In this document: one piece after another, positions 1-64,000 of the stretch | Position numbering within the stretch: the stretch's first letter is position 1 | Layout of the letters: each line of letters begins with the position of its first letter | Assembly: GCA_001005265.1 (NCBI GenBank) | Contig: CP011392.1 | Location: 1,299,902 to 1,363,901, forward strand | Direction: 5' to 3' | Source: Dehalogenimonas sp. WBC-2 | GTDB lineage: Bacteria > Chloroflexota > Dehalococcoidia > Dehalococcoidales > Dehalococcoidaceae | DNA length: 64,000 nucleotides | Position numbers and translations under genes: made by a program | The notes under the pieces: generated by a model | What the model was told of the DNA's origin: nothing | Database searches by the model: none | Seen by the model: only the letters and a program-made list of their open reading frames with translations

Positions 1-1461
1 TATTATATTCGAGCCGGTTCCAACCACTGATGGGCTGGTTATGCCGGTAACAGCCAGTATGACGGCATTTATAGGCTCTATCTCAATATTGGCACTGATG
101 CCATCATTAGCTTCAGTATCTGATACCGCGACCTTCTGCGTGGTTCCGGCAGTCTTCAATGTCAGTCCGTTGGTAAAGGTATGGACGCCATTATCACCCA
201 AAACGAAGGTGTAAGGTGCCGGCAGTATTGCCTGCGGGTCTGTTGAGGTGAAGGTTATGGTACCCACGTAATTCGTCTTGACTTCGCCGTTCTCCATCAC
301 GGTTACAGTCACATTACCGGGTGTCCCGGCAGTTGTCGGACTGGTGATTCCAGTTATATTAAAGGATATCGGCGTCGGTGCGGTAACGGCATTGGCAATC
401 AATGTGACCGCAGTCTGTGATAACGCCCTGCCGTTCAGCGATGCGTCGGTATTGATGGCGATTGCCTTAAGAGCCAGTATATTTCCCTCAACATGAGCAG
501 TCGTTCCGATCGCCACACTGATACCTTCATTATCACCTGAAACCTGCCAGAAGATGTTCGAGGCCTGCGCGTTGCCTGCCAGGACAACATTTGCGCCGGA
601 ACCGAACGTCAAATCTCCCCCTATCTGGAAGATCCAGACAGCACTCGGGTCGCCTTGGGCGTCAAGGGTAACATCACTATTTACCAAAACTCCCGTGCCC
701 CACTTGTAGAGACCCGGGTAGAGTGTCCATCCGCTAAGATTCCCGGAGTATAACTCGGTAGCGTTCGGGTTGGTGCGTCCTGCGGCGGTGGTATAGGCTG
801 TTTCCATATTACCTACAGCCGTGGTTAGAGCAACAGGAGTTATTCCGGCAGATCCCGTATAGTCAGGTGCGTATACTTTTCCTACCACCAGGGATGACGT
901 CGAAAAGGTCTCCGAGGCATCCAGTATCAACCCGAATCCAGTTATGGCCGTCGAAGTGATTGGACTAACTCCAATATTTCCCGTAACCAGTGTGGTGCCG
1001 GTGGTGGTGACTCCTGTTTTTGCCAGAATGGCATAATTGGCCGCCGTTCCCAGGTCTATCGTTTCCTGCACCGTAATGAAAGACCAGGTGATTGTTGCGT
1101 TGGGGTCCTCAGCGTTCGTCACGGCGCCCGCCGGGATGGTGACAGTGTATGCTGTGCCATAGTCGAAGTCGGTATGAGTGATGGTTAGTGTGCGATTGTC
1201 CTCACCCAGCGTTGCCACCACACCGCCCGGGTCTGGCGCAATACCCACCCCAGCTAGGTTGACACCAATTACATCGACGTCAAACACGGCTGTTACGGTG
1301 GCATCCAGAGCCACATTTGCGGCTCCGTCTAGCGGCGCCAGCGTTGTCGCTGTCGGGACGGCCGCCATTACCGGCGCCACCGTCATAATGGTTAAACTCA
1401 ATCCCAACAGCATGGTGATGGCTAGTCCCCATATTGAACGAATTTTAGCTTTTGCCTTCAT
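1..1461 (-). CDS. Secreted DUF3494 (ice-binding-like) protein, C-terminus beyond left edge
   Basis: The minus strand is open from an ATG at 1461 to base 1 (487 codons visible, no stop). Residues 1-34 form a typical Sec signal peptide: basic start (MKAKAKIRS), hydrophobic core, cleavage near VMAAVP. Residues about 35-133 look like a bacterial Ig-like (Big_5) domain. Residues about 134-355 match DUF3494: it opens with DLGTAANYAILAK, and contains TGNIGVSP, a WTLYPGLYKW stretch, AVWIFQIGGDL and a late NGRALSQTAVTL. Another Ig-like domain follows, and a further repeat (AVTGITSPS) starts at the window edge. The known DUF3494 fold is a beta-solenoid that binds ice in cold organisms. In an anaerobic mesophile a cell-surface or adhesive role seems likelier, but that is inference. 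All plus-strand reading frames here are shadows. Confidence 0.88.
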   Translation of the reverse strand, partial: MKAKAKIRSIWGLAITMLLGLSLTIMTVAPVMAAVPTATTLAPLDGAANVALDATVTAVFDVDVIGVNLAGVGIAPDPGGVVATLGEDNRTLTITHTDFDYGTAYTVTIPAGAVTNAEDPNATITWSFITVQETIDLGTAANYAILAKTGVTTTGTTLVTGNIGVSPITSTAITGFGLILDASETFSTSSLVVGKVYAPDYTGSAGITPVALTTAVGNMETAYTTAAGRTNPNATELYSGNLSGWTLYPGLYKWGTGVLVNSDVTLDAQGDPSAVWIFQIGGDLTFGSGANVVLAGNAQASNIFWQVSGDNEGISVAIGTTAHVEGNILALKAIAINTDASLNGRALSQTAVTLIANAVTAPTPISFNITGITSPTTAGTPGNVTVTVMENGEVKTNYVGTITFTSTDPQAILPAPYTFVLGDNGVHTFTNGLTLKTAGTTQKVAVSDTEANDGISANIEIEPINAVILAVTGITSPSVVGTGSNII

Positions 1462-1640
1462 GTTAACTCTTCTTTCTTGCTAATGTTTTGTTCTCTTTAT
1501 AATCAACCGCTACAAGCCCCGGTTGCGGTGCCTGATCTAATTTGGCATTGGTTTCTTGCTAATATGCCATTCTTTCCCTCCTCGCGCTAAGTGCGCTCTT
1601 CTCCTGCGGTCCAGCCGCAATTTCTCATCTCGACAAGAAT
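1462..1640 (-). promoter_or_regulatory. Possible structured leader of the DUF3494 gene with a three-codon mini-ORF
   Basis: On the minus strand two short stem-loops (GCGG-loop-CCGC and GCGC-loop-GCGC) precede a strong Shine-Dalgarno GGAGGG (1576-1581). This is followed after five bases by ATG GCA TAT TAG (1570-1559), a possible leader peptide. A 12-base direct repeat (TTTCTTGCTAAT on the plus strand) lies at 1473-1484 and 1552-1563. I do not recognise a known riboswitch class. Regulation is only suggested by the arrangement. Confidence 0.3.
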
Positions 1641-1975
1641 ATACTAATAAATATTATTATTATGGGGCTGCACGACCCTTACCGATATGCGTAAAAATAC
1701 GTAAAAAATGATTTTGAAGTACCTGTTTTTCAACGGTCATATATCTATAATCCATTGATCAAGCCCGTGTTTTACAACAGCAGCGGCATCCAATGTAACC
1801 GCAGTTGCGATGCCTGGACCTGTTTATAATTTACAGGTTATAACTCATCTCTATGGGTATTACAGCCTTCATTTAAGAAATGATGCCCGTAAACTCACAA
1901 AAGGCCCCGCAGCCATTTTACGGAGTAAACCTTCCACAATACCTTCCCAACGTTCACTCTGCTTGTCACGCCTGT

Positions 1976-2006
1976 CCCGAGTGAATACTCGGGGAGCCTG
2001 TCGAAG
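1976..2006. repeat. REP-like hairpin, family A
   Basis: CCCGAGT and ACTCGGG form a 7-bp stem around GAAT, followed by GAGCCTGTCGAAG. The reverse complement has the same layout as the element at 16657-16688: CTTCGACAGGCTCCC, a GAGT...ACTC stem and a four-base loop. Such dispersed hairpins are intergenic repeats and not genes. The rest of 1641-2059 holds nothing I can assign. Confidence 0.55.
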
Positions 2007-2059
2007 TGTCCACTTTCATCTGCCTTGTATAGGGTCACGATGCTTCATGTTCTACCCTG

Positions 2060-2535
2060 CCCTCTAAAATAAACCCTCAAATAGTTAAAACCCCCATTGA
2101 CACCCCACCGCCCGTGTGTTAACATATGTTCTCTGTTGTTCTGGTAGTTATAAAGAGTATTTGTTATCGGTTGTTTTCGGTTTTAATGAGGTTGATTTTG
2201 GTAAACAACCGGTTGTTTTAGCCGCTTTCAATCGTAATAAAGAGGTTGTTTCCGTAATTTTCACTTTCAGATAAACAACCACCCCAGGTGCTGCTTTCCG
2301 GTGCTGAAGGTCGGATATTGGAAGGTATCGTTCTATGAATAAAATATGTTCTGCATCAACTTAAAAGGCTACATACCCCGTCATTGCAAGGAGCAAAGCG
2401 ACATGATTTATACCAGCATGTCATCCGAGGGTGCAATCTCATCTGAAAACCGCCACCTGAATTGTTGCTTTGAATCAAAACTCCAGGTGTTAAAAAACAG
2501 CTATTTGTGTCAAAACAATTCATCTATTTTTTATC
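2060..2535 (+). repeat. Long intergenic repeat, copy 1 (uninterrupted)
   Basis: This stretch is homologous, in opposite orientation, to 11700-12022 plus 13155-13205. Shared blocks include CCCATTGACACCCCACCG at 2093, TCTGGTAGTTA, a palindrome AAACAACCGGTTGTTT at 2203-2218, TTTCAATCGTAA, GAATTGTTGCTTTGAATC near 2460 and GCTATTTGTGTCAAAACAA near 2501. Between about 2290 and 2455 copy 1 carries unrelated sequence. That insert includes a CGTCATTGCAAGGAGCAAAG block resembling a common bacterial REP unit. No credible gene lies here; the 78-codon frame at 2346-2582 is made of repeat sequence. Confidence 0.75.
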
Positions 2536-2579
2536 AAAATCCCGGCTCTCATCATCATGCTGAAAGCCACCGCCAATCG

Positions 2580-2588
2580 TGATAGAAT
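2580..2588 (+). promoter_or_regulatory. Extended -10 promoter of valS
   Basis: TGA-TAGAAT at 2580-2588 fits an extended -10 element and would start transcription near 2595. That lies downstream of an in-frame ATG at 2557, so it supports translation from the ATG at 2623. Confidence 0.4.
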
Positions 2589-2622
2589 AGGCCATAAATT
2601 CGCTTACAAGGATTTTTTAGTA

Positions 2623-5268
2623 ATGTCTGACCTTCAGAAAACAGAGCTTCTCAAAGCTTATGAACCCTCCCAGGTGGAGGACAAGTGGTACTCGTTCTGG
2701 ATGGCAAAAGGCTATTTCAAGCCGCGTATAGATTCGGACAAGGAACCGTTCACCATCATCATGCCTCCGCCCAACGTAACCGGTGAGCTCCACCTCGGCC
2801 ACGCCCTGACCGCTACCCTGGAGGACATCATGACCCGCTGGCACCGCATGAAGGGTGAGCCTACTCTATGGCTGCCCGGTGTCGACCACGCTGGCATCGC
2901 AGCGCAGGTGGTGGTGGAGAGGATATTGGCTAAAGAAAAAAGGACAAAATATGATTTAGGCCGTGAGGCTTTTACCGCCCGTATGTGGCAGTGGGCCAAT
3001 TCCTGCCGTACGACCATACGTAAGCAGCACATGAAACTCGGTGCATCCTGTGATTGGGACCGAGAGGTCTTCACTCTGGACCCCGGTCCGTCGCTGGCGG
3101 TGCGCACTACCTTCAAAAGCCTCTATGATCAGGGCCTGATCTACCGCGGCGAGCGCATCATCAACTGGTGCCCCCGCTGCCATACCGCTATCTCTGACCT
3201 TGAGGTGGACCACAAGGACCTGTCCGGCCACCTGTGGCACATCAGATACCCGCTGGCCGACGACCCGACCCGCTTTGTCACCGTAGCAACCACCCGACCG
3301 GAAACGATGCTCGGCGATGTCGCTGTGGCCGTCAATCCGGACGACGAGCGCTACAAAGAACTGGTCGGCAAGAAACTACTACTGCCGATCATGAACCGCG
3401 AGATTCCCATCGTCGCCGATGCCGTAGTGGATATGACCTTCGGCACCGGCGCGGTGAAAACCACTCCGGCCCATGACCCGACCGATTTTGACATCGCCCA
3501 GCGTCACGGCCTGCCGCTGATAAATATTTTCAATAATGATGCCACCCTTAACGATAATGCGGGGAAATATTCGGGCCTTGACCGCTACATCGCCCGTAAG
3601 GCCATCACTGAGGAACTGGAGCGATTGGGACTCCTGGTTCTGGTCCAGGATTATGCCCATTCCGTAGGTCACTGCCAGCGCTGCGCCACGGTTACAGAAC
3701 CGCTCGCCTCGCTCCAATGGTTTGTCAAGATGGAATCTCTGGCTAAACCGGCCATTGAGGTGGTAACTTCCGGCCAGATCAGGATACTACCGGAACGCTT
3801 CATTAAACAATACCTCAATTGGATGGAGAATATCCGTGACTGGTGTATCTCCCGCCAGTTATGGTGGGGCCACCGCATCCCGGTGTGGTACTGCAAGGCT
3901 TGCGGCGAGACCATTGTCGCTATTGATACGCCCAAGATCTGCCCTAAGTGCTGTTCAGAGAAAATTGAGCAGGACCCGGATGTCCTCGATACCTGGTTCT
4001 CCTCGGGACTGTGGCCGCATTCCACCCTCGGCTGGCCGAATGAGACAGAAGATTTGAAATATTTCTACCCGACGAATGTCATGGAGACCGGCTATGACAT
4101 CCTGACCTTCTGGGTATCCCGCATGATCACCATGGGGCTGCACAACACCGGCAAGGTACCCTTCCGCACCGTTTATCTTCACGGCCTCATCCGCGACGAG
4201 AAGGGCGAGAAGATGAGCAAGGTCAAGGGCAACGTCCTCAACCCACTGACCCTCATCGACCAGTACGGCACCGACGCCCTGCGTTTCGGCATCACCACCG
4301 GCAACTCGCCCGGCAACGATATCAAGCTGTCGCCCATCCGTCTGGAGGCCGGGCGCAACTTCGCCAACAAGCTGTGGAACGCCTCCCGATTCGTCATCGG
4401 TTATCTTGATAAAGCCGAGCCGGGTATTATCGACCAAGCCGCTCTACCAGCCGAGGACCGCTGGATACTATCGCGCCTCAGCCGCACAATTTCCCAGGCT
4501 GTCTCCTTCATGGATGATTTCCAGTTCGGCGAGGCCGAGCGTGCCATTCATGATTTCATCTGGGGCGAGTTCTGCGACTGGTACATTGAGTTGTCCAAAG
4601 TACGGTTGCAGTCCGCCGACACCACCACGTCCCCGCTGCCGGTGCTTCTCAAGGTGCTCGACAACTCCCTGCGATTGCTGCATCCCTTCATGCCTTTCGT
4701 CACCGAGGAACTGTGGCAGCATCTGCGGCCTTATCTCGGCAATGTGCCGGAGTCCATCATGATCGCCGCCTATCCCGAAGCCAATCTCGATGCTGTCGAC
4801 GAGTCCGCCGAGGGTTTTATCGAGGGCTTGATCGAGGTCGTCAAAACCGTTCGCATTGTCCGCGCCGAGCATAAAGTAGAGGCCGGACACTGGATACCCG
4901 CCGAAATCCACGCCGGAACACTGGCCACCGGCCTAGAAGCCTATAAACCGATCATCGAGACTCTGGCCCGCGTCCGCCCGCTTTCTATAGTGAACGACCG
5001 CTTCTCCGGTGAAAGCGACGCTGAGAAGCTGGTGCTGGTGCTTAAAAACACCGAACTCGTCCTGCCCCTGTCCGGCATGATCGACCAGGAAGCTGAGACC
5101 GTCCGCGCCGCCAAAGAGCTCGCCGAGACCGAATCCCAGGTCGCACGTCTCTCCGCCATGCTGAGCAACAAAGCCTTCGTCGCCAAAGCACCGGAACAGG
5201 TCGTCACCAAGGAACGGGCCAAACTGGAGGCTCTGGAGGATAAACTTAAACGGTTGAGGGGAGGGTAA
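2623..5268 (+). CDS. valS: Valyl-tRNA synthetase
   Basis: Charges tRNA-Val with valine in the cytoplasm. The class-I catalytic signatures are present: HLGH at residues 57-60 (after MPPPNVTGE) and KMSK at 530-533. The editing domain lies between them, with TTRPETMLGD and HDPTDFDIA typical of ValRS. Two Cys pairs (CKAC and CPKC) suggest a zinc knuckle. The C-terminus (about 815-881) is a charged coiled coil typical of ValRS. Start: the frame is open back to 2557, but the ATG at 2623 has AAGG upstream, begins with the usual sequence and lies downstream of the likely promoter. The length of 881 residues is normal for the family. Confidence 0.96.
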   Translation: MSDLQKTELLKAYEPSQVEDKWYSFWMAKGYFKPRIDSDKEPFTIIMPPPNVTGELHLGHALTATLEDIMTRWHRMKGEPTLWLPGVDHAGIAAQVVVERILAKEKRTKYDLGREAFTARMWQWANSCRTTIRKQHMKLGASCDWDREVFTLDPGPSLAVRTTFKSLYDQGLIYRGERIINWCPRCHTAISDLEVDHKDLSGHLWHIRYPLADDPTRFVTVATTRPETMLGDVAVAVNPDDERYKELVGKKLLLPIMNREIPIVADAVVDMTFGTGAVKTTPAHDPTDFDIAQRHGLPLINIFNNDATLNDNAGKYSGLDRYIARKAITEELERLGLLVLVQDYAHSVGHCQRCATVTEPLASLQWFVKMESLAKPAIEVVTSGQIRILPERFIKQYLNWMENIRDWCISRQLWWGHRIPVWYCKACGETIVAIDTPKICPKCCSEKIEQDPDVLDTWFSSGLWPHSTLGWPNETEDLKYFYPTNVMETGYDILTFWVSRMITMGLHNTGKVPFRTVYLHGLIRDEKGEKMSKVKGNVLNPLTLIDQYGTDALRFGITTGNSPGNDIKLSPIRLEAGRNFANKLWNASRFVIGYLDKAEPGIIDQAALPAEDRWILSRLSRTISQAVSFMDDFQFGEAERAIHDFIWGEFCDWYIELSKVRLQSADTTTSPLPVLLKVLDNSLRLLHPFMPFVTEELWQHLRPYLGNVPESIMIAAYPEANLDAVDESAEGFIEGLIEVVKTVRIVRAEHKVEAGHWIPAEIHAGTLATGLEAYKPIIETLARVRPLSIVNDRFSGESDAEKLVLVLKNTELVLPLSGMIDQEAETVRAAKELAETESQVARLSAMLSNKAFVAKAPEQVVTKERAKLEALEDKLKRLRGG

Positions 5269-5332
5269 GCCTCAAAATCGAGATGGGCTTCCGATTACGA
5301 GTTGCCATTCAATGAATTACGCTGGGTGAACG

Positions 5333-5551
5333 GTGGATATATTTAAAACTTTCTGGATGATGGTGATTGTAGGTATTATCCTGATAGTTCTGGCAAAACC
5401 GTTGGGATATGCTTTTTACTACTGGAATTTTCGCTTGTTCAACCGTGACTGGTGGGTTGGGTGGGCCAAAGTTTGTGGAATATTGATCCTAGTAGGCGGA
5501 TTTTTGCTACTGATTATTTTCTGGAGTTTTCAATTTGTTAGCCGATATTGA
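5333..5551 (+). CDS. Small membrane protein, function unknown
   Basis: A 72-residue protein from a GTG start with a weak GGGTGA upstream. It has two clear transmembrane helices (about residues 8-28 and 47-67) joined by an aromatic, basic loop (YYWNFRLFNRDWWVGW). It lies 64 bases after valS in the same direction and could be read through from it. I recognise no family. The pattern of hydrophobic and charged residues argues for a real gene. Confidence 0.55.
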   Translation: MDIFKTFWMMVIVGIILIVLAKPLGYAFYYWNFRLFNRDWWVGWAKVCGILILVGGFLLLIIFWSFQFVSRY

Positions 5552-5663
5552 AAACAACAATAATCCTCGATAGGCATAATGAAGCGAAGTCCCACATTTG
5601 AAATCTGTTTGGCATTTGGGGCTTGAGACTTGGTGCTTGGAATGGTGCTTACCCCTCTCCTGA

Positions 5664-5680
5664 TGCTATAATCCACCGAT
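5664..5680 (+). promoter_or_regulatory. Extended -10 promoter giving a leaderless gatC mRNA
   Basis: TGC-TATAAT (5664-5672) ends only eight bases before the gatC ATG at 5681, with no Shine-Dalgarno between. Transcription would start at or next to the start codon. Confidence 0.55.
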
Positions 5681-5968
5681 ATGGAACTGACTAGAGAAGA
5701 AGTCCTGCACATCGCCCGGCTGGCGCGCCTCGGCATAGATGACGTCGAGATCGACCGCTTGCAGGGTGAGCTTTCAAATATCCTGGAGAATTTCACCGTG
5801 CTCTCCCAGGTGAACACCGACGGTGTGCCACCGACGGCCCATACCGTCGCCCAGTGCAACGTCCTTGGCTACGATGAACCAGCCCCGTCACTTACGACGG
5901 AGGATGTTCTGTCCAATGCCCCCGACCGTGACGGCGATTTCTTCCGTATCCACGCCGTGCTTGAATAA
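5681..5968 (+). CDS. gatC: Asp-tRNA(Asn)/Glu-tRNA(Gln) amidotransferase subunit C
   Basis: A 95-residue GatC, the small subunit that stabilises GatA and GatB in the GatCAB complex that amidates mischarged Glu-tRNA(Gln) and Asp-tRNA(Asn). Family hallmarks are the N-terminal LTREEVLHIARLARL helix, the central LSNILENFTVLSQVNTDGVPPTAH stretch (shown here in parts: LSNILENF, VLSQVNTDGV) and the C-terminal FFRIHAVLE. gatA follows 12 bases later, so the two are an operon. gatB is not in the window. The mRNA is probably leaderless. Confidence 0.94.
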   Translation: MELTREEVLHIARLARLGIDDVEIDRLQGELSNILENFTVLSQVNTDGVPPTAHTVAQCNVLGYDEPAPSLTTEDVLSNAPDRDGDFFRIHAVLE

Positions 5969-5980
5969 TAAGGATAAGAA

Positions 5981-7441
5981 TTGACCATAGACGTTAGCTC
6001 ACTTACCATCGTCGAGTCCCGGAAACTTCTGGACGCCAAGGAGATCTCTGCCGCAGAGCTCACCCGTGCCTACCTCGATCGCATCGATATCGTCGATGAC
6101 AAGATCCAGGCGCTGATGACCATCACCCGTGAAGAAGCCATCGTCCAGGCCAAAGCCGCCGATGCCGCCATCGCCCGCGGCGAGGCCGTCGCTCTGACCG
6201 GTATTCCGGTGGTACTCAAAGACGTTCTCTGCACTAAGGGCATCCGCACCACCTGCTCCTCAAAGATGCTTGAAAACTTCATCCCGCCCTATGATGCCGC
6301 CGTCGTTGAGCGCCTGAAAAGCCGCGGTGCCGTCATCATCGCCAAGGCCAACATGGACGAGTTCGCCATGGGCTCTTCGACCGAGAATTCGGCCTACTTC
6401 ACCACCCACAATCCTTGGGATCTAACCCGCGTTCCCGGCGGTTCCAGCGGTGGTTCGGCCGCGGCCGTTTCCGCAGGAGAAGCCCCTGCGGCTTTAGGTT
6501 CCGACACCGGCGGCAGCATCCGCCAGCCAGCCAGTTTCTGTTCTGTCACCGGCCTCAAACCGACCTACGGGCTGGTTTCCCGCTACGGTCTTATCGCCTT
6601 CGGTTCTTCGCTCGATCAGATCGGCCCGTTGACCCAGGACGTGGCGGACTCGGCGCTTATGCTTAATGCCATCGCCGGTTACGACCCGCGTGATTCGACT
6701 TCTGTGCCGCAGCCGGAAGAGGACTACTTCGGATGCCTCGGTAACAGCGTCAAGGGTATGCGCATCGGTATACCCAAAGAATATTTTGCACAGGGCGTCA
6801 CGTCTGAGGTTGATGCCGCCGTCAAAGCCGCCCTCAAAGTATACGAGACACTGGGCTGCTCCATCGAAGAATGTTCTTTACCAACCACCAGTTATGCTCT
6901 GGCCGTCTATTACATCATCGCCCCGTCAGAAGCCTCGGCTAACCTGGCCCGCTACGACGGCGTCAAGTACGGCTTCTCCTACAAGGACACCGACAGCATG
7001 TGGGAGGCTATGGAGAAGACCCGGGCCATAGGATTCGGTCCGGAGGTTAAGCGCCGCATCATGCTCGGCACTTACGCCCTGTCCGCCGGTTACTATGATG
7101 CCTGGTATGTTAAAGCCCAGAAGGTGCGTACCGTCATCCGCCGAGAGTTTGACGCCGCCTTTGAGAAGTATGATGCCCTAATCACCCCCACCGCCCCGAG
7201 CGTGCCCTTTAAGATTGGCGAAAAGGCCTCAGACCCATTCTCGATGTACCTTTCAGACATCTGCACCATCCCGGTCAACATCGCCGGGCTGCCGGGCATC
7301 TCAATCCAAGCCGGATTCTCCGATAACCTGCCCATTGGCCTTCAGATCATCGGCAAACCCTTCGCCGAGAAGACCATTTTCAATCTTGGTCATGCCTTCC
7401 AGCAAAACACCGACTGGCACAAGCGCCGCCCGAAGCTCTAA
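5981..7441 (+). CDS. gatA: Asp-tRNA(Asn)/Glu-tRNA(Gln) amidotransferase subunit A
   Basis: The glutaminase subunit of GatCAB, 486 residues, normal length. The amidase-signature Ser-cisSer-Lys triad is visible as K80 (VVLKDVL), S155 (GGSSGGSA) and S179 (DTGGSIRQP), nearly the same numbering as characterised GatA proteins. The start is TTG at 5981, supported by AAGGATAAG just upstream; no ATG fits the conserved N-terminus. It releases ammonia from glutamine and channels it to GatB. It is co-transcribed with gatC and converges on the peptidase gene at 7481. Confidence 0.96.
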
Positions 7442-7480
7442 TACATAATCAGCGCTGTTTACAGCAAAGATAATCGCACA

Positions 7481-8554
7481 CTAATCACACAAACCGGATA
7501 CCGTTGCCCCATCTAGCTTCCGCACCAGAGCCGTCACCAAGATTACAGCACGGTCAAAATCATCACGTCTAACAATTGAATTGTGACTGTGAGCGTGTCG
7601 CGTCGGCAGGGCAATAACCACCGTCGGAACACCGCTCCTATATAAATGGATGACGCCGCCATCATATCCGCCAAACTCAAGCGTATCCAATTGCAGCGGA
7701 ATGTCCAGGTCCTTCGCGGTGCTAATGACTAAATCCCTAAGCTTGAGGTTGGGGATCATTCTTGTGTCATAAACTACCAAGTTTGGCCCGCCGCCAAGAC
7801 GCGTCACCGATTCGTCAGCCTTGATTCCCGGCACATCACCTATCGGGCCAATGTCCAAAATAATCGCCACATCAGGCGACACCAACTCAACACTGGTGGC
7901 GGCGCCTCGTAGGCCCACTTCTTCCTGCACTGTGCCCACGCCAAAGACAGTATTGGGGTGATCTTCATCAGCCAGCAATTCCATTGCCGAAATCAGCATG
8001 GCGCAGCCGACACGGTCATCAAAAGCCTTTGCCATATAAGTCGGCTGCTTGACCGATAACACGCTAAATTCACTTATGGGCACTATGGCATCACCGACTT
8101 TCACTCCTGCAGCTTCAACCTCAGCTTTGGAGGTGGCACCGATGTCGATATACATATCCTTCTTTTCAAAAGTCACATTGCGTTCTTTTTGCGGTAAAAG
8201 ATGCGGTGGCGGGGCACCGATTACGCCGGTAACCTGCCCCATTGATGTCTCTATACACACTCGCTGCGCCACCATGTGCTGGTTAGGCCAACCGCCCAGG
8301 GGCACGAATTTGATGAATCCTTCCTGAGTGATGAGTTTCACCATGAAGCCAATCTCATCCATGTGAGCAGCCATTAGGATGCGCGGTGCGGCTTCTCTGC
8401 CTTTCTGAACACATATGACACTGCCTAGTTTGTCACCGGATACTTGGCCTAACTTACTCAATTGCCTTTTCATAATGCGGCAAACGCCGCCCTCATAGCC
8501 GGGAACACCACTGGCCTCCGTAAGTTCTTTTAGCAGTAATTCAATTTTATCCAT
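7481..8554 (-). CDS. M42 family metallo-aminopeptidase
   Basis: A 357-residue M42 (tetrahedral aminopeptidase / FrvX-like) peptidase. The metal ligands of the family are visible: H64 and D66 in AAHMDEIGF, the bridging Asp in KAFDDRVG (about 179), the catalytic and ligand Glu pair E211/E212 in VQEEVGLRG, D234 in ILDIGPIGD and a His near 320 in PTRHAHSHN. Enzymes of this family cut N-terminal residues from peptides in the cytoplasm. Some relatives were once annotated as endoglucanases, which is unlikely to be right here. It precedes the RNase J gene's 3' end by about 40 bases and may be co-transcribed with it. Confidence 0.9.
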   Translation of the reverse strand: MDKIELLLKELTEASGVPGYEGGVCRIMKRQLSKLGQVSGDKLGSVICVQKGREAAPRILMAAHMDEIGFMVKLITQEGFIKFVPLGGWPNQHMVAQRVCIETSMGQVTGVIGAPPPHLLPQKERNVTFEKKDMYIDIGATSKAEVEAAGVKVGDAIVPISEFSVLSVKQPTYMAKAFDDRVGCAMLISAMELLADEDHPNTVFGVGTVQEEVGLRGAATSVELVSPDVAIILDIGPIGDVPGIKADESVTRLGGGPNLVVYDTRMIPNLKLRDLVISTAKDLDIPLQLDTLEFGGYDGGVIHLYRSGVPTVVIALPTRHAHSHNSIVRRDDFDRAVILVTALVRKLDGATVSGLCD

Positions 8555-8594
8555 ATCCTACACCTATTCTTAAGTTTATCGGTCTCAATCCGGA

Positions 8595-10343
8595 TTAGAC
8601 TGTCACCAGCACCGGCAAGACCATCGGGCGGCGCCGTGTCCGCTCATAATAGAACTTGGACAACAGATCACGAACCCGGTTAGAAATGACGGTGGAGTCT
8701 GAAATACGCTGCACTTCGTCTTGAAACATCTGGGTCACCACATCGCGGCTTTCTTCTATAAGCGCCCGGCCAATCTCCGGGTCAACAAAACCACGGGACA
8801 CAATATCCGGGCGGACCGCCAAATGCCCGGACTCTGCATCCAAGGTAACAATAGCTACTACAATGCCATCCTGAGAAAGCATTTTACGGTTACGAAGGAC
8901 TACGCCGTTGATATCACCAACCGACAATCCATCGACATAGACATTCCCCGCCGGAACGTGGCCGGCAATCCGTCCACCATCACCGGAGAGCTCCAGAATA
9001 TCACCGTCTTCAAGGATAAAGACTTTCTCAGGCGCAACGCCCATACTTTCAGCCAATTGCGCATGTAATTTCAGATGACGGTATTCGCCGTGCACCGGCA
9101 CGAAGTATTGAGGCCTGATAAGACTTTGTAATAACTTCAACTCTTCCTGGGAAGCATGGCCGTGAACATGCACTTTGGCGATGCGGTCATAGTAGACCTG
9201 CGCCCCCTGTTTGAACAGGCTGTCGATGGTCTTGGCCACTACCGATTCATTGCCGGGAATAGGCGAAGCGGAAATGATAACTGTATCGCCTTTCTTAATT
9301 TGCACCTCCCGATGCTCACGGTTGGCGATACGCACCAGCGCTGAAGTCGGCTCACCCTGGGAGCCGGTGGTAATTAAGGCGACACGGTTCGGCGGTAGAC
9401 GGTGCATCTCCGAAAGCTCTCCGATAAGGCCGTCCGGTGCTTTCAGGTAGCCCAGTTTGAGCGCCATCTTTACAATATCGTTCATGCCGCGTCCGGCGAT
9501 AAATATTTTCCGGTTAAACTGAATTGCGGCATCCATCACCTGTTGAATCCTAGCTACCAGCGAGGCGAAAGTTGTCACCAACACCCGCCCTGGAGCCGTT
9601 GACATGATAGCGGAGATAGTCTCTCCCACCACCTTCTCTGAAGGGGTATAGCCCGGTATCTCAACATGGGTTGAATCAGCCAGAAGCAGTAAAACACCCT
9701 CAGCACCGACCTGCGCCAGCCGCGCCAGATCTGAGGTGCGGCAACCCACCGGGGTATAGTCTAATTTGAAATCACCGGAGTGGACGATAGTGCCGATGGG
9801 AGTGCGGATGATCAGCCCTGCCGCATCGGGGATGGAATGACACATGGCCACAAACTCGACGCTGAAATTTCCCAGGGGGATGACATCACCGGGCTTCACT
9901 TCATGGATTTGGGGAGTGTGCACCCTGGCTTCTTTGAGTTTGACTGAAATCAAGCCATGAGGCAGCGGAGCACAGTAGATAGGCACGTCAAGTTGAGGCA
10001 AAATGTAAGGCAGCGCACCTATATGGTCTTCATGACCGTGGGTGATAACAATGCCGCGTACCTTGTCTTTACGCTCTACCAGGTATTGCACATCCGGTAT
10101 CACCAGATCTATGCCCGGCATATCTTCCTCGGGGAACATCAGGCCGCAGTCAATGACGATAATATCGTCACCATATTCAATGACCATCATGTTTTTGCCG
10201 ATTTCACCCAGACCGCCCAGCGGTATCAGGCGCAGTTTACCGTGATTTTTGTGTTGCGACGCTTGAGTGTTAGAAGTTGAAAAGGTCGAGTTGCCTGGAG
10301 GCCGTCTCCGGCGGTTGGATTTTGATGGGAGTTGGGTGTTCAC
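8595..10343 (-). CDS. rnj: Ribonuclease J
   Basis: A metallo-beta-lactamase/beta-CASP RNase that matures and degrades RNA, with 5'-to-3' exonuclease and endonuclease activities in the family. The zinc-binding motif HGHEDHIG is at 102-109. Downstream motifs include HSIPDAAG, HSGDFKLDYTPV, TTGSQGEP (beta-CASP) and PVHGEYRHL. The catalytic core begins at KLRLIPLGGLGEIGKN (about 36). Ahead of it is a basic low-complexity extension with NRRRRPPG. The start used is GTG at 10343, which overlaps the 3' end of the upstream glycosylase gene by 74 bases. No later start codon precedes the core convincingly. The 582-residue length suits RNase J. Confidence 0.93.
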   Translation of the reverse strand: MNTQLPSKSNRRRRPPGNSTFSTSNTQASQHKNHGKLRLIPLGGLGEIGKNMMVIEYGDDIIVIDCGLMFPEEDMPGIDLVIPDVQYLVERKDKVRGIVITHGHEDHIGALPYILPQLDVPIYCAPLPHGLISVKLKEARVHTPQIHEVKPGDVIPLGNFSVEFVAMCHSIPDAAGLIIRTPIGTIVHSGDFKLDYTPVGCRTSDLARLAQVGAEGVLLLLADSTHVEIPGYTPSEKVVGETISAIMSTAPGRVLVTTFASLVARIQQVMDAAIQFNRKIFIAGRGMNDIVKMALKLGYLKAPDGLIGELSEMHRLPPNRVALITTGSQGEPTSALVRIANREHREVQIKKGDTVIISASPIPGNESVVAKTIDSLFKQGAQVYYDRIAKVHVHGHASQEELKLLQSLIRPQYFVPVHGEYRHLKLHAQLAESMGVAPEKVFILEDGDILELSGDGGRIAGHVPAGNVYVDGLSVGDINGVVLRNRKMLSQDGIVVAIVTLDAESGHLAVRPDIVSRGFVDPEIGRALIEESRDVVTQMFQDEVQRISDSTVISNRVRDLLSKFYYERTRRRPMVLPVLVTV

Positions 10344-10905
10344 GTTTTTTTATTTCCTCAAGTATTTTTGGTAATTTTGCCATATCTGCCTCGATGACCG
10401 CCCGGAGATTGCCTTGATGCAGCGCCGCCGCCGGGTGATACATCGGGAAGCAGATAAAATCTTTGCGATCTTCCGCCTGACCGTGAATGCGGCTGATGGT
10501 TTGCCCGGGAAAGAAGCGGCTCATGGAAAACCGGCCTAAAGTAACAATGACCTTAGGCTTGATTATCTCCAATTGCTGGTCCAGCCAGGGCTTACAGGCG
10601 GCTATTTCCTCCGGCAGCGGGTCACGATTCCCCGGCGGCCGGCTTTTTACGATGTTAGTTATGTAAACGTCTTCACGTTTTAGGCCGATAGAAGTGAGCA
10701 ATTGGGTTAGAAACTGCCCCGCCGCCCCCACGAACGGCCGCCCGGTCCGGTCTTCATTAAGGCCAGGAGCCTCGCCGATAAACATGATCTCAGTATGAGG
10801 GTTGCCTTCACCGGGAACAGCACAGGTTCTTGTTTTAGCCAGTTCACAAAGCTGGCAACAACGGATTTCCCCGGCCAGCGTTTCAAGAGCAATGGCATCA
10901 GCCAT
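10270..10905 (-). CDS. Family-4 uracil-DNA glycosylase with a substituted Fe-S ligand
   Basis: Removes uracil from DNA in base-excision repair. The family signature GEAPGLNEDRTGRPFVGAAG is at 44-63 and the second motif MYHPAAALHQ near 165. Family-4 enzymes bind a [4Fe-4S] cluster through four Cys. Here the first pair is C17/C20 (with an extra C16) and the fourth is C104, but the third position, normally KCRPPGNRDP, reads KSRPPGNRDP (S88, codon AGC). Ser or the nearby C28 might serve instead, or the cluster may be altered. Length (211) is normal. The 3' end overlaps the RNase J start, so the two are probably translated from one message. Confidence 0.92.
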   Translation of the reverse strand: MADAIALETLAGEIRCCQLCELAKTRTCAVPGEGNPHTEIMFIGEAPGLNEDRTGRPFVGAAGQFLTQLLTSIGLKREDVYITNIVKSRPPGNRDPLPEEIAACKPWLDQQLEIIKPKVIVTLGRFSMSRFFPGQTISRIHGQAEDRKDFICFPMYHPAAALHQGNLRAVIEADMAKLPKILEEIKKREHPTPIKIQPPETASRQLDLFNF

Positions 10906-11005
10906 ATTGTATACGTTGAAGTGTCATTCTAGGCATATTAACATTAGCTTGGAAATGAGTCAATCGGGGAAGGCAAAATAGCAGAAACGATTTCATGTAT
11001 AAAAC

Positions 11006-11581
11006 CTATTCCAGAATAATATCGAGGCCGTCAAGCAGCGCCAGAGCTTCGGGCATGGCAAATCTGGTCTTTTTAAGGGTGTTGTTGCGGGCATCTATCG
11101 AATAGTTTTTTGCGCCCCGGAAATCGGCATTGGAAAGGTTGGTCCTGAAAAACAGGCTATTTTCAAAATCGGTTTTAGTGAAGGTGCCGTTACTAAGATC
11201 GGTCTCAATAAAATCTACCTCTTTGGCTTCACAATTGATCAACTTTAAGCCGGGCAGTTTGAGCAATCTGAAGTTGGAATAGTTGATCTGGCAGTCAGTA
11301 AACGCCAGGTCCTCGATTACAACTACTCTGGCCCAATCAAAACCGATGACTTTAGAAGTCAGGAATTTCACGTCCAAAAAACGGGAATTAGAAGGCTTAA
11401 TGGCGCTGATGCTGCATTCCTGTAACTTGCAGTTGAGGAACTTACAGGCCTCAAACTTACAATCCACGAAGCTGCATCGGTGAAATTCACACTCTTCAAA
11501 TTCCCTTTTCTCGATAGTCTCATTTGAAATAGACAATCCGGTAAAGATTTGACGGTAATAGGTTTTTTTAGGAAAACTCAC
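11006..11581 (-). CDS. Pentapeptide-repeat protein
   Basis: A 191-residue protein made largely of A(D/N)LXX-type pentapeptides: CEFHRCSFVDCKFEACKF near residue 29 and TDLSNGTFTKTDFENSLF near 125. Such repeats fold as a right-handed quadrilateral beta-helix. Some relatives (Qnr, McbG) protect DNA gyrase, but many have no known role, so no function is assigned. It starts at GTG 11581, directly after a TATAAT box, so the mRNA is probably leaderless. It lies 100 bases upstream of the glycosylase gene in the same direction. Confidence 0.82.
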   Translation of the reverse strand: MSFPKKTYYRQIFTGLSISNETIEKREFEECEFHRCSFVDCKFEACKFLNCKLQECSISAIKPSNSRFLDVKFLTSKVIGFDWARVVVIEDLAFTDCQINYSNFRLLKLPGLKLINCEAKEVDFIETDLSNGTFTKTDFENSLFFRTNLSNADFRGAKNYSIDARNNTLKKTRFAMPEALALLDGLDIILE

Positions 11582-11620
11582 GGGAGTATTATACCTTTGT
11601 TCATTTCGACTTTGTCAGCG
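11582..11620 (-). promoter_or_regulatory. Promoter of the pentapeptide gene (leaderless type)
   Basis: On the minus strand TATAAT (11593-11588) is followed by six bases and then the GTG start. A plausible -35 (TGACAA) lies 18 bases further up. The start codon would be at the 5' end of the transcript. Confidence 0.5.
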
Positions 11621-11699
11621 TCCACGGCATATTTAACAGCGAGTTCCAAATCACAAGCACAAAAAAGTAAAAAAATATCAAATACCAGAGGGCGCACGG

Positions 11700-12022
11700 A
11701 AGAATAGACGAATTGTTTTGACACAAATAGCCGTTTTTTGGTACCTAGGATTTTGATTCAAAGCAACAATTCGGCTATTTGCGGTTTTCAATTCTTCAGT
11801 TTTCAAGGTGCGTCTTTTTGCGCGCAGGGCGCCAGTGTTTGAGGAGCCGAATTGTTTTCTCAAAAAAGCCATGAAACAACCAAAACAACCTCTCTTTTAC
11901 GATTGAAACCGGCGAAAACAACCGGTTGTTTTCTGAAGAAACAAATAATTCATATACTCTTTTTAACTACCAGATATACAGAGAACACATGTTAGCACAC
12001 GGGCGGTGGGGTGTCAATGGGG
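11700..12022 (-). repeat. Long intergenic repeat, copy 2 (interrupted by the IS481-like element)
   Basis: The reverse complement matches copy 1 at 2060-2535 in the same order of blocks. It has a perfect 18-bp palindrome AAAACAACCGGTTGTTTT at 11915-11932. The repeat resumes on the far side of the IS at 13155-13205 (GGGGGTTTTTGAACTTTTT, matching copy 1's GGGGGTTTTAACTATTT). At its other end, blocks CAAATAGCC, GAATTGTT, GGCTATTTG and AACAATTC alternate so that two stems interlock (A-B-A'-B'), a pseudoknot-like arrangement. No gene is visible. Confidence 0.75.
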
Positions 12023-13099
12023 TGTAAGCGTCCATATCATATTGGACAGAGAAAGGTCTTTGACAAACTGGTCCAGATAATAACGCAGAGGTGGCAATTT
12101 GCCAATACCGCGGTGAGGTCTTTCGGTGTTGTACCACAGCAAATAGTCCATCATAGTGCGATTAAAGACTTGCAGGTCATCCAGTTCATCTATATGCCAG
12201 TAAGCAAACTGCTCCTGGATAGTACGGTTGAAACGCTCCAGATGACCATTTGACTGGGGGTGTCTGGGGTAGTTGAAGAAATGCACCAGGCTTTTTTTGT
12301 TACAGGCATTATGGAAGTGCTTTTGAAACTCACTGCCATTATCGGTCTGGATCCTGCTTACAGTGAATGGTGCCACAGTGAGGAACTTATTTAAGAAATC
12401 ACTGCCGTGAGTTGAGGAATTGGATGGATAGACATAGGCAAAGGCAAAGCGGGTGCGCACATCAATGGCTGTAAACATGTAACGCCTTAAGCCATCAATA
12501 AAAAGATGAACGGTATCAATCTGGATCAAATCACCGGGTTGGTGAGGAATAAAGCCCTTTCGGCGGGTTTTCTTCACCGCGGGTCTGGCTTCCCTGGCTA
12601 TTAGTCTGCCGCTTCTGGCGTTGATACGGAGTTTAGTTGCTTTGGGTAGCCTGCCGCTTTGCTTAAGATCATGAATTATTCGGCCGATGGTTGATTCAGA
12701 CACAGCTTTTATGCCGGCTGAATTACAGGCAATACCCAGAACTGGGGTAATGGTAGTCTTGTCGGCTCCGGGGTGCTGGTTACGATAACGGACGATGAAG
12801 TCACGGATAAAGGGCTCGACTGAGCGTTTTCTTTTGTGCAGAGGGGACTTATCGCCTGGGGCAAGTGCGGAGAGTTTGCCGCCGCCTTGCTTTAGTTTCT
12901 GTTTCCAGAGATAGATTGTACTTCGGCTTTTGCCATAGGCGCTTCGGGTAGCTTCGAAGCCAAACTGGTCGCAGAACTCGATTATCCTAAGCCTGGTTTC
13001 AATAGACTTACGCTGGGTATGGTTTAAAATGTTATTGATGTACTGCATAAAGCGGTTATAGCCGCTTTTGAAGTAATTTTCCACATAAATATGTTTCAA
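12014..13099 (-). CDS. IS481-like DDE transposase
   Basis: A 361-residue integrase-fold transposase. The N-terminal half has helix-turn-helix segments (FCDQFGFEATRSAYGKSRST). The rve-type catalytic core follows with D in IQIDTVHLF, D in IQTDNGSEF and E in HPQSNGHLERFNR. The start is TTG at 13099, seven bases after AGGAGG. The predicted stop TGA (12014-12016) lies outside the IS end at 12023: the last codons ACA-CCC-CAT-TGA run through the target duplication into the host repeat. The element therefore borrows its stop codon. No frameshift is seen and the gene looks intact. Confidence 0.9.
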   Translation of the reverse strand: MKHIYVENYFKSGYNRFMQYINNILNHTQRKSIETRLRIIEFCDQFGFEATRSAYGKSRSTIYLWKQKLKQGGGKLSALAPGDKSPLHKRKRSVEPFIRDFIVRYRNQHPGADKTTITPVLGIACNSAGIKAVSESTIGRIIHDLKQSGRLPKATKLRINARSGRLIAREARPAVKKTRRKGFIPHQPGDLIQIDTVHLFIDGLRRYMFTAIDVRTRFAFAYVYPSNSSTHGSDFLNKFLTVAPFTVSRIQTDNGSEFQKHFHNACNKKSLVHFFNYPRHPQSNGHLERFNRTIQEQFAYWHIDELDDLQVFNRTMMDYLLWYNTERPHRGIGKLPPLRYYLDQFVKDLSLSNMIWTLTPH

Positions 13100-13154
13100 C
13101 CAGACTCCTCCTTTTCATGTCCTGAGAAGTCCAATATGTTTCTGAACCTTTGCA
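12023..13154 (-). mobile_element. IS481-like insertion sequence, 1132 bp
   Basis: The ends carry imperfect inverted repeats of about 26 bp beginning TGTAAGCGTCC (12023) and, on the other strand, TGCAAAGGTTC (13154), both running into CATATTGGAC. Five-base target duplications TGGGG flank it (12018-12022 and 13155-13159). The uninterrupted repeat copy 1 shows the empty site with a single GTCAATGGGGGTTTT, confirming the boundaries. It holds one transposase gene. Confidence 0.85.
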
Positions 13155-13322
13155 TGGGGGTTTTTGAACTTTTTGGGGGATTATTTTGGTGGTGGGGGTA
13201 GGGTGGATTGGGGTTTGTTAGTACGATGAAACAATTACCGGGATCATTGCCCTTCCATGCTTACGTTGAATATGTTTGTTAAATTAGTTGATATTGAATA
13301 CAACACAATTCCAAGAGCGTTT

Positions 13323-14005
13323 CTAATAAACTGGTGTATCATCCAAACTAGATCGGCTGATTTCCCAAGAATATCCATATTTAGCTGTCGTAGATTTCAA
13401 TAGATCAAATACCCAAGTTGGAGTAATGGGCGAAAGATAGACTTTTTCAATTAAAATGTTAAGAGCAACAGGAATATAAATCCCGTTTTCCCATGGGGGG
13501 GCAGATAAATTTATACTTTCACCCTTTGCCGACATATCTTGGATTACAGCTCTAAGTTCTTGTTCGTGTTCAAAGTTTTTCCTTTTATGAATAAAAGGAT
13601 ATAGAAGATTTCCTTCTGGCAACCAGTCTTTATCCCAATCAATATATTGCACTTTCCCAATAAATATATGCTCTTTCACCTTTTTCATACTATCCACGAT
13701 CTTTGAAAATGTAGATTGGATCGCAATTCCCTGATTATTCTTGGCGTAAAGACTCCACATTGCTGCGGACTCCCATTCATTTAGATGCCAAGAGTTTATT
13801 GCGGTAAAACTTCTAATTGCTTTAAAAATGCTACTTATTTATTGAAGCATTTCTGATTGTCCACTATATATTTGAGGCCTTAACATCATATTAGCTTTGG
13901 AAAACGAACCTTCAAACGTATCGCCCAGCTTATCACTTCTAATAAAGAACAGAGCTGATGAAACCATTGCATTTGGGTTATTTTGAAGTCATAATATCTT
14001 GATAA
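13323..14005 (-). pseudogene. Decayed DUF2971-family gene
   Basis: The last 145 codons (from MWSLYAKNNQGIAI) match the C-terminal part of DUF2971 proteins. Upstream in the same frame come INSWHLNEWESAA, then an in-frame TAA at 13839-13841, then ALFFIRSDKLGDTFEGSFSK, the usual N-terminal DUF2971 block. Further upstream SRYYDFK continues in a different frame, so there is also a frameshift near 13970. The family normally has an unbroken N-terminus, so this is a broken gene. Family function is unknown. It is AT-rich like its neighbours and lies beside an IS, suggesting acquired DNA. Confidence 0.72.
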
Positions 14006-14059
14006 CCGTTGACTCTTATATGCGTTATTTTGTTTAATTTGAGAATGAGAGATGCTATT

Positions 14060-14974
14060 ATGTCCGAAACAAAAATAAATATCTCACTCATCAATGCCGG
14101 TGAACTTTCCAAGCCCGCAGATACGTTGATTAAGCGCATTTATGACGCTTGGTCTGGATATTTTAAGCCTAGTCAAACACGCCGAGTTGCAGACGCTGAA
14201 GCGGATGCAAAATTGACACATGCAAGAGCTGAAGTGGCTTCAAACTTGATACGTGCAGAGGGTGAACTACAGGTTTCGGAAATTCAACAACGGGCCTTGG
14301 GGCGATTTGTTGCTCAAGAGATTTACTATCAACAAAACATTGAGGAAATTTCTCAAAAGGCAATCCCTAATGTTAATGATGATGCTAAACCTGATGGCAT
14401 TGAAAATGACTGGCTTTATAATTTTTTTGAAAAATGTAAAATTGTATCTGATAAACAGATGCAGTTAATTTGGAGCAGAATTCTATCTGGAGAAGCTAAT
14501 ATCCCTGGGTCGTTTTCGAAACGTACCGTGAACGCTTTAGCTTCATTAGATGCGTCTGATGCACAGTTGTTTTCTGATATTGGTAGGTTCAGTTGGGATA
14601 ATATTGACCGAAAAGGAATTCCAATAATTGGCGATTACCATGAAGATATATATAATACCTGTAATATTAATTTTGAAAGTTTATCACATCTACAATCAAT
14701 CGGTTTGATTACTTTTGTCCCCCAAGGGGAATATGTATTCACAGATATTGAATCAGATACTATGGTCGTATCCTATTTTGGCAGGAAAGTAAAGGTCATT
14801 TTTAATAAAGAACGTATATTTCCGACTGGTAAAATACAATTGACATCGGTGGGCACAGAACTCTTAAGGTTAATCGACGCTGAACCTGTTCCAAATTTTG
14901 TTGAGTATTGTTCTGAATATTGGCACAAGTTTGACCCAAAGAACATTGATGTGACTATAGACCTTGATAGCTAG
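14060..14974 (+). CDS. DUF2806-family protein
   Basis: A 304-residue soluble protein. Its middle, ENDWLYNFFEKCKIVSDKQMQ followed by WSRILSGEANIPGSFSKRT, is the recognisable DUF2806 core. An N-terminal charged helix (about 40-75, ARAEVASNLIRAEGEL) looks coiled-coil. The start is ATG 14060 (MSETKINISL), with GAGAG upstream, in preference to an earlier in-frame codon at 14009. It is divergent from the broken DUF2971 gene. Function is unknown. Its AT-rich base use and accessory neighbourhood suggest recent acquisition. Confidence 0.72.
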   Translation: MSETKINISLINAGELSKPADTLIKRIYDAWSGYFKPSQTRRVADAEADAKLTHARAEVASNLIRAEGELQVSEIQQRALGRFVAQEIYYQQNIEEISQKAIPNVNDDAKPDGIENDWLYNFFEKCKIVSDKQMQLIWSRILSGEANIPGSFSKRTVNALASLDASDAQLFSDIGRFSWDNIDRKGIPIIGDYHEDIYNTCNINFESLSHLQSIGLITFVPQGEYVFTDIESDTMVVSYFGRKVKVIFNKERIFPTGKIQLTSVGTELLRLIDAEPVPNFVEYCSEYWHKFDPKNIDVTIDLDS

Positions 14975-15075
14975 GTGTTATTCTCAGAGTGGTTGCTTGT
15001 AGATTCATTGTAATAACCCTCTTTGGTTGCAGTTGGTGTTTGCGACCTCCCTGTTAGTGAGGGGAGGGGGCGTTA

Positions 15076-15336
15076 TTAACTACTTCGAGTATTCGCTTCA
15101 ATGTCCATGATTACTTGTAGAAACTCAGCAAATGCAACTGTTACAAGCATGAATATCACCGAAAACCCTATCCCCCCAATACCAACGAAGGTTGTTAATC
15201 CATCGAATATTGATGGCAACTCGGAAGCACCTTCAGTCATCATGAATATTGAAAAAGCGATTCCGCCAATACCCAACACCAAACCCATGATTGTGATCAG
15301 AAATGATAAAAACTTGAGTGCCGGATATCGTCCCAC
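15076..15336 (-). CDS. Small membrane protein, function unknown
   Basis: An 86-residue protein with two or three hydrophobic segments (about 9-31 and 47-72) separated by an acidic loop. The GTG start has GGAGG six bases upstream, a good ribosome-binding site. No family is recognised. The interval 14975-15075 before it holds only a short CCTCCC/GGGAGG stem-loop. Confidence 0.6.
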   Translation of the reverse strand: MGRYPALKFLSFLITIMGLVLGIGGIAFSIFMMTEGASELPSIFDGLTTFVGIGGIGFSVIFMLVTVAFAEFLQVIMDIEANTRSS

Positions 15337-15448
15337 TATTGCCTCCTACACGTATTGTTCAGAGCATTATATAGTGGGTTATAGACAATAACAATAGCCT
15401 CCTTGTACTATCGAAGGACCCCTCGATAGGCTCAGAGCGAACGCTTTT

Positions 15449-15481
15449 GTGGATCCTTCGCTTTCGCGTAGGATGACAGGG
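15449..15481 (+). repeat. 33-bp dispersed repeat, copy 1
   Basis: Begins GTGGATCCTTCGCTTTCGCG and ends GGATGACAGGG. It is identical over 33 bases to 16786-16818 and can fold as an ATCCT/AGGAT hairpin. The two copies bracket the RhuM/Doc-like gene in direct orientation. The surrounding bases (15360-15580) are otherwise non-coding, with a CCTCGATAGGCTCAGAGCG block also typical of dispersed repeats. Confidence 0.8.
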
Positions 15482-15581
15482 GGTAATAGTCCTTTATAGA
15501 ACTAAGGATGACGGCAAGAGAAGTATAATTTGCACCCTTAATGACGATAAGCTAAAGTCTATTTACTAAGGGAGAATTACT

Positions 15582-16568
15582 TTGAACATATCCGATGCGA
15601 CGGGGCGCGGGGAAATAATTCTATTCCAAGACACTAGCGGTAATATCTCAGTAAATGTGCGGTTGGAACGAGAAACGGTCTGGCTAAACCTCAACCAGAT
15701 GGCTGAACTGTTTGAACGTGACAATTCCGTGATTTCACGCCACCTTCTAAAGGTGTTTAAAGAGGGAGAATTGGAAAGACACTCAGTTGTTGCAAAATAT
15801 GCAACAACTGCCTCGGATGGCAAGACTTATCAAGTTGAATACTTCAATCTGGACGCAATACTGTCAGTTGGTTATCGTGTTAACTCCAGGAGGGGTACTC
15901 TGTTCCGCATCTGGGCCACCAGCGTTCTGCGGGAACACATCATCCGGGGATACACCGTAAACCAGGTTCGACTGAAGGAATTGAATCAGGCAGTGAAGCT
16001 GATTGCTGATACTGCCAAGCGCCGTGATATCTCCAGTGATGAAGCTCTGGCACTGTTAGGCGTGGTGGGTGAATATAACCAAGCCATGGGACTGCTTGAT
16101 GATTACGACCACCAACGCGTAACGAAGTCTCATCCTCAAGGTAAACTGGTACGAACTCTTGAATACGAAGAAGCACAGCGGATTGTTGCCCAGTTGCGTT
16201 CACGATTCGGGGCATCTAATGTCTTTGGGATAGAAAAAGACAAAGGAATGGCCAGTGCCCTGGGTGCCATTATGCAGACGGCGGGCGGCGAAGATGTGTA
16301 TCCCAGCCTGGAAGAGAAAGCCGCCCATTTGCTTTATTTTTTGGTGAAGAACCACGCCTTTGTGGATGGTAACAAGCGTATTGCGGCAGCTCTGTTTCTC
16401 TGGTTTTTAGAAATTAACGGCGCGTTGCGCACACCTGACGGAGAACCGCGAATCTCCAATGCCTCACTAGTAGCCATTACACTAATGATTGCTGCAAGCC
16501 GTCCAGTTGAAAAAGAAGTGCTGGTGCGCATTGTAACCCATCTAATGTGCGAAAATTGCGATAGATAA
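15582..16568 (+). CDS. RhuM-type protein with C-terminal Fic/Doc-like domain
   Basis: A 328-residue protein. Residues 1-130 match the RhuM/virulence-protein domain (MAELFERDNSVISRHLLKVF, TDGKTYQVEYFNLDAILSVGYR-like stretch, RIWATSVLREHI). Residues about 190-300 contain a Doc-like active-site motif, HAFVDGNKRIAA at 258-269. Classical Fic enzymes AMPylate; Doc phosphorylates EF-Tu; which applies here cannot be told from sequence. The TTG start has AGGGAGAA upstream. It has no obvious antitoxin beside it, and 33-bp repeats bracket it. Likely an accessory toxin-like or phage-defence-like gene. Confidence 0.82.
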   Translation: MNISDATGRGEIILFQDTSGNISVNVRLERETVWLNLNQMAELFERDNSVISRHLLKVFKEGELERHSVVAKYATTASDGKTYQVEYFNLDAILSVGYRVNSRRGTLFRIWATSVLREHIIRGYTVNQVRLKELNQAVKLIADTAKRRDISSDEALALLGVVGEYNQAMGLLDDYDHQRVTKSHPQGKLVRTLEYEEAQRIVAQLRSRFGASNVFGIEKDKGMASALGAIMQTAGGEDVYPSLEEKAAHLLYFLVKNHAFVDGNKRIAAALFLWFLEINGALRTPDGEPRISNASLVAITLMIAASRPVEKEVLVRIVTHLMCENCDR

Positions 16569-16656
16569 CGGGGCGAATAATACCAATTCAAATGTCCAAT
16601 AAGGACCGAGGTTACTTTTCCTTCGACGGGCTAATGGCAGGCTCAAGAGGAGGACT

Positions 16657-16688
16657 CTTCGACAGGCTCCCAGAGTGCTAACTCTGGG
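16657..16688. repeat. REP-like hairpin, family A
   Basis: CTTCGACAGGCTCCC runs into an 8-bp stem CCCAGAGT/ACTCTGGG with loop GCTA. It has the same layout as 1976-2006. The interval 16569-16880 is non-coding and made mostly of such repeats. The reading frame at 16675-16932 is an artefact of them. Confidence 0.55.
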
Positions 16689-16785
16689 CAAGCAGGGCGG
16701 ACGTATTTTAAGATTTGGAACAAGGATATCGGGGAAGGTTTCGATCATGGGGGTATTAAGTGTTGGGGAGTGGGGCGGGGGCAAC

Positions 16786-16818
16786 GTGGATCCTTCGCTT
16801 TCGCGTAGGATGACAGGG
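16786..16818 (+). repeat. 33-bp dispersed repeat, copy 2
   Basis: Identical to 15449-15481, same orientation, on the other side of the RhuM/Doc-like gene. Confidence 0.8.
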
Positions 16819-16883
16819 TGGGTTGGGGGATTCGAACGGAGTTTTTATGGATTAAATCCCACTATCCCCGCCCTGCCTCATTT

Positions 16884-16892
16884 TGTTATAAT
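16884..16892 (+). promoter_or_regulatory. Extended -10 promoter of glyA
   Basis: TGT-TATAAT at 16884-16892 is an extended -10 box about 60 bases before glyA. No good -35 is seen. Confidence 0.5.
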
Positions 16893-16951
16893 ACTGAGAC
16901 TCCAGAGCCGCATTATCAGCCTGGCTTTTTGAAAATGAGGGAAGGGATTAA

Positions 16952-18199
16952 ATGACCAGACTCCGTTTTGACGATCCAGCCATCTACGACGCTATTGCCG
17001 CGGAGGATGTGCGGCAGCAGGAAACAATCAACCTTATAGCATCTGAAAATTACGCCTCCCGGGCCATACTTCAGGCGCAGGGATCTTCATTAACCAACAA
17101 ATATGCTGAGGGTTATCCCGGCAAACGTTATTACGGCGGCTGTCACAATATGGATACGATAGAATCCATTGCCATTGAGCGGGCTAAAGAGCTGTTCCGG
17201 GCGGAGCACGCCAATGTCCAGCCGCACTCCGGCGCTCAGGCCAACATGGCGGCATATTTTGCTCTTATCAAACCGGGCGATACCATCATGGGTATGAGTC
17301 TGTCCCACGGCGGTCATTTAACCCACGGCGCCAAAGTGAATTTCACCGGGAAAATGTACAACGTGGTGGCCTACGGTCTGGATCAGGAGACCGAGCGCAT
17401 TGATTATAACGAGATGGAACGCCTGGCTGTTGAAAGTCAGCCAAAGATCATCATGTCCGGCGCTTCCGCTTATCCCAGGGTGATTGACTTTGAACGCATC
17501 CGTCATATCTGTGACCGCGTCGGCGCCAAGATGGTGGTGGATATGGCCCATATTGCCGGTCTGGTGGCCGCCGGAGTTCACCCAACTCCTGTCCCGTGGG
17601 CGGATATAGTGACCTCAACAACCCATAAGACCTTAAGAGGGCCGCGCGGCGGCTTTGTGCTGTGCAAAGAAGAATACGCCCATGCCATAGATTCAGCCAT
17701 GTTCCCCGGCATCCAGGGCGGGCCGCTGATGCACGTGGTGGCCGGTAAAGCGGTGGCTTTCCGCGAGGCGGCGACGCCTGAATTTGGCAGTTACGCCAAA
17801 CAGGTACTTTTAAACGCCAAGACACTGGCGCTGGCGCTGCAGAAATTTGGTTTCCGCCTGGTATCCGGCGGCACCGATAATCACCTGGTACTGCTGGACC
17901 TGACCGCCACCGGGGTTAACGGCAAGGACGCCGAAGAGGCGCTGGGACGATGCAATATTGTGGTCAACCGCAACACCGTGCCATTTATCGTCGGTCAGAA
18001 AGCCACCGCGCCCAACGGCATGCGCCTGGGCACACCGGCGGTCACCAGCCGCGGCTTCGGCGAGCCAGAGATGGCACAGATAGCAGCCTGGATCAATGAG
18101 ATGGTCAAGAGTTTCGGCGACACAGAAACGGAAGCCCGCATAGCGGCGGAGGTCAGGGGTCTGACAGCCAAGTTCCCGGTTCCCGGTATCACCGATTAA
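16952..18199 (+). CDS. glyA: Serine hydroxymethyltransferase
   Basis: PLP enzyme that interconverts serine plus THF with glycine plus 5,10-methylene-THF, the main cytoplasmic entry of one-carbon units. That matters here because the Wood-Ljungdahl genes in this window lack a visible methylene-THF reductase. The PLP lysine is in [14 protein letters not shown] (about 225-238). The N-terminal [11 protein letters not shown] and YPGKRYYGG motifs are classic. The ATG at 16952 is preceded by GAGGGAAGGG. Length 415 is normal. prs follows 37 bases on, so they may share a transcript. Confidence 0.97.
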
Positions 18200-18236
18200 T
18201 AAATTAAGCTCAGTAGATATAGTAAGGACATGAACG

Positions 18237-19184
18237 ATGGATGAATTGAAGGTATTTACCGGTAACGCCCACCCTGCGCTGGCTCACTCTGTGGTGGAGT
18301 ACCTGGGTATACCATTGGGTAACTGCCAGGTTTTCCAGTTCTCCAATGAAAATATCTTTGTCCGCATCATGGAAAATGTGCGCAACCGCGACACCTTTCT
18401 TATCCAACCTTTTTCATCTCCGGTCAACCAGAGCATCATGGAAACGATGATTATGATTGATGCCCTGAAACGGGCCTCGGCCGGCCGCATCACCGCCGTC
18501 ATCCCTTACTACGGTTACGGCAGGACTGATAAAAAAGACCAGCCGCGGGTGCCCATTACCGCCCGTCTCATCGCCGACCTGTTAACTGTAGCTGGCGCCA
18601 ACCGGGTGTTGACGGTTGACCTGCATGCCGCTCAGATCCAGGGTTTCTTCAACATTCCGGTGGATGAACTCTCCGGCATCAATTTACTCACCAATTATAT
18701 TAAGAAGAAGAATTTGGAAAATCTGGTGGTGGTAGCCACCGACATCGGCATTTCCAAGCGGGCGCGGGATTTTGCGGCACGTTTAAATGCGCCGCTGGCG
18801 ATCATCGAAAAACGGCGTTTGGGCAATGAAGACCGTACCGAAACACTCAATATTATCGGCGAGGTCGCCGGCCGGATCGCCCTGACCGTAGACGATGAAA
18901 TTGATACCGCCGGTTCGCTGACCAATTCTGTCCAATCTTTACTGGCAAAAGGCGCCACCGAGGTGTATTCCTGTTGCACTCACCCCATCTTTTCAGGTTC
19001 GGCCATAGAGCGCATTGCCGCCTCGCCGGTTAAAGAGGTCATTGTCACCGATACTGTCCCGGTACCGCCGGAAAAACGGATCAGTAAGATCACTGTTATT
19101 CCAATGGCGCCGCTATTGGGCGAGGCTATCCACCGGATTCACACCGGATTATCGGTCGGCGCGATGTTCCAGCAGGATTCTTAA
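18237..19184 (+). CDS. prs: Ribose-phosphate pyrophosphokinase
   Basis: Makes PRPP from ribose 5-phosphate and ATP, for nucleotide, histidine and cobamide lower-ligand reactions. The visible motifs are GRTDKKDQPR (ATP site), VDLHAAQIQGFF (metal/PRPP), the flexible loop KRRLGNEDRTE, and a PRPP loop VDDEIDTAGSL. The usual family form of the last is VDDMIDTAGT, so this is a mild variant. Length 315 is standard. The ATG at 18237 is used; an ATG seven bases earlier is out of frame. The his genes that follow consume its product. Confidence 0.96.
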   Translation: MDELKVFTGNAHPALAHSVVEYLGIPLGNCQVFQFSNENIFVRIMENVRNRDTFLIQPFSSPVNQSIMETMIMIDALKRASAGRITAVIPYYGYGRTDKKDQPRVPITARLIADLLTVAGANRVLTVDLHAAQIQGFFNIPVDELSGINLLTNYIKKKNLENLVVVATDIGISKRARDFAARLNAPLAIIEKRRLGNEDRTETLNIIGEVAGRIALTVDDEIDTAGSLTNSVQSLLAKGATEVYSCCTHPIFSGSAIERIAASPVKEVIVTDTVPVPPEKRISKITVIPMAPLLGEAIHRIHTGLSVGAMFQQDS

Positions 19185-19228
19185 GCCCGGTTTGCATCCT
19201 GAAACGATTGGCCGCTACCTGAGGGTGA

Positions 19229-19237
19229 TGCTATAAT
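19229..19237 (+). promoter_or_regulatory. Extended -10 promoter of hisA
   Basis: TGC-TATAAT (19229-19237) lies between prs and hisA and would start a transcript near 19244. Confidence 0.5.
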
Positions 19238-19255
19238 ACCCTGTTAAAATCAGGG

Positions 19256-19981
19256 TTGTATCGGAGACTTACCATCGAGATCATTCCAGCTATTGACATC
19301 CGCGGTGGCCGCTGTGTGCGGCTGTTTCAGGGTGATTACGCGCAGGAAACCGTTTACTCTGACAATCCGGTGGCGGTGGCGCTGAAGTGGCAGTCCATGG
19401 GGGCAACCCGTCTTCATATTGTTGATCTTGATGGCGCGATTGCCGGCAACACAGTCAATTTTAACGTAATTTCCCAGATCGCTCAGGCAGCGGTAGTTCC
19501 GGTGCAACTGGGCGGCGGCATCAGAGACCTCTCAAGTATCAGAACACTGCTGAAAGCCGGCATTGACCGGGTGGTACTCGGTACCGCTGCGGTTGAGAAC
19601 CCCGGTCTGGTTCACGAAGCCTGCCGTAACTTCAGTGAGTCAGTTATTGTCAGCCTGGACGCCCGCGACGGTAAAATGGCGGTCAAAGGCTGGCAGGAGG
19701 AAACCGACATATCGGTCATCGACTTTGCGCGGCAAATGACGGCATTGGGCGTCAAACGTTTCGTCTTCACCGACATCTCCCGCGACGGCACTCTTACCGA
19801 GCCCAATTTCACCGCCCTTTATGAGTTGATCCAGGCGATAAAAGTCCCGGTCATCGCCTCCGGCGGTATTGCCTGCCTCAGCCATCTTAAAATACTGAAA
19901 CTCCTTGGTGCTTCTGCCGCTATCCTGGGTAAATCAATCTACAGCGGCGCCATCGATTTAAGGCAGGCTCTGAAACAATAA
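19256..19981 (+). CDS. hisA: ProFAR isomerase (HisA)
   Basis: Histidine biosynthesis: Amadori isomerisation of ProFAR to PRFAR. It is a TIM barrel with the N-terminal IIPAIDIRGGRCVRL (catalytic Asp), QLGGGIRDL and the C-terminal TDISRDGTL and VIASGGIA phosphate-binding turns. Length is about 235-241. The start is uncertain. TTG at 19256 gives an extra MYRRLT and has no spaced ribosome site. GGAG at 19263-19266 points seven bases on to an ATC codon at 19274, exactly where homologues have Met (M)EIIPAID. hisI follows after 37 bases. Confidence 0.94.
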   Translation: MYRRLTIEIIPAIDIRGGRCVRLFQGDYAQETVYSDNPVAVALKWQSMGATRLHIVDLDGAIAGNTVNFNVISQIAQAAVVPVQLGGGIRDLSSIRTLLKAGIDRVVLGTAAVENPGLVHEACRNFSESVIVSLDARDGKMAVKGWQEETDISVIDFARQMTALGVKRFVFTDISRDGTLTEPNFTALYELIQAIKVPVIASGGIACLSHLKILKLLGASAAILGKSIYSGAIDLRQALKQ

Positions 19982-20036
19982 CCCCTATTGGCAAGGATAC
20001 ATCATATGCGGAAAATATTTGGAGGAGAAAACAATC

Positions 20037-20387
20037 GTGGCAGTTAAAGGTAAAGGTCTAAAACTGGATGATAAAGGGCTGGTAGCGGCCATCGTGCAGG
20101 ACAGCAAAACCGGCCAGGTGCTGATGCTGGGCTATATGAATAAAGAATCTGCGGAACTGACGCTTAAAAGCGGCAGTGTCTGGTTTTACAGCCGTTCACG
20201 CCAGGAATTGTGGAACAAGGGTGCCACTTCCGGCAACAAACTCATGGTCAAAGAGGTTTGGATTGACTGTGACAACGATGCCATCCTGGTTAAAGCTGAA
20301 CCCATGGGCCCCACCTGCCACACCGGTGCGGTAAGCTGCTTTTACGAACCGCTGACCATGGAGTGCGTCGCCGCCACCTCTGAATAA
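20037..20387 (+). CDS. hisI: Phosphoribosyl-AMP cyclohydrolase
   Basis: Opens the purine ring of PR-AMP in histidine synthesis. The 116-residue protein has the family's metal-binding DCDNDAILVKAEPMGPTCHT stretch (Asp and Cys ligands), followed by GAVSCF. GTG 20037 is chosen because GGAGGAG (20021-20027) is nine bases upstream. An in-frame TTG at 20019 overlaps that site and is unlikely. It is not fused to a HisE pyrophosphohydrolase domain, so hisE must be elsewhere. Confidence 0.93.
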   Translation: MAVKGKGLKLDDKGLVAAIVQDSKTGQVLMLGYMNKESAELTLKSGSVWFYSRSRQELWNKGATSGNKLMVKEVWIDCDNDAILVKAEPMGPTCHTGAVSCFYEPLTMECVAATSE

Positions 20388-20467
20388 CCAACAGCCGGGA
20401 ATTGGTAATTGACGAGGCGTATATCTTGAGATTTGGCCTTTACTGACGCGCCGAAAACAGCCAAGGC

Positions 20468-21577
20468 TTAGTTCTTTAAACGTGACTCTAGTTCCCGCGT
20501 TGCCGAGGGCACTTCACACAGATTACCCTGGTTGGGCGCCTCAATAGTTACCACCGTGCCGTGACCCGGATCACTGCTCAGAGTGACATGCCCGCCGATA
20601 AGCTGCGCCCGTTCCTGCATTCCGGCCAATCCGAGCTTGCCTATGGCTGCCAGATCGCTCACCCGTTGCGGCAGAGCGAAACCTTTTCCGTTATCGGCGA
20701 TGGATACCATGGTTTTTTCCGGTCCATAGGTCACGGTAATTTCCACCTGGGATGCTTCCGAATGCTTGCGGATATTATTAAGCGCCTCCTGGGCGATGCG
20801 GAAAAGCAGCAACTGGACTTCACTGGCCAGGGGCTGTTCCGGTCCCTTGGCGATCACCCTGGCCTCAATGCCGTGTTTCTTGATGAGATTATCAGCCATC
20901 CATTCCAAAGCCGGTATCAGACCCAGGTCATCAAGGATACGCGGCCGTAGATCCTGGGCGATACGGCGTGTGCTCTCAAGGGCTTCCACGGTCTGAACCC
21001 TGAGGTCTTCCATCTTCTGCTTCATTACATCAGAAAGCTTCAGACGGCTGTTGGAAACGATTGCGTCGATACGCTGGATGAGAAGAAGAAGAGAAGGCGA
21101 GACCTCATCATGCAACTCACGGGCGACCCGCTTGCGCTCGTCCTCCTGGGCCCGGATGACCTCCTGGACATAGAAACGCATGTTGTCCTGCACCTGCCGT
21201 TCAGCGGTAACATCGCGGGCGATGTGCTGGAAGCCTTTTATCTCCCCTTCACCAAGAAGGAGACTGGTAGCCATGCGCCAGATGGCCACGGTGCCATCAC
21301 GCCGGGCAATACGCTGTTCATAGGGCTGGTGAAAATCTTCACCGCTTAGAAGCCGCCGCCTTACCTCACGGGCCACATCATGGGAATGCAGATCAGCCAG
21401 AAACCCGGTCATGTCACGGCTGAGTAACGTTTCAGGATCGTAGCCGGTCAATTTCTCCGCGGCGCGATTGGTATAAAGAATATGCCCTTCAAGGTCTTGA
21501 ACCAAGATGGCATCTGAAGCATTCTCAAAGAGATAACGGTAGTCCTGGTCAGGCAGGCTAAATTTTTTCTTTTTCAT
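20468..21577 (-). CDS. Cytoplasmic PAS sensor histidine kinase (NarL-type system)
   Basis: A 369-residue kinase without transmembrane segments. A PAS domain spans about 10-128 (YRYLFENASDAILVQD, DVTAERQ). The HisKA_3 phospho-acceptor is H156 in RVARELHDEVSPSL. The HATPase_c domain shows RIAQEALNNIRKHS (N box), DNGKGF and GKLGLAGMQERAQLIGG. The ATG at 21577 lies inside the end of the response-regulator gene, a 20-base overlap that implies translational coupling. An earlier in-frame start at 21607 is possible. The PAS signal is unknown; a soluble redox or ligand cue is likely. Its catalytic half resembles the disrupted kinase at 41436-44655. Confidence 0.92.
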   Translation of the reverse strand: MKKKKFSLPDQDYRYLFENASDAILVQDLEGHILYTNRAAEKLTGYDPETLLSRDMTGFLADLHSHDVAREVRRRLLSGEDFHQPYEQRIARRDGTVAIWRMATSLLLGEGEIKGFQHIARDVTAERQVQDNMRFYVQEVIRAQEDERKRVARELHDEVSPSLLLLIQRIDAIVSNSRLKLSDVMKQKMEDLRVQTVEALESTRRIAQDLRPRILDDLGLIPALEWMADNLIKKHGIEARVIAKGPEQPLASEVQLLLFRIAQEALNNIRKHSEASQVEITVTYGPEKTMVSIADNGKGFALPQRVSDLAAIGKLGLAGMQERAQLIGGHVTLSSDPGHGTVVTIEAPNQGNLCEVPSATRELESRLKN

Positions 21578-22256
21578 AATTTTCGATGCCCTGCGGTACA
21601 TCTTCAAGCGTCACATATCCCTCCCGGAAACCTTTGACGATAGCTTCGGTACGGCACGAACAACGCATCTTGTTGAAAATGTTAGACAGGTGGGCTTTAA
21701 CCGTCCGCATAGACAATCCCAGTTTTTCAGCTATATCCCGGTTACTCATGCCGCGGGCAGCCAGCCGGAGTGTCTCTATCTCACGAGGGGATAACTGTCC
21801 CCGGCTTTTGTCTTCAGGGGCTTCTTTGGAAAGACTGACCACCCGTTCCAACAGCTTCCGGGTGGCCATGGAATCCAGCACGGATTCACCGCTACGGACG
21901 GCACGGATGGCACCGACAATTTCATCTGCCCGGGCGCTTTTAAGCAAATAACCGGATGCCCCGGCTTCTAGTAAACCCAGAATGTAACGGATATCGGAAT
22001 AGGCGGTCAAAATAAGGATGCAGGTAGACGGATTGACCTTCTTGATGAGTTTGGTAGCTTCCACGCCGGTGAGTTTCGGCATAACGATGTCCATAAGCAC
22101 GACATCGGGCTTCAACTCATCAACTAAACTAACCGCTTCCTCACCATCAGATGCTTCCCCCACCACCTCCAGGTCTTTTTCCTGCTCCAACAGCCTTCGC
22201 ATTCCCTCCCGGAGTACCGCGTGGTCATCGGCGATCAAAATGCGTGTTTTGGCCAT
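21558..22256 (-). CDS. NarL/FixJ-family response regulator
   Basis: A 232-residue regulator. The receiver domain has acidic pocket D10/D11 and phospho-acceptor D56 in VVLMDIVMP. A LuxR-type helix-turn-helix lies near 165-220 (LSPREIETLRLAARGMSNRDIA, RTVKAHLSNIF). It pairs with the overlapping kinase. It resembles the regulator at 40756-41439 throughout, so the two systems are paralogues. A TATAAT-like box lies on the minus strand near 22310. Confidence 0.94.
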   Translation of the reverse strand: MAKTRILIADDHAVLREGMRRLLEQEKDLEVVGEASDGEEAVSLVDELKPDVVLMDIVMPKLTGVEATKLIKKVNPSTCILILTAYSDIRYILGLLEAGASGYLLKSARADEIVGAIRAVRSGESVLDSMATRKLLERVVSLSKEAPEDKSRGQLSPREIETLRLAARGMSNRDIAEKLGLSMRTVKAHLSNIFNKMRCSCRTEAIVKGFREGYVTLEDVPQGIENYEKEKI

Positions 22257-22498
22257 AATTCCCTCACTTCAGGTCTTAGTCTGACCCTATAGAGAATTGT
22301 ATTATATATTCCGGCTTTAATCAATAAAAGACTAGACTAAAAGATATAGCACCAAAAGCAATAAACAGGAAATTATTTTAACTTGAATCTTGTATAAAAC
22401 TATATACGCTAATTTAATCAGATTCTTCTTGATATTGCCCACAAAGGGAGGATTATATATAGCATTAACCTAACTGCCTTAATATCAGGAGGATGAAT

Positions 22499-23113
22499 AT
22501 GGAAAAAATCGATTATAAAAAAGAATTAAAACACCTGTACAATCCGCCTCAGAAAGAACCGGTATTTATTGATGTGCCGCCGATGAACTACCTGATGGTT
22601 GACGGTCAGGGCAAACCCGATTCCATTGAAGCTCAGCAAGCTATCCAAGCGCTTTATTCTGTAGCTTATAGCCTAAAGTTTATGATAAAGAAGGCCATGG
22701 AGGTGGACTACGGCGTACTGCCGCTTGAAGGTTTGTGGTGGGCGGAAGACATGGAAAGTTTCAGAGCCGGTGACAAGAACGCCTGGAGATGGACTTACAT
22801 GATCATGCAACCGGATCTAATAAACGCCGAAATGGTCGATACAGCGGTCGGAGAGGTCAAGCGCAAAAAACGGCCCGCAGCCATAGGCAAGCTAAGATTC
22901 GAATCTTTTGATGAAGGCCGCTCAGCGCAAATAATGCATATCGGTTCTTATGCCGATGAAGGGCCAAATATCGAAAAACTTCACACATTTATTCATAACG
23001 CAGGTTTGACTTTCGATGGTAAAAAGCAAAAACACCACGAGATCTATCTTTCAGATCCTGGACGAACAGCCGTCGAAAAGCTGAAAACGATCGTTCGGCA
23101 ACCTGCGGCATAA
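22499..23113 (+). CDS. GyrI-like small-molecule-binding domain protein
   Basis: A 204-residue stand-alone GyrI-like protein (SOUL/effector-binding fold) without a DNA-binding domain. It begins near VFIDVPPMNYLMVDGQGKP, contains LEGLWWAED and HIGSYADEGPNIEKLH, and ends KHHEIYLSDPGRTA. ATG 22499 is six bases after AGGAGG; the ATG at 22493 abuts that site. Relatives bind or hydrolyse small aromatic or cationic compounds. It stands alone, converging on the DnaJ-type zinc-finger gene. Confidence 0.85.
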   Translation: MEKIDYKKELKHLYNPPQKEPVFIDVPPMNYLMVDGQGKPDSIEAQQAIQALYSVAYSLKFMIKKAMEVDYGVLPLEGLWWAEDMESFRAGDKNAWRWTYMIMQPDLINAEMVDTAVGEVKRKKRPAAIGKLRFESFDEGRSAQIMHIGSYADEGPNIEKLHTFIHNAGLTFDGKKQKHHEIYLSDPGRTAVEKLKTIVRQPAA

Positions 23114-23134
23114 TGTCAATTGAGTAAAGACGCG

Positions 23135-23326
23135 TCAGTCGTCGAGTTTGACTGTACCGCTGCCGCCGCATGCGTGGCACTTATCATTACCGGTACCGCC
23201 ACAGGACTGACACGCCTGTACGCCGCCGAAACTTCCAGGCCGGGTGACCTTGCCGGTTCCGCGGCAGGACTGGCAGGCAATCTGCCCGCTGCCGCTGCAG
23301 CGACTGCACGTTTCATGGTGTGTCAT
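23135..23326 (-). CDS. Stand-alone DnaJ-type zinc-finger protein
   Basis: A 63-residue protein consisting almost only of four CxxCxGxG repeats: CSRCSGSG, CQSCRGTG, CQSCGGTG and CHACGGSG. This is the cysteine-rich zinc domain of DnaJ without the J domain or C-terminal domains. It would bind two zinc ions. It starts 18 bases after ruvA in the same direction, so the two are probably one transcript. Small proteins like this occur widely but the role is unknown. Confidence 0.8.
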   Translation of the reverse strand: MTHHETCSRCSGSGQIACQSCRGTGKVTRPGSFGGVQACQSCGGTGNDKCHACGGSGTVKLDD

Positions 23327-23344
23327 ATGCCACCTCGTTTTCGA

Positions 23345-23926
23345 TTATCCATTCCCCAGACCTGACAAAGCCAGTTTGATTTTATCTTCCAAGGATAACG
23401 AGGCATCTTTCGGCAGATTCACCACCGCCCGGGCGGCTTCGGCGCCGGAATAACCCAAAGCGGTAAGGGCCCCCAGGACTTCACTGTCCATTGCGCCGGA
23501 TACCCCAGCTGGAACCGCTGCCCAAGTGCGGGCAATCTTATCCTTGAGTTCAAGTATGATTCTGGCAGCTGTTTTCTTACCTACCCCGGGCACGGTGCAA
23601 AGCATATCGGCGTTACCCGTTGCAATCAAAGTAGCCAGTTCTTCAGGTTTGAACGCCGACAGCAAAGCAAGAGCCAATTTAGCCCCGATGCCCGAGACAT
23701 CCAGCATTGTTTCAAAAATTCCCAGTTCTTCAAATGTGGTAAATCCGTAAAGGGTCAATGCATCTTCTCTGACTTGAAGATGTGTGAAAAGCCTAACCTC
23801 TGCGCTGTTCTGGACCTGCGACAGGGTGGTTGTAGACATAAACACTTTATATCCTACTCCCCCCACCCCTATTACCGCCCAGTCAGCGCCTAAGAATTCC
23901 ACTTTTCCCTTGAGACTTGAGATCAT
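23345..23926 (-). CDS. ruvA: Holliday junction branch-migration protein RuvA
   Basis: The 193-residue DNA-binding subunit of RuvAB. Domain I starts MISSLKGKVEF, with VGYKVFMS and THLQVREDALTLYGF. Helix-hairpin-helix motifs follow: LDVSGIGAKLALALL and VPGVGKKTAARIILELKDK. The C-terminal domain III (ALTALGYSGAEAARAV) contacts RuvB. The start is ATG 23926 with AAGGGAC upstream. The frame is open much further back to 24250, but that part overlaps another small gene and is not homologous to RuvA. ruvB and ruvC are not in view. Confidence 0.95.
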   Translation of the reverse strand: MISSLKGKVEFLGADWAVIGVGGVGYKVFMSTTTLSQVQNSAEVRLFTHLQVREDALTLYGFTTFEELGIFETMLDVSGIGAKLALALLSAFKPEELATLIATGNADMLCTVPGVGKKTAARIILELKDKIARTWAAVPAGVSGAMDSEVLGALTALGYSGAEAARAVVNLPKDASLSLEDKIKLALSGLGNG

Positions 23927-24074
23927 GTTTGTCCCTTTAGCATTCCCGATTGGCACTAATTTACGCCACGAGCACCAAAAAGGCAAGAGGTGATAAACAT
24001 AGATTGACAACGGCAACTGGTAATCAGGTCTTGGGAAAGCATATAATCGGTCAGGAGCCTCAACTGAGGAGGAA

Positions 24075-24254
24075 ATGAAGTTGAAAATATTTGGCGTTGT
24101 GCTCATGCTGGCCGGTTTTGCGCTCCTGGCCAGCATTGTCACCGAGGCGGAGTTTTTAAGCTGGGCCACCGGTGATTTCTTTGTTACCATGTTGGTTTCC
24201 CTGGTAGGTTTGGCTATGATGCATGCCGGTTGGCGGTTGTTCCAAGCCAAATAA
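24075..24254 (+). CDS. Small two-helix membrane protein
   Basis: A 59-residue protein missed by a 60-residue cutoff. GAGGAGG lies just upstream of ATG 24075. It has two transmembrane helices: residues 4-21 (IFGVVLMLAGFALLASI) and 36-52 (FVTMLVSLVGLAMMHAG). It ends LFQAK. It is divergent from ruvA and upstream of ftsK. No family is recognised. Confidence 0.6.
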   Translation: MKLKIFGVVLMLAGFALLASIVTEAEFLSWATGDFFVTMLVSLVGLAMMHAGWRLFQAK

Positions 24255-24348
24255 TAACTTTAGTTTTAAACAATTTTCAAGCGTAATTCAGGCTTTACAA
24301 TATTGACCGCGACTGATAGACTCTGACTGTTATGTCATTAATAAGAAC

Positions 24349-26712
24349 GTGAAATCCAAATCAAATAACAAATCCAAAAGCGCGATGGTTAAAACCGTGG
24401 CCCGGAAACCGGTTAAGGTATCCAGAACCGCAAAACCCAGGGTTTCTCATAACTCAGCGGCTCCCAAAAAACAAACGGGGTTTGCATGGTTCGGCTGGCT
24501 ATTAGTTATCATCGGCCTTGCCGCCCTGCTGGTATGGCAGCGTACCAATATCGATACATTTATAAATCAGGTATTCTCCGGCACCGCCGCGGTCTTCGGC
24601 TGGGGTTTGCTGCTGGTTGTGCTGGGAATAATCGTCTCCATTGCCATATTTAAACGTGAAGCCGTGGCGGTGTTCGCTCGCAAAACCACCTTCATCTACT
24701 GGTACAGATGGCTGGGCGCCTTAACTCTGGTTTTGGCTTTTTGGGGCATGTTAGGGCTGGGCGGTTCCGGTGGCACCGTCGGCCTGGCTATAATCGGCTC
24801 AGACACCGGTTCAGGTGGCTGGTTACGTATTATTGGGCTGTTATTTCTATCATTCGTTTTGCTGGTTCCGGTGGCTATCAAATGGCTGGGGGGCATAATC
24901 AGCCGACCTTTCAGAGTACCCAAACAGCCTCCGTCAACAGAAAACTCCCACCCATACCCCTTTGCCGCTGAAGAAAACAGGCAACCACAACTGAGACCTG
25001 CCTTGGCCGGTGATAAGTTTCGCCTCAGCAGGACTAAACCACCGCTGCCGGAGCTTGCTACCACCATTCCAGCCTCTGTCCTGATAAGCGGCGATAGTCA
25101 GCCAACAGCAAAATTGCCAGCACCTGAAGCAGGCATAGTAGAAACCAAAGAAGACCGAGCCAACCGAAATGAAGGCAGAGACCTTAAACAGGTTGCGCAG
25201 GATGTGTGGCGGAAATACGGTGAGACGGCCACTATGTTAACCTCTGACGGCTGGCGGCTGCCACCAGTGGACATTCTGGATTACACCCCCGAAATTGAAT
25301 ACGGCGAGGCCGATAATCAACTTAGGGCCCGGATGATTGAAGAGGCACTCAGCAGTTACGGCGTCGAGAGCGCCGTTGTCCAGATCAACGCCGGCCCTAC
25401 GGTGACACAGTTTGGCGTCGAACCTGGTTGGGACCGGCGCTATAAGGAACTCAAGGAAAAGGACAAGGATGGTAATACCGTCACCAGGCAGGTGGAAACC
25501 GGCCGCACACGGGTGAAAGTTGACCGCATTTCCTCATTAGCCAACGACCTGGCACTGGCTCTGGCCGCACCGTCGATTCGCATTGAGGCCCCCATCCCCG
25601 GTAAATCCCTGGTTGGCATTGAAGTGCCCAACGCCATGCTCGGCAGCGTTAGTATGCGCACGGTCATTGAAACTACCGCCTTTCAAAAATTGAAGGCCAA
25701 AGCACCTCTGTCTATCGCTCTGGGCAAAGGAGCAGGCGGCGAGGCTGTCGTCGGTGATATGGCTAAAATGCCACATCTTTTGATCGCCGGTGCCACCGGT
25801 TCCGGTAAAACGGTTTGCCTTAACGCCATTATCTGTTGCATTCTGATGAATAACACACCGAGCGAGGTCAAATTCATTATGATTGACCCCAAACGGGTGG
25901 AATTAACACCTTACAACTCAATGCCCCATCTGGCAGCGCCGGTCATTGTAGATGTGGATAAAGCTATTGGCGCACTCAAATGGCTGGCTGGTGAAATGGA
26001 CCGCCGTTACAAGCAGATGGCCTCGGTTACGGCGCGCAACATTGAAGCTTACAACAAGAAGCCAGGCGTGGAGAAGATGCCATTCCTGATTCTGGTTATT
26101 GATGAGTTGGCCGACTTGATGATGGCTGGCTTTGATGATGTGGAACACCTTCTTTGCCGTTTGGCCCAAATGGCACGAGCCGTGGGTATTCATTTGGTGG
26201 TCGCCACTCAGCGTCCTTCAGTTGATGTCATTACCGGCCTGATCAAAGCTAACTTCCCCACCCGCATCAGTTTTGCCGTGACGTCTCAGGTGGACTCCCG
26301 CACTATTTTAGACTCTGTTGGCGCTGAGAAACTTCTGGGCCGCGGCGATATGCTTTACATGCCCACCGACGCCGCCAAACCCAAACGGCTGCAAGGCTGT
26401 TTTGTCTCTGATCTAGAAACTGAACGTCTGGTCTACTTCTGGAATGGCCAGCGCCCCGAACCTCAGACGCCTATGCTCAAGGTTGAAGAATTGGCTCCGG
26501 TGCAAAGTGGTGGTGACAGGAAGACGCAGCGTGACAGTCTCTTTGAGACAGCAGTGAACCTGGCCAGAGAATCAGGCACCATCTCTGCTTCTTTTCTTCA
26601 ACGCAAGTTGCATATCGGCTATCCCCGCGCCGCCCGGTTGGCTGATGAAGTCAGAGAGGAACTGGGACAAGACATGGATGACGGCGGGGCTGAGGTGCCT
26701 GAAGACGATTAA
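24349..26712 (+). CDS. ftsK: DNA translocase FtsK/SpoIIIE
   Basis: A 787-residue septal DNA pump. The basic N-terminus (rich in KSK) is followed by four transmembrane helices between about 45 and 185, then a linker. The motor domain carries Walker A GATGSGKT near 480 and Walker B LILVIDELADLMM near 585. The C-terminal gamma domain (about 720-780, RESGTISASFLQRKLHIGYPRA-type winged helix) would read polar KOPS-like sequences. The start is GTG 24349 with a weak ribosome site. It is monocistronic; a tRNA promoter follows. Confidence 0.95.
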   Translation: MKSKSNNKSKSAMVKTVARKPVKVSRTAKPRVSHNSAAPKKQTGFAWFGWLLVIIGLAALLVWQRTNIDTFINQVFSGTAAVFGWGLLLVVLGIIVSIAIFKREAVAVFARKTTFIYWYRWLGALTLVLAFWGMLGLGGSGGTVGLAIIGSDTGSGGWLRIIGLLFLSFVLLVPVAIKWLGGIISRPFRVPKQPPSTENSHPYPFAAEENRQPQLRPALAGDKFRLSRTKPPLPELATTIPASVLISGDSQPTAKLPAPEAGIVETKEDRANRNEGRDLKQVAQDVWRKYGETATMLTSDGWRLPPVDILDYTPEIEYGEADNQLRARMIEEALSSYGVESAVVQINAGPTVTQFGVEPGWDRRYKELKEKDKDGNTVTRQVETGRTRVKVDRISSLANDLALALAAPSIRIEAPIPGKSLVGIEVPNAMLGSVSMRTVIETTAFQKLKAKAPLSIALGKGAGGEAVVGDMAKMPHLLIAGATGSGKTVCLNAIICCILMNNTPSEVKFIMIDPKRVELTPYNSMPHLAAPVIVDVDKAIGALKWLAGEMDRRYKQMASVTARNIEAYNKKPGVEKMPFLILVIDELADLMMAGFDDVEHLLCRLAQMARAVGIHLVVATQRPSVDVITGLIKANFPTRISFAVTSQVDSRTILDSVGAEKLLGRGDMLYMPTDAAKPKRLQGCFVSDLETERLVYFWNGQRPEPQTPMLKVEELAPVQSGGDRKTQRDSLFETAVNLARESGTISASFLQRKLHIGYPRAARLADEVREELGQDMDDGGAEVPEDD

Positions 26713-26774
26713 ATCTCTCAATCCAAACGATAATCCAGCCTTCTCAGCTTAGATGGTGAAACAAGCATTCCAGC

Positions 26775-26803
26775 TTGACCAAGATTAGTGGAACGGCTAC
26801 AAT
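26775..26803 (+). promoter_or_regulatory. Promoter of the tRNA cluster
   Basis: TTGACC (26775-26780), a 17-base spacer and TACAAT (26798-26803), 17 bases before tRNA-Phe. This is the clearest sigma-70 type promoter in the area. Confidence 0.7.
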
Positions 26804-26820
26804 ATCATGCGTTGTCAAGC

Positions 26821-26896
26821 GCCGAGGTAGCTCAGTCGGTAGAGCAGTGGACTGAAAATCCACGTGTCCCCAGTTCAAGTCTGGGCCTCGGCACCA
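26821..26896 (+). tRNA. tRNA-Phe (GAA), CCA encoded
   Basis: Acceptor GCCGAGG pairs with CCTCGGC. The anticodon arm is GTGGA-CTGAAAA-TCCAC with anticodon GAA. The T arm is CCCAG-TTCAAGT-CTGGG. The 3' CCA is encoded (26894-26896). Confidence 0.95.
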
Positions 26897-26930
26897 GACT
26901 TGTTCTTTAAAAATGTTCGGCGAATAACGG

Positions 26931-27018
26931 GCCAGAGTGGCGGAATGGTAGACGCGGCAGTCTCAAAAACTGCTAGGGGGCAACTCCTGTGTCGGTTCGA
27001 GTCCGACCTCCGGCACCA
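26931..27018 (+). tRNA. tRNA-Leu (CAA), CCA encoded, acceptor mismatch
   Basis: Anticodon arm GCAGT-CTCAAAA-ACTGC gives CAA. A long variable arm (TAGGGGGCAACTCCTGT) and T arm GTCGG-TTCGAGT-CCGAC follow. Acceptor GCCAGAG against CTCCGGC has an A4-C69 mismatch. CCA is encoded at 27016-27018. Confidence 0.92.
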
Positions 27019-27040
27019 TCTTCTACCAATACAGAAGCAT

Positions 27041-27114
27041 TGCCGAGTTGTGTAGTGGTAGCACGAAGGACTTTGAATCCTTTTGCCCAGGTTCGAACCC
27101 TGGCTCGGCAGCCA
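27041..27114 (+). tRNA. tRNA-Gln (TTG), CCA encoded
   Basis: Acceptor TGCCGAG/CTCGGCA, anticodon arm AAGGA-CTTTGAA-TCCTT (anticodon TTG), T arm CCAGG-TTCGAAC-CCTGG. CCA follows discriminator G. It would be charged via Glu-tRNA(Gln) and GatCAB if no GlnRS is present. Confidence 0.95.
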
Positions 27115-27124
27115 AAACTAACGT

Positions 27125-27199
27125 TCCCGAGTAGCTCAGTGGTAGAGCGGTCGGCTGTTAACCGATTGGTCGAAGGTTCGAATCCTTCCTCGGGAGCCA
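27125..27199 (+). tRNA. tRNA-Asn (GTT), CCA encoded
   Basis: Acceptor TCCCGAG/CTCGGGA, anticodon arm GTCGG-CTGTTAA-CCGAT (anticodon GTT), T arm GAAGG-TTCGAAT-CCTTC, then G and encoded CCA. Confidence 0.95.
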
Positions 27200-27369
27200 C
27201 ATTATTGTTCTACCAGTCCAACAACATCGGTTACAGCCTTTTATAATCCTACACGGCTTTAGGACTGAATGAACCTATTTTTCCTCGCGGTAATTTTTCT
27301 TCCACGCTTTCTCAGGTGGTGCTATACTTCTATATAGCCATTATATCCAGCGCTATTTAGGAGAATACC

Positions 27370-27477
27370 GTGTCAGATGAAACCATCGGCAGAATTCTAG
27401 TCATAGTAATCATCGTTTTAGGCGCGGCACTGATCTACGGTATTGTTCGGGGGCTTTCAAAGCGCGCTAAAAAATAG
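27370..27477 (+). CDS. Tiny single-helix membrane protein (35 residues)
   Basis: GTG 27370 lies six bases after AGGAG, and TGC-TATACT (27326-27334) is a matching promoter. The product begins MSDETIGRILVIV, has one transmembrane helix (about 8-26) and ends with basic RGLSKRAKK. Too short for homology; the expression signals are the main evidence. Confidence 0.5.
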   Translation: MSDETIGRILVIVIIVLGAALIYGIVRGLSKRAKK

Positions 27478-27488
27478 CCCACTGTCAG

Positions 27489-28076
27489 CTAGATTACCCC
27501 GTACTGAAAGAACACCACCAGCACGATGATTGCTGACACAAGTATGCCAGCAATGACCTGCCCAAGCGTATGCTGTGCCAAAACTACTCTGGACCAACCC
27601 ATCATCGGTACTAGCAATATTGATGGGAGAGCCCACCAGCCATACACTATATGCAAGATGACTACCAGAGCCGATACAGTAGAGGTGTGAACACTAATTT
27701 TCCACCATAGATTGATGGCAGAGAAAGTGGCAGCGGTTACCAAGCCCGAAACCAGCATCGCCACCAACACACTCGGCGCGTGCAGCCAATTGAGCAGAAG
27801 CATTGTAAACACCACAAAGAACAACCCGATTACATATATTCGGTGACGCTGATGCCTCCGGTTGGAAAACAGGGCATCCATTCTTCCTGTTCTGACAAAA
27901 TACATGGCAATAAGGAGAATGGGCATAAACAGCAAGCCGGTTACCAACAGGAACCACCCGAAAGCCTGTACGGCACTAGCCGCCCCCTTGAAGGATAAGA
28001 CTGCCAGAACAATCAAGCCAATGACCAGCGGGTTCAATCCATCAGAAAGATAATTAGCTAATTTTACTTTGGTCAA
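27489..28076 (-). CDS. PAP2-superfamily integral membrane phosphatase
   Basis: A 195-residue protein with six hydrophobic helices. The acid-phosphatase core is seen in KISVHTS (K and H positions) and GWSRVVLAQHTLGQVIAG (SR...H). The last Asp of the usual SRxxxxxHxxxD is replaced by Gln (HTLGQ), as in some relatives. Substrates could be undecaprenyl pyrophosphate or other lipid phosphates; the sequence does not decide. A TGT-TATAAT box on the minus strand near 28109-28117 is the likely promoter. Confidence 0.78.
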   Translation of the reverse strand: MTKVKLANYLSDGLNPLVIGLIVLAVLSFKGAASAVQAFGWFLLVTGLLFMPILLIAMYFVRTGRMDALFSNRRHQRHRIYVIGLFFVVFTMLLLNWLHAPSVLVAMLVSGLVTAATFSAINLWWKISVHTSTVSALVVILHIVYGWWALPSILLVPMMGWSRVVLAQHTLGQVIAGILVSAIIVLVVFFQYGVI

Positions 28077-28198
28077 TCGTTCTGACTCATTTCTTTATAA
28101 TAGAAGGTATTATAACATAGGCTCTGTAACGTACCCCATTTTAAGCCCATGGTTTTAATGTACTGACAGTATCGCAATCCGATTATGTTAACCTTGCC

Positions 28199-28747
28199 TC
28201 AAGGGTCAATGTGATTGTTTAATTGGCAGACAAAATTCTGAACTATGTGGTCATCCCTAACGATAGAATGATTGATCCCGTAACGGCTTTTTAGTCTGTA
28301 TGGCACACAGCAGCAACGGCAGCAATTACAAATGGCATAATAGTGACCTTTGCACTGCATCATAATTGACATGAGGCCAGCTTCTTTGCAGCGTTTAACC
28401 AAAGTTTTGGCCTCATCCTTACCAACTTCTCTGAACTTATGCTCAGCATCAGCATAAACATCTTTCCCAAAACCGACAACTATCTCTGCTTCCAGCGGAC
28501 TGTCGCAATTATGGAAAACTTTACGGCAGGCACATTCACCGATTGCCACCCAGCCAGCGGCATCTATAATCTGCTCTGCCTCTCCCGACTTTAATGCAAA
28601 ACCACCATGCTGCCGCCGCGCATATGAATTGGCAACCGCACGAACAGCATTTCCCAATAAAGGTACACGAACCAGCGGCGCTAACATCATGTATATGCGT
28701 AAAAAACTAGATTGATGACGGCCATAAAATGGTAATGAATGATGCAT
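28199..28747 (-). CDS. Cys-rich putative iron-sulfur protein
   Basis: A 182-residue protein with two Cys clusters: GECACRKVFHNCDSPLEAEI near 70 and YAICNCCRCCCVPYRLKSRY near 138. Such CxC...C and CxCCxCCC patterns suggest Fe-S or other metal binding. The N-terminus (about 16-35) is hydrophobic and basic, so membrane attachment is possible. It has GAGGAAC before the ATG and a TGA-TATAAT promoter. It is divergent from the Wood-Ljungdahl operon. I cannot name the family with confidence. Confidence 0.65.
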   Translation of the reverse strand: MHHSLPFYGRHQSSFLRIYMMLAPLVRVPLLGNAVRAVANSYARRQHGGFALKSGEAEQIIDAAGWVAIGECACRKVFHNCDSPLEAEIVVGFGKDVYADAEHKFREVGKDEAKTLVKRCKEAGLMSIMMQCKGHYYAICNCCRCCCVPYRLKSRYGINHSIVRDDHIVQNFVCQLNNHIDP

Positions 28748-29080
28748 GATTGTGTGTTCCTCGTATTTCGATTATATCAGAATCACGAAGAAAACAGGTT
28801 GGGAAACTTGCCGCAGTGCCCCAATCAGCCGAGACAGTCCAGAGGAACGGATTGCTTTAGTAAGCCTCAGAATAGTAAAAATACCGGAAAATAGTATATT
28901 CTTAGAGGACTTGATGAATATGGAACTGTTAGGTAGCTTGCCGCATTGTCTGACGGTAAGCGGCCTGCGATGAAGATATTCCAGTTAGCAAGAGTATGGA
29001 CAACAAGTCGCCGTTTGCGTTATTCATCATAGATTTAGCCATACAACTCCGGAATAGCTTAGAGAAAGGAGACGTGTTAA
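28748..29080 (+). other. Intergenic leader of the Wood-Ljungdahl operon
   Basis: This 333-base interval lies between divergent genes. CTTGCCGCAGTG (near 28808) and CTTGCCGCATTG (near 28937) recur, and GCCGC/GCGGC near 28941-28964 can pair. I see no match to known THF, ZTP or cobalamin riboswitches. A frame at 28746-28973 has no ribosome site and is not called. Confidence 0.3.
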
Positions 29081-30847
29081 GTGGTCAAACTTGATCCTAC
29101 CCAACTGCAGGATTGGCAAATCGCCGAAGAAACCGAAAAGACAATGAAACCGGTAAGCCAGTTGGCAGCAGAATGGGGTCTCCTTAATGAAGAACTCCTG
29201 CCATACGGTCATTTCCTCGGAAAGGTGGACTACGCAGCGGTAACAGATAGATTCAAGGATCAGCCGAATGGTAAATATATCGATGTCACAGCCATCACGC
29301 CCACCCCTCTAGGCGAAGGCAAGAGCACAACGACCATGGGTCTGGTTCAAGGCCTGGCAAAACGCAAAGTCAGCGTTTCAGGCGCCATTCGTCAGCCATC
29401 CGGAGGACCGACATTCAATATAAAAGGCAGTGCGGCCGGCGGCGGCCTGTCTCAATGCATCCCGCTGACGCCTTTTTCACTGGGACTGACCGGCGACATT
29501 GACAGCATAACCAACGCCCATAACATGGCAATGGTTGCTCTGACCGCCAGAATGCAACACGAAGCCATCAATACAGATGAGTTTCTAGCTAAACGCGGCC
29601 TCAAGCGCCTGAACATTGACCCTCACAACGTACCGATGCGCTGGGTAATGGATTTCTGCGCCCAGTCATTACGAGATATCATCATCGGTCTTGGCAGCAA
29701 AACCGATGGCTTCATGATGCGCAGTGGGTTTGCTATCTCGGTTAGTTCCGAAGTCATGGCTATTATGGCCGTCTTTACCAGTCTCAAAGACTTAAGAGAA
29801 CGAATATCCAGAATTGTAGTAGCTTATGACCGCCAGGGGAATGAGGTTACAACCAAAGATCTGGAAGTGGATGGGGCAATGACCGCCTGGTTGGTGCGGG
29901 CTTCCAACCCCAATCTGCTGCAGACCATCGAAGGCCAGCCGGTGATGGTGCATGCCGGACCGTTCGCCAACATCGCCGTCGGGCAATCATCCATTGTCGC
30001 CGATCAGCTAGCCCTCAAGCTTTCCGATTATCATGTCACCGAGAGCGGCTTTGGAGCTGATATCGGTTTTGAGAAATTTTGGAACATCAAGTGCCGGTTA
30101 AGCGGCCTCAAACCAAACTGTGCCGTTATCGTCGCCACGGTGCGGGCGCTCAAGATGCATGGGGGTGGAGCCAAGGTGGTTCCAGGCAAACCTCTTGATG
30201 CTGTCTATACAGAATCAAATCCGGGGTTAGTCGAAAAAGGGGTAGTCAACCTTCTAGCTCATATCGAAACGGTGAAAAAGTCAGGGATGAATCCGGTAGT
30301 ATGTATCAATCACTTCCATACCGACTCAGAAGAAGAAATCAAAGTTGTAAAACAGGCCGCGGAAAGCGCCGGTGCCCGGGTGGCAATTTCCCGTCACTGG
30401 CAGTTAGGGGGTGACGGGGCTTTAGAGTTGGCCGATGCAGTAATTGACGCCTGTGAAGAAGAAAACAGCTTCCGGCTCCTGTATGAAGATAAACTCCCGC
30501 TCCGGGCGCGTGTCGAAAAAATCGCCAGAGAAGTTTACGGGGCGGATGGCGTGAATTACACCCCGGAAGCCTTGGCGAAAGCGCAGACGATAGAGGCCGA
30601 TGAATCTAAACGCTCCTTTGCCACCTGCATGGTAAAAACCCATCTGTCTTTATCACACGATCCGGCACTCAAAGGCCGACCGACAGGATGGACATTACCA
30701 ATTCGGGATATCCTGGTTTATAACGGAGCCCGGTTTATCGTCCCCGTTGCCGGTGATATTAAACTAATGCCCGGTACATCATCCGACCCCGCCTTCAGGC
30801 GAATTGATGTTGACGTAAAAACAGGCAAGGTCAAGGGGTTATTTTAA
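29081..30847 (+). CDS. fhs: Formate-tetrahydrofolate ligase
   Basis: ATP-dependent formylation of THF, the second step of the methyl branch. The P-loop TPLGEGKST is at about 75-83 and the family core [10 protein letters not shown] follows. Length 588 is somewhat above the usual 556-560. The start is GTG 29081, nine bases after GGAG. It is the first gene of an eight-gene same-strand run through acsE, and the next gene begins at the base after its stop codon. With folD it would run formyl-THF to methylene-THF in either direction. Confidence 0.96.
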
Positions 30848-32779
30848 ATGGACCAACAACCACCCGTAAAATTTAAGGTGTTTTTCCAGCCTGATAACGT
30901 GGCGGTTGAAGCCGGGCGCGGTGACAACCTGCTGGAAACAGCCCGCCGGGCAGGCGTGGGAATCCTGGCCTCCTGTGGTGGAGACGGCGTTTGTGGCACC
31001 TGCAGGGTTATCATCAAACAGGGAGAGGTTGAAAGCCCGTGCAGTTTGCATTTAAGCCCGGGGGAATTTGATGCCGGTGTTCGTCTGGCTTGTCAGTGTA
31101 AAGTAATGAGCCACCTCACGGTTGAGGTTCCCCCAGAATCATGTGCCCCGGCGTCTGAAGGACACCTGCGTTCACTAATAACCAATGAAGAAGCCATGAC
31201 TGCCTGTGACTGGCGTTTTGCCCCTCCGGTATTTAAGCTGTTCCTGAAACTTGCCCCGCCCACCCTTGAAGATAACTCCAGCGATCTGACTCGCCTTGAA
31301 CGCGAATTAGAACACCAAGGCATAAAAAACACCCGGTTCAATATCGGTTTGCTGAAGAAAATTACCGCTGCAGTGCGGGACGGCGCATGGAACGTGACAT
31401 TAACCGTATTAAAGGAATCTGACGGGCTCCGGTTGACCAGTATCCAACCGGGCGATACCAGGTCCAGATTTTTTGGCGTAGCTTTCGATATTGGCACAAC
31501 CGGCGTCCGGGGCGAACTTCTTGATTTGAACGAAGGCAGCGTGTTGGCGCAGGGTGTAGAGTACAACAGCCAAAGGAATTACGGTGACGATGTTATCAGC
31601 CGTATTTCATATGCCGGTAAATCCGGCGGACTTGAAAAATTGCAACTGGCCATCGTAACCAACCTCAATCAACTCATTATTGAGATGACACAGAAGGCTG
31701 GAGTACAGACAACTGATATAGACCAAATCTGCGTGGCGGCCAATACCACAATGGTTCAATTGTTATTAGGTCTGGATCCCAAGCCTCTGCGCCTGGCACC
31801 ATATGTACCGACGGCAACAATTCTGCCCACTTTTCCAGCAGGGGATTTCAAACTGAGCGTCAACCATGACGTACCTTTGATTGTAATGCCTTCAGTGGCA
31901 AGCTACATCGGTGGTGATATTATTTCCGGTCTGATGGGTACCGGCATCTTTCAGCGACAGGAAACGGTGCTTTACATCGATATCGGCACTAATGGTGAAA
32001 TTGTGGTTGGTAACGCCGAATGGATGATCAGCGCCTCATGCTCCGCCGGTCCGGCTTTTGAGGGTGGCGGTATCCGCCACGGGATGATAGCAACCAGTGG
32101 CGCTATCGAAGGCTATAATATCGATAAGCCAAGCCAGAAAATAACAATTTCTACTGTCGGCGGCGGCAAACCCCGCGGTATTTGCGGGGCAGGACTGATA
32201 AGCATGGTAGCGGCGTTGTTTGCCGCCGGAATCATAGATCAAAAAGGGAAATTCCAGGACGGCAAATCGGAGCGGGTCAGATCCGGGACAGACGGCTTTG
32301 AATACCTCCTGGTAGAAGCGCTAGACAGCGAAACCGGCAAGGATATCGTGCTGACCGAAATTGATGTGGATAACCTGTTGCGCGCCAAGGGCGCCATGTA
32401 CGCCGGGTATCAAACTCTTCTGTCCAGTGTTGATATGGCTTTTGACCAACTGGATAAAGTGGTGATCGCTGGCACCTTCGGCAGTTGTCTTAATATAGAA
32501 GACGCGGTAACTATCGGCCTGCTCCCGGACATTGACCGCAATAAATTCCGATTCGTAGGCAACGGTTCACTTTTAGGTGCCCGGTTGTGCAGCTTTTCCA
32601 GGGAACTGGTCGAAGCAAGCAAAGGCGTTGCCCGATTAGTAACAAACGTAGAACTCTCGGAAAACAACGCGTTCATGGACAATTACATCGCATCAATGTT
32701 CCTGCCTCACACTAATTTTGACCTGTTTCCTGAAGTCAAACGACGGCTGTCCACTCTAGCAGAAGAGACTTCATCATGA
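30848..32779 (+). CDS. RACo-like corrinoid reductive activator (2Fe-2S plus ASKHA ATPase)
   Basis: A 643-residue protein. The N-terminal plant-type ferredoxin domain has ligands C43, C49, C52 and C65. The large C-terminal ASKHA ATPase domain shows GVAFDIGTTGVRGELLD near 208, LYIDIGTNGEIVVG near 377 and VIAGTFGSCLNIEDAV near 540. Family members spend ATP to drive low-potential reduction of Co(II) to Co(I) in the corrinoid iron-sulfur protein, rescuing oxidised AcsCD. The tail of the gene overlaps cooC by ATGA. Its position between fhs and acs genes fits this role. Confidence 0.93.
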   Translation: MDQQPPVKFKVFFQPDNVAVEAGRGDNLLETARRAGVGILASCGGDGVCGTCRVIIKQGEVESPCSLHLSPGEFDAGVRLACQCKVMSHLTVEVPPESCAPASEGHLRSLITNEEAMTACDWRFAPPVFKLFLKLAPPTLEDNSSDLTRLERELEHQGIKNTRFNIGLLKKITAAVRDGAWNVTLTVLKESDGLRLTSIQPGDTRSRFFGVAFDIGTTGVRGELLDLNEGSVLAQGVEYNSQRNYGDDVISRISYAGKSGGLEKLQLAIVTNLNQLIIEMTQKAGVQTTDIDQICVAANTTMVQLLLGLDPKPLRLAPYVPTATILPTFPAGDFKLSVNHDVPLIVMPSVASYIGGDIISGLMGTGIFQRQETVLYIDIGTNGEIVVGNAEWMISASCSAGPAFEGGGIRHGMIATSGAIEGYNIDKPSQKITISTVGGGKPRGICGAGLISMVAALFAAGIIDQKGKFQDGKSERVRSGTDGFEYLLVEALDSETGKDIVLTEIDVDNLLRAKGAMYAGYQTLLSSVDMAFDQLDKVVIAGTFGSCLNIEDAVTIGLLPDIDRNKFRFVGNGSLLGARLCSFSRELVEASKGVARLVTNVELSENNAFMDNYIASMFLPHTNFDLFPEVKRRLSTLAEETSS

Positions 32780-33531
32780 CCAGAACCATCGCCATGGCAG
32801 GAAAGGGGGGTACCGGTAAGACCTCACTGGCATGTTTGATAGTCAGGTATCTGGTTAAACGCGGCGGGGCACCGCTGCTGGCGGTAGACGCCGATCCGGC
32901 GGCTAATTTTGGACTGGGTATGGCCATAGAGGTTAATCAAACCATTGGTTCGGTGCTGGCAGAATTCAATGCAAACAAAGGCCTCATACCACCCGGGTTA
33001 TCAAAGGACGCTTATCTAAACATCAAGTTCAATAACGCCATAGCAGAAAGCCAGGGGGTAGATTTAATCACGATGGGCAGAGGTGAGGGCGCCGGCTGCT
33101 ATTGCTTCCCCAATAATGTGCTCAAAAGTTTTATTGACAATCTAATGCCCAACTATAAATATATGGTAATGGACAATGAGGCCGGATTAGAACATCTTTC
33201 CCGCGGCACGACACAACATATCGATGACCTGGTCATGGTGTCAAACCACTCAATTAAAGGCGTACGCACCCTTAATACCGTGCTTCAATTGGTCCGAGAG
33301 CTAGGACTGGATATCAAGAGAAAGTGGGTTGTAATAAACCAGGCGCCGGTGCGTGTGGATCCTCTGGTGAACGCTGAACTGGCGCGCTTGGGTATATCCC
33401 CAGATATAGTGGTGCCGCTGGAAAATCTGATCTTGGATTATGATTTACAGCAGCGTTCGCTCCTTGAAATGCCGGAGGATTCATCAGCGGTATCTGCCAT
33501 TGACGAGTTCATGAAAAAACTTCTATCCTAG
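32776..33531 (+). CDS. CooC/AcsF-like nickel-insertion ATPase
   Basis: A 251-residue MinD-type P-loop ATPase. The deviant Walker A KGGTGKT starts at K10. The CxC pair C108/C110 (GAGCYCF) is the dimer metal site of CooC/AcsF. Known members mature the Ni sites of CODH or acetyl-CoA synthase. No CODH gene is in view, so ACS (acsB) is the probable client and AcsF the better comparison. It overlaps the upstream gene by 4 bases; folD follows after 19. Confidence 0.9.
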   Translation: MTRTIAMAGKGGTGKTSLACLIVRYLVKRGGAPLLAVDADPAANFGLGMAIEVNQTIGSVLAEFNANKGLIPPGLSKDAYLNIKFNNAIAESQGVDLITMGRGEGAGCYCFPNNVLKSFIDNLMPNYKYMVMDNEAGLEHLSRGTTQHIDDLVMVSNHSIKGVRTLNTVLQLVRELGLDIKRKWVVINQAPVRVDPLVNAELARLGISPDIVVPLENLILDYDLQQRSLLEMPEDSSAVSAIDEFMKKLLS

Positions 33532-33550
33532 AAAACAAGAGGAGTAAGTT

Positions 33551-34438
33551 ATGACAGCCAGGATAATCAGCGGTACGGAGATCTCACAACAAATCCGGGA
33601 AGAACTTAAAGAGGAAATCATTCATCTCAAAGAGCAGCACGGTGTCGTCCCCGGACTGGCAACGGTAATTATCGGAGATGACCCTGCGTCTCAAACTTAT
33701 GTCGGCTCTAAAATCAAGGCATGCCAGTCACTGGGCATCTTTTCAGCAAACTTTCCACTGCCAAATGAAACCTCAGAAAGCGAACTTCTGGATTTGATAG
33801 CAAAATTGAATCACGACCCGAAGATCAGTGGCATCTTAGTCCAGGTACCGCTCCCCGGTCACATAGATGAAGGCCGCGTAATGATGGCCATAAGTCCCGA
33901 TAAGGACGTGGACGGCTTTCATCCGGTAAGTGTCGGGCGAATGGTCGCCGGACAACCAACCTTCCTGCCGTGCACACCTCACGGAATACAGGAGATTTTG
34001 ACCCGTAGCGGTGTAGAGACTAAAGGTGCGGAAGTCGTAATCGTCGGCCGTTCCAATATTGTCGGCAAACCGGTTGCCAATATCTTGATGCAAAAAGCCC
34101 GCGGTGCCAATGCCACTGTGACAGTATGCCATAGCGCCACCCGCGACATCAGCGCCCACACCCGCCGCGCCGATATCCTGATCGCCGCCATAGGAAAACC
34201 TAAATTCATTACTGCGGACATGGTTAAAGCCGGAGCAACGGTCATTGATGTCGGCACCAATGAAATAGGGAAAACACCGGCAGGTAAACGTATCTTGTGT
34301 GGAGACGTGGATTTTGATAAGGTTAAAGAAGTGGCTGCGGCCATCACCCCGGTTCCGGGCGGAGTCGGCCCGATGACAATCGTAATGCTGATGGCCAATA
34401 CAGTCAAAGCTGCCAAACTGGCTCACCAAATAAACTAA
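33551..34438 (+). CDS. folD: Methylene-THF dehydrogenase / methenyl-THF cyclohydrolase
   Basis: Bifunctional enzyme linking formyl-, methenyl- and methylene-THF. The catalytic Lys/Tyr region is TYVGSKIKACQSLGI (about 51-65), with PLPGHI and DKDVDGFHP next. The Rossmann cofactor loop is VVIVGRSNIVGKP (about 160-172), and TPVPGGVGPMT is near the end. GAGGAG precedes the ATG. Length 295 is normal. No separate fchA is present, consistent with FolD doing both steps. Confidence 0.97.
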   Translation: MTARIISGTEISQQIREELKEEIIHLKEQHGVVPGLATVIIGDDPASQTYVGSKIKACQSLGIFSANFPLPNETSESELLDLIAKLNHDPKISGILVQVPLPGHIDEGRVMMAISPDKDVDGFHPVSVGRMVAGQPTFLPCTPHGIQEILTRSGVETKGAEVVIVGRSNIVGKPVANILMQKARGANATVTVCHSATRDISAHTRRADILIAAIGKPKFITADMVKAGATVIDVGTNEIGKTPAGKRILCGDVDFDKVKEVAAAITPVPGGVGPMTIVMLMANTVKAAKLAHQIN

Positions 34439-34623
34439 ACAAAGCTGTCTATGTTAAAATTAAAGGTCGGTATTACACCAGCCTATTATCGGCTCAAAAG
34501 TGAAGGTTCCAGCCGGGAAGTCGCTTAACTATCTGAAATCCGATAAGCCCTATTAGTGCACTTAAGGTATTGTCTGCGGCAGCGAAAAACATAATAACTG
34601 TGTCGTAAGAATTGGAGAGGCCC

Positions 34624-35559
34624 ATGTCCATTGAAACCCCGCATCTTAATTATAACGGTACCATACGCCCGATCCGTTTGGGCGATGGAGATACGGCTGT
34701 TGATGTGGGTGGCGAAAACAGTTATCCGTTTTACACCTTTGAAGGAAGTATGCCCCATTTGCCCCGTATCGCCATGGAAATATATGATGAGCCGCCCAGC
34801 GATTGGCCGGAAGCCGCTATAGCGCCGTTCGCCGATGTTATTGATAACCCTATAGCCTGGGCCAGGAAATGTATCACCCAGTACGGGGCAGAAATGATCT
34901 GCCTGCAACTTCAAAGCACCGACCCCAATGGTACCAACCGTAGCGCCGATGAAGCGGTGCAGTTGGTAAAACAACTGGTGGCCGCTATTGACGTCCCCCT
35001 CATTGTCTGGGGCACCGCCAATCACGAAAAAGACACCGAAGTATTACGAGCTGTGGCTGAAGCCGTTCAAGACCGGCGCTTGGCGCTTGGGCCGGTTGAA
35101 GAGGGCGATTATAAAAAAATTGGTGCCACTGCGATGGCGTATAACCATATCGTCATTGCATCCAGCCCGATCGATATTAACATGGCAAAGCAGCTGAATA
35201 TTCTCATGTCTAATCTGGGTATCAAAGAAAGCAACCTGATAATGGACCCAACGGTCAGCGCTATAGGTTACGGCATAGAATACGCCTACTCTGTTATGGA
35301 ACGCATCCGCATGGCGGCGCTTACCCAGCAAGATGAAAAATTGCAGTTTCCACTCATCTGCAATATCGCCCGCGAGGTATGGAAATCCAAGGAAGCAAAA
35401 ACCCTGAATACGCCGGAGCTTGGGGACGATGCCAAACGCGGCATTACACTGGAAGCAATGAGCGCAACCTTGCTGCTCCTGGCCGGAGCAGATATCTTGA
35501 TCATGCGTCATCCTGAAGCTATTGAACTGACACGAGAGTTGATATCAGATCTGAATTGA
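34624..35559 (+). CDS. acsD: CODH/ACS corrinoid Fe-S protein, small (delta) subunit
   Basis: A 311-residue TIM-barrel subunit that pairs with AcsC to carry the methyl-cobamide. It begins MSIETPHLNYNGTIRPI and contains YEDEPPSDWP-like EIYDEPPSDWPEAAI, a family hallmark, plus QSTDPNGTNRS and the late ADILIMRHPEAIEL. ATG 34624 is preceded by GGAGAGG; an in-frame TTG at 34612 overlaps that site. The 185-base gap after folD holds nothing recognised. Next comes acsB. Confidence 0.94.
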   Translation: MSIETPHLNYNGTIRPIRLGDGDTAVDVGGENSYPFYTFEGSMPHLPRIAMEIYDEPPSDWPEAAIAPFADVIDNPIAWARKCITQYGAEMICLQLQSTDPNGTNRSADEAVQLVKQLVAAIDVPLIVWGTANHEKDTEVLRAVAEAVQDRRLALGPVEEGDYKKIGATAMAYNHIVIASSPIDINMAKQLNILMSNLGIKESNLIMDPTVSAIGYGIEYAYSVMERIRMAALTQQDEKLQFPLICNIAREVWKSKEAKTLNTPELGDDAKRGITLEAMSATLLLLAGADILIMRHPEAIELTRELISDLN

Positions 35560-35628
35560 TCAAATCTGACAGTTTCGGGCAGTAATTGTCATCAGATATT
35601 ATCGGTCTATAAACGAGGGGAACTACTA

Positions 35629-37833
35629 ATGTCACAGATAATCGCAGCCGCCGCCATCAGGGGAGCCCACCGTATTGTGGCTATGGCAGAGGCCAAATGG
35701 CAGGAGGCACTGAAACGCTGGGGAGGCAACGAACCTGTCGGTTTTCCGAATACCGCCTATTACTTACCAATCATTTATGGTGTCACGGGTCTTAAGGTCG
35801 AACGACTGGATGATATTGCACCGGTGATTGAACGCTGCCGCAAAATGCTACCGCCTCCGATAAATGAAGCCCAGCCCTTACCATCGCTGGCACCGGCACT
35901 TGATGCGGGGATGGCAACTTTATTTGCCGAAGAAATTATTGAAGCCATACGATACCTTGAAACTCCCGATTTCTACACCCGAATGGAAGATACGACGTCT
36001 GAATCTCAATGGCTGGGGGCAGCTGATGACGTTATCCTGCGGAAACGCGGCGTAGAATTTGTCGACGGCAGCGCACCGGGATTTGCCGCCATTTTAGGCG
36101 CTGCCCCGAGTGATGAATGGGCAGCCCGCATTGCTACCGAGTTACAGCAGCGGGACCTATATGTTTTCATGTGCGCAGAAAATGAAGGACAGCGGTTCAG
36201 CCAGCAACTCCATCGCGCGGGAGTCCAGGTGGGTTGGCCTACTCGACTTGTTCCGTTCGGTCCCGATGTTTCGGCAAGCGTCTTTGCTCTTGGTTTCGCA
36301 ACCCGGGTCGCCCTTTCATTTGGCAATGTGGAACCAGGTGATTATCACAAACTTTTTCAATACAGCAAAGACCGCATCCCTGCTTTCATCATAACGCTGG
36401 GCAATGTTAGCGATGAGTGGTATGCAAACGCCGCCGGCGCGCTCAACTTTGGGTTTCCGGTGATTGCCGATACGACTATTCCTGAAATACCGCCGAGCGG
36501 TGTCAGCGCTAACAAACTGGTGGTATCCAACGTACCGCACGACCAGATTGTTGCCCGTGCCGCCGATGTCCGCGGCCTTAAAGTAGTGGTCTCTGAAGTT
36601 CCGGTGCCGGTGGCTTACGGCCCCGCGTTTGAAGGCGAACGGGTGCGTGGTGACGATATCTATCTGGAATGCGGCGGCGGCCGCACCCCCATGGTGGAAT
36701 GGGCTACTTCCAAGGATATGAGCGAAGTTAAAGATGGCCAGGTGAATGTCATCGGGCCTGACATCACTGAAGTTGTTCCCGGCAGCAAACTACCCATGGC
36801 GATAGTTGTCGAGGTGGCAGGACAGCAGTTACATGAAGATTATGAACCTATATTAGAGCGTCAGGTGCACCACCTTATCAATTACGCGCAAGGGGTAATG
36901 CACATCGGCCAACGTGATATAGCCTGGTTGCGCATCAGCAAAAGCGCCGTTGAAAAAGGATTCCGTTTAAAGCACATTGGGAAACTGCTTCACGCCAAAC
37001 TACACCAGGACTTCGGCCGTATTTTTGACAAGATCCAGGTGAAGATTTACACCACAGAGAATGACGTAGTCGCCATCGCGGCCAAAGCAAAAGAAGTCTA
37101 CGCCGTTCGCGACGCCCGGATAGAGGGCATGAAAGATGAGACCACCGATGTTTTCTATTCTTGCCTTTTATGCCAATCATTTGCCCCATCACATGTTTGC
37201 ATCATCAGCCCTGAACGCACCGGCTTATGCGGTTCTTATAACTGGGTAGATTGTAAAGCTTCCTTTGAGATAAACCCCACCGGCCCCAATCAACCGGTAG
37301 CCAAGGGAGAGACCATTGACACCAGGTTGGGCCAATGGAAGGGTGTAAACGAATTCGTTTTCCAGGCCTCGCACGGTAATATCAGCCATTGTAATTTCTA
37401 CAGTATTTTGAGCGACCCGATGACCGCATGCGGCTGTATGGAATGCATCGCTGTTATTTTACCGATGTGCAACGGAGTGATGACGGTCAACCGGGAATAC
37501 TCCGACATGACGCCCAGCGGCATGAAATTCACCACTCTTGCCGGTACCATCGGCGGCGGTGTGACTACACCCGGCTTTGTGGGTCATTCAAAATACAACA
37601 TCGCTCAACGGAAATTCCTGACCGCAGAAGGCGGCATCAAACGTTTGGTATGGATGCCTCGTTCATTGAAAGAAGAAATTGCCGATCGTTTCAATGAGAG
37701 GGCGGCCGAAATCGGTATTCCAGATCTCTTGGAACGTATCGCCGATGAGAGCACCGGCACCACCGAAGAAGAAATACTGGCCTTTCTTGCGGAAAAAAAC
37801 CACCCTGCGCTAACCATGGAACCCTTGATGTAG
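35629..37833 (+). CDS. acsB: Acetyl-CoA synthase (CODH/ACS beta subunit)
   Basis: Forms or cleaves acetyl-CoA at the Ni-Ni-[4Fe-4S] A-cluster. All six A-cluster cysteines are present: C512, C515, C524, C534, C601 and C603. That is a uniform +6 offset from Moorella numbering, so no gaps occur in the active-site region. Length 734 matches bacterial AcsB. GAGGGG precedes the ATG. CO must come from elsewhere or be released, because no acsA/cooS gene is in the window. In Dehalococcoides mccartyi the enzyme is thought to cleave acetyl-CoA to give methyl-THF. Confidence 0.97.
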   Translation: MSQIIAAAAIRGAHRIVAMAEAKWQEALKRWGGNEPVGFPNTAYYLPIIYGVTGLKVERLDDIAPVIERCRKMLPPPINEAQPLPSLAPALDAGMATLFAEEIIEAIRYLETPDFYTRMEDTTSESQWLGAADDVILRKRGVEFVDGSAPGFAAILGAAPSDEWAARIATELQQRDLYVFMCAENEGQRFSQQLHRAGVQVGWPTRLVPFGPDVSASVFALGFATRVALSFGNVEPGDYHKLFQYSKDRIPAFIITLGNVSDEWYANAAGALNFGFPVIADTTIPEIPPSGVSANKLVVSNVPHDQIVARAADVRGLKVVVSEVPVPVAYGPAFEGERVRGDDIYLECGGGRTPMVEWATSKDMSEVKDGQVNVIGPDITEVVPGSKLPMAIVVEVAGQQLHEDYEPILERQVHHLINYAQGVMHIGQRDIAWLRISKSAVEKGFRLKHIGKLLHAKLHQDFGRIFDKIQVKIYTTENDVVAIAAKAKEVYAVRDARIEGMKDETTDVFYSCLLCQSFAPSHVCIISPERTGLCGSYNWVDCKASFEINPTGPNQPVAKGETIDTRLGQWKGVNEFVFQASHGNISHCNFYSILSDPMTACGCMECIAVILPMCNGVMTVNREYSDMTPSGMKFTTLAGTIGGGVTTPGFVGHSKYNIAQRKFLTAEGGIKRLVWMPRSLKEEIADRFNERAAEIGIPDLLERIADESTGTTEEEILAFLAEKNHPALTMEPLM

Positions 37834-37849
37834 ACTAAGGAGACGATAA

Positions 37850-39199
37850 ATGGCTCTTTCCGGAATCGAAATATTCAAATATCTGCCTAAAACCAATTGC
37901 GCCAAGTGCGGTGTCCCGACCTGCCTGGCTTTCGCGATGAGCCTGGCAGCAGGCAAAGCCGAACTGACTGCCTGCCCTTTTATCAGCGAAGAATCCAAGC
38001 TTAAACTGGAAGAGGCGTCAGCACCGCCTATCCGCCCTGTTAGTATTATGACTGGTGGTAAGCCTCTTAAAATCGGCGGTGAAACGGTGATGTTCCGCCA
38101 TGAAAAACGATTTGAGAATTCTCCCGGAATCGCCGTCATCATCAGCGATACCATGAAAGATTCTGAGATTGACCGCCGACTGAAAAGTCTTGAGATATTC
38201 ACCTACACCCGTGTTGGAGCCACCCTTAAACCGGAAATGGTAGCGCTCAAATACGAATCTGGCAATCCGGAGTCTTATGCTGCCCTTGCCTCAAAGTCAA
38301 GGAATCAAACCAACGCCGGAATCATCCTTATGTGCCAGGACGCCGAGGCGCTCAAAGCGGCGGCTGAAGCTTGCGGTGACCGTAAACCGATATTATGCGC
38401 CATCACAGTTTCAAACTTTGACCTGTTGGCCCCGCTGGCAAAGGAATTGACACTGCCTGTCGTCGCCCGTGCCGAAAATATCAGTCAACTGGCCGAACTG
38501 ACCGGGCAATTGACTGCCATGGGCATCAACAATATTATCCTGGACACCGGTGCGCGTAATTTGAAGAATGCGCTGGCAGATCAGATTGCTCTCCGCCGCT
38601 TGGCATTACTCAAAAAGAATAGAGGATTAGGATTCCCGACTATCGTTTTCCCTGCAGAAATGACCGATAATCCCATCAAAGAAGCTCTCTGCGCGGCCGT
38701 ATTGATGGCTAAATACGCAGGTATCATCGTGCTTTCAGATTTCAAGGGGGATACCCTGTTCCCATTGCTGGTAGCCCGCTTGAATCTCTATACAGATCCA
38801 CAACGACCATTGGCTACAGCCGAGGGTATTTACGACATCAACGGACCGGATGAAAATTCACCGGTGGCAATAACCTGCAATTTCTCATTGACCTATTTCC
38901 TGGTCTCAGGTGAGATTGAAAATACCAGGATGCCCGCCCATCTGCTCATCAAGGACACTGAAGGTCTATCAGTGATGACTGCCTGGGCTGCTGGAAAATT
39001 CGGCGCAGATAACATCGGCGGTTTCGTTAAGAAAAGCGGCATTGCCGAACGGGTTAAGCACCGTAAGCTGATAATCCCCGGATATATTGCCCAGGAAAGC
39101 GGAGGCTTGGAGGAAGAGTTGCCGGATTGGGAGATCATGGTCGGCCCCCGAGAAATCGCACACCTGATGCCTTATCTCAAAAACAATTGGGGAGCCTAA
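37850..39199 (+). CDS. acsC: CODH/ACS corrinoid Fe-S protein, large (gamma) subunit
   Basis: The 449-residue partner of AcsD. The N-terminal [4Fe-4S] module has C17, C20, C25 and C42 (LPKTNCAKCGVPTCLAFAM). A TIM barrel follows, and the C-terminal domain (from about 315) binds the cobamide. Its corrinoid is methylated by AcsE and passes the methyl group to AcsB. AAGGAGA lies before the ATG. acsE starts 8 bases after its stop. Confidence 0.95.
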   Translation: MALSGIEIFKYLPKTNCAKCGVPTCLAFAMSLAAGKAELTACPFISEESKLKLEEASAPPIRPVSIMTGGKPLKIGGETVMFRHEKRFENSPGIAVIISDTMKDSEIDRRLKSLEIFTYTRVGATLKPEMVALKYESGNPESYAALASKSRNQTNAGIILMCQDAEALKAAAEACGDRKPILCAITVSNFDLLAPLAKELTLPVVARAENISQLAELTGQLTAMGINNIILDTGARNLKNALADQIALRRLALLKKNRGLGFPTIVFPAEMTDNPIKEALCAAVLMAKYAGIIVLSDFKGDTLFPLLVARLNLYTDPQRPLATAEGIYDINGPDENSPVAITCNFSLTYFLVSGEIENTRMPAHLLIKDTEGLSVMTAWAAGKFGADNIGGFVKKSGIAERVKHRKLIIPGYIAQESGGLEEELPDWEIMVGPREIAHLMPYLKNNWGA

Positions 39200-39207
39200 G
39201 AGAACCT

Positions 39208-40089
39208 ATGGTATTACTGATCGGCGAAAACATTAACGTGATGTCCCGGAGTATCGGAGCGGCGTTCAAGGAGCGCCAATCTGAGCCGGTACGATCCGTT
39301 GCCAAGGAGTTAACTGAGGCCTGCATGGATTACCTGGATCTGAATATCGGCCCAGCCAAAAAACATGGCGCCGAACTGATGCCGTGGCTGGTATCTACCG
39401 TTCAGGAGGTAAGCGACTTGCCTCTGTCTTTGGATACAACAAATATAGCAGCAATAGAGGCTGGGTTGAAGCTGTGCAAGCAGCGGGCCTTAGTTAATTC
39501 AGTCTCATTACAGCCAGAACGCATTGAACAATTACTGCCATTGGTAAAAGAACATAAGGCTGAGATGATCGGATTGTTATGGGGTAGTGACGGCATGCCG
39601 CGAGATGCCAATGAACGCTGTATGCTCACCGTGGACCTGGTATACAAGGCCAATCAGATGGGAATAGCCAACCAGGATATTTGGATAGACCCCATCGCTA
39701 CTCCGGTCAGCGGTGAAATAAGTCAGGTAACCGCCTGCGTTGAATTCATGGCAATGCTGCCGGACATAGCTCCTGGTTGCAAGTCTATTGTCGGACTGTC
39801 TAACGTCTCCAACGGTACCCCACAACATCTGCGCCCAATGCTGAATCGTACCTATCTGATTATGTTAATGCGCTACGGATTGTATGCAGCCATTGTAGAT
39901 GCTTTTGACAAGGAGCTTCAGGAGATTGCGCGCGGCAGAGCTCAGGACATCGTTAATATAGTTCACCGTGCTATGGATGATGAAAACATCAATTTAAACT
40001 CTTTAAACAAGGTGGAACGGAATTATGTCAAGACGGTACGAGTATTAACAGGGCAGGCATTATATTCTGATTCATGGCTCGAAATCTGA
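39208..40089 (+). CDS. acsE: Methyl-THF:corrinoid Fe-S protein methyltransferase
   Basis: Moves methyl groups between methyl-THF and the AcsCD corrinoid. It is a 293-residue TIM barrel starting MVLLIGENINVMSRSIG, with DYLDLNIGPAKKHG and LDTTNIAAIEAGLK as typical pterin-binding motifs. The start is ATG 39208; the frame extends back to 39127 inside acsC but that part is not homologous. With no MetF in sight, this enzyme may run in the direction that makes methyl-THF for methionine synthesis. Confidence 0.94.
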   Translation: MVLLIGENINVMSRSIGAAFKERQSEPVRSVAKELTEACMDYLDLNIGPAKKHGAELMPWLVSTVQEVSDLPLSLDTTNIAAIEAGLKLCKQRALVNSVSLQPERIEQLLPLVKEHKAEMIGLLWGSDGMPRDANERCMLTVDLVYKANQMGIANQDIWIDPIATPVSGEISQVTACVEFMAMLPDIAPGCKSIVGLSNVSNGTPQHLRPMLNRTYLIMLMRYGLYAAIVDAFDKELQEIARGRAQDIVNIVHRAMDDENINLNSLNKVERNYVKTVRVLTGQALYSDSWLEI

Positions 40090-40094
40090 CTTAA

Positions 40095-40763
40095 ATGACT
40101 AGCATTTTACCTTTACCCTCACCGGGCGGCTATGACTTGGCTTACGCCAAATCTTATGAAATAGCTTTTGACCGGTTGGACAGTTCCAATCTAACTAATA
40201 TCTGCCACAGTAGCGGTGCTTACCTCCTTGGTGCCGAATCAATTGGGCTTAAATTTCTGGGATGCCAATACACCATTGATGTTAAACACCGGACTATCAC
40301 ATCAGCAGCAGGTATCTCCCAGATCACCGACAGCTTGATAATGTTACACTACCTAGTCACGGCAAGCGTTGAGACGCCGTCTGTCACTCAATCTGTTACA
40401 TTCAGAGAATTGCCCGGCGGTAAAGCCTATTACCCCACTTTTATTAAACGAGCACTAAGTCCGGTAATAACGCATTTTAATGAGTCATTGGATCAACTGT
40501 CCATCGTTGCCCGGCACCTTGGTGGTGAACTGGTTTCTTTGGGAGATTTGGCAGTTAGTTTTAAAGTATTGCCACAAGTCACTGTGACATGGGTGATTTG
40601 GAAAGGTGACGGGGAATTCCCAACCCAGGGGACGGTTCTCTTTAATAACGGCATCAGCAAGTATCTACCTACAGAAGATATCGCCGTGCTTTGCCAATCT
40701 ATTGCTTTGAAGTTATGCAATATAGACACGGAGAAGACCAGGGGCTATAATCCGGATGGATGA
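40095..40763 (+). CDS. DUF3786 protein in the acs operon
   Basis: A 222-residue protein whose C-terminal half matches DUF3786 (RELPGGKAYYPTFIKR, GGELVSLGDLAVSFKVLP, DGEFPTQGTVLFNNGISKYLP with the shared DGEFP...LFD-like turn). It starts 5 bases after acsE. The family recurs near corrinoid and CODH/ACS genes, but its role is not known to me. Co-location suggests help in corrinoid protein assembly or regulation. Four scattered Cys do not form a clear metal site. Confidence 0.75.
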   Translation: MTSILPLPSPGGYDLAYAKSYEIAFDRLDSSNLTNICHSSGAYLLGAESIGLKFLGCQYTIDVKHRTITSAAGISQITDSLIMLHYLVTASVETPSVTQSVTFRELPGGKAYYPTFIKRALSPVITHFNESLDQLSIVARHLGGELVSLGDLAVSFKVLPQVTVTWVIWKGDGEFPTQGTVLFNNGISKYLPTEDIAVLCQSIALKLCNIDTEKTRGYNPDG

Positions 40764-41439
40764 TGTTATGGTAAGTGAAGAAAAAATCAAAGTATTGCTT
40801 GCGGACGATCATGTGATTGTCCGTGAAGGAACACGTGAGATGGTTCAGCGACAGCCTGACATGCAGGTGGTGGCTGAAGCCAGTGACGGAGTGGAGGCGG
40901 TGGAACTGGCAAAGGTTTACAAACCGGACGTTATCGTTATGGACATATCGATGCCAAATATGAACGGCATTGAAGCGACAAAACAAATTAAAAAAATCCT
41001 CCCAACCACAGCGATACTCGTTCTGACTGCTTATGACTCCGATCAATACATTATGGCGCTATTGGAAGCCGGCGCGGCGGGCTACCTGTTAAAAAATGTT
41101 CGTGGTAATCAACTTATAGAGGCGATACGAGCTGTGTATTCCGGCGAATCAATCCTGCAACCTTCAACAACCAGACGCGTTATTGACCATCTGAAATCCA
41201 AGCCATTACCCACGGATGATAACCCTGCAGCCGCGCTTACCGAACGTGAGATGGAAGTTTTGAAGCTTGCAGCTAAAGGCGTCAGTAACCGGGACATCGC
41301 CGACCGGCTTTTTGTAAGCAGCAGAACGGTACAAACTCACCTTTCAAATATTTTCAAGAAGCTTGAGGTAGCCTCCCGTACCGAAGCTATTCTTTACGGT
41401 CTTAAACGTGGTTGGTTCTATATGGAGGAACTACCCTGA
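40756..41439 (+). CDS. NarL-family response regulator, orphaned by IS
   Basis: A 227-residue regulator. The receiver domain has the acidic pair in LLADDHVIVREG and the phospho-acceptor in VIVMDISMPNMNG. The LuxR helix-turn-helix is LTEREMEVLKLAAKGVSNRDIA with VQTHLSNIF. ATG 40756 overlaps the DUF3786 stop; ATG 40768 is an alternative. It ends EELP with its stop TGA embedded in CTGA, where the kinase gene probably starts. The kinase is broken by an IS, so this regulator may now lack its partner. Confidence 0.93.
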   Translation: MDDVMVSEEKIKVLLADDHVIVREGTREMVQRQPDMQVVAEASDGVEAVELAKVYKPDVIVMDISMPNMNGIEATKQIKKILPTTAILVLTAYDSDQYIMALLEAGAAGYLLKNVRGNQLIEAIRAVYSGESILQPSTTRRVIDHLKSKPLPTDDNPAAALTEREMEVLKLAAKGVSNRDIADRLFVSSRTVQTHLSNIFKKLEVASRTEAILYGLKRGWFYMEELP

Positions 41440-42047
41440 AAGAGACTCCCGGAAAACCAAGGCCTTCACCCCCCACCAAGCTTTGGCGCCGTATACTCAA
41501 GTTATTTACCAACTTCCATATATGGTTGCTTATCATTTTCTTTATCGGCGGTTTTTTTCTCCAATATCCTCAATTCATTCCCTTCATTGATCCCATAAAC
41601 CCAAACAGTTTTTTAGACCTGAGCCGTCATTCTTTCGGGCGATTAATTATGCTGCTGCCAGTAACTTACGCTGCTTTAGTTTTTGGGATCCGTATCGGAT
41701 TATTGGCACTGTTGGCTGCGGTATCAATCATTGTGCCCTATTTGTTTATTACAGAAATCCCTGTAACCAATGATGATATCATCGAAATCATCGGTATTGT
41801 TATTATCGGTCTGGTAGTTAATCTATGGCTGGAAAGTTATGAATCAGATAAGCGTCACCGTCAGATGGCCTATTTGAGACTAGAAAGCGCACAGAGAGAA
41901 CTCCAAAGAATGCAACAAAACCTCAGATTTTATGATACCGTTCCTTTGTAGTTGTTTGCCCCTTCGGAGTATAGTCTACCCTAGCGGTATATGCCGCCAA
42001 TATCCAAGTTCGGCATATCCCGTTAGTATAGCTAGGGGATTGATAAT

Positions 42048-42596
42048 ATGTCCGATACCCAAAACAAAACGAATAAACGTATCTGGGTTAAGCGAATCTG
42101 TGGTGGTGTTATGTCCGTGAGTGCTGCCGGATTTTGGACGGTGCTGCCGGAAACTGGGTGGCTGTCCGAAGATATAGCCCAAGTAGCTGCTAGAATATTT
42201 ATACTATTGATATTTATCGCCGGTTTAATATTAATTTTTAGTAGTTTCAATAAATTGCCCGAACCATCAATTGTATCCCAACAGCCGAAGGAATTATCCC
42301 CCGAAGATAAAATCCAATTGGCAGAACTTTATGCTTCGCTTAGTAGACTTAGTTACGATTTGGGGACAAGTAAATTAGCAACCAAAGAATTACTCCGAAA
42401 GCGTATTAATAACAATACCGATATGATTAGTAAATTAGCCTTACCTAATAAACTAGATACGGCTAGAACTGTGCTCTGTCTTGTGGAAGAATGTCAATCG
42501 TTTTGCGAAACGATGGAAGATTGGCAGCGTGATTTCTGTGTTAGAAAATATAAATGGATAATAGATTATCAACTTAAAAAACTTTTAAAGGGATGA
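42048..42596 (+). CDS. IS passenger: membrane protein of unknown function
   Basis: A 182-residue protein with a hydrophobic region of one or two helices (about 22-35 and 50-68) and a soluble, helical C-terminal half containing three Cys (CLVEECQSFC). A GGGG ribosome site lies before ATG 42048. Its TGA overlaps the transposase ATG (ATGA), so the two are translationally coupled. IS6 elements normally carry only a transposase, so this gene is unusual. Nothing in it identifies a function. Confidence 0.65.
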   Translation: MSDTQNKTNKRIWVKRICGGVMSVSAAGFWTVLPETGWLSEDIAQVAARIFILLIFIAGLILIFSSFNKLPEPSIVSQQPKELSPEDKIQLAELYASLSRLSYDLGTSKLATKELLRKRINNNTDMISKLALPNKLDTARTVLCLVEECQSFCETMEDWQRDFCVRKYKWIIDYQLKKLLKG

Positions 42597-43600
42597 ATGA
42601 AATGAATAACGTAATTAATTGCAAACATTGTGAATCAGAAAACGTAATAAAGTTCGGCATACAAAGCGGTACTCAGATGTACTTCTGTAAAGACTGTAAC
42701 CGCAAGTTTAAAGATGATGACGCCTTATTCGATTGCCGTGTACCCGCCGAATACGTCAGTTCCGCTATGTCCATGTACTATCGTGGCATGAGTATTGAGG
42801 ATATATGCCAGCAACTTAAAATGAACAAAGGTTATCATCCGTCAAAGTCGGTAGTATTCAAGTGGATAAACAAGTTCACCGATAAAGCCGTTGACCACTA
42901 TGCCAAGTATAGACCGCAAGTCGGGGACACTTGGATCGCCGACGAAACGGTACTCAGCCTGGACGGTAACGATGTTTGGCTGTGGGATATTATTGACGAT
43001 AAAACACGTTTCCTACTTGCCAGCAAACTCAGTTATACCCGCAACACATCAGACGCTAGAACGCTATTTCAATTAGCCAAGAATCGTGCGGGTAAATCGC
43101 CTAAAGCCTTATTGACTGATGGATTAAGAGCATACATTGACGCAAGTATGGAAGTATTCGGGGATGAATCAGACCACATAAGAACCAGTCCAACGGCTAA
43201 AGAGAATAGCACGAACCGAATAGAGAGATGGCATAGCACGTTAAAAGAACGCACCAAAGTCATGCGGGCTTTGCGTAATCCAGAATCAGCTTTAAGATTC
43301 ACTGATGGCTTTATCGCTTACTATAACTTCATCAGACCACATGAAGGACTTAACGGGCAGACTCCAGCAGAATCGGCGGGTATAGACTACGATGCTAAGA
43401 ACTGGTCTGAGGTAATTCGTATAGGTGAACCGAACCGGATTACCAAAATAGTAAAACCTTATAAAGTCCCCACCGAATTACGTAAGGCAAGGCGGGTAGT
43501 AACTGGCAAGCCTTATAAGTCGGGTAGAAAATACAAGGTTAAAACCGAAGTTAAACCGGGCGTAATGGCTATCGAGCGTAGCCGAAAGAAGGCCATCTAA
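42593..43600 (+). CDS. IS6/IS240-like DDE transposase with zinc ribbon
   Basis: A 335-residue transposase. The N-terminal zinc ribbon CKHC...CKDC (about 9-38) is followed by a helix-turn-helix (MYYRGMSIEDICQQL) and the DDE core: D in DTWIADETVL, D in ALLTDGLRAY, E in NRIERWHSTLKER. The basic C-terminus (VVTGKPYKSGRKYKV) is longer than in classical IS6. Zinc-ribbon IS6-type transposases are common in archaea. The start may also be ATG 42602. It appears intact, so the element may still move. Confidence 0.9.
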   Translation: MNEMNNVINCKHCESENVIKFGIQSGTQMYFCKDCNRKFKDDDALFDCRVPAEYVSSAMSMYYRGMSIEDICQQLKMNKGYHPSKSVVFKWINKFTDKAVDHYAKYRPQVGDTWIADETVLSLDGNDVWLWDIIDDKTRFLLASKLSYTRNTSDARTLFQLAKNRAGKSPKALLTDGLRAYIDASMEVFGDESDHIRTSPTAKENSTNRIERWHSTLKERTKVMRALRNPESALRFTDGFIAYYNFIRPHEGLNGQTPAESAGIDYDAKNWSEVIRIGEPNRITKIVKPYKVPTELRKARRVVTGKPYKSGRKYKVKTEVKPGVMAIERSRKKAI

Positions 43601-43798
43601 ATGAGTAATTTAGAAGTTATGTATTTAGTGCTATTCCCGATGGCTTGTATCGTTAGTGCGGTATTGTTTTTTATGTACTTTATCATCCGGCAGATGGGCA
43701 AGGTGAACAAAAAGCTAGATGTACTCATCCATGTTAAACAGTATTCCAATCCATACAGCCAATCCAATCATGCCGATGGCGTCTATGATGATAAATAG
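43601..43798 (+). CDS. IS passenger: small membrane protein
   Basis: A 65-residue protein starting at the base after the transposase stop (TAA-ATG). It has one long transmembrane helix (about 6-29) and a polar tail. It overlaps the opposing gene at 43715-43939. Function unknown. Confidence 0.5.
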   Translation: MSNLEVMYLVLFPMACIVSAVLFFMYFIIRQMGKVNKKLDVLIHVKQYSNPYSQSNHADGVYDDK

Positions 43799-43939
43799 CG
43801 GTGTTAACTCTGGTGTATTATCCGAAAAGAATAATTGGAGTTGTAAAAATAAGATGACGGTTAAAGCACTTTCAACAAGGAATAGGACAATTTTACCTAA
43901 AATCAGCCCTATGTTTTTGCGCCGTTTATATCTAGGCAT
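43715..43939 (-). CDS. IS passenger: small two-helix membrane protein on the opposite strand
   Basis: A 74-residue protein with basic start MPRYKRRKN and two transmembrane helices (about 10-35 and 44-67). A minus-strand TGC-TATACT (43955-43947) ends seven bases before its ATG, so it would be leaderless, as seen for gatC. It overlaps the 3' end of the 65-residue gene. Either or both may be real; the promoter favours this one. Confidence 0.5.
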   Translation of the reverse strand: MPRYKRRKNIGLILGKIVLFLVESALTVILFLQLQLFFSDNTPELTPLFIIIDAIGMIGLAVWIGILFNMDEYI

Positions 43940-44662
43940 GGAGTCTAGTATAGCATGAAACTACTAAAAGAGAACGGTATCGATTTTATCTGAAACAAAT
44001 CACTATCGCCCAGGAGGAAGAACGCCGTCGCATCGCTCAGGAACTTCATGATGATACAGCCCAAGACCTCATCGCTATTTCCAGAAAAATCGATGGGTTT
44101 ATGTCACTGCATCCTGCGCTGTCATCAGGAGATGAGTCATATCTGGAAGACATGCATCAACATGTTAATCGAACTTTGAGCAGCGTACGCCGATTTAGCC
44201 AGGATTTACGGCCCTCAGTTCTGGACGACCTGGGTCTTATCCCCGCTATCGAATGGCTGGTGCCGGAATTAGCCCAATACTATAAACTCAAAATCGAACT
44301 TAATATCAACGGCCCTATCCGCCGTTTCTCCCCTGAAACCGAACTGGTTCTTTTCCGTATCGCTCAGGAATCTCTCCGTAATGTCGGTAAACATGCTGTC
44401 GCCAGCCAAGTGTGGGTGACCATAGATTTTATGCCCCAGACCACTATTTTAACGGTACAGGATAATGGCCGTGGCTTCACTCCACCCGAACGCATCGGTG
44501 ACTTGGCTGTAAGTGGTAAATTAGGCTTAACCGGTATGCAGGAACGGGCACAACTCATTGGTGCCACGATAGACCTGAGTTCAGCCCCGAACCAAGGCAC
44601 AACCTTGAAGGTTGAACTGCCGCTTTCAAGCTCAGCAACAGAACATCCCTATTAGTTGATGG

Positions 44663-44717
44663 TTGGTACTAATCCTCTATTGTGTTATAATCTCATATTG
44701 AACGACTGTTCAATATG
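44663..44717 (+). promoter_or_regulatory. hdr promoter with palindromic operator
   Basis: TTGGTA (44663-44668), a 17-base spacer and a consensus TATAAT (44686-44691). A perfect inverted repeat, CATATTGAAC - GACT - GTTCAATATG (44694-44717), covers the expected transcription start. This is the layout of a repressor operator (for example TetR-type), but the regulator is not in the window. Confidence 0.7.
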
Positions 44718-44731
44718 CTTAGAGGAGTATT

Positions 44732-45880
44732 TTGTTTCCGCAAACACCCTTCCAGGAAGTAGCTGACCTCATCAATGAAAACGGTGGAGAATCGCTGCGT
44801 CTGTGTTATCAGTGCGGCATCTGTTCTGCCTCCTGCCCGTGGCGGGACTATACGTCCTTTTTGCCCAGAAGGATGTTTAAAGAAGCCCAACATGGTTTAA
44901 TCAATTTTGAAAGCGACGCTATCTGGCGCTGTGTCACCTGCAACAAATGCGTCGAGCGCTGCCCCAGAGGCGTGTCTATTATCGACATAATGCGTGCCTT
45001 GCGGCGGGCGATTATTGGCATGGGTATCGCCGAACCTCCTTCCGCGTTAGCCAGTGCCCTCAGAAACTTGACCGCCACCGGCAATCCCATGGGTGAAGCC
45101 CCAGAAAATCGCAACTCATGGGCAGAAGGTCTGGACATAAAACCCTTCGATGCCGCCACGGAATACCTGTTTTTCCCTTGTTGCGTAACCGCCTATGACC
45201 CGGCTATCAGAAACAGCATCGTGGCCACAGCTAAAGTGCTGACAGCCTCCGACTTGAATTTCGGTATTATTAATGGTTCTGTTTGTTGCGGCGAAAGTGT
45301 CCGCAAAGCCGGTGACGAAGACCTTTTTAAACAACTGGCCGGCACCAATACCACCCTCTTCACTGGGGCTAAGGTTAAAAAAATAATCGTCACCTCACCC
45401 CATTGTTATCATACGTTCATAAACGAGTACCCCGAGACCGGAGGCTGCTTTGAAGTTATCCATATCAGTCAGTTGCTGGCAGAACTGACGGCTAACGGTC
45501 AATTGAAGCTAAAGGGTGATGGTACCAATCGAAAAATTACCTACCATGATCCCTGCTACCTTGGACGCCATAATGGAATCTACGAGGAGCCAAGAAAAGT
45601 CATTAAAGCTATACCCGGCGTCGAACTTTTAGAAATGCAACCGGCCAAGGCTGACAGTCTTTGTTGCGGCGGTGGCGGCGGACGTATTTGGATGGAAACT
45701 AAACGCACCGAGCGTTTCAGCGACAAAAGGCTTCAACAAGCCGTTGACACTGGCGCCGACACCTTGGTCACCTCCTGCCCTTATTGTCTATCCAATCTCA
45801 GGGACAGCTCCAATAACCAGGCTGTCCCTGTTGGCTTATCCATCATTGACATTAGTGAGTGTATTGCCCAGGCTCTTTGA
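44732..45880 (+). CDS. HdrBC-like iron-sulfur / CCG-domain protein
   Basis: A 382-residue fusion of HdrC- and HdrB-like parts. Two [4Fe-4S] motifs, CYQCGICSASCP (about 25-36) and CVTCNKCVERCP (about 68-79), precede two Cys-rich CCG domains. The first (FFPCCVTAYDP, VCCGES, PHCYH) is degenerate at its end. The second is complete (DPCYLGRH, LCCGGGGGR, CPYCLSNL). HdrB-type CCG domains bind a noncubane cluster for disulfide or thiol chemistry. The start is TTG 44732 after AGAGGAG. The HdrA gene begins 17 bases after its stop, so they act together. Confidence 0.9.
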   Translation: MFPQTPFQEVADLINENGGESLRLCYQCGICSASCPWRDYTSFLPRRMFKEAQHGLINFESDAIWRCVTCNKCVERCPRGVSIIDIMRALRRAIIGMGIAEPPSALASALRNLTATGNPMGEAPENRNSWAEGLDIKPFDAATEYLFFPCCVTAYDPAIRNSIVATAKVLTASDLNFGIINGSVCCGESVRKAGDEDLFKQLAGTNTTLFTGAKVKKIIVTSPHCYHTFINEYPETGGCFEVIHISQLLAELTANGQLKLKGDGTNRKITYHDPCYLGRHNGIYEEPRKVIKAIPGVELLEMQPAKADSLCCGGGGGRIWMETKRTERFSDKRLQQAVDTGADTLVTSCPYCLSNLRDSSNNQAVPVGLSIIDISECIAQAL

Positions 45881-45897
45881 GCCTTAAGGAGGCTCTC

Positions 45898-48800
45898 ATG
45901 ACCGAAGAAATCAGGACGGGTGTCTACATCTGCCATTGCGGCATCAACATCGCCAGTATTATTGATGTGGTGTCAGTTGCCGAGTATGCAGCCATGTTAC
46001 CCGGAGTAGCAATAGCCCGTGCCAATAAATACACTTGTTCCGATCCAGGTCAGGAGATCATTAAGTCCGATATACGGGAATATAAACTCAACCGTATTGT
46101 GATTGGCGCTTGCTCTCCAGCAATGCACGAGAGAACATACCGGCGTGTGTTACAGTCTGCAGGCCTTAATCCTTATCTCCTTGAAATAGCCAACATTCGG
46201 GAACAATGCGCCTGGGTCAATGCCGATAAAGCGGCAGCAACCGCCAAGGCAAAGGACATGGTGCGAGCCGCTATCAGCCGCGTGGCTTTGCAGCAACCGT
46301 TAGAAACACGGCAAATCCCGGTAAATAGCAACACCCTTATCGTTGGCGGCGGCATCGCCGGCATTACCGCCGCATTGGAAATAGCTGAAGCCGGGCACCA
46401 GGTATATCTGGTCGAAAAAAACCCGAGCATCGGCGGGCACATGGCGCAACTGGACAAAACCTTTCCGACTTTAGACTGCGCTGCCTGTATTTCCACACCG
46501 AAAATGAGCCAGACAGGACAGCACCCCAACATCTCTTTGCTTTCATATAGCCAGGTTACCGAATGCAGTGGTCACGCCGGAAATTTTAAGGTGACAATAA
46601 ACCGCAAACCCCGCTATGTCAATGAAAAGGATTGTAAAGGTTGCGGCGACTGCGCCACGGTATGCCCGGTAATCCTGCCGTCAGAGTTCGATCTGGGTCT
46701 GGCCAAACGTAAGGCGGCCTACCGGCCTTTTCCACAATCAGTGCCTAATACTTATACCATCGACCGCCGTGGCACCTCCCCCTGCCGCGCTGCTTGTCCC
46801 GCCGGGGTCAATGCCCATGGCTATATAGCTCTCATCGCGCAAGGCAAGTTCACCGAAGCCCTGGAAGTAGTACGGCGCACCATGCCTTTTGCCTCCGTTT
46901 GCGGCCGGGTGTGCACGCACCCCTGCGAAACTGAATGCGGCCGCGGCGACCTTGATGAAGCCGTGGCTATCCGTGCCTTAAAACGTTTCATCGCCGACTA
47001 TGAAACACAAAACGGCCGAAGTCAGGGTTCAACTTCCATCAGCCGAGCAGAAATAATCGCGGTGGTCGGCTCCGGGCCTGCCGGTTTGTCCTGCGCTTAT
47101 GATCTGCTAAAAACCGGTTATCCGGTTACCATCTTTGAAGCCGAAGAAAAACCAGGCGGAATGTTGCGTTACGGAATCCCCGAATACCGTCTTCCTGAGT
47201 TATCACTTGATAATGACATCGCTTTTCTCAAGGATATGGGAGCGGAAATTAAAACCGGCACACTCATCAATTCAATCAAACAACTTGAGAATCAAGGTTA
47301 CAAATCGGTTTTTATCGCTTGCGGCGCCTGGCAAAGCCAGAAACTAAATATTCCCGGCGAAACGGCTAACGGCGTCCTAAATGCCATTGATTTCCTTAAA
47401 CAAGTCCGAAAAGGCCAGCCTCCATCTTTGAGCAAAAAGGTCGCCGTCATCGGCGGCGGTAATGCCGCTATCGACGCGGCGCGGACGGCGCTCAGATTGG
47501 GCGCTGCCGAAGTTACCATTATTTACCGCCGTTCTATGACCGAAATGCCTGCAATCAGTGAAGAGATCAATGCCGCTCTATCCGAAGGCGTACAACTGTC
47601 ACTGCTTACCGCCCCCACTGCCATCATAGAGAATGGCGGCCAGGTTACCGGCCTCCGCTGCATCAGGATGGAACTCGGAGAATCGGATTCAAGCGGCAGG
47701 CGCAGACCGGCGCCGGTCAACGGCAGTGAATTCGATATTACCGCCGGCAATATTATTGTTGCTATCGGCCAAACAGTAACAGATAGTGTCTTTACCGAAC
47801 TAGACCACCAACCAAACGGCACAATAGCGGCTGATGCTATTACCATGGAAACGAGCCTTAAAGGTATCTTTGCCGGAGGCGACGCTGTTAGCGGTCCGGC
47901 AACTGTTATAGAAGCTATCGCCGCTGGCAAGGAAGCCGCAATTTCCATCAACCGGCTTTTGAATGGACAAGACCTTCATATAGACCGGAAAAACTCACCG
48001 AACATTGTGCGTCCATCGATCCAAGGCGTCCCGAAAGCACCGCGGATAACAGCATCAAGCCTTCCCATGGAAATCAGTTCATTCAAGGAAACTGAACTTG
48101 GCTTCACTGAATCACAGGCGATAACAGAAGCCGCCCGCTGCTTGAACTGCGCTGGCTGTTCCGATTGTGGTCAATGCCTGATAGTTTGCGAACCCAAATG
48201 TATTGACTTTGCGCAGCAAGCCGAGAACCTGGAAATTGAAGTTGGTAATGTCATCGTTGCCACCGGTTATGAGACCTTTGACCCCTCAATTATTCCTCAG
48301 TATGGTTACGGTAAATTACAAAATGTGATTACCGGTCTTGAATTTGAACGTCTGGCCAATGCGTCAGGGTCGACAAGCGGTGAGATACTTCTCTGCGACG
48401 GTCGTAAACCAGAGAGCGTTGCAATTATACATTGCGTAGGAAGCCGCGATAAAAACTACCATGAATATTGCTCCCAAATATGCTGTATGTATTCCCTGAA
48501 GCAAGCTCACCTGATCAAGGAACGCACCGGGGCATCAGTTTACCAGATGTACATCGATTTGCGCTGCGCTGGTAAAGGCTATGAGGAATTTCTGAATCAT
48601 GTGGCTGAAGAAGGTGTCAATTTTGTCCGTGGGAAGGTAGCTGAAGTCACCGATATAACAACCGGTGAAGAGTCCCCGGGTAAGCTTATTGTTGTAGTCG
48701 AAGATACTCTTTTGGGAGCGGTCCTGCGAGTACCGGTGGACATGGTGGTACTGGCAAGTGCGGTTGAACCACAGCAGGATGCCGAAGCTGTCGGCCGCCT

Positions 48801-49254
48801 CTTTGGCATCTCTCGCAGTGCCGACGGTTTTTTCATGGAACGTCACCCCAAACTTGATCCCATCGGCACTATGAGCGACGGTATTCTAATTGCTGGCTGT
48901 GCTCATGGCCCTAAAGATATTCCGCAAACTGTAGCCCAGGCACAAGCCGCCGCAGCGCGGGTTTTGGCGACTATTGCCAGAGGTAACATTTCACTGGATG
49001 CCTGTATTTCAGAAGTCATCGAAACCAACTGCGATGGCTGTGCCTATTGCATTGACCCGTGCCCGTTCGGAGCAATCACATTGATCGAGTACATAAAAAA
49101 TGGTGAGATCAAAAAGACGGTAGAGTCTGACCCGATAAAATGCCGTGGCTGTGGTGTCTGCATGGCCACCTGCCCCAAACAAGGGATTGTAGTTAAGAAT
49201 TTCACTACTGATCAATTACAGGTGATGGTTGACTCTTTGTTGAGTCCCGCTTGA
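45898..49254 (+). CDS. HdrA with internal GltD/NfnB-like flavoprotein insertion
   Basis: An 1118-residue flavin and Fe-S protein. Residues 1 to about 290 are HdrA: N-terminal CHCG, FAD loop VGGGIAGITAALEIAEAG, CAACISTPKM and the ferredoxin CKGCGDCATVCP. At about 290-705 a GltD/NfnB-like unit is inserted: CRAACPAGVNAHGY, CGRVCTHPCETECGR, a FAD site VVGSGPAGLSCAYDL and an NAD(P) site VIGGGNAAIDAARTA. HdrA then resumes (CAGCSDCGQCLIVCEP, HCVGSRD) and ends with two ferredoxin clusters near 1040-1090. The start is ATG 45898 after AAGGAGG. Two flavin centres with HdrBC suggest electron confurcation or bifurcation with NAD(P)H, which is inference. Confidence 0.92.
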   Translation: MTEEIRTGVYICHCGINIASIIDVVSVAEYAAMLPGVAIARANKYTCSDPGQEIIKSDIREYKLNRIVIGACSPAMHERTYRRVLQSAGLNPYLLEIANIREQCAWVNADKAAATAKAKDMVRAAISRVALQQPLETRQIPVNSNTLIVGGGIAGITAALEIAEAGHQVYLVEKNPSIGGHMAQLDKTFPTLDCAACISTPKMSQTGQHPNISLLSYSQVTECSGHAGNFKVTINRKPRYVNEKDCKGCGDCATVCPVILPSEFDLGLAKRKAAYRPFPQSVPNTYTIDRRGTSPCRAACPAGVNAHGYIALIAQGKFTEALEVVRRTMPFASVCGRVCTHPCETECGRGDLDEAVAIRALKRFIADYETQNGRSQGSTSISRAEIIAVVGSGPAGLSCAYDLLKTGYPVTIFEAEEKPGGMLRYGIPEYRLPELSLDNDIAFLKDMGAEIKTGTLINSIKQLENQGYKSVFIACGAWQSQKLNIPGETANGVLNAIDFLKQVRKGQPPSLSKKVAVIGGGNAAIDAARTALRLGAAEVTIIYRRSMTEMPAISEEINAALSEGVQLSLLTAPTAIIENGGQVTGLRCIRMELGESDSSGRRRPAPVNGSEFDITAGNIIVAIGQTVTDSVFTELDHQPNGTIAADAITMETSLKGIFAGGDAVSGPATVIEAIAAGKEAAISINRLLNGQDLHIDRKNSPNIVRPSIQGVPKAPRITASSLPMEISSFKETELGFTESQAITEAARCLNCAGCSDCGQCLIVCEPKCIDFAQQAENLEIEVGNVIVATGYETFDPSIIPQYGYGKLQNVITGLEFERLANASGSTSGEILLCDGRKPESVAIIHCVGSRDKNYHEYCSQICCMYSLKQAHLIKERTGASVYQMYIDLRCAGKGYEEFLNHVAEEGVNFVRGKVAEVTDITTGEESPGKLIVVVEDTLLGAVLRVPVDMVVLASAVEPQQDAEAVGRLFGISRSADGFFMERHPKLDPIGTMSDGILIAGCAHGPKDIPQTVAQAQAAAARVLATIARGNISLDACISEVIETNCDGCAYCIDPCPFGAITLIEYIKNGEIKKTVESDPIKCRGCGVCMATCPKQGIVVKNFTTDQLQVMVDSLLSPA

Positions 49255-49257
49255 GGG

Positions 49258-49286
49258 TTGACCTTTCATCATTAACACGATACTAT
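49258..49286 (+). promoter_or_regulatory. Promoter of trxA
   Basis: TTGACC (49258-49263), 17-base spacer, TACTAT (49281-49286), about 34 bases before the trxA ATG. Confidence 0.55.
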
Positions 49287-49319
49287 TTTAATGTATTCTT
49301 TTTAGAAAGAAGGTAATGT

Positions 49320-49637
49320 ATGCCGCTGGAAATTACAGACGACACATTTGAAGCTGAAGTAATCAAGTCGGAATTGCCGGTACTAGTGGATTTTTGGGCT
49401 CCATGGTGCGGGCCATGCCGCACGGTAGGGCCGGTGGTTGATAAACTTGAAGAAAAGCATAAAGAAAAATTCAAGTTCTGCAAAATGAACGTGGATGAAA
49501 ACCAAAAGACAGCGGGACAATACCGGGTTATGTCCATCCCAACGTTGATGTTTTTCAAAGGCGGCAAGGTTGAAGACACTGTCGTCGGCGCCGTACCTGA
49601 AAGTGCGCTACAGACTAAAATCGATAAAATAATTTAA
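49320..49637 (+). CDS. trxA: Thioredoxin
   Basis: A 105-residue thioredoxin with active site WCGPC at 31-35 (FWAPWCGPCRTVGPV), the cis-Pro loop RVMSIPTLMFF and FKGGK. It reduces protein disulfides in the cytoplasm. It lies directly downstream of the HdrA/HdrBC pair but has its own likely promoter. Because HdrBC enzymes act on disulfides, a functional link is possible but not shown. AGAAGG precedes the ATG. Confidence 0.95.
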   Translation: MPLEITDDTFEAEVIKSELPVLVDFWAPWCGPCRTVGPVVDKLEEKHKEKFKFCKMNVDENQKTAGQYRVMSIPTLMFFKGGKVEDTVVGAVPESALQTKIDKII

Positions 49638-49656
49638 AGACTCATACAGGCTTTAG

Positions 49657-49690
49657 AAAAATGGTGGCTTATCAGCCACCATTTTTCTTT
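49657..49690. terminator. Bidirectional terminator between trxA and cobU
   Basis: A 9-bp stem ATGGTGGCT/AGCCACCAT with loop TATC, flanked by A-run and T-run on the two sides (TTTTTCTTTTCT on plus). It serves both convergent transcripts. Confidence 0.85.
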
Positions 49691-49712
49691 TCTCAATTCA
49701 ACGCGACCGAAT

Positions 49713-50270
49713 TTAAGGTTTCACTTTAAGCGGAATCCCGGCTACCATTAAAAATACTTCATCACAGGCTTTGGCAAGCATTTGATTTGCTCTGCCTAGC
49801 ACGTCCCTGTAAATCCTGGTAGTAGCCCCCAAAGGGATAATACCCTCTCCGACCTCATTGGTTACTAAAATATAGGTGGCGGCGCTTTTAAGCATGCCGT
49901 CTGTGATTAATCCAATCTCTGATTTAATGTCTTCCTCTATTGCTCTTTCGTCAACCTCTTCACCCCGTTCCAACATATGCTGACACAGGATGTTATTCAC
50001 AAGCAGAGTAACGCAATCAAGCACCACCGTATCATACTTTCTTGAATCTCCGGCGATACAGTTGCCGACGTTACAGGGAGTTTCCAAAGTATGCCAGTGG
50101 TCAGGACGGGATTTTTGATGCGCCGTTATCCGGGCTTTCATTTCCTCATCGCGGGCTTCAGCCGTTGCCACAAAAAGCACCTCACCGCCGATTTGCCTGG
50201 CCAAATTTTCAGCATAACTGCTCTTACCGCTCCGGGCTCCTCCTATCAGTAATATGGTTCTCTTAGTCAT
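49713..50270 (-). CDS. cobU: Adenosylcobinamide kinase / phosphate guanylyltransferase
   Basis: A 185-residue CobU that phosphorylates adenosylcobinamide and attaches GMP, activating it for lower-ligand joining by CobS. The P-loop GGARSGKSSYAE is at the N-terminus, and VLDCVTLLVNN and VTNEVGEGIIP are family motifs. It overlaps cobC by 8 bases and is the last gene of the cob operon. Confidence 0.95.
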   Translation of the reverse strand: MTKRTILLIGGARSGKSSYAENLARQIGGEVLFVATAEARDEEMKARITAHQKSRPDHWHTLETPCNVGNCIAGDSRKYDTVVLDCVTLLVNNILCQHMLERGEEVDERAIEEDIKSEIGLITDGMLKSAATYILVTNEVGEGIIPLGATTRIYRDVLGRANQMLAKACDEVFLMVAGIPLKVKP

Positions 50271-50886
50271 TGTTAACCTCTTTATGCTTTATGTGGGATA
50301 AATCGTTTAAAAATTCCAGCATTGCTCCATGAGGATAAACATCTACCACGCTCACCGATGCCATCGAGAACCGGAATTGCCAGTAATGTCTCAAAGGAAT
50401 ACCTAACAAGTGACACATCAGGATACGAAAAGGGCCGCCATGCCCAACCAACATGATGGTGTCATCATCTCCGTGATGCTGCAACCGGTCCAGGAATTTT
50501 TTCACCCGGTTGTCAAAATCCACAAAACGTTCGCCTTGCGGAAAACATATCTCGGTACTGCCTTGCCGCCATAGTTCCGTCACATCGGGATAGATTGTAC
50601 ACGCCTCTTCAAACGTAATGGTCTCAATAAGACCGAAGTTCACTTCGTTGAGTTCATCACATCGCACGAGCTCGACCGCATGATTCCTTGTGACGATTGA
50701 AGCAGTATTTACTCCTCGGATCAAAGTGCTGCAATAAACCACGTCAAGGTGCTCATTGGCGAAACGGCGCTGAAGAGCCTCTGCCTGCCGATAGCCTTCA
50801 GCTGACAGGTCAATATCGGTAAACCCGTGGCATTTCTCAGGGTTATCAGTGGCGGTTTCACCATGCCGTACCAGTATCAGGCGCAA
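50263..50886 (-). CDS. cobC: Alpha-ribazole-phosphate phosphatase-like histidine phosphatase
   Basis: A 207-residue histidine-phosphatase-superfamily protein with VRHGETATDN (nucleophile His), STLIRGVNTA, and GHGGPFRIL (second His). Between cobS and cobU the CobC role, dephosphorylating alpha-ribazole phosphate or cobalamin phosphate, is most likely. The fold alone would also fit phosphoglycerate-mutase-like enzymes. The ATG lies 9 bases after the cobS stop. Confidence 0.88.
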   Translation of the reverse strand: MRLILVRHGETATDNPEKCHGFTDIDLSAEGYRQAEALQRRFANEHLDVVYCSTLIRGVNTASIVTRNHAVELVRCDELNEVNFGLIETITFEEACTIYPDVTELWRQGSTEICFPQGERFVDFDNRVKKFLDRLQHHGDDDTIMLVGHGGPFRILMCHLLGIPLRHYWQFRFSMASVSVVDVYPHGAMLEFLNDLSHIKHKEVNND

Positions 50887-50895
50887 TCTATTCTC

Positions 50896-51663
50896 CTAGA
50901 ACCAGTTATTGAAAGAGAATAGCACGACCAAAAGCAGGACGGCAAACTCACTGAATTCATTTATTGTCCCGTAGCTGTCACCGGTCAGGCCTTGAAACTT
51001 TCCCCGAAAAAAACGGGAGATAACAATTGTAAGCAACCACACCAGCGCCATTATCAGCACACCCTGCCAGCCACCGGCAAGCGCAGCAATAATCACAGCC
51101 GATATGCTTGCCATAACCGGCACCACCAGACCCGATCCTTCTTTGAGTGATTTACCCATGCCTTGTTCCCGGGCATAGGGATAATTAAACACAGCATAAA
51201 CCATAGCCCAGCGGCTAATGACCGGCATTAAGATTAAGGCGTAGTAAATGGCACTATCAGGGACGCTTATCAACGCAGCGTATTTCAGCAACAGTAATAC
51301 CACCACTACCACCACCCCAATTGCACCTACCCCCGGTTCCTTCATTATCTGCTTGCGGCGCTCTGGCGAACGGTGTCCCCCGGCTAACCCGTCAAAGGTA
51401 TCTATAACCCCATCTAAGTGCAATCCGCCGGTCAGCATCACCAGGCTGCCCAACAACAAGGCCTGTGCCAAAAAATACGGTAGGAAGTGGCTGAACAACC
51501 AGTACAGCGCGCACAGGATACCGCCGATAATCAGGCCGATAAATGGATAATAAACCAGTGAACGGGCAAATTGTTCCTGGCTTAGAGGGCGATCCCAGTC
51601 TTCCCTATTGAAAGGAACCGGGACACTAGTTAGAAAACGCCACGCGGCTATAAAAGACATCAT
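50896..51663 (-). CDS. cobS: Cobalamin synthase (adenosylcobinamide-GDP ribazoletransferase)
   Basis: A 255-residue integral membrane enzyme joining AdoCbi-GDP to alpha-ribazole (phosphate). The catalytic acidic motif GGLHLDGVIDTFDGLAGG is present, with KEPGVGAIGVV after it and six or more hydrophobic helices. Its start lies 44 bases after cobT. Together with cobT, cobU and cobC it completes the nucleotide-loop pathway. Confidence 0.95.
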   Translation of the reverse strand: MMSFIAAWRFLTSVPVPFNREDWDRPLSQEQFARSLVYYPFIGLIIGGILCALYWLFSHFLPYFLAQALLLGSLVMLTGGLHLDGVIDTFDGLAGGHRSPERRKQIMKEPGVGAIGVVVVVVLLLLKYAALISVPDSAIYYALILMPVISRWAMVYAVFNYPYAREQGMGKSLKEGSGLVVPVMASISAVIIAALAGGWQGVLIMALVWLLTIVISRFFRGKFQGLTGDSYGTINEFSEFAVLLLVVLFSFNNWF

Positions 51664-51707
51664 CGCTTTTCTTTATACCCTCTAAGTCAGCAAGTTTATT
51701 CAGGACT

Positions 51708-52766
51708 CTATTCTGATTCGGAGACACCCGCCTCACCAAAAGTAGCCATCTCCGCCAGTATTTTAGCTGAAGTCTCGGCAATAAAGATACCAATCGCCGC
51801 GCCGGTACCCTCACCCAACCTCAGATCCAGGGTAACAATAGGCTTCAACCCCAATTTTTCGGCCATGATACGGTGCCCCGGCTCAACTGACAGATGCCCC
51901 AGGAACATATATTCTTTAACCTGCGGCGACAGTCCTTCTGCAATTAATGCAGCTGCACCTGAGATGAAACCATCAACCACCACGGGAACGCCGCGGGCGG
52001 CAGCGCCCAAAATAACACCGGCAATGCCGCCAATTTCAAAGCCGCCCACCTTGGTTAAAACATCAAGGGCATTGCTGGCATCAGGATTATTCAGCGCAAT
52101 AGACTTCTCGATAACGCTAATCTTATGTTCGAGTTGTTCGTCAGAAAGCCCGGTGCCGCGGCCGGTAACACTAGCTACGCTCTGTCCGGTCATTACAGCA
52201 CAGATCGCGGCGGAGGGTGTGGTATTGCCGATACCCATATCGCCGGTACCAACAATATCCAGACCCTTGTCAATCTCAGCGTTGACCACCTCAATACCGG
52301 ATTCAATTGCCTGAACCGCTTGCGCCCGGGTCATGGCTGGACCTTTTGCCATATTTGCGGTGCCTCTAGCCACTAACTTATTGACTACCGGTATATCTGC
52401 CGGTAAGTCTCCGGCAACCCCCATGTTCACTACCACTACCCTGGCTCCTATCTGACGGGCAATTACATTGATAGCAGCCCCACCACCGACAAAATTGAGT
52501 ACCATCTGAGGCGTTACTTCCTGGGGGTAATTGCCAACCTTCTCAGCGACTACACCATGATCACCGGCCATGGTGATGACCGCTTTGTTTTTTATCTGCG
52601 GGATGGCCTTGCCCTGGATACCGGCCAGCTTGATTGAAATTTCCTCCAATCTCCCCAGCGCACCCTGAGGTTTAGTCAGCATGTCCTGTCTGGCGGCGGC
52701 TTTCTCCATAGCTGACTTGTCCAACGGTTTAATGGATGCCAATGTTTTATTGAGTAGTTCTCCCAT
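51708..52766 (-). CDS. cobT: Nicotinate-nucleotide-dimethylbenzimidazole phosphoribosyltransferase
   Basis: A 352-residue CobT, which activates the lower-ligand base. The motifs TKPQGALGRLEE, MAGDHGVVAE, GTGDMGIGNTTP and a C-terminal LRLGEGTGAAIGI (general base Glu) are clear. It could accept DMB or other benzimidazoles taken from the environment; the sequence does not settle the choice. A weakly spaced ribosome site precedes the ATG. It follows a TrpD-like gene by 28 bases. Confidence 0.95.
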   Translation of the reverse strand: MGELLNKTLASIKPLDKSAMEKAAARQDMLTKPQGALGRLEEISIKLAGIQGKAIPQIKNKAVITMAGDHGVVAEKVGNYPQEVTPQMVLNFVGGGAAINVIARQIGARVVVVNMGVAGDLPADIPVVNKLVARGTANMAKGPAMTRAQAVQAIESGIEVVNAEIDKGLDIVGTGDMGIGNTTPSAAICAVMTGQSVASVTGRGTGLSDEQLEHKISVIEKSIALNNPDASNALDVLTKVGGFEIGGIAGVILGAAARGVPVVVDGFISGAAALIAEGLSPQVKEYMFLGHLSVEPGHRIMAEKLGLKPIVTLDLRLGEGTGAAIGIFIAETSAKILAEMATFGEAGVSESE

Positions 52767-52794
52767 ATTTAACTCCTTTTATTATTTTGTAGCA

Positions 52795-53907
52795 TTAAAG
52801 GGATAAAGTCGCAGCTTTCATCAATTCTTGTAATTTTACCAACCCTGTATTAGCATCTACATTCTGCGCTTTTACCCACTCCCACAGTTTTTCAATCGCC
52901 CGGCCTGACCGGATGATATCTTCAGCTAATAGATACCCCGCCTGGAGGTTTTCAACCTGTCCTGAAAGATAAAAAATCGGTGACGCATTCGCACATACCA
53001 TTTGATAATCAGACCCGAGCCGCTTGCCCGATAATATTTCAATCAGGCGGGCAGCTTCAGCTTGGCAGTCACCCAAAGGATAGACTTCGGCTTCTTCGGC
53101 TTCTTTAATCCCAAACATATCCGGAGTAATGGTATAGGTACGTATCACTGAGGCGTCAAGCTCTGCGATATATGTTTCACCAAAGATTGATATTTCATCC
53201 ATCCCTTTGCCGCAACCATTTGAGCCATGAAATACCAAGGCTTTACGATAGCCGATTTCCCGCATGACCTCAGCAACTGGCAGCACCAGGTCACGGGCAT
53301 AAACGCCCCTTGCGCCCAAGCGCGGCAGCGCTGGATTGGCCAGTGAAGCTGAAATATTTAATGTCGTACCAAAACGGATCTGAGACAAAATACGGAACAA
53401 TGCCTGTGGATGCGTTTTCCCACTCATACCATTGAAAATACCTATACCTACAGTTTCTATCGAACGTTTTACGATTTCAACATCACACTCAACATCAACA
53501 CCTAATGCCTCAACCACATCGATAGTACCGCAAGTTGAAGTAAGTGCACGGGCGCCATGACGCGCCATATAATTGCCGCCAGCAGCAGCAATTATAGCCG
53601 CAGCGGTGCTGATATTGAATGTTTTCAAACTGTCCAGGCCAGTACCGCTGTTTTCAATGATTGGAGTTGGTGTTTGAGGCGTTACCTTTACCGTATCCCC
53701 CTCGTAAATAGCCTCCCAGGCACCAGCAATTTCCGCCGCCGTTTCCCCTTTGGCTGTCAACGCGGCCAAAAATGCCCCCTGCTGCAAATCCGGCTGTGTA
53801 TTGGCCATGAGTTGGTCAAACATTGCCCTGGTTTCTTCCCGGCTAAGGTTTCCCTTGCTGATCAAACGGGCGATTCCCGCCCCGAACTCCTTTAGATTGT
53901 CTTCCAT
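52795..53907 (-). CDS. TrpD-like phosphoribosyltransferase in the cob operon
   Basis: A 370-residue protein of the anthranilate-phosphoribosyltransferase (nucleoside-phosphorylase type 3) fold. The N-terminal helical part LSREETRAMFDQLMANTQPDLQ is family-typical. The PRPP/phosphate loop reads NSGTGLDSLKTFNIST in place of GTGGD, and MARHGARALTSTCGT replaces KHGNR. The anthranilate-contact residues of true TrpD are therefore changed, and no other trp gene is near. Between an ADH gene and cobT, a role in cobamide lower-ligand chemistry is a reasonable guess. The ATG is preceded by AGGAGGAT. Confidence 0.85.
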   Translation of the reverse strand: MEDNLKEFGAGIARLISKGNLSREETRAMFDQLMANTQPDLQQGAFLAALTAKGETAAEIAGAWEAIYEGDTVKVTPQTPTPIIENSGTGLDSLKTFNISTAAAIIAAAGGNYMARHGARALTSTCGTIDVVEALGVDVECDVEIVKRSIETVGIGIFNGMSGKTHPQALFRILSQIRFGTTLNISASLANPALPRLGARGVYARDLVLPVAEVMREIGYRKALVFHGSNGCGKGMDEISIFGETYIAELDASVIRTYTITPDMFGIKEAEEAEVYPLGDCQAEAARLIEILSGKRLGSDYQMVCANASPIFYLSGQVENLQAGYLLAEDIIRSGRAIEKLWEWVKAQNVDANTGLVKLQELMKAATLSL

Positions 53908-53948
53908 GTCATCCTCCTTTCAGTACTTCATTAATCAAGACAGTTATG

Positions 53949-54980
53949 TCATAGATTACAGATCACAGCTTTCAGCCCACGGCAGGCAGAAGTATATTCC
54001 AAGCCTTCATTAATTGATTCAAGATCAAACTGCGCAGTAATCAAATCCAAAACCGTAAAACCTTTAGCAATAAGGTTCAATGCTTCAGTATTCTGTTCAG
54101 GAGTTGAGCCGTAGGCCCCGCTCAAGTGTAATTCCCGATAATGAAGTTGATTGATTACTGCCGCCGATAAACCCGGTTCTTCTTTTAAACCCGAAAAAAG
54201 TGACAGGCGTCCGTTGTCGGCCATCAGGGGAAGTAGTTGAGCCACTGGAATTTGCCCGGTGGCCATGATTATTACATCAACACCCCGACCTCGGGTTTCC
54301 GCCATAATCTCTTGTGACAAATCTCCACAATCAGTATCTATCACCATATCTGCCGTTGCTAACTCAAGCGCCAGTACTACCCGTCGCCTCAACTTATCAG
54401 CGATAATGACTTTGTCGGCACCCCTGCGGTGTGACAGCCGGGCATGCAGCAGTCCTAACGGACCGGCTCCGATAACAAGCACCACGTCACCACGACCTAC
54501 GTTAATCTTTTTCTGGGCATTGATACAACTGGACAACGGTTCCGAAAGCGCGGCTTCAGAATCGGTAATACATTCGGGAATCGCATTGACACCACCAGCG
54601 GCAACCATTGAACCGGGAACTGAAACATATTCAGCAAAACCGCCGTCGGCGCTAAAACCAAGTATCTTTAATGACTTGCAACGGCGGCTGTCACCACTAA
54701 GGCACATAATGCATTCACCGCATCCTATGCCGGGATAAATCTGAACACGTGCCGCAGCCTCAAACAGTTCGCTTTTACTCTGAGCGACGATACCGGCAAT
54801 CTCATGACCCAAAACCCTCGGATACACCAGGTCACGGTGACCTGATTTGAACATCCTGGTATCGGTGGAACAAACCGCGCAGGCAGTTACTTTAACCAGC
54901 AGGCCTCCTGCCGGGCAATCCGGTGTCAAAACCTGCTCTAGACTTATCGTCCCGGGCGATTTGAGTATTGCGGCTTTCAT
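53949..54980 (-). CDS. Zinc-dependent alcohol dehydrogenase-like protein under riboswitch control
   Basis: A 343-residue medium-chain dehydrogenase. The catalytic zinc site shows C in TACAVCSTDTRMF and GHE in VLGHEIAG. Four structural-zinc cysteines are in GIGCGECIMCLSGDSRRCKS. The Rossmann loop is VIGAGPLGLLHARL. Relatives include threonine and sorbitol dehydrogenases; substrate unknown. The frame is open to 55202, but that part is the riboswitch, so the start is ATG 54980. No clear ribosome site exists: the second terminator hairpin ends about 10 bases before it. It is the first gene after the classical cobalamin riboswitch. Confidence 0.87.
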   Translation of the reverse strand: MKAAILKSPGTISLEQVLTPDCPAGGLLVKVTACAVCSTDTRMFKSGHRDLVYPRVLGHEIAGIVAQSKSELFEAAARVQIYPGIGCGECIMCLSGDSRRCKSLKILGFSADGGFAEYVSVPGSMVAAGGVNAIPECITDSEAALSEPLSSCINAQKKINVGRGDVVLVIGAGPLGLLHARLSHRRGADKVIIADKLRRRVVLALELATADMVIDTDCGDLSQEIMAETRGRGVDVIIMATGQIPVAQLLPLMADNGRLSLFSGLKEEPGLSAAVINQLHYRELHLSGAYGSTPEQNTEALNLIAKGFTVLDLITAQFDLESINEGLEYTSACRGLKAVICNL

Positions 54981-54990
54981 TGTTTCGTTC

Positions 54991-55029
54991 AAAAGAAAAA
55001 TCCCCAAACTGGTATCCAGTTCAGGGATT
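54991..55029 (-). terminator. Second riboswitch terminator
   Basis: On the minus strand, AATCCCTGAACTGG pairs with CCAGTTTGGGGATT, followed by TTTTCTTTT. It directly abuts the dehydrogenase start codon region and is nearly a duplicate of the first hairpin. Confidence 0.75.
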
Positions 55030-55069
55030 AAAAAACAACAATCCCCGAACCTTCTCCGGTTCAGGGATT
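55030..55069 (-). terminator. First riboswitch terminator
   Basis: On the minus strand, AATCCCTGAACC pairs with GGTTCGGGGATT around GGAGAA, followed by GTTGTTTTTT. It lies just downstream of the cobalamin aptamer. Confidence 0.8.
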
Positions 55070-55099
55070 TGCCATCTCCCGAACCCTTCCTCGAGGGCT

Positions 55100-55272
55100 T
55101 TAACACTACGGCAGGTCTTCTGACTCCTGGCTCAAACCTACTCCCGGCGCCTTCCCGTCTCTCTGTTGAAAGACAGTGGCTTTGTGCCGGTTTCGTCACC
55201 ATTCACAGCGGCGGGACCGTATCCGACTTTCGCGGATTTCCCAATTAAGCTCTTGCGAGCGCCGTAAGCCCG
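55100..55272 (-). promoter_or_regulatory. Cobalamin riboswitch, classical type
   Basis: The minus strand carries the class-I landmarks in order: GGGAAATCCGCGAAAGTC, CGGTCCCGCCGCTGTGA, AAAGCCACTG, GACGGGAAGG and GAGCCAGGAGTCAGAAGACC followed by TGCC. Adenosylcobalamin binding would favour the two terminators that follow, switching off the ADH-trpD-like-cobT-cobS-cobC-cobU operon when cobamide is plentiful. Confidence 0.95.
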
Positions 55273-55304
55273 ATATTCAATTACTTTCTATTCTAATAAA
55301 GACG

Positions 55305-56396
55305 CTAAGCGATGTCAACACACCAACTAATAGCTTTCACCGCCTCAAGCAGTTTGCGACATTCGGGTAATGTCCTGGGTGCTATACGCACATATTCAGG
55401 CAATCCAAACGAGCCGCAATCACGGACTATGATGCCATAACGCATGAGAGCCGCACGAAACTCCCTGGCCTGACCGACCAAAACCAGAAAAAAGTTCGTT
55501 TTGGTTGGCACTACTTGATAACCAAGTGCGCTCAATTCAGCCACTAAATAATCCCGGTTACAGCGTATTAAACGATCACTCCGATGAATATATGCGCCGT
55601 CGTTAATAGCTTGAACGCCGGCACATTGCGCTACTGTGTTAACGTTCCATGGAGGTTTAACCTTACAAAGAATATTGATTATCTTGGGGTCTCCCAACCC
55701 ATACCCCAGTCTCAGACCAGCTAAAGCAAAGTCCTTGGTCATGCTACGGATGATAATCAGGTTTTCCCGGTCCAACAAACTGGTGGAATCCCAGGCATCT
55801 TCTGTAAAGGCGATATAGGCCTCATCAAGTACAACCAGACCGTCACCGGCCGCTGCCAATAATGATTCAACCTCAGCTTTACACAAAAACTGTCCGGATG
55901 GGTTATTGGGATTGCAGATAAATATGACCTTTGGCTTTAATTGTGCCATGGCTTCAGTACAGCGGCGCACATCAAAACTGAATGAGGTTTTTGCTTCAGC
56001 CCACAATTCAACAATCTCCGCCCCACTGATACGGCAAGCCTGTTCATATTCACCAAACGTTGGTTTCAAAATAAGCACGCGGTCGCCAGCAGCCACATAG
56101 GCCAGAGCAATAAGACGGATGATCTCTGTGCTGCCATTGCCGATGATGACATTCTCTAAGGCAAGCCGGTTTTCTTCTGCGATCAGTCTTCTCAGTTCGG
56201 TTGAATCTGAATCCGGATAGTGATCAATTACTACTGCGTCAAGGGTAAAATCTAGTTTGAACGGGTACGGGTTTGAATTGGAGCTGAAATCAAGGACGCT
56301 GTCTGGTCTAATGCCAAGACTTTCAAATTCGGCATAATTCGGGCCACCGTGAAAACAGTCTTGCAAGGCAGTAACTTCCGGTCTAGGCGACGGCAA
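55305..56396 (-). CDS. cobD: L-threonine-O-3-phosphate decarboxylase
   Basis: A 363-residue class-I/II aminotransferase-fold PLP protein resembling HisC. The PLP lysine is in SMTKDFALAGLRLGYG, with FICNPNNPSGQ and VLDEAYIAF upstream. In this operon position it is the CobD type (named CobC in some genomes), giving aminopropanol phosphate for CbiB. It overlaps cbiB by 14 bases. The C-terminus reaches 55305, just before the next riboswitch. Histidinol-phosphate transaminase is the main alternative. Confidence 0.9.
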   Translation of the reverse strand: MPSPRPEVTALQDCFHGGPNYAEFESLGIRPDSVLDFSSNSNPYPFKLDFTLDAVVIDHYPDSDSTELRRLIAEENRLALENVIIGNGSTEIIRLIALAYVAAGDRVLILKPTFGEYEQACRISGAEIVELWAEAKTSFSFDVRRCTEAMAQLKPKVIFICNPNNPSGQFLCKAEVESLLAAAGDGLVVLDEAYIAFTEDAWDSTSLLDRENLIIIRSMTKDFALAGLRLGYGLGDPKIINILCKVKPPWNVNTVAQCAGVQAINDGAYIHRSDRLIRCNRDYLVAELSALGYQVVPTKTNFFLVLVGQAREFRAALMRYGIIVRDCGSFGLPEYVRIAPRTLPECRKLLEAVKAISWCVDIA

Positions 56397-57321
56397 TGAT
56401 TACACCTCCCACCGCAAAACACATGATGAACCATACCAGTGTTGCACTATTGATCAATCTTAGAGAATCCTCAATAATGCCCGGAGTCATTGGACGGTCC
56501 GGTCTCCCTAAGCGGTAATGATCAATTTTTTCAAACTGGACACCTAGCGCCCCGGCGGCGGCGGCCATAGGCCAACCAGCATTGGGGCTTTCGGTCTTCA
56601 GATGGTCTGTTTTCGCAACCTGCCATGCACTCTTTGCTCCCATTTTTACAAAATAGGCGGCAATAATCACCACCAAGGCGGAAAGACGTGCCGGAATATA
56701 GTTTAAAACATCATCAAGTCGTGCCGGAAATTTACCGAGATATTCGTATTTACCGCGGTAGCCGACCATGCTATCAAAGGTGCTAACCACCCTGAAGGTT
56801 AAAGCTCCCGGCAACCCAAACAACAAAAAGAAGAAAACGGGCGACACCAGACTATCACATAGGCTTTCCGAGACAGACTCAACCGTGGCTGAAACAAGGT
56901 AAGGCCGCGGCAACTTGGACGTATCTCGGCTGACAAGGGCTCTTAATTCAAAGCGCGCTTGATCAAGAGTCTCATCTTTTTCAATAAGCCGCTTAATATG
57001 CAAAGCTGTTTTCCTTAAATACACAAAACTAAAGCTGATTTTTAGCAATACACCGGTGACAAGGATATAAAGAATATAAGAAACACTCTGCAACCATTGG
57101 ACAATGAACCAGGTGGCTGCCGCCACGGAGAGCATCAAAATTAGGGTTAACAGCGCCCCATAAAAGAACTGGTAGGCTTTACCGCCTCTAAACCCAAAGC
57201 GCTCAAAAAATGATATTATTTTCCCCAGCCAGGCCACCGGATGAATTGCATTGGGCGGATCGCCAATACTGAATTCGACGACCAGGGCTACTAATAGAAT
57301 CAGGACAATATCCAATGGCAC
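56383..57321 (-). CDS. cbiB: Adenosylcobinamide-phosphate synthase
   Basis: A 312-residue membrane protein that joins the aminopropanol (phosphate) arm to cobyric acid. Family hallmarks are FSIGDPPNAIHPVAWLGK near the N-terminus, VESVSESLCDSLVSPVFFF (SES-D-V-P-type motif), STFDSMVGYRGKYEYLGK and ESPNAGWPMAAAAGALGV. Together with cbiZ it allows salvage: CbiZ cuts the arm, CbiB rebuilds it. It starts 3 bases after the cbiZ stop. Confidence 0.95.
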   Translation of the reverse strand: MPLDIVLILLVALVVEFSIGDPPNAIHPVAWLGKIISFFERFGFRGGKAYQFFYGALLTLILMLSVAAATWFIVQWLQSVSYILYILVTGVLLKISFSFVYLRKTALHIKRLIEKDETLDQARFELRALVSRDTSKLPRPYLVSATVESVSESLCDSLVSPVFFFLLFGLPGALTFRVVSTFDSMVGYRGKYEYLGKFPARLDDVLNYIPARLSALVVIIAAYFVKMGAKSAWQVAKTDHLKTESPNAGWPMAAAAGALGVQFEKIDHYRLGRPDRPMTPGIIEDSLRLINSATLVWFIMCFAVGGVIIAVA

Positions 57322-57324
57322 TCC

Positions 57325-58089
57325 TTAAATATAAAGTGCCTTACGGCGTTTGGTGATAGCCTCTTTTGTAGCAGCGGTGACCGCCCTGGCCATCAATTCG
57401 CCTATTTTAGTATGTCCGCTAACATATGTACATTTTTCAGATCTTCCGGAAACTATAACTATCTGGTCAGTTCCGGTGCCTGTGGCTTGAAGACTGGGAT
57501 CATAGCTGCTTTTTACCGCCAAATCCTCAATGGCAACCACCTTGGCCTCAGTTATTGTAATGAATGAAGCCGCTAAGGCCGCTTGAGTGAGCCCGACAGA
57601 GGAAACCACAATAGTATTTATTGTGCCGATCGGATTATGATGCCTGCCTGTATCCACGCCGACCCGCAAAGCGTTACCTTCAACGCCGGCCGTCACGAAA
57701 GCCATCGCCCATAATCCTTCATAGGCAGCTTCGCTCCAGGCCAGGTGATCCATAGTCACGCCGGTAGAAAGTATGGTAGCGTTATTCAGTGACAGACCGC
57801 CCTCCAAGGAACTGGCTTTTAACACTTGTCTGAAATAACCCCGCCAGTCACATTTTGGGTCATGTAATTTCATCCACAGCGGCTGCGGAATATGACAGTT
57901 AGCGACCACGCTAACTTTACGGTATCCTCGAAGTCCCGAGAGTGTCTGTTGTTGTTCCGGTAAATGCAATAGCAGGGCATTGGAAGGTTCATTCCAAATT
58001 TTATGATGGACAACTTCGGCGGTAATGCCATGAAAAGAGCCTAATATTTCAGATCGAATTTCACAGCTCATCTTGTTTTTTATCTGCAA
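57325..58089 (-). CDS. cbiZ: Adenosylcobinamide amidohydrolase
   Basis: A 254-residue CbiZ, which hydrolyses adenosylcobinamide (and in some bacteria pseudocobalamin) to adenosylcobyric acid. Recognisable segments are LSNNATILSTGVTMDHLAW-type (LSTGVTMDHLAWSEA), VTAGVEGNALRVG, GTINTIVVSS and LAVKSSYDPSLQATGTGTD. Its ATG at 58089 overlaps btuD; ATG 58068 is an alternative. The enzyme marks an organism that takes up and rebuilds foreign corrinoids. Confidence 0.94.
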   Translation of the reverse strand: MQIKNKMSCEIRSEILGSFHGITAEVVHHKIWNEPSNALLLHLPEQQQTLSGLRGYRKVSVVANCHIPQPLWMKLHDPKCDWRGYFRQVLKASSLEGGLSLNNATILSTGVTMDHLAWSEAAYEGLWAMAFVTAGVEGNALRVGVDTGRHHNPIGTINTIVVSSVGLTQAALAASFITITEAKVVAIEDLAVKSSYDPSLQATGTGTDQIVIVSGRSEKCTYVSGHTKIGELMARAVTAATKEAITKRRKALYI

Positions 58090-58883
58090 TTATTATCCCT
58101 GGTATTACCAACACGAGGCAGCACTGCCGGCAAACCGGTCAACGGGTGATTATGGACATAGCTATCCGGGCCATATACGTGGCAAATATTGTCACTGGTG
58201 ATAACTTCACGTGGTGTACCAAAGGCATAAATCTCGCCTTTTTTAATCAATACCAGTTTCTCACAATAATGAGCTGCTAAGTTTAAATCATGGATAGCAG
58301 CAATCACGGTGAGATTTCGCTGATGACATTCTTCTTTGATTAAATCCAGTACTTCAATCTGCCGCCCAATGTCCAGATTAGCGGTTGGCTCATCTAAGAG
58401 AATGCCCTCAGTTTCCTGCGCGAGCGCTCTGGCAATAAGAACGCTTTGGATTTCGCCACCGGAAAGTTCAGAGATACGCCGCTCTGCGAACTGGTGTACC
58501 CCTGCGCGCACCATGGCTTGCCATGCAATAGACAAATCTTGATCACTTTCATATTGGAATGTACCGAGATGAGGATTTCGCCCCATTAACACTATCTCAA
58601 AGGCAGTATAAGCACTGGGCAGCCAGGGTGTCTGAGGCACCACGCTGATAAGTTTGGCGAGGTCCCTCCGACCGATCCCGGCTATATCGGCGCCGTTGGC
58701 TAAAATCCGGCCACGCACTGGCGTCAATATGCGGCTTAATGACTTAATAATGGTGGATTTACCCGAGCCATTAGGCCCAACTAACCCAACCATCTCTCCA
58801 GGAAGCATGCAAAAACTAATATTACGCACAACTTCATTGTTACCATAAGCCAAGGTTATGTCTTCTACATCAATAGTGAGCAT
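58080..58883 (-). CDS. btuD: Cobalamin ABC transporter ATPase
   Basis: A 267-residue ABC ATPase: Walker A GPNGSGKST, Q-loop region SVVPQTPWLPS, signature LSGGEIQSVLIARAL, Walker B GILLDEPTANLD and switch His in IAAIHDLNLAAHY. The ATG at 58883 follows the btuC stop by 2 bases. The frame extends to 58943 inside btuC and is not used. The family also includes iron-siderophore importers, but neighbours indicate corrinoid. Confidence 0.93.
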   Translation of the reverse strand: MLTIDVEDITLAYGNNEVVRNISFCMLPGEMVGLVGPNGSGKSTIIKSLSRILTPVRGRILANGADIAGIGRRDLAKLISVVPQTPWLPSAYTAFEIVLMGRNPHLGTFQYESDQDLSIAWQAMVRAGVHQFAERRISELSGGEIQSVLIARALAQETEGILLDEPTANLDIGRQIEVLDLIKEECHQRNLTVIAAIHDLNLAAHYCEKLVLIKKGEIYAFGTPREVITSDNICHVYGPDSYVHNHPLTGLPAVLPRVGNTRDNNCR

Positions 58884-58885
58884 AT

Positions 58886-60010
58886 CTAAAATAAAACCTT
58901 GGTTCTTTTGCGGAGTAGGTAAAGAAAGAACGGTGCGCCGCATATGGCGGTAATAATGCCGATGGGTATCTCAGTCGGCGCCATTAAAGTCCGCGACACA
59001 ATATCGGCAACAATCATAAAGATTGCGCCGATTAGCGCCGAAAGAGGCAGTAGAAACCTGTAGTCAGCCCCCCAAATAAGACGCACCGCATGTGGAATTA
59101 TTATGCCGACAAAGCCGATAATGCCCACGAACGATACCGCCGCTGCTGTAATCAAGGTGGCCGCAGACAACAGCATTATCTTCTGTTTCTCTACATCCAC
59201 ACCCAGTTGTTTGGCTTGATCCTCTCCCAACTGGATTATATTAAGAGATCTTGCAAAAAGAAAAATAACAAGCGCCCCGATAATGATAATGGGCACCGCA
59301 ATCTTAACTTCGTTCCATTGGCTCATCGAGAAACTGCCCATCATCCAAAAGACTATGCTATGTATCTTATCACCGCTGATGGTTATTAAATATGAAACCA
59401 TTGCCATGAATAATGATCCCACCGCCACCCCGGCCAGTATCAGGGTTGTTACCGGGACGGATTGTCCCACCTTGGCTAACCCATATACCAGTAACACCGT
59501 GAGAAGCGCACCCACAGCGGCAAATACCGGTATTTGTCCTCCCCCAGGTATCACCGTCGGCACCAAAAAACCTATAGCGGCACCGAGTGCCGCCCCTTGA
59601 GCAACCCCAATCAAATAAGGGTCTGCCAGTGGATTTCGGAACAACCCTTGATAAGTAGCTCCGGCAACTGCCAGAGCTACCCCAACCGTTCCGGCCAGTA
59701 TTACCCTAGGTAGCCGGATATTTAGAATTATAGTCTGGGATGTAGTTGTCCAATCTCCGTCAAAGTGTATGAATGGTATCTTTGAAATAAATATTTCTAC
59801 GGTATCCATAAAAGGGATACTTACACTGCCGATAGTTGTCGCAAATGCAGCAATTGCCAAGAGTCCAACGAACAATAGGGCCATAGTGAAAAGCCGCCTT
59901 CGCCAGCTTATGGAGATGGCTGGGGCGGCTTTGCGTGTATTAAGTGTGCCTGGTATTTGGAGTCCATTCAATCCGTATGAAGCCATGCGACAGAGGGTAC
60001 TCTGCCACAT
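58886..60010 (-). CDS. btuC: Cobalamin ABC transporter permease
   Basis: A 374-residue FecCD-type permease with about ten transmembrane helices. Signatures include LPRVILAGTVGVALAVAGATYQ-type (RLPRVILAG, GATYQGLFRNPLADP) and GFVGIIIPHAVR. An N-terminal extension of about 35 residues precedes the first helix, so ATG 59986 is an alternative start. It follows btuF by 12 bases. Confidence 0.93.
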   Translation of the reverse strand: MWQSTLCRMASYGLNGLQIPGTLNTRKAAPAISISWRRRLFTMALLFVGLLAIAAFATTIGSVSIPFMDTVEIFISKIPFIHFDGDWTTTSQTIILNIRLPRVILAGTVGVALAVAGATYQGLFRNPLADPYLIGVAQGAALGAAIGFLVPTVIPGGGQIPVFAAVGALLTVLLVYGLAKVGQSVPVTTLILAGVAVGSLFMAMVSYLITISGDKIHSIVFWMMGSFSMSQWNEVKIAVPIIIIGALVIFLFARSLNIIQLGEDQAKQLGVDVEKQKIMLLSAATLITAAAVSFVGIIGFVGIIIPHAVRLIWGADYRFLLPLSALIGAIFMIVADIVSRTLMAPTEIPIGIITAICGAPFFLYLLRKRTKVLF

Positions 60011-60022
60011 GATTTACTGTTA

Positions 60023-61009
60023 TTAACTAAATATTTCCGGATGCAATAGCTTGGCCATTGCCTCAAGACCCTCAACCAGTCTTGGAGTTGGACGCCCAGT
60101 AAGGTCATCATTCATGCCATAAATCTTCCCATTGATCCTTGCATCGGTAGAATCCAGTCGTGAGTCATTTAAAGCAAATTGGTAAGAGGCATCGCCCATA
60201 CTGACGCTTGCAGAAGCTAATATCACCTGGGGATTAAGACTGATCAAAGCTTCCAGACTAACGGAATCACCTGCATTTTTAAAAATATTAGTACCACCAG
60301 CAGCTTCGATCAGGACTGACCCGAGCGCCCCTCCACCATGAACATATAAAGGATCCGGCCAGATGATGTAAACGGTGCGGGGCTTTTGATCTGTAGTCAG
60401 GCTTATCGTTTTGTCAGTAATGGCCTTAACTCTTGTTTTCATATCAGTCACTATTTGTGAGGCCTTGTTTTCTGTATCTGTTACCTTGCCAATGAGCTCA
60501 ATGGCATCATATACATCCTGGAAACTATCAACTTGGGTTCCCTTGACCACTAGGATGGCACATGCAGGCATCAAACCTGCAAGTGTATCAACTACCCCAA
60601 GATCAAGTGCCGAAATATCAATTAAAATAAGATCTGGTGCCGCCGCTACTATCGCTTCAAAATTGACTCCATACAAATTACCAACTTTTGTTTTGGTTAG
60701 CGCAGCCGCCGGATAGTCACTATAATCATCCACTCCCACTATCATGTCACCCAATCCCAAGTCAAACGCAATCTCGGTATGACTGGGCAATAGAGAAACA
60801 ATTTTCGTGGGTCTAGCAGCAATTACCACACTTCTATCGGCATGATCGGTAACCGTCATGGGGTATCTTGCAGCGTCGGTTGTCTGCGGTGGGCCGCTAG
60901 TTTCGCTGTTACACCCAACCAAACCCAAACAAACAATAGCTGAGGCTGTTAATACACTGCCCACCTTGAAAATTAGACTTTTCCCCATTTGGATATCTTT
61001 TGTTCCCAT
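60023..61009 (-). CDS. btuF: Corrinoid-binding lipoprotein
   Basis: A 328-residue periplasmic-type binding protein. The lipobox LVGC at about 31-34 marks a lipid-anchored protein after a hydrophobic signal. The helical-backbone metal-receptor fold is typical: RPTKIVSLLPSHTEIAFDLG, GVDDYSDYP, PDLILIDIS and a C-terminal GRPTPRLVEGLEAM. The ATG at 61009 is seven bases after GGGAG. A cobalamin-type leader upstream supports corrinoid as the ligand. Confidence 0.93.
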   Translation of the reverse strand: MGTKDIQMGKSLIFKVGSVLTASAIVCLGLVGCNSETSGPPQTTDAARYPMTVTDHADRSVVIAARPTKIVSLLPSHTEIAFDLGLGDMIVGVDDYSDYPAAALTKTKVGNLYGVNFEAIVAAAPDLILIDISALDLGVVDTLAGLMPACAILVVKGTQVDSFQDVYDAIELIGKVTDTENKASQIVTDMKTRVKAITDKTISLTTDQKPRTVYIIWPDPLYVHGGGALGSVLIEAAGGTNIFKNAGDSVSLEALISLNPQVILASASVSMGDASYQFALNDSRLDSTDARINGKIYGMNDDLTGRPTPRLVEGLEAMAKLLHPEIFS

Positions 61010-61057
61010 TTAATCACTCCCAAGTATTAGTTTACGTCTCTACCACTTAACAAATCC

Positions 61058-61185
61058 CTATGCCACAACCGCATGGAGAAAATAACAAATAACTGGCGCA
61101 TTCTTTCATCACGACGCGAAAAGATCGGATACATCAAACGGCACTGCACCGGATTTACACCAAGCTAACATCTTTACCAGGAAAC
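61058..61185 (-). promoter_or_regulatory. Probable class-II cobalamin riboswitch upstream of btuF
   Basis: The minus strand has CCTGGTAAAG, then GGTGTAAATCCGGTGCAGTG, TTTGATGTATCCG and GAAAGAATGCGCCAG. The closing CTGG/CCAG pair and AATGC resemble the small Cbl-II aptamers (GGGAAAG...TTGATACGG...CCGAATGCC). A hairpin ATGC-GGTTGTG-GCAT (61074-61060) follows and could give the kissing loop. The long peripheral parts of the classical type are missing. Called from resemblance only. Confidence 0.65.
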
Positions 61186-61221
61186 AAACTGTCTTGAGTT
61201 AGCTCATACTAAATTGATTAT

Positions 61222-61250
61222 ATACTAAGCCGCAATAGACTTTTTGTCAA
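61222..61250 (-). promoter_or_regulatory. Promoter of the btu-cbi operon
   Basis: Minus strand TTGACA (61250-61245), 17-base spacer, TAGTAT (61227-61222), upstream of the riboswitch. Confidence 0.65.
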
Positions 61251-61293
61251 GTGGATATAAGCGTCCACGTCCCATCGAGACAAAACTAGCTGA

Positions 61294-62037
61294 TCAATAT
61301 ATTTGGACGGCCTTATCACCGATACGTTTCATATCTAAAGTCAGAATAGTGACGTTCTTCATATGTTCTTTTGCCAGTTCCGCTGCGTATTCTACCTCGG
61401 CGTTGTTAGCTGCGCGCCATGGACATTCCGGGACCGGGAAATATGCGTCAATACGGAACGGAATATCCGGGTTAATTGAAGCCACGAATTGAGCTACTTT
61501 TTTGATTTCATCAGCTTCTATCAGTTCTGGAATAAATACCACCTCAGCGTGGAGATTTTTGCCCATTTTCGCTATTGCGGCAAAGTTTTCAAGGGCCGAT
61601 TTATTGGACCGGCCGGTATATTTACGATAGATATCCTCAGAGAATGCCTTAACACTAAAAATTACCTGGTCAATATCAGCTAAATCAGGCATGACAATGC
61701 CATTAGTCAATAAAATATTATAACAGTGTTTTTCCTCATGCAGTTCTTTGGTGAGCCTGGGTAGTTCTGGATCAAGAGCGGCTTCGGTTCCCATAAAAAC
61801 TGCGTACTTTATTTCTAATGGTTCCAAGAGTTCCATAACCTGGTCATAAGTCAGAAATTTATCAGGAGGTGCCTGACGCTGCCGTGTCATTATTTCGGTA
61901 GTGGCATCATCATATAAACTAAAGTCGTAAAGCTCCCAATTGGTGTAACACGCCCGGCAATTAAGGGTACACTTGGTCCAAATATGAATATCCACTGAAC
62001 CGTACGATGGCTCGTATGCGATATGGTAAACCTTCAA
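61294..62037 (-). CDS. Radical SAM protein
   Basis: About 247 residues. The [4Fe-4S]/SAM motif CTLNCRACY (CxxxCxxC) follows SVDIHIWTK. FMGTEAALDPELPRL resembles the GGEP-type second motif, altered to GTEA. LLTNGIVMPD and VIFSVKAFSEDIYRKYTGR are typical of activase-like or molybdenum-cofactor-like radical SAM enzymes. The start is probably TTG 62037, 11 bases after GAGGAG; an in-frame ATG at 62100 adds 21 residues. It lies near hydrogenase genes but faces away from the cob operon promoter. Substrate unknown. Confidence 0.78.
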   Translation of the reverse strand: MKVYHIAYEPSYGSVDIHIWTKCTLNCRACYTNWELYDFSLYDDATTEIMTRQRQAPPDKFLTYDQVMELLEPLEIKYAVFMGTEAALDPELPRLTKELHEEKHCYNILLTNGIVMPDLADIDQVIFSVKAFSEDIYRKYTGRSNKSALENFAAIAKMGKNLHAEVVFIPELIEADEIKKVAQFVASINPDIPFRIDAYFPVPECPWRAANNAEVEYAAELAKEHMKNVTILTLDMKRIGDKAVQIY

Positions 62038-62298
62038 AGTAAGTTTGACTCCTCTCGAATATTTGAAACATTCTAACCGTGGAAGTATACACTTTGGCAA
62101 GAGAAACGGTAAAGTGATAACCTTAAGAAGACTTTCTATTGCTCCTATTCAAACTTTAACTAACATTAAACTACCGTGAGATTGACTCCTATTATCAGAA
62201 TATGTATAGAGATTGAATTAAAATGATATACCGAATGGTGTATAATAAGTTACGATTGTAGTTCCAATCAGTCTGATTAACAATTTCAAGGACAACTA

Positions 62299-62610
62299 AT
62301 GACCGACGATATACTTAACGAAGCAAGTAACATAGCCCAATGCAAAGAGTGCCCATGGTACAAGTCCTGCGCCATGCCGATGCGCTTCTCAACTGAAGAC
62401 ATCCGCCGGCAGATGGAGTCACAACAGGGCGTGATGATCAATATGCCGGATGATGCTATGATGCAAGGCATGCTGGCCAATATGGCCCAGGCAGTTCAGA
62501 ATTCAATGGTGGAGGCTTGCCCGGTACTAATCCAGCGCCTGCGCTCTTCACCTAAATTAGCTGAACGTATCAAACGGATCATGCAGAACTGGTCTGATGA
62601 CAACGCTTAG
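62299..62610 (+). CDS. Small Cys-containing protein beside hydrogenase genes
   Basis: A 103-residue protein beginning MTDDILNEASNIAQ, with CKECPWYKSC (about 15-24) and one later Cys (EACPVL). The CxxCxxxxxC pattern suggests a metal or Fe-S site. The middle is Met-rich (DAMMQGMLANMAQ). AAGGAC precedes the ATG. It converges on the hydrogenase maturation protease. I recognise no named family. Confidence 0.6.
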   Translation: MTDDILNEASNIAQCKECPWYKSCAMPMRFSTEDIRRQMESQQGVMINMPDDAMMQGMLANMAQAVQNSMVEACPVLIQRLRSSPKLAERIKRIMQNWSDDNA

Positions 62611-63107
62611 GCAGCTTTACTAAAGTAATTCTGCTCTATATAGTCCGATGCATCCCCTACCGCCTTCATGACCACCGCAGATAAACCGCCGGTGACAATT
62701 TCCGGTATCGGTTCTGGTTGACAGGCAATAATGGTCACTATAACTCCTGCGTCGTCACGCAATTCCTTCAGCAGGTTGAGGCTTGGTGCCAGGTGCAGCG
62801 AGAAATCATGCCGCTTAATGGAAGGGACTTCGTCAACCTTAACCTTAAATATCTCTCCGGGTTGATGACCGCATTCCAATGCGTCAACAATAATTACTTC
62901 TCCTGGTCGCTCCGGACTAATAATGAGATCAAAAAGTATCTCGCGCACACCCGTACCCACATCTAACACTGCCGCGTAAGACGGAATCCGGCCGCGGCGT
63001 TCAAGTTCCTCCGCCACGGCCGGTCCGAATCCATCATCACCGAAGAGCGGACTACCCACCCCAAGAATCAAAATATCTTTTTGGTAGTAATCCGGTATGT
63101 ATTCCAT
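62607..63107 (-). CDS. Hydrogenase maturation protease
   Basis: A 166-residue HybD/HycI-type endopeptidase that cuts the C-terminal tail of the NiFe large subunit after nickel insertion. The start motif ILGVGSPLFGDDGFGPAVAEEL and the mid-chain DALECGHQPGEI and the His-containing KRHDFSLHLAPS are typical (Ni-binding Glu/Asp and His). Its ATG overlaps the stop of the large-subunit gene (TAATG), so it is coupled to its substrate. Confidence 0.92.
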   Translation of the reverse strand: MEYIPDYYQKDILILGVGSPLFGDDGFGPAVAEELERRGRIPSYAAVLDVGTGVREILFDLIISPERPGEVIIVDALECGHQPGEIFKVKVDEVPSIKRHDFSLHLAPSLNLLKELRDDAGVIVTIIACQPEPIPEIVTGGLSAVVMKAVGDASDYIEQNYFSKAA

Positions 63108-64000
63108 TACTTGTTGGTCAAAGTTTCGATAACTTCGCCGTCCGCATCAACAATATCCAATTTGCATGCCAATTGGCCGTTGAGATCATGGCTAGCGCAC
63201 GACAAACATGGATCATAAGCACGGATTGTCATTTCCACGGTATTTAGGATACCTTGATCGTACTTACCGTCTTTAATAAGCAACTTCGCCGCCTGTTTTA
63301 CCGACATATTAATCGGAGCATTGTTCATACAAGTGGCAACGATCAAGTTGGCGGAAGTCACTAAGCCTTTATCGTCGGTAGTATAGTCATGAATAAGAGT
63401 ACCGCGCGGCGCTTCAGTGCAACCTACCCCACGCGCTGCCCGCGGAGTCACAGGGACACGCGTATTAGTGTTGGTGATTTCAGGATCATTTAGAAGTTCA
63501 ATGGCTTTTTCAGCGCTGTAAAGAAGCTCAATAAGTCGCGCCCAATGAAATAACAGCGTCGCCTGAACTTGACGGCCAAAAGTGGCCCGGAACTCCTCTA
63601 ACTCCGCCTGTGCCAGAGGGGTGCTGATCTTGTCCGCCACATTAATCCTGGCCAGGGTGTTAACCCGGAAGATTCCTTGGGGATTTTCCGGGTCCATGGA
63701 GAATTCACCCCATTTTTTGTTGTAGGGGAATTTGACGAAGGACCATGGTAGAACTTTCTCGGAGATATAGTCCAGATAGTCCTTGGCTTCAAAGTCTTCA
63801 TACTTTCCATCAGCGTCCATCATACGCAATTTACCATCATACATATCCATTGTGCCATCGTTTTTAACTGTACCTAAAAAGCCGGTCTTGATGACACCTA
63901 CTGTTTTTATCACATCAATATAAGCCGGGAAAATACTTTTCTTGGCATAATCAATTGAAAACTTGGCTAATTCAAGAGCTTGTTGCGCCATGGGAATAAG
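63107..64000 (-). CDS. NiFe hydrogenase large subunit, C-terminal part (group 3, Mvh/Vhu-like)
   Basis: The frame runs off the right edge (LIP precedes the Met at 63991), so the N-terminal CxxC is not visible. The C-terminal nickel ligands are in RAYDPCLSCASH (near 63190-63225), and the tail after His, about 20 residues starting DLNGQLACK, is the piece removed by the protease. RGVGCTEAPRGTLIHDY is a conserved block of the family. The DPCLSCA(S/T)H ending is typical of group-3 MvhA/VhuA enzymes, which pass electrons to Hdr complexes in methanogens; a link to the HdrABC genes here is inference. Confidence 0.93.
   Translation of the reverse strand, partial: LIPMAQQALELAKFSIDYAKKSIFPAYIDVIKTVGVIKTGFLGTVKNDGTMDMYDGKLRMMDADGKYEDFEAKDYLDYISEKVLPWSFVKFPYNKKWGEFSMDPENPQGIFRVNTLARINVADKISTPLAQAELEEFRATFGRQVQATLLFHWARLIELLYSAEKAIELLNDPEITNTNTRVPVTPRAARGVGCTEAPRGTLIHDYTTDDKGLVTSANLIVATCMNNAPINMSVKQAAKLLIKDGKYDQGILNTVEMTIRAYDPCLSCASHDLNGQLACKLDIVDADGEVIETLTNK

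Follow-up and report, generated by a model that had tools for sequence, protein, structure and literature searches.

HdrA proteins that carry a GltD-type domain within their own chain are already known. The HdrA of Moorella thermoacetica (2022, PMC9430772) and HdrA9-11 of ANME-1 (2022, PMC9012536) are built in this way, and an archaeal 'type III HdrA' with an inserted GltD domain was described in 2025 (PMC12054007). In that paper, NAD(P)H is proposed to feed electrons via the insert to the bifurcating flavin, with the docking of ferredoxin blocked.

The protein considered here is encoded by Dehalogenimonas sp. WBC-2, whose genome is a single contig of 1,725,728 bases, within a stretch of 64,000 nucleotides that was analysed as a whole (the window; contig CP011392.1, positions 1,299,902 to 1,363,901, all features below being given in window coordinates and lying on the forward strand). 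Its architecture is not new in itself, and the protein is a further example of it. What is added here is genus-wide core status in organohalide respirers, an MvhD-free two-gene form accompanied by a thioredoxin gene, and the reading of two residue signatures, Lys or Glu at one position and YRR or CLE at another. Dehalogenimonas species live on little energy while detoxifying chlorinated pollutants, and a core-genome HdrA that appears to be linked to NADPH is a testable candidate for balancing their NADPH, ferredoxin and thiols.

Insertion of the module and the predicted fold

The open reading frame, hdrA-gltD, begins at an ATG (45898) preceded by AAGGAGG and ends with its stop at 49254, encoding 1118 residues that are numbered from this ATG; an in-frame GTG upstream (45859) falls within the preceding gene, hdrCB. 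HMMER searches against solved structures place HdrA (5odc_A) on residues 3-290 and 754-1113 (E 4.4e-206) and Nfn/GltD proteins on residues 293-691, namely NfnB (4ylf_B, 3e-95), Nfn-ABC (9bov_A, 3e-124) and also StnC (8oh5_C), and the Pfam and NCBIfam matches concur with an HdrA split around a GltD module. Because HdrA aligns as two pieces flanking the Nfn/GltD match, the arrangement is an insertion within HdrA and not an end-to-end fusion, just as the first-pass annotation had held, and lies far beyond chance.

The HdrA core is complete. Its first half (residues 1-290; 45898..46767) comprises, by the 5odc_A alignment and a residue table, the N-terminal Fe-S domain, the first part of the TrxR-like FAD domain with C194 and C197, and the first cluster motif (C246-C256) of the inserted ferredoxin domain. 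The second half (residues 753-1118; 48154..49251) resumes with the second cluster motif of that domain (C754-C764) and continues with the rest of the FAD domain, including E817 and K868, and the C-terminal ferredoxin domain (C1045-C1092). The module thus interrupts the inserted ferredoxin domain after its first cysteine motif and before its second, the GltD domain sitting between C256 and C754 as in type III HdrA. The inserted Fe-S/FAD/NADP module is itself complete and spans, by sequence and structure alignment, residues 291-752 (46768..48153). Its limits had earlier been put at about residues 290-705; the start stands, and the end moves to about residue 752, with a tail (residues 726-751, SFKETELGFTESQAITEAARCLNC) included that is N-terminal in NfnB (4ylf_B 18-42). 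As the cysteines of the module stand at both its ends, these ends are probably near each other in space, an arrangement that would suit insertion into a loop.

An AlphaFold2 model of the full chain, built with 45 homologues, has a mean pLDDT of 90.0 and a pTM of 0.77, with no segment of three or more residues below 50 and block means of 90-96 at both insert junctions. (A model from 11 sequences was weak, with a pLDDT of 70 and a pTM of 0.45, and gave no basis for judging the junctions.) The better model superposes on 5odc_A over 647 residues at 3.0 A (Z 56.1), the insert being skipped. Its residues 290-763 fit Nfn-ABC (9bov_A) over 470 residues at 1.7 A (Z 50.4), and the insert fits StnC (8oh5_C) over 468 residues at 1.8 A, whereas the fit to NfnB chains covers less of it (387-402 residues, Z about 40). 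Structure prediction had been suggested as a check on the insertion, with misfolding of HdrA around it as the outcome that would speak against it; no such misfolding is predicted, and HdrA appears in the model to fold normally around the insert.

Cofactor residues of the two flavin modules

Conservation was counted in an alignment of the 41 proteins with HdrA on both sides of the insert, one of which (L094) is very divergent; the count was limited to these because coverage of a junction probe alone is no proof of the architecture. The full-coverage probe matches in the sister genus (G001-G003, 632-696 residues) are Fe-S/GltD proteins without HdrA, and several 35% matches in Clostridia are other GltD fusions.

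Both modules of the window protein keep their cofactor residues. Residues for two FAD sites and an NADP fold are present, in line with the two flavin sites and the pyridine-nucleotide site first envisaged, and the loss of flavin-binding residues from one module, which would have told against the proposal, is not seen. The insert holds the Fe-S cysteines C296, C300, C335, C339, C343 and C347 together with K362 (46783..46983), the FAD motif GSGPAG (residues 391-396; 47068..47085), R431 (47188..47190), an NADP site extending from GGGNAA (residues 519-524, GxGxxA) to YRR (residues 543-545; 47452..47532), and the tail cysteines C748 and C751 of a GltD-type module (RCLNC; 48139..48150). On the HdrA side, the cysteines of both inserted-ferredoxin motifs are invariant (41/41), and E817 and K868 align with E356 and K409 of Methanothermococcus HdrA, the published marks of the bifurcating HdrA flavin (PMC9430772); E817 is kept in 36 of the 41 proteins, with Asp in four more, and K868 in 39.

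Which kind of GltD module has been inserted can be read at the cluster nearest the flavin. In NfnB the FAD-proximal 4Fe-4S cluster has a Glu ligand; the equivalent in StnC is K170, and the StnC flavin is non-bifurcating (PMC10482914). The window protein has Lys (K362) at the aligned position, as do 39 of the 41 HdrA inserts and 47 of 50 other GltD-like sequences, whereas the NfnAB-type homologues that served as a control, this genome's own NfnB among them, have Glu without exception (15/15). With Lys at the proximal cluster and the C-terminal RCLxC tail (C748/C751), the insert is of the StnC/Nfn-ABC type. The earlier description as GltD/NfnB-like holds for the GltD module and fails for NfnB at the residue that marks bifurcation. 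The NfnB of this genome falls in another clade of the tree and was therefore rejected as the source of the insert. That NfnB lies at about 145.6 kb, beside a gene of 278 codons that resembles NfnA by eye only.

Since K362 is a Lys and not the NfnB-type Glu, the insert flavin would most likely be a plain NADPH port, and the HdrA flavin (E817/K868) probably the only bifurcating one. For the same reason the presence of two bifurcating sites, which would form a two-step energy ladder as suggested for the HdrA-NfnB of ANME-1 (PMC9012536), is not favoured for the window protein, and we regard it as very unlikely. The Arg expected at FAD N5 could be cited for it: R431, which aligns with R187 of Thermotoga maritima NfnB (R201 in Pyrococcus furiosus), is conserved in 41/41. 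However, StnC, non-bifurcating and with the same arrangement, has this Arg too (R239), and no NfnA partner gene adjoins hdrA-gltD, whose neighbours are hdrCB and the thioredoxin gene.

The second Rossmann fold of the insert carries GGGNAA...YRR, which it shares with NfnB and StnC, both NADPH enzymes. YRR occurs in 30 of the 41 proteins, and an acidic residue takes its place in eight (CLE, SLE, FLE, CIE), Moorella stamsii among them. These motifs suggest that the proteins divide into two classes by specificity and that the window protein belongs with those using NADPH. NADH-oxidising activity of 190 U/mg is on record for the HdrA of M. thermoacetica, which has an insert of this kind (PMC9430772), the CLE having been read in M. 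stamsii and the activity measured on its congener. A GXGXXG (NAD-type) motif is reported for the GltD domain of archaeal type III HdrA in PMC12054007; in the window protein the FAD fold, GSGPAG, fits GXGXXG and the NAD(P) fold is GGGNAA (GXGXXA).

Gene neighbourhood, distribution and a candidate electron path

hdrA-gltD, paired with one fused HdrCB, occurs in each of the eight genomes of the genus (the present one among them) and is thus a core gene of Dehalogenimonas. Searches of the three sister-genus (Dehalococcoides-like) genomes gave no comparable HdrA match, in line with a published observation that hdr genes occur in Dehalogenimonas and not in Dehalococcoides. The constant neighbours are a NarL-type response regulator (40756..41439), syntenic in the genus, a sensor kinase (41487..44652) that is one ORF in most relatives and is split here by an IS element at 41934-43981, hdrCB, hdrA-gltD and a thioredoxin gene. 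A promoter-like site before hdrCB (44663..44691; TTGGTA-17-TATAAT, with TG before the second hexamer) is a consensus match only.

The hdrCB gene (44732..45880) ends 17 nt before hdrA, the gap being 18-24 nt in seven of eight relative loci. HdrBC had been predicted next door; the neighbour is there, as a single fused protein of 382 residues instead of two subunits, in which HdrC with two 4Fe-4S motifs is joined to HdrB-like CCG domains (HdrD/TfrB/EtfD-like). All eight HdrC cysteines are present, and the second CCG motif is complete (C275, C311, C312, C349, C352), whereas the first is without the first Cys of its CxxC (S222); against TIGR03288 the protein scores 28 bits, with a cut-off of 345. 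Because one CCG motif is short of a cysteine, HdrCB would not be the CoB-CoM heterodisulfide reductase HdrB by the two-CCG-motif test.

The thioredoxin gene (WCGPC; 49320..49637) adjoins hdrA-gltD in 8/8 genomes of the genus, and in seven of eight relative loci, as here, it follows within about 60-140 nt. This proximity speaks for a simple, non-bifurcating reductase of thioredoxin (or of another disulfide) that uses NADPH, in which electrons would run from the insert through HdrA and HdrCB to thioredoxin. Such an enzyme seems quite unlikely to us, given that E817 and K868 of the bifurcating HdrA flavin are retained, that the genome has a separate 310-aa TrxR-like ORF, and that weak promoter-like sites lie between hdrA and trx.

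Genes of the Wood-Ljungdahl pathway (acs/fhs/folD) lie upstream in the window and in most relatives, and the M. stamsii cluster holds acs, hdrCBA(GltD), mvhD and a MetF-like gene, both in keeping with a role as electron donor to methylene-tetrahydrofolate reductase as in the Moorella HdrCBA-MvhD-MetVF complex. We give this little credence: metF is distant in this genome and absent from two others that retain hdrA-gltD (G005, G006), the Wood-Ljungdahl genes do not adjoin the locus in G007 and G008, and the window protein has neither the tandem HdrA nor the NADH-type motif of the Moorella form.

Outside the genus, the full architecture was verified in 32 homologues from several phyla: in 22 Chloroflexota genomes (400 were sampled, and the junction probe suggests more), and also in M. 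stamsii, Desulfobacterota/Myxococcota, Armatimonadota, Bacteroidota and one archaeon, with partial copies at contig ends in Bathyarchaeota and Desulfobacca. In the HdrA tree the Dehalogenimonas proteins form one clade (SH-aLRT 100) and the tandem Moorella-type proteins another (100). As an HdrA with the insert and one without it can be sisters even when both come from a single gene cluster (L077, L174), the module seems, on this tree, to have been repeatedly gained or lost; the tree needs nine such changes, at least five of them on supported branches, and these could be due to loss or gene conversion.

Of the 32 HdrA-GltD genes outside the genus, 31 have MvhD within 4 kb (some matches being weak, at 26-28% identity), as against none in the eight relative loci of the genus, where each genome has a single MvhD. 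In this genome it belongs to an HdrC-HdrB-tandem HdrA-MvhD-MvhG-MvhA operon about 17 kb away, the only MvhADG operon. The complex could borrow this MvhD with the MvhAG hydrogenase and so couple H2, NADPH and the HdrCB acceptor, as is proposed for the Bathyarchaeota type III HdrA with mvhADG (PMC12054007). Related Chloroflexota lend this some weight, with an HdrC-HdrB-HdrA(GltD)-MvhD-MvhG-MvhA cluster in G338 and MvhD/MvhG in G028, as does the retained C-terminal ferredoxin domain, the MvhD contact in methanogens. Nevertheless, the operon carries its own tandem HdrA, HdrB and HdrC, and together with the absence of MvhD from the genus loci this makes sharing unlikely.

The best reading, which we hold with moderate confidence, is NADPH-linked electron confurcation or bifurcation by HdrA with HdrCB, and it is plausible that confurcation would link NADPH and ferredoxin with a disulfide or some other acceptor. 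A hydride from NADPH would reach the FAD of the inserted module, from which electrons would pass singly to its two 4Fe-4S clusters, one probably with K362 as a ligand as in StnC, and then through the two clusters of the inserted ferredoxin domain to the HdrA FAD. There, at the single bifurcating flavin, electrons would be merged or split, the confurcating direction being possible. One branch would lead through the two 4Fe-4S clusters of HdrCB and then its CCG site, ending on a disulfide or another mid-potential acceptor; the other would end on a carrier of low potential, for which ferredoxin at the C-terminal ferredoxin domain is the likeliest candidate. This low-potential site is a guess, because the published model has the insert blocking ferredoxin docking at the inserted ferredoxin domain (PMC12054007), as it may do in the window protein. 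Counting against the best reading, bifurcation could not be demonstrated for the Hdr complexes of M. thermoacetica and S. ovata.

A bolder and doubtful extension of NADPH-linked confurcation or bifurcation is that in Dehalogenimonas the insert replaced MvhD as the electron port of HdrA, giving a minimal two-gene enzyme (HdrA-GltD and HdrCB) that couples ferredoxin with thioredoxin or another thiol/disulfide pair. If true, this HdrA enzyme would need neither MvhD nor a separate dehydrogenase subunit, because it reads NADPH itself.

Comparison with described systems

The type III HdrA proteins of Bathyarchaeota (A10) and ANME-1 (A9; HdrA9-11) share the GltD/NfnB-like insert within the inserted ferredoxin domain, and A10 retains the HdrA1 N-terminal domain, like the window protein (PMC12054007; PMC9012536). 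Their clusters hold mvhADG in Bathyarchaeota and several hdrA genes in ANME-1, in contrast to the one fused HdrCB and thioredoxin, without MvhD, found here. Whereas these papers infer NAD(H) for type III and two bifurcation sites for ANME-1, the residues of the window protein point to NADPH and one bifurcating flavin.

The HdrA of the M. thermoacetica HdrCBA-MvhD-MetVF complex keeps the E/K residues of the bifurcating flavin, as the window protein does (PMC9430772). It does, however, join two HdrA units in tandem (about 1487 aa) and is accompanied by MvhD and MetVF, unlike the single HdrA of the window locus, where metV/metF, mvhD and the tandem HdrA of the Moorella type IV (Hdr-type) MetVF are all missing from the cluster. 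The M. stamsii relative has CLE in place of YRR and falls in a separate clade of the HdrA tree. The Lys/Glu and YRR/CLE readings would predict, for all HdrA-GltD proteins, one bifurcating flavin and a use of NADPH or NADH that is readable from sequence, and they bear on coupling in the M. thermoacetica methylene-tetrahydrofolate reductase. HdrL1-3 of Desulfobacterium autotrophicum, set beside the window protein by description, were reported in 2009 as a heterodisulfide reductase/glutamate synthase fusion with an NADH site; MvhD follows them, and two of the three have selenocysteine (PMC2702500).

Methanogen HdrABC (5odc, 8rvu, 7bkb) has the HdrA fold, all cluster motifs, E356/K409 and Cys197 in common with the window protein, but no GltD insert, an HdrB with two non-cubane cluster sites, MvhADG or FdhAB as partners and CoM-S-S-CoB as acceptor. 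In the methanogen complex MvhD sits on one face of the C-terminal ferredoxin domain, and the hdrCB-hdrA operon has no gene that would cover this face. The best-scoring structural neighbours of the insert are StnC and NfnA of the StnABC and NfnABC transhydrogenases (8oh5, 9bov, 9n5u), which share with it the GltD module, the RCLxC tail, the proximal-cluster Lys and YRR. In those enzymes the module is part of a NuoG-like protein and delivers electrons to an FMN of the StnAB/HydBC type, whereas in the window protein it would feed the FAD of HdrA.

Possible repeated gain or loss of the GltD module in HdrA

In the tree of HdrA sequences with and without the GltD insert, the insert-bearing and insert-free HdrA genes of one gene cluster are sisters, as seen at loci L077 and L174. 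This tree pattern suggests that one and the same GltD module was gained or lost more than once at a single site in HdrA.

Further Hdr loci in the genome and a relative

Besides HdrA-GltD/HdrCB, the genome (G000) encodes a second, hydrogenase-linked Hdr complex, whose MvhADG-type operon begins at the window end (3009-10609 of locus L167, about 1363008-1370608 of G000:C1) and reads HdrC-HdrB-tandem HdrA-MvhD-MvhG-MvhA, the tandem HdrA having 1010 aa. The related genome G006 carries the acs-hdr region twice, as near-identical copies with about 29 kb between them (L063, L064); one of the two, the second, lacks the thioredoxin gene and encodes an HdrA that breaks off within its C-terminal ferredoxin domain.

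The neighbourhood of the hdr genes

A Wood-Ljungdahl cluster comprising fhs, RACo, cooC, folD, acsD, acsB, acsC and acsE occupies 29081-40089 of the window; no protein of the Prismane family, that of the CODH CooS/AcsA, was found in the G000 genome, and a match is present in five of the seven other genomes of the genus. Between acsE and the response regulator gene lies a DUF3786 protein (40095-40763), an arrangement common to most loci of the genus, and DUF3786 also occurs near another acs/hdr cluster (L176). Adjoining the hdr genes is a sensor kinase gene (41487-44652), which is a single intact ORF in most relatives, whereas the copy in the window is split by an IS element of ~2.05 kb (41934-43981) that has imperfect 24-nt terminal inverted repeats, an IS6/IS1-like transposase and a flanking 8-bp target duplication, GATTTTAT.
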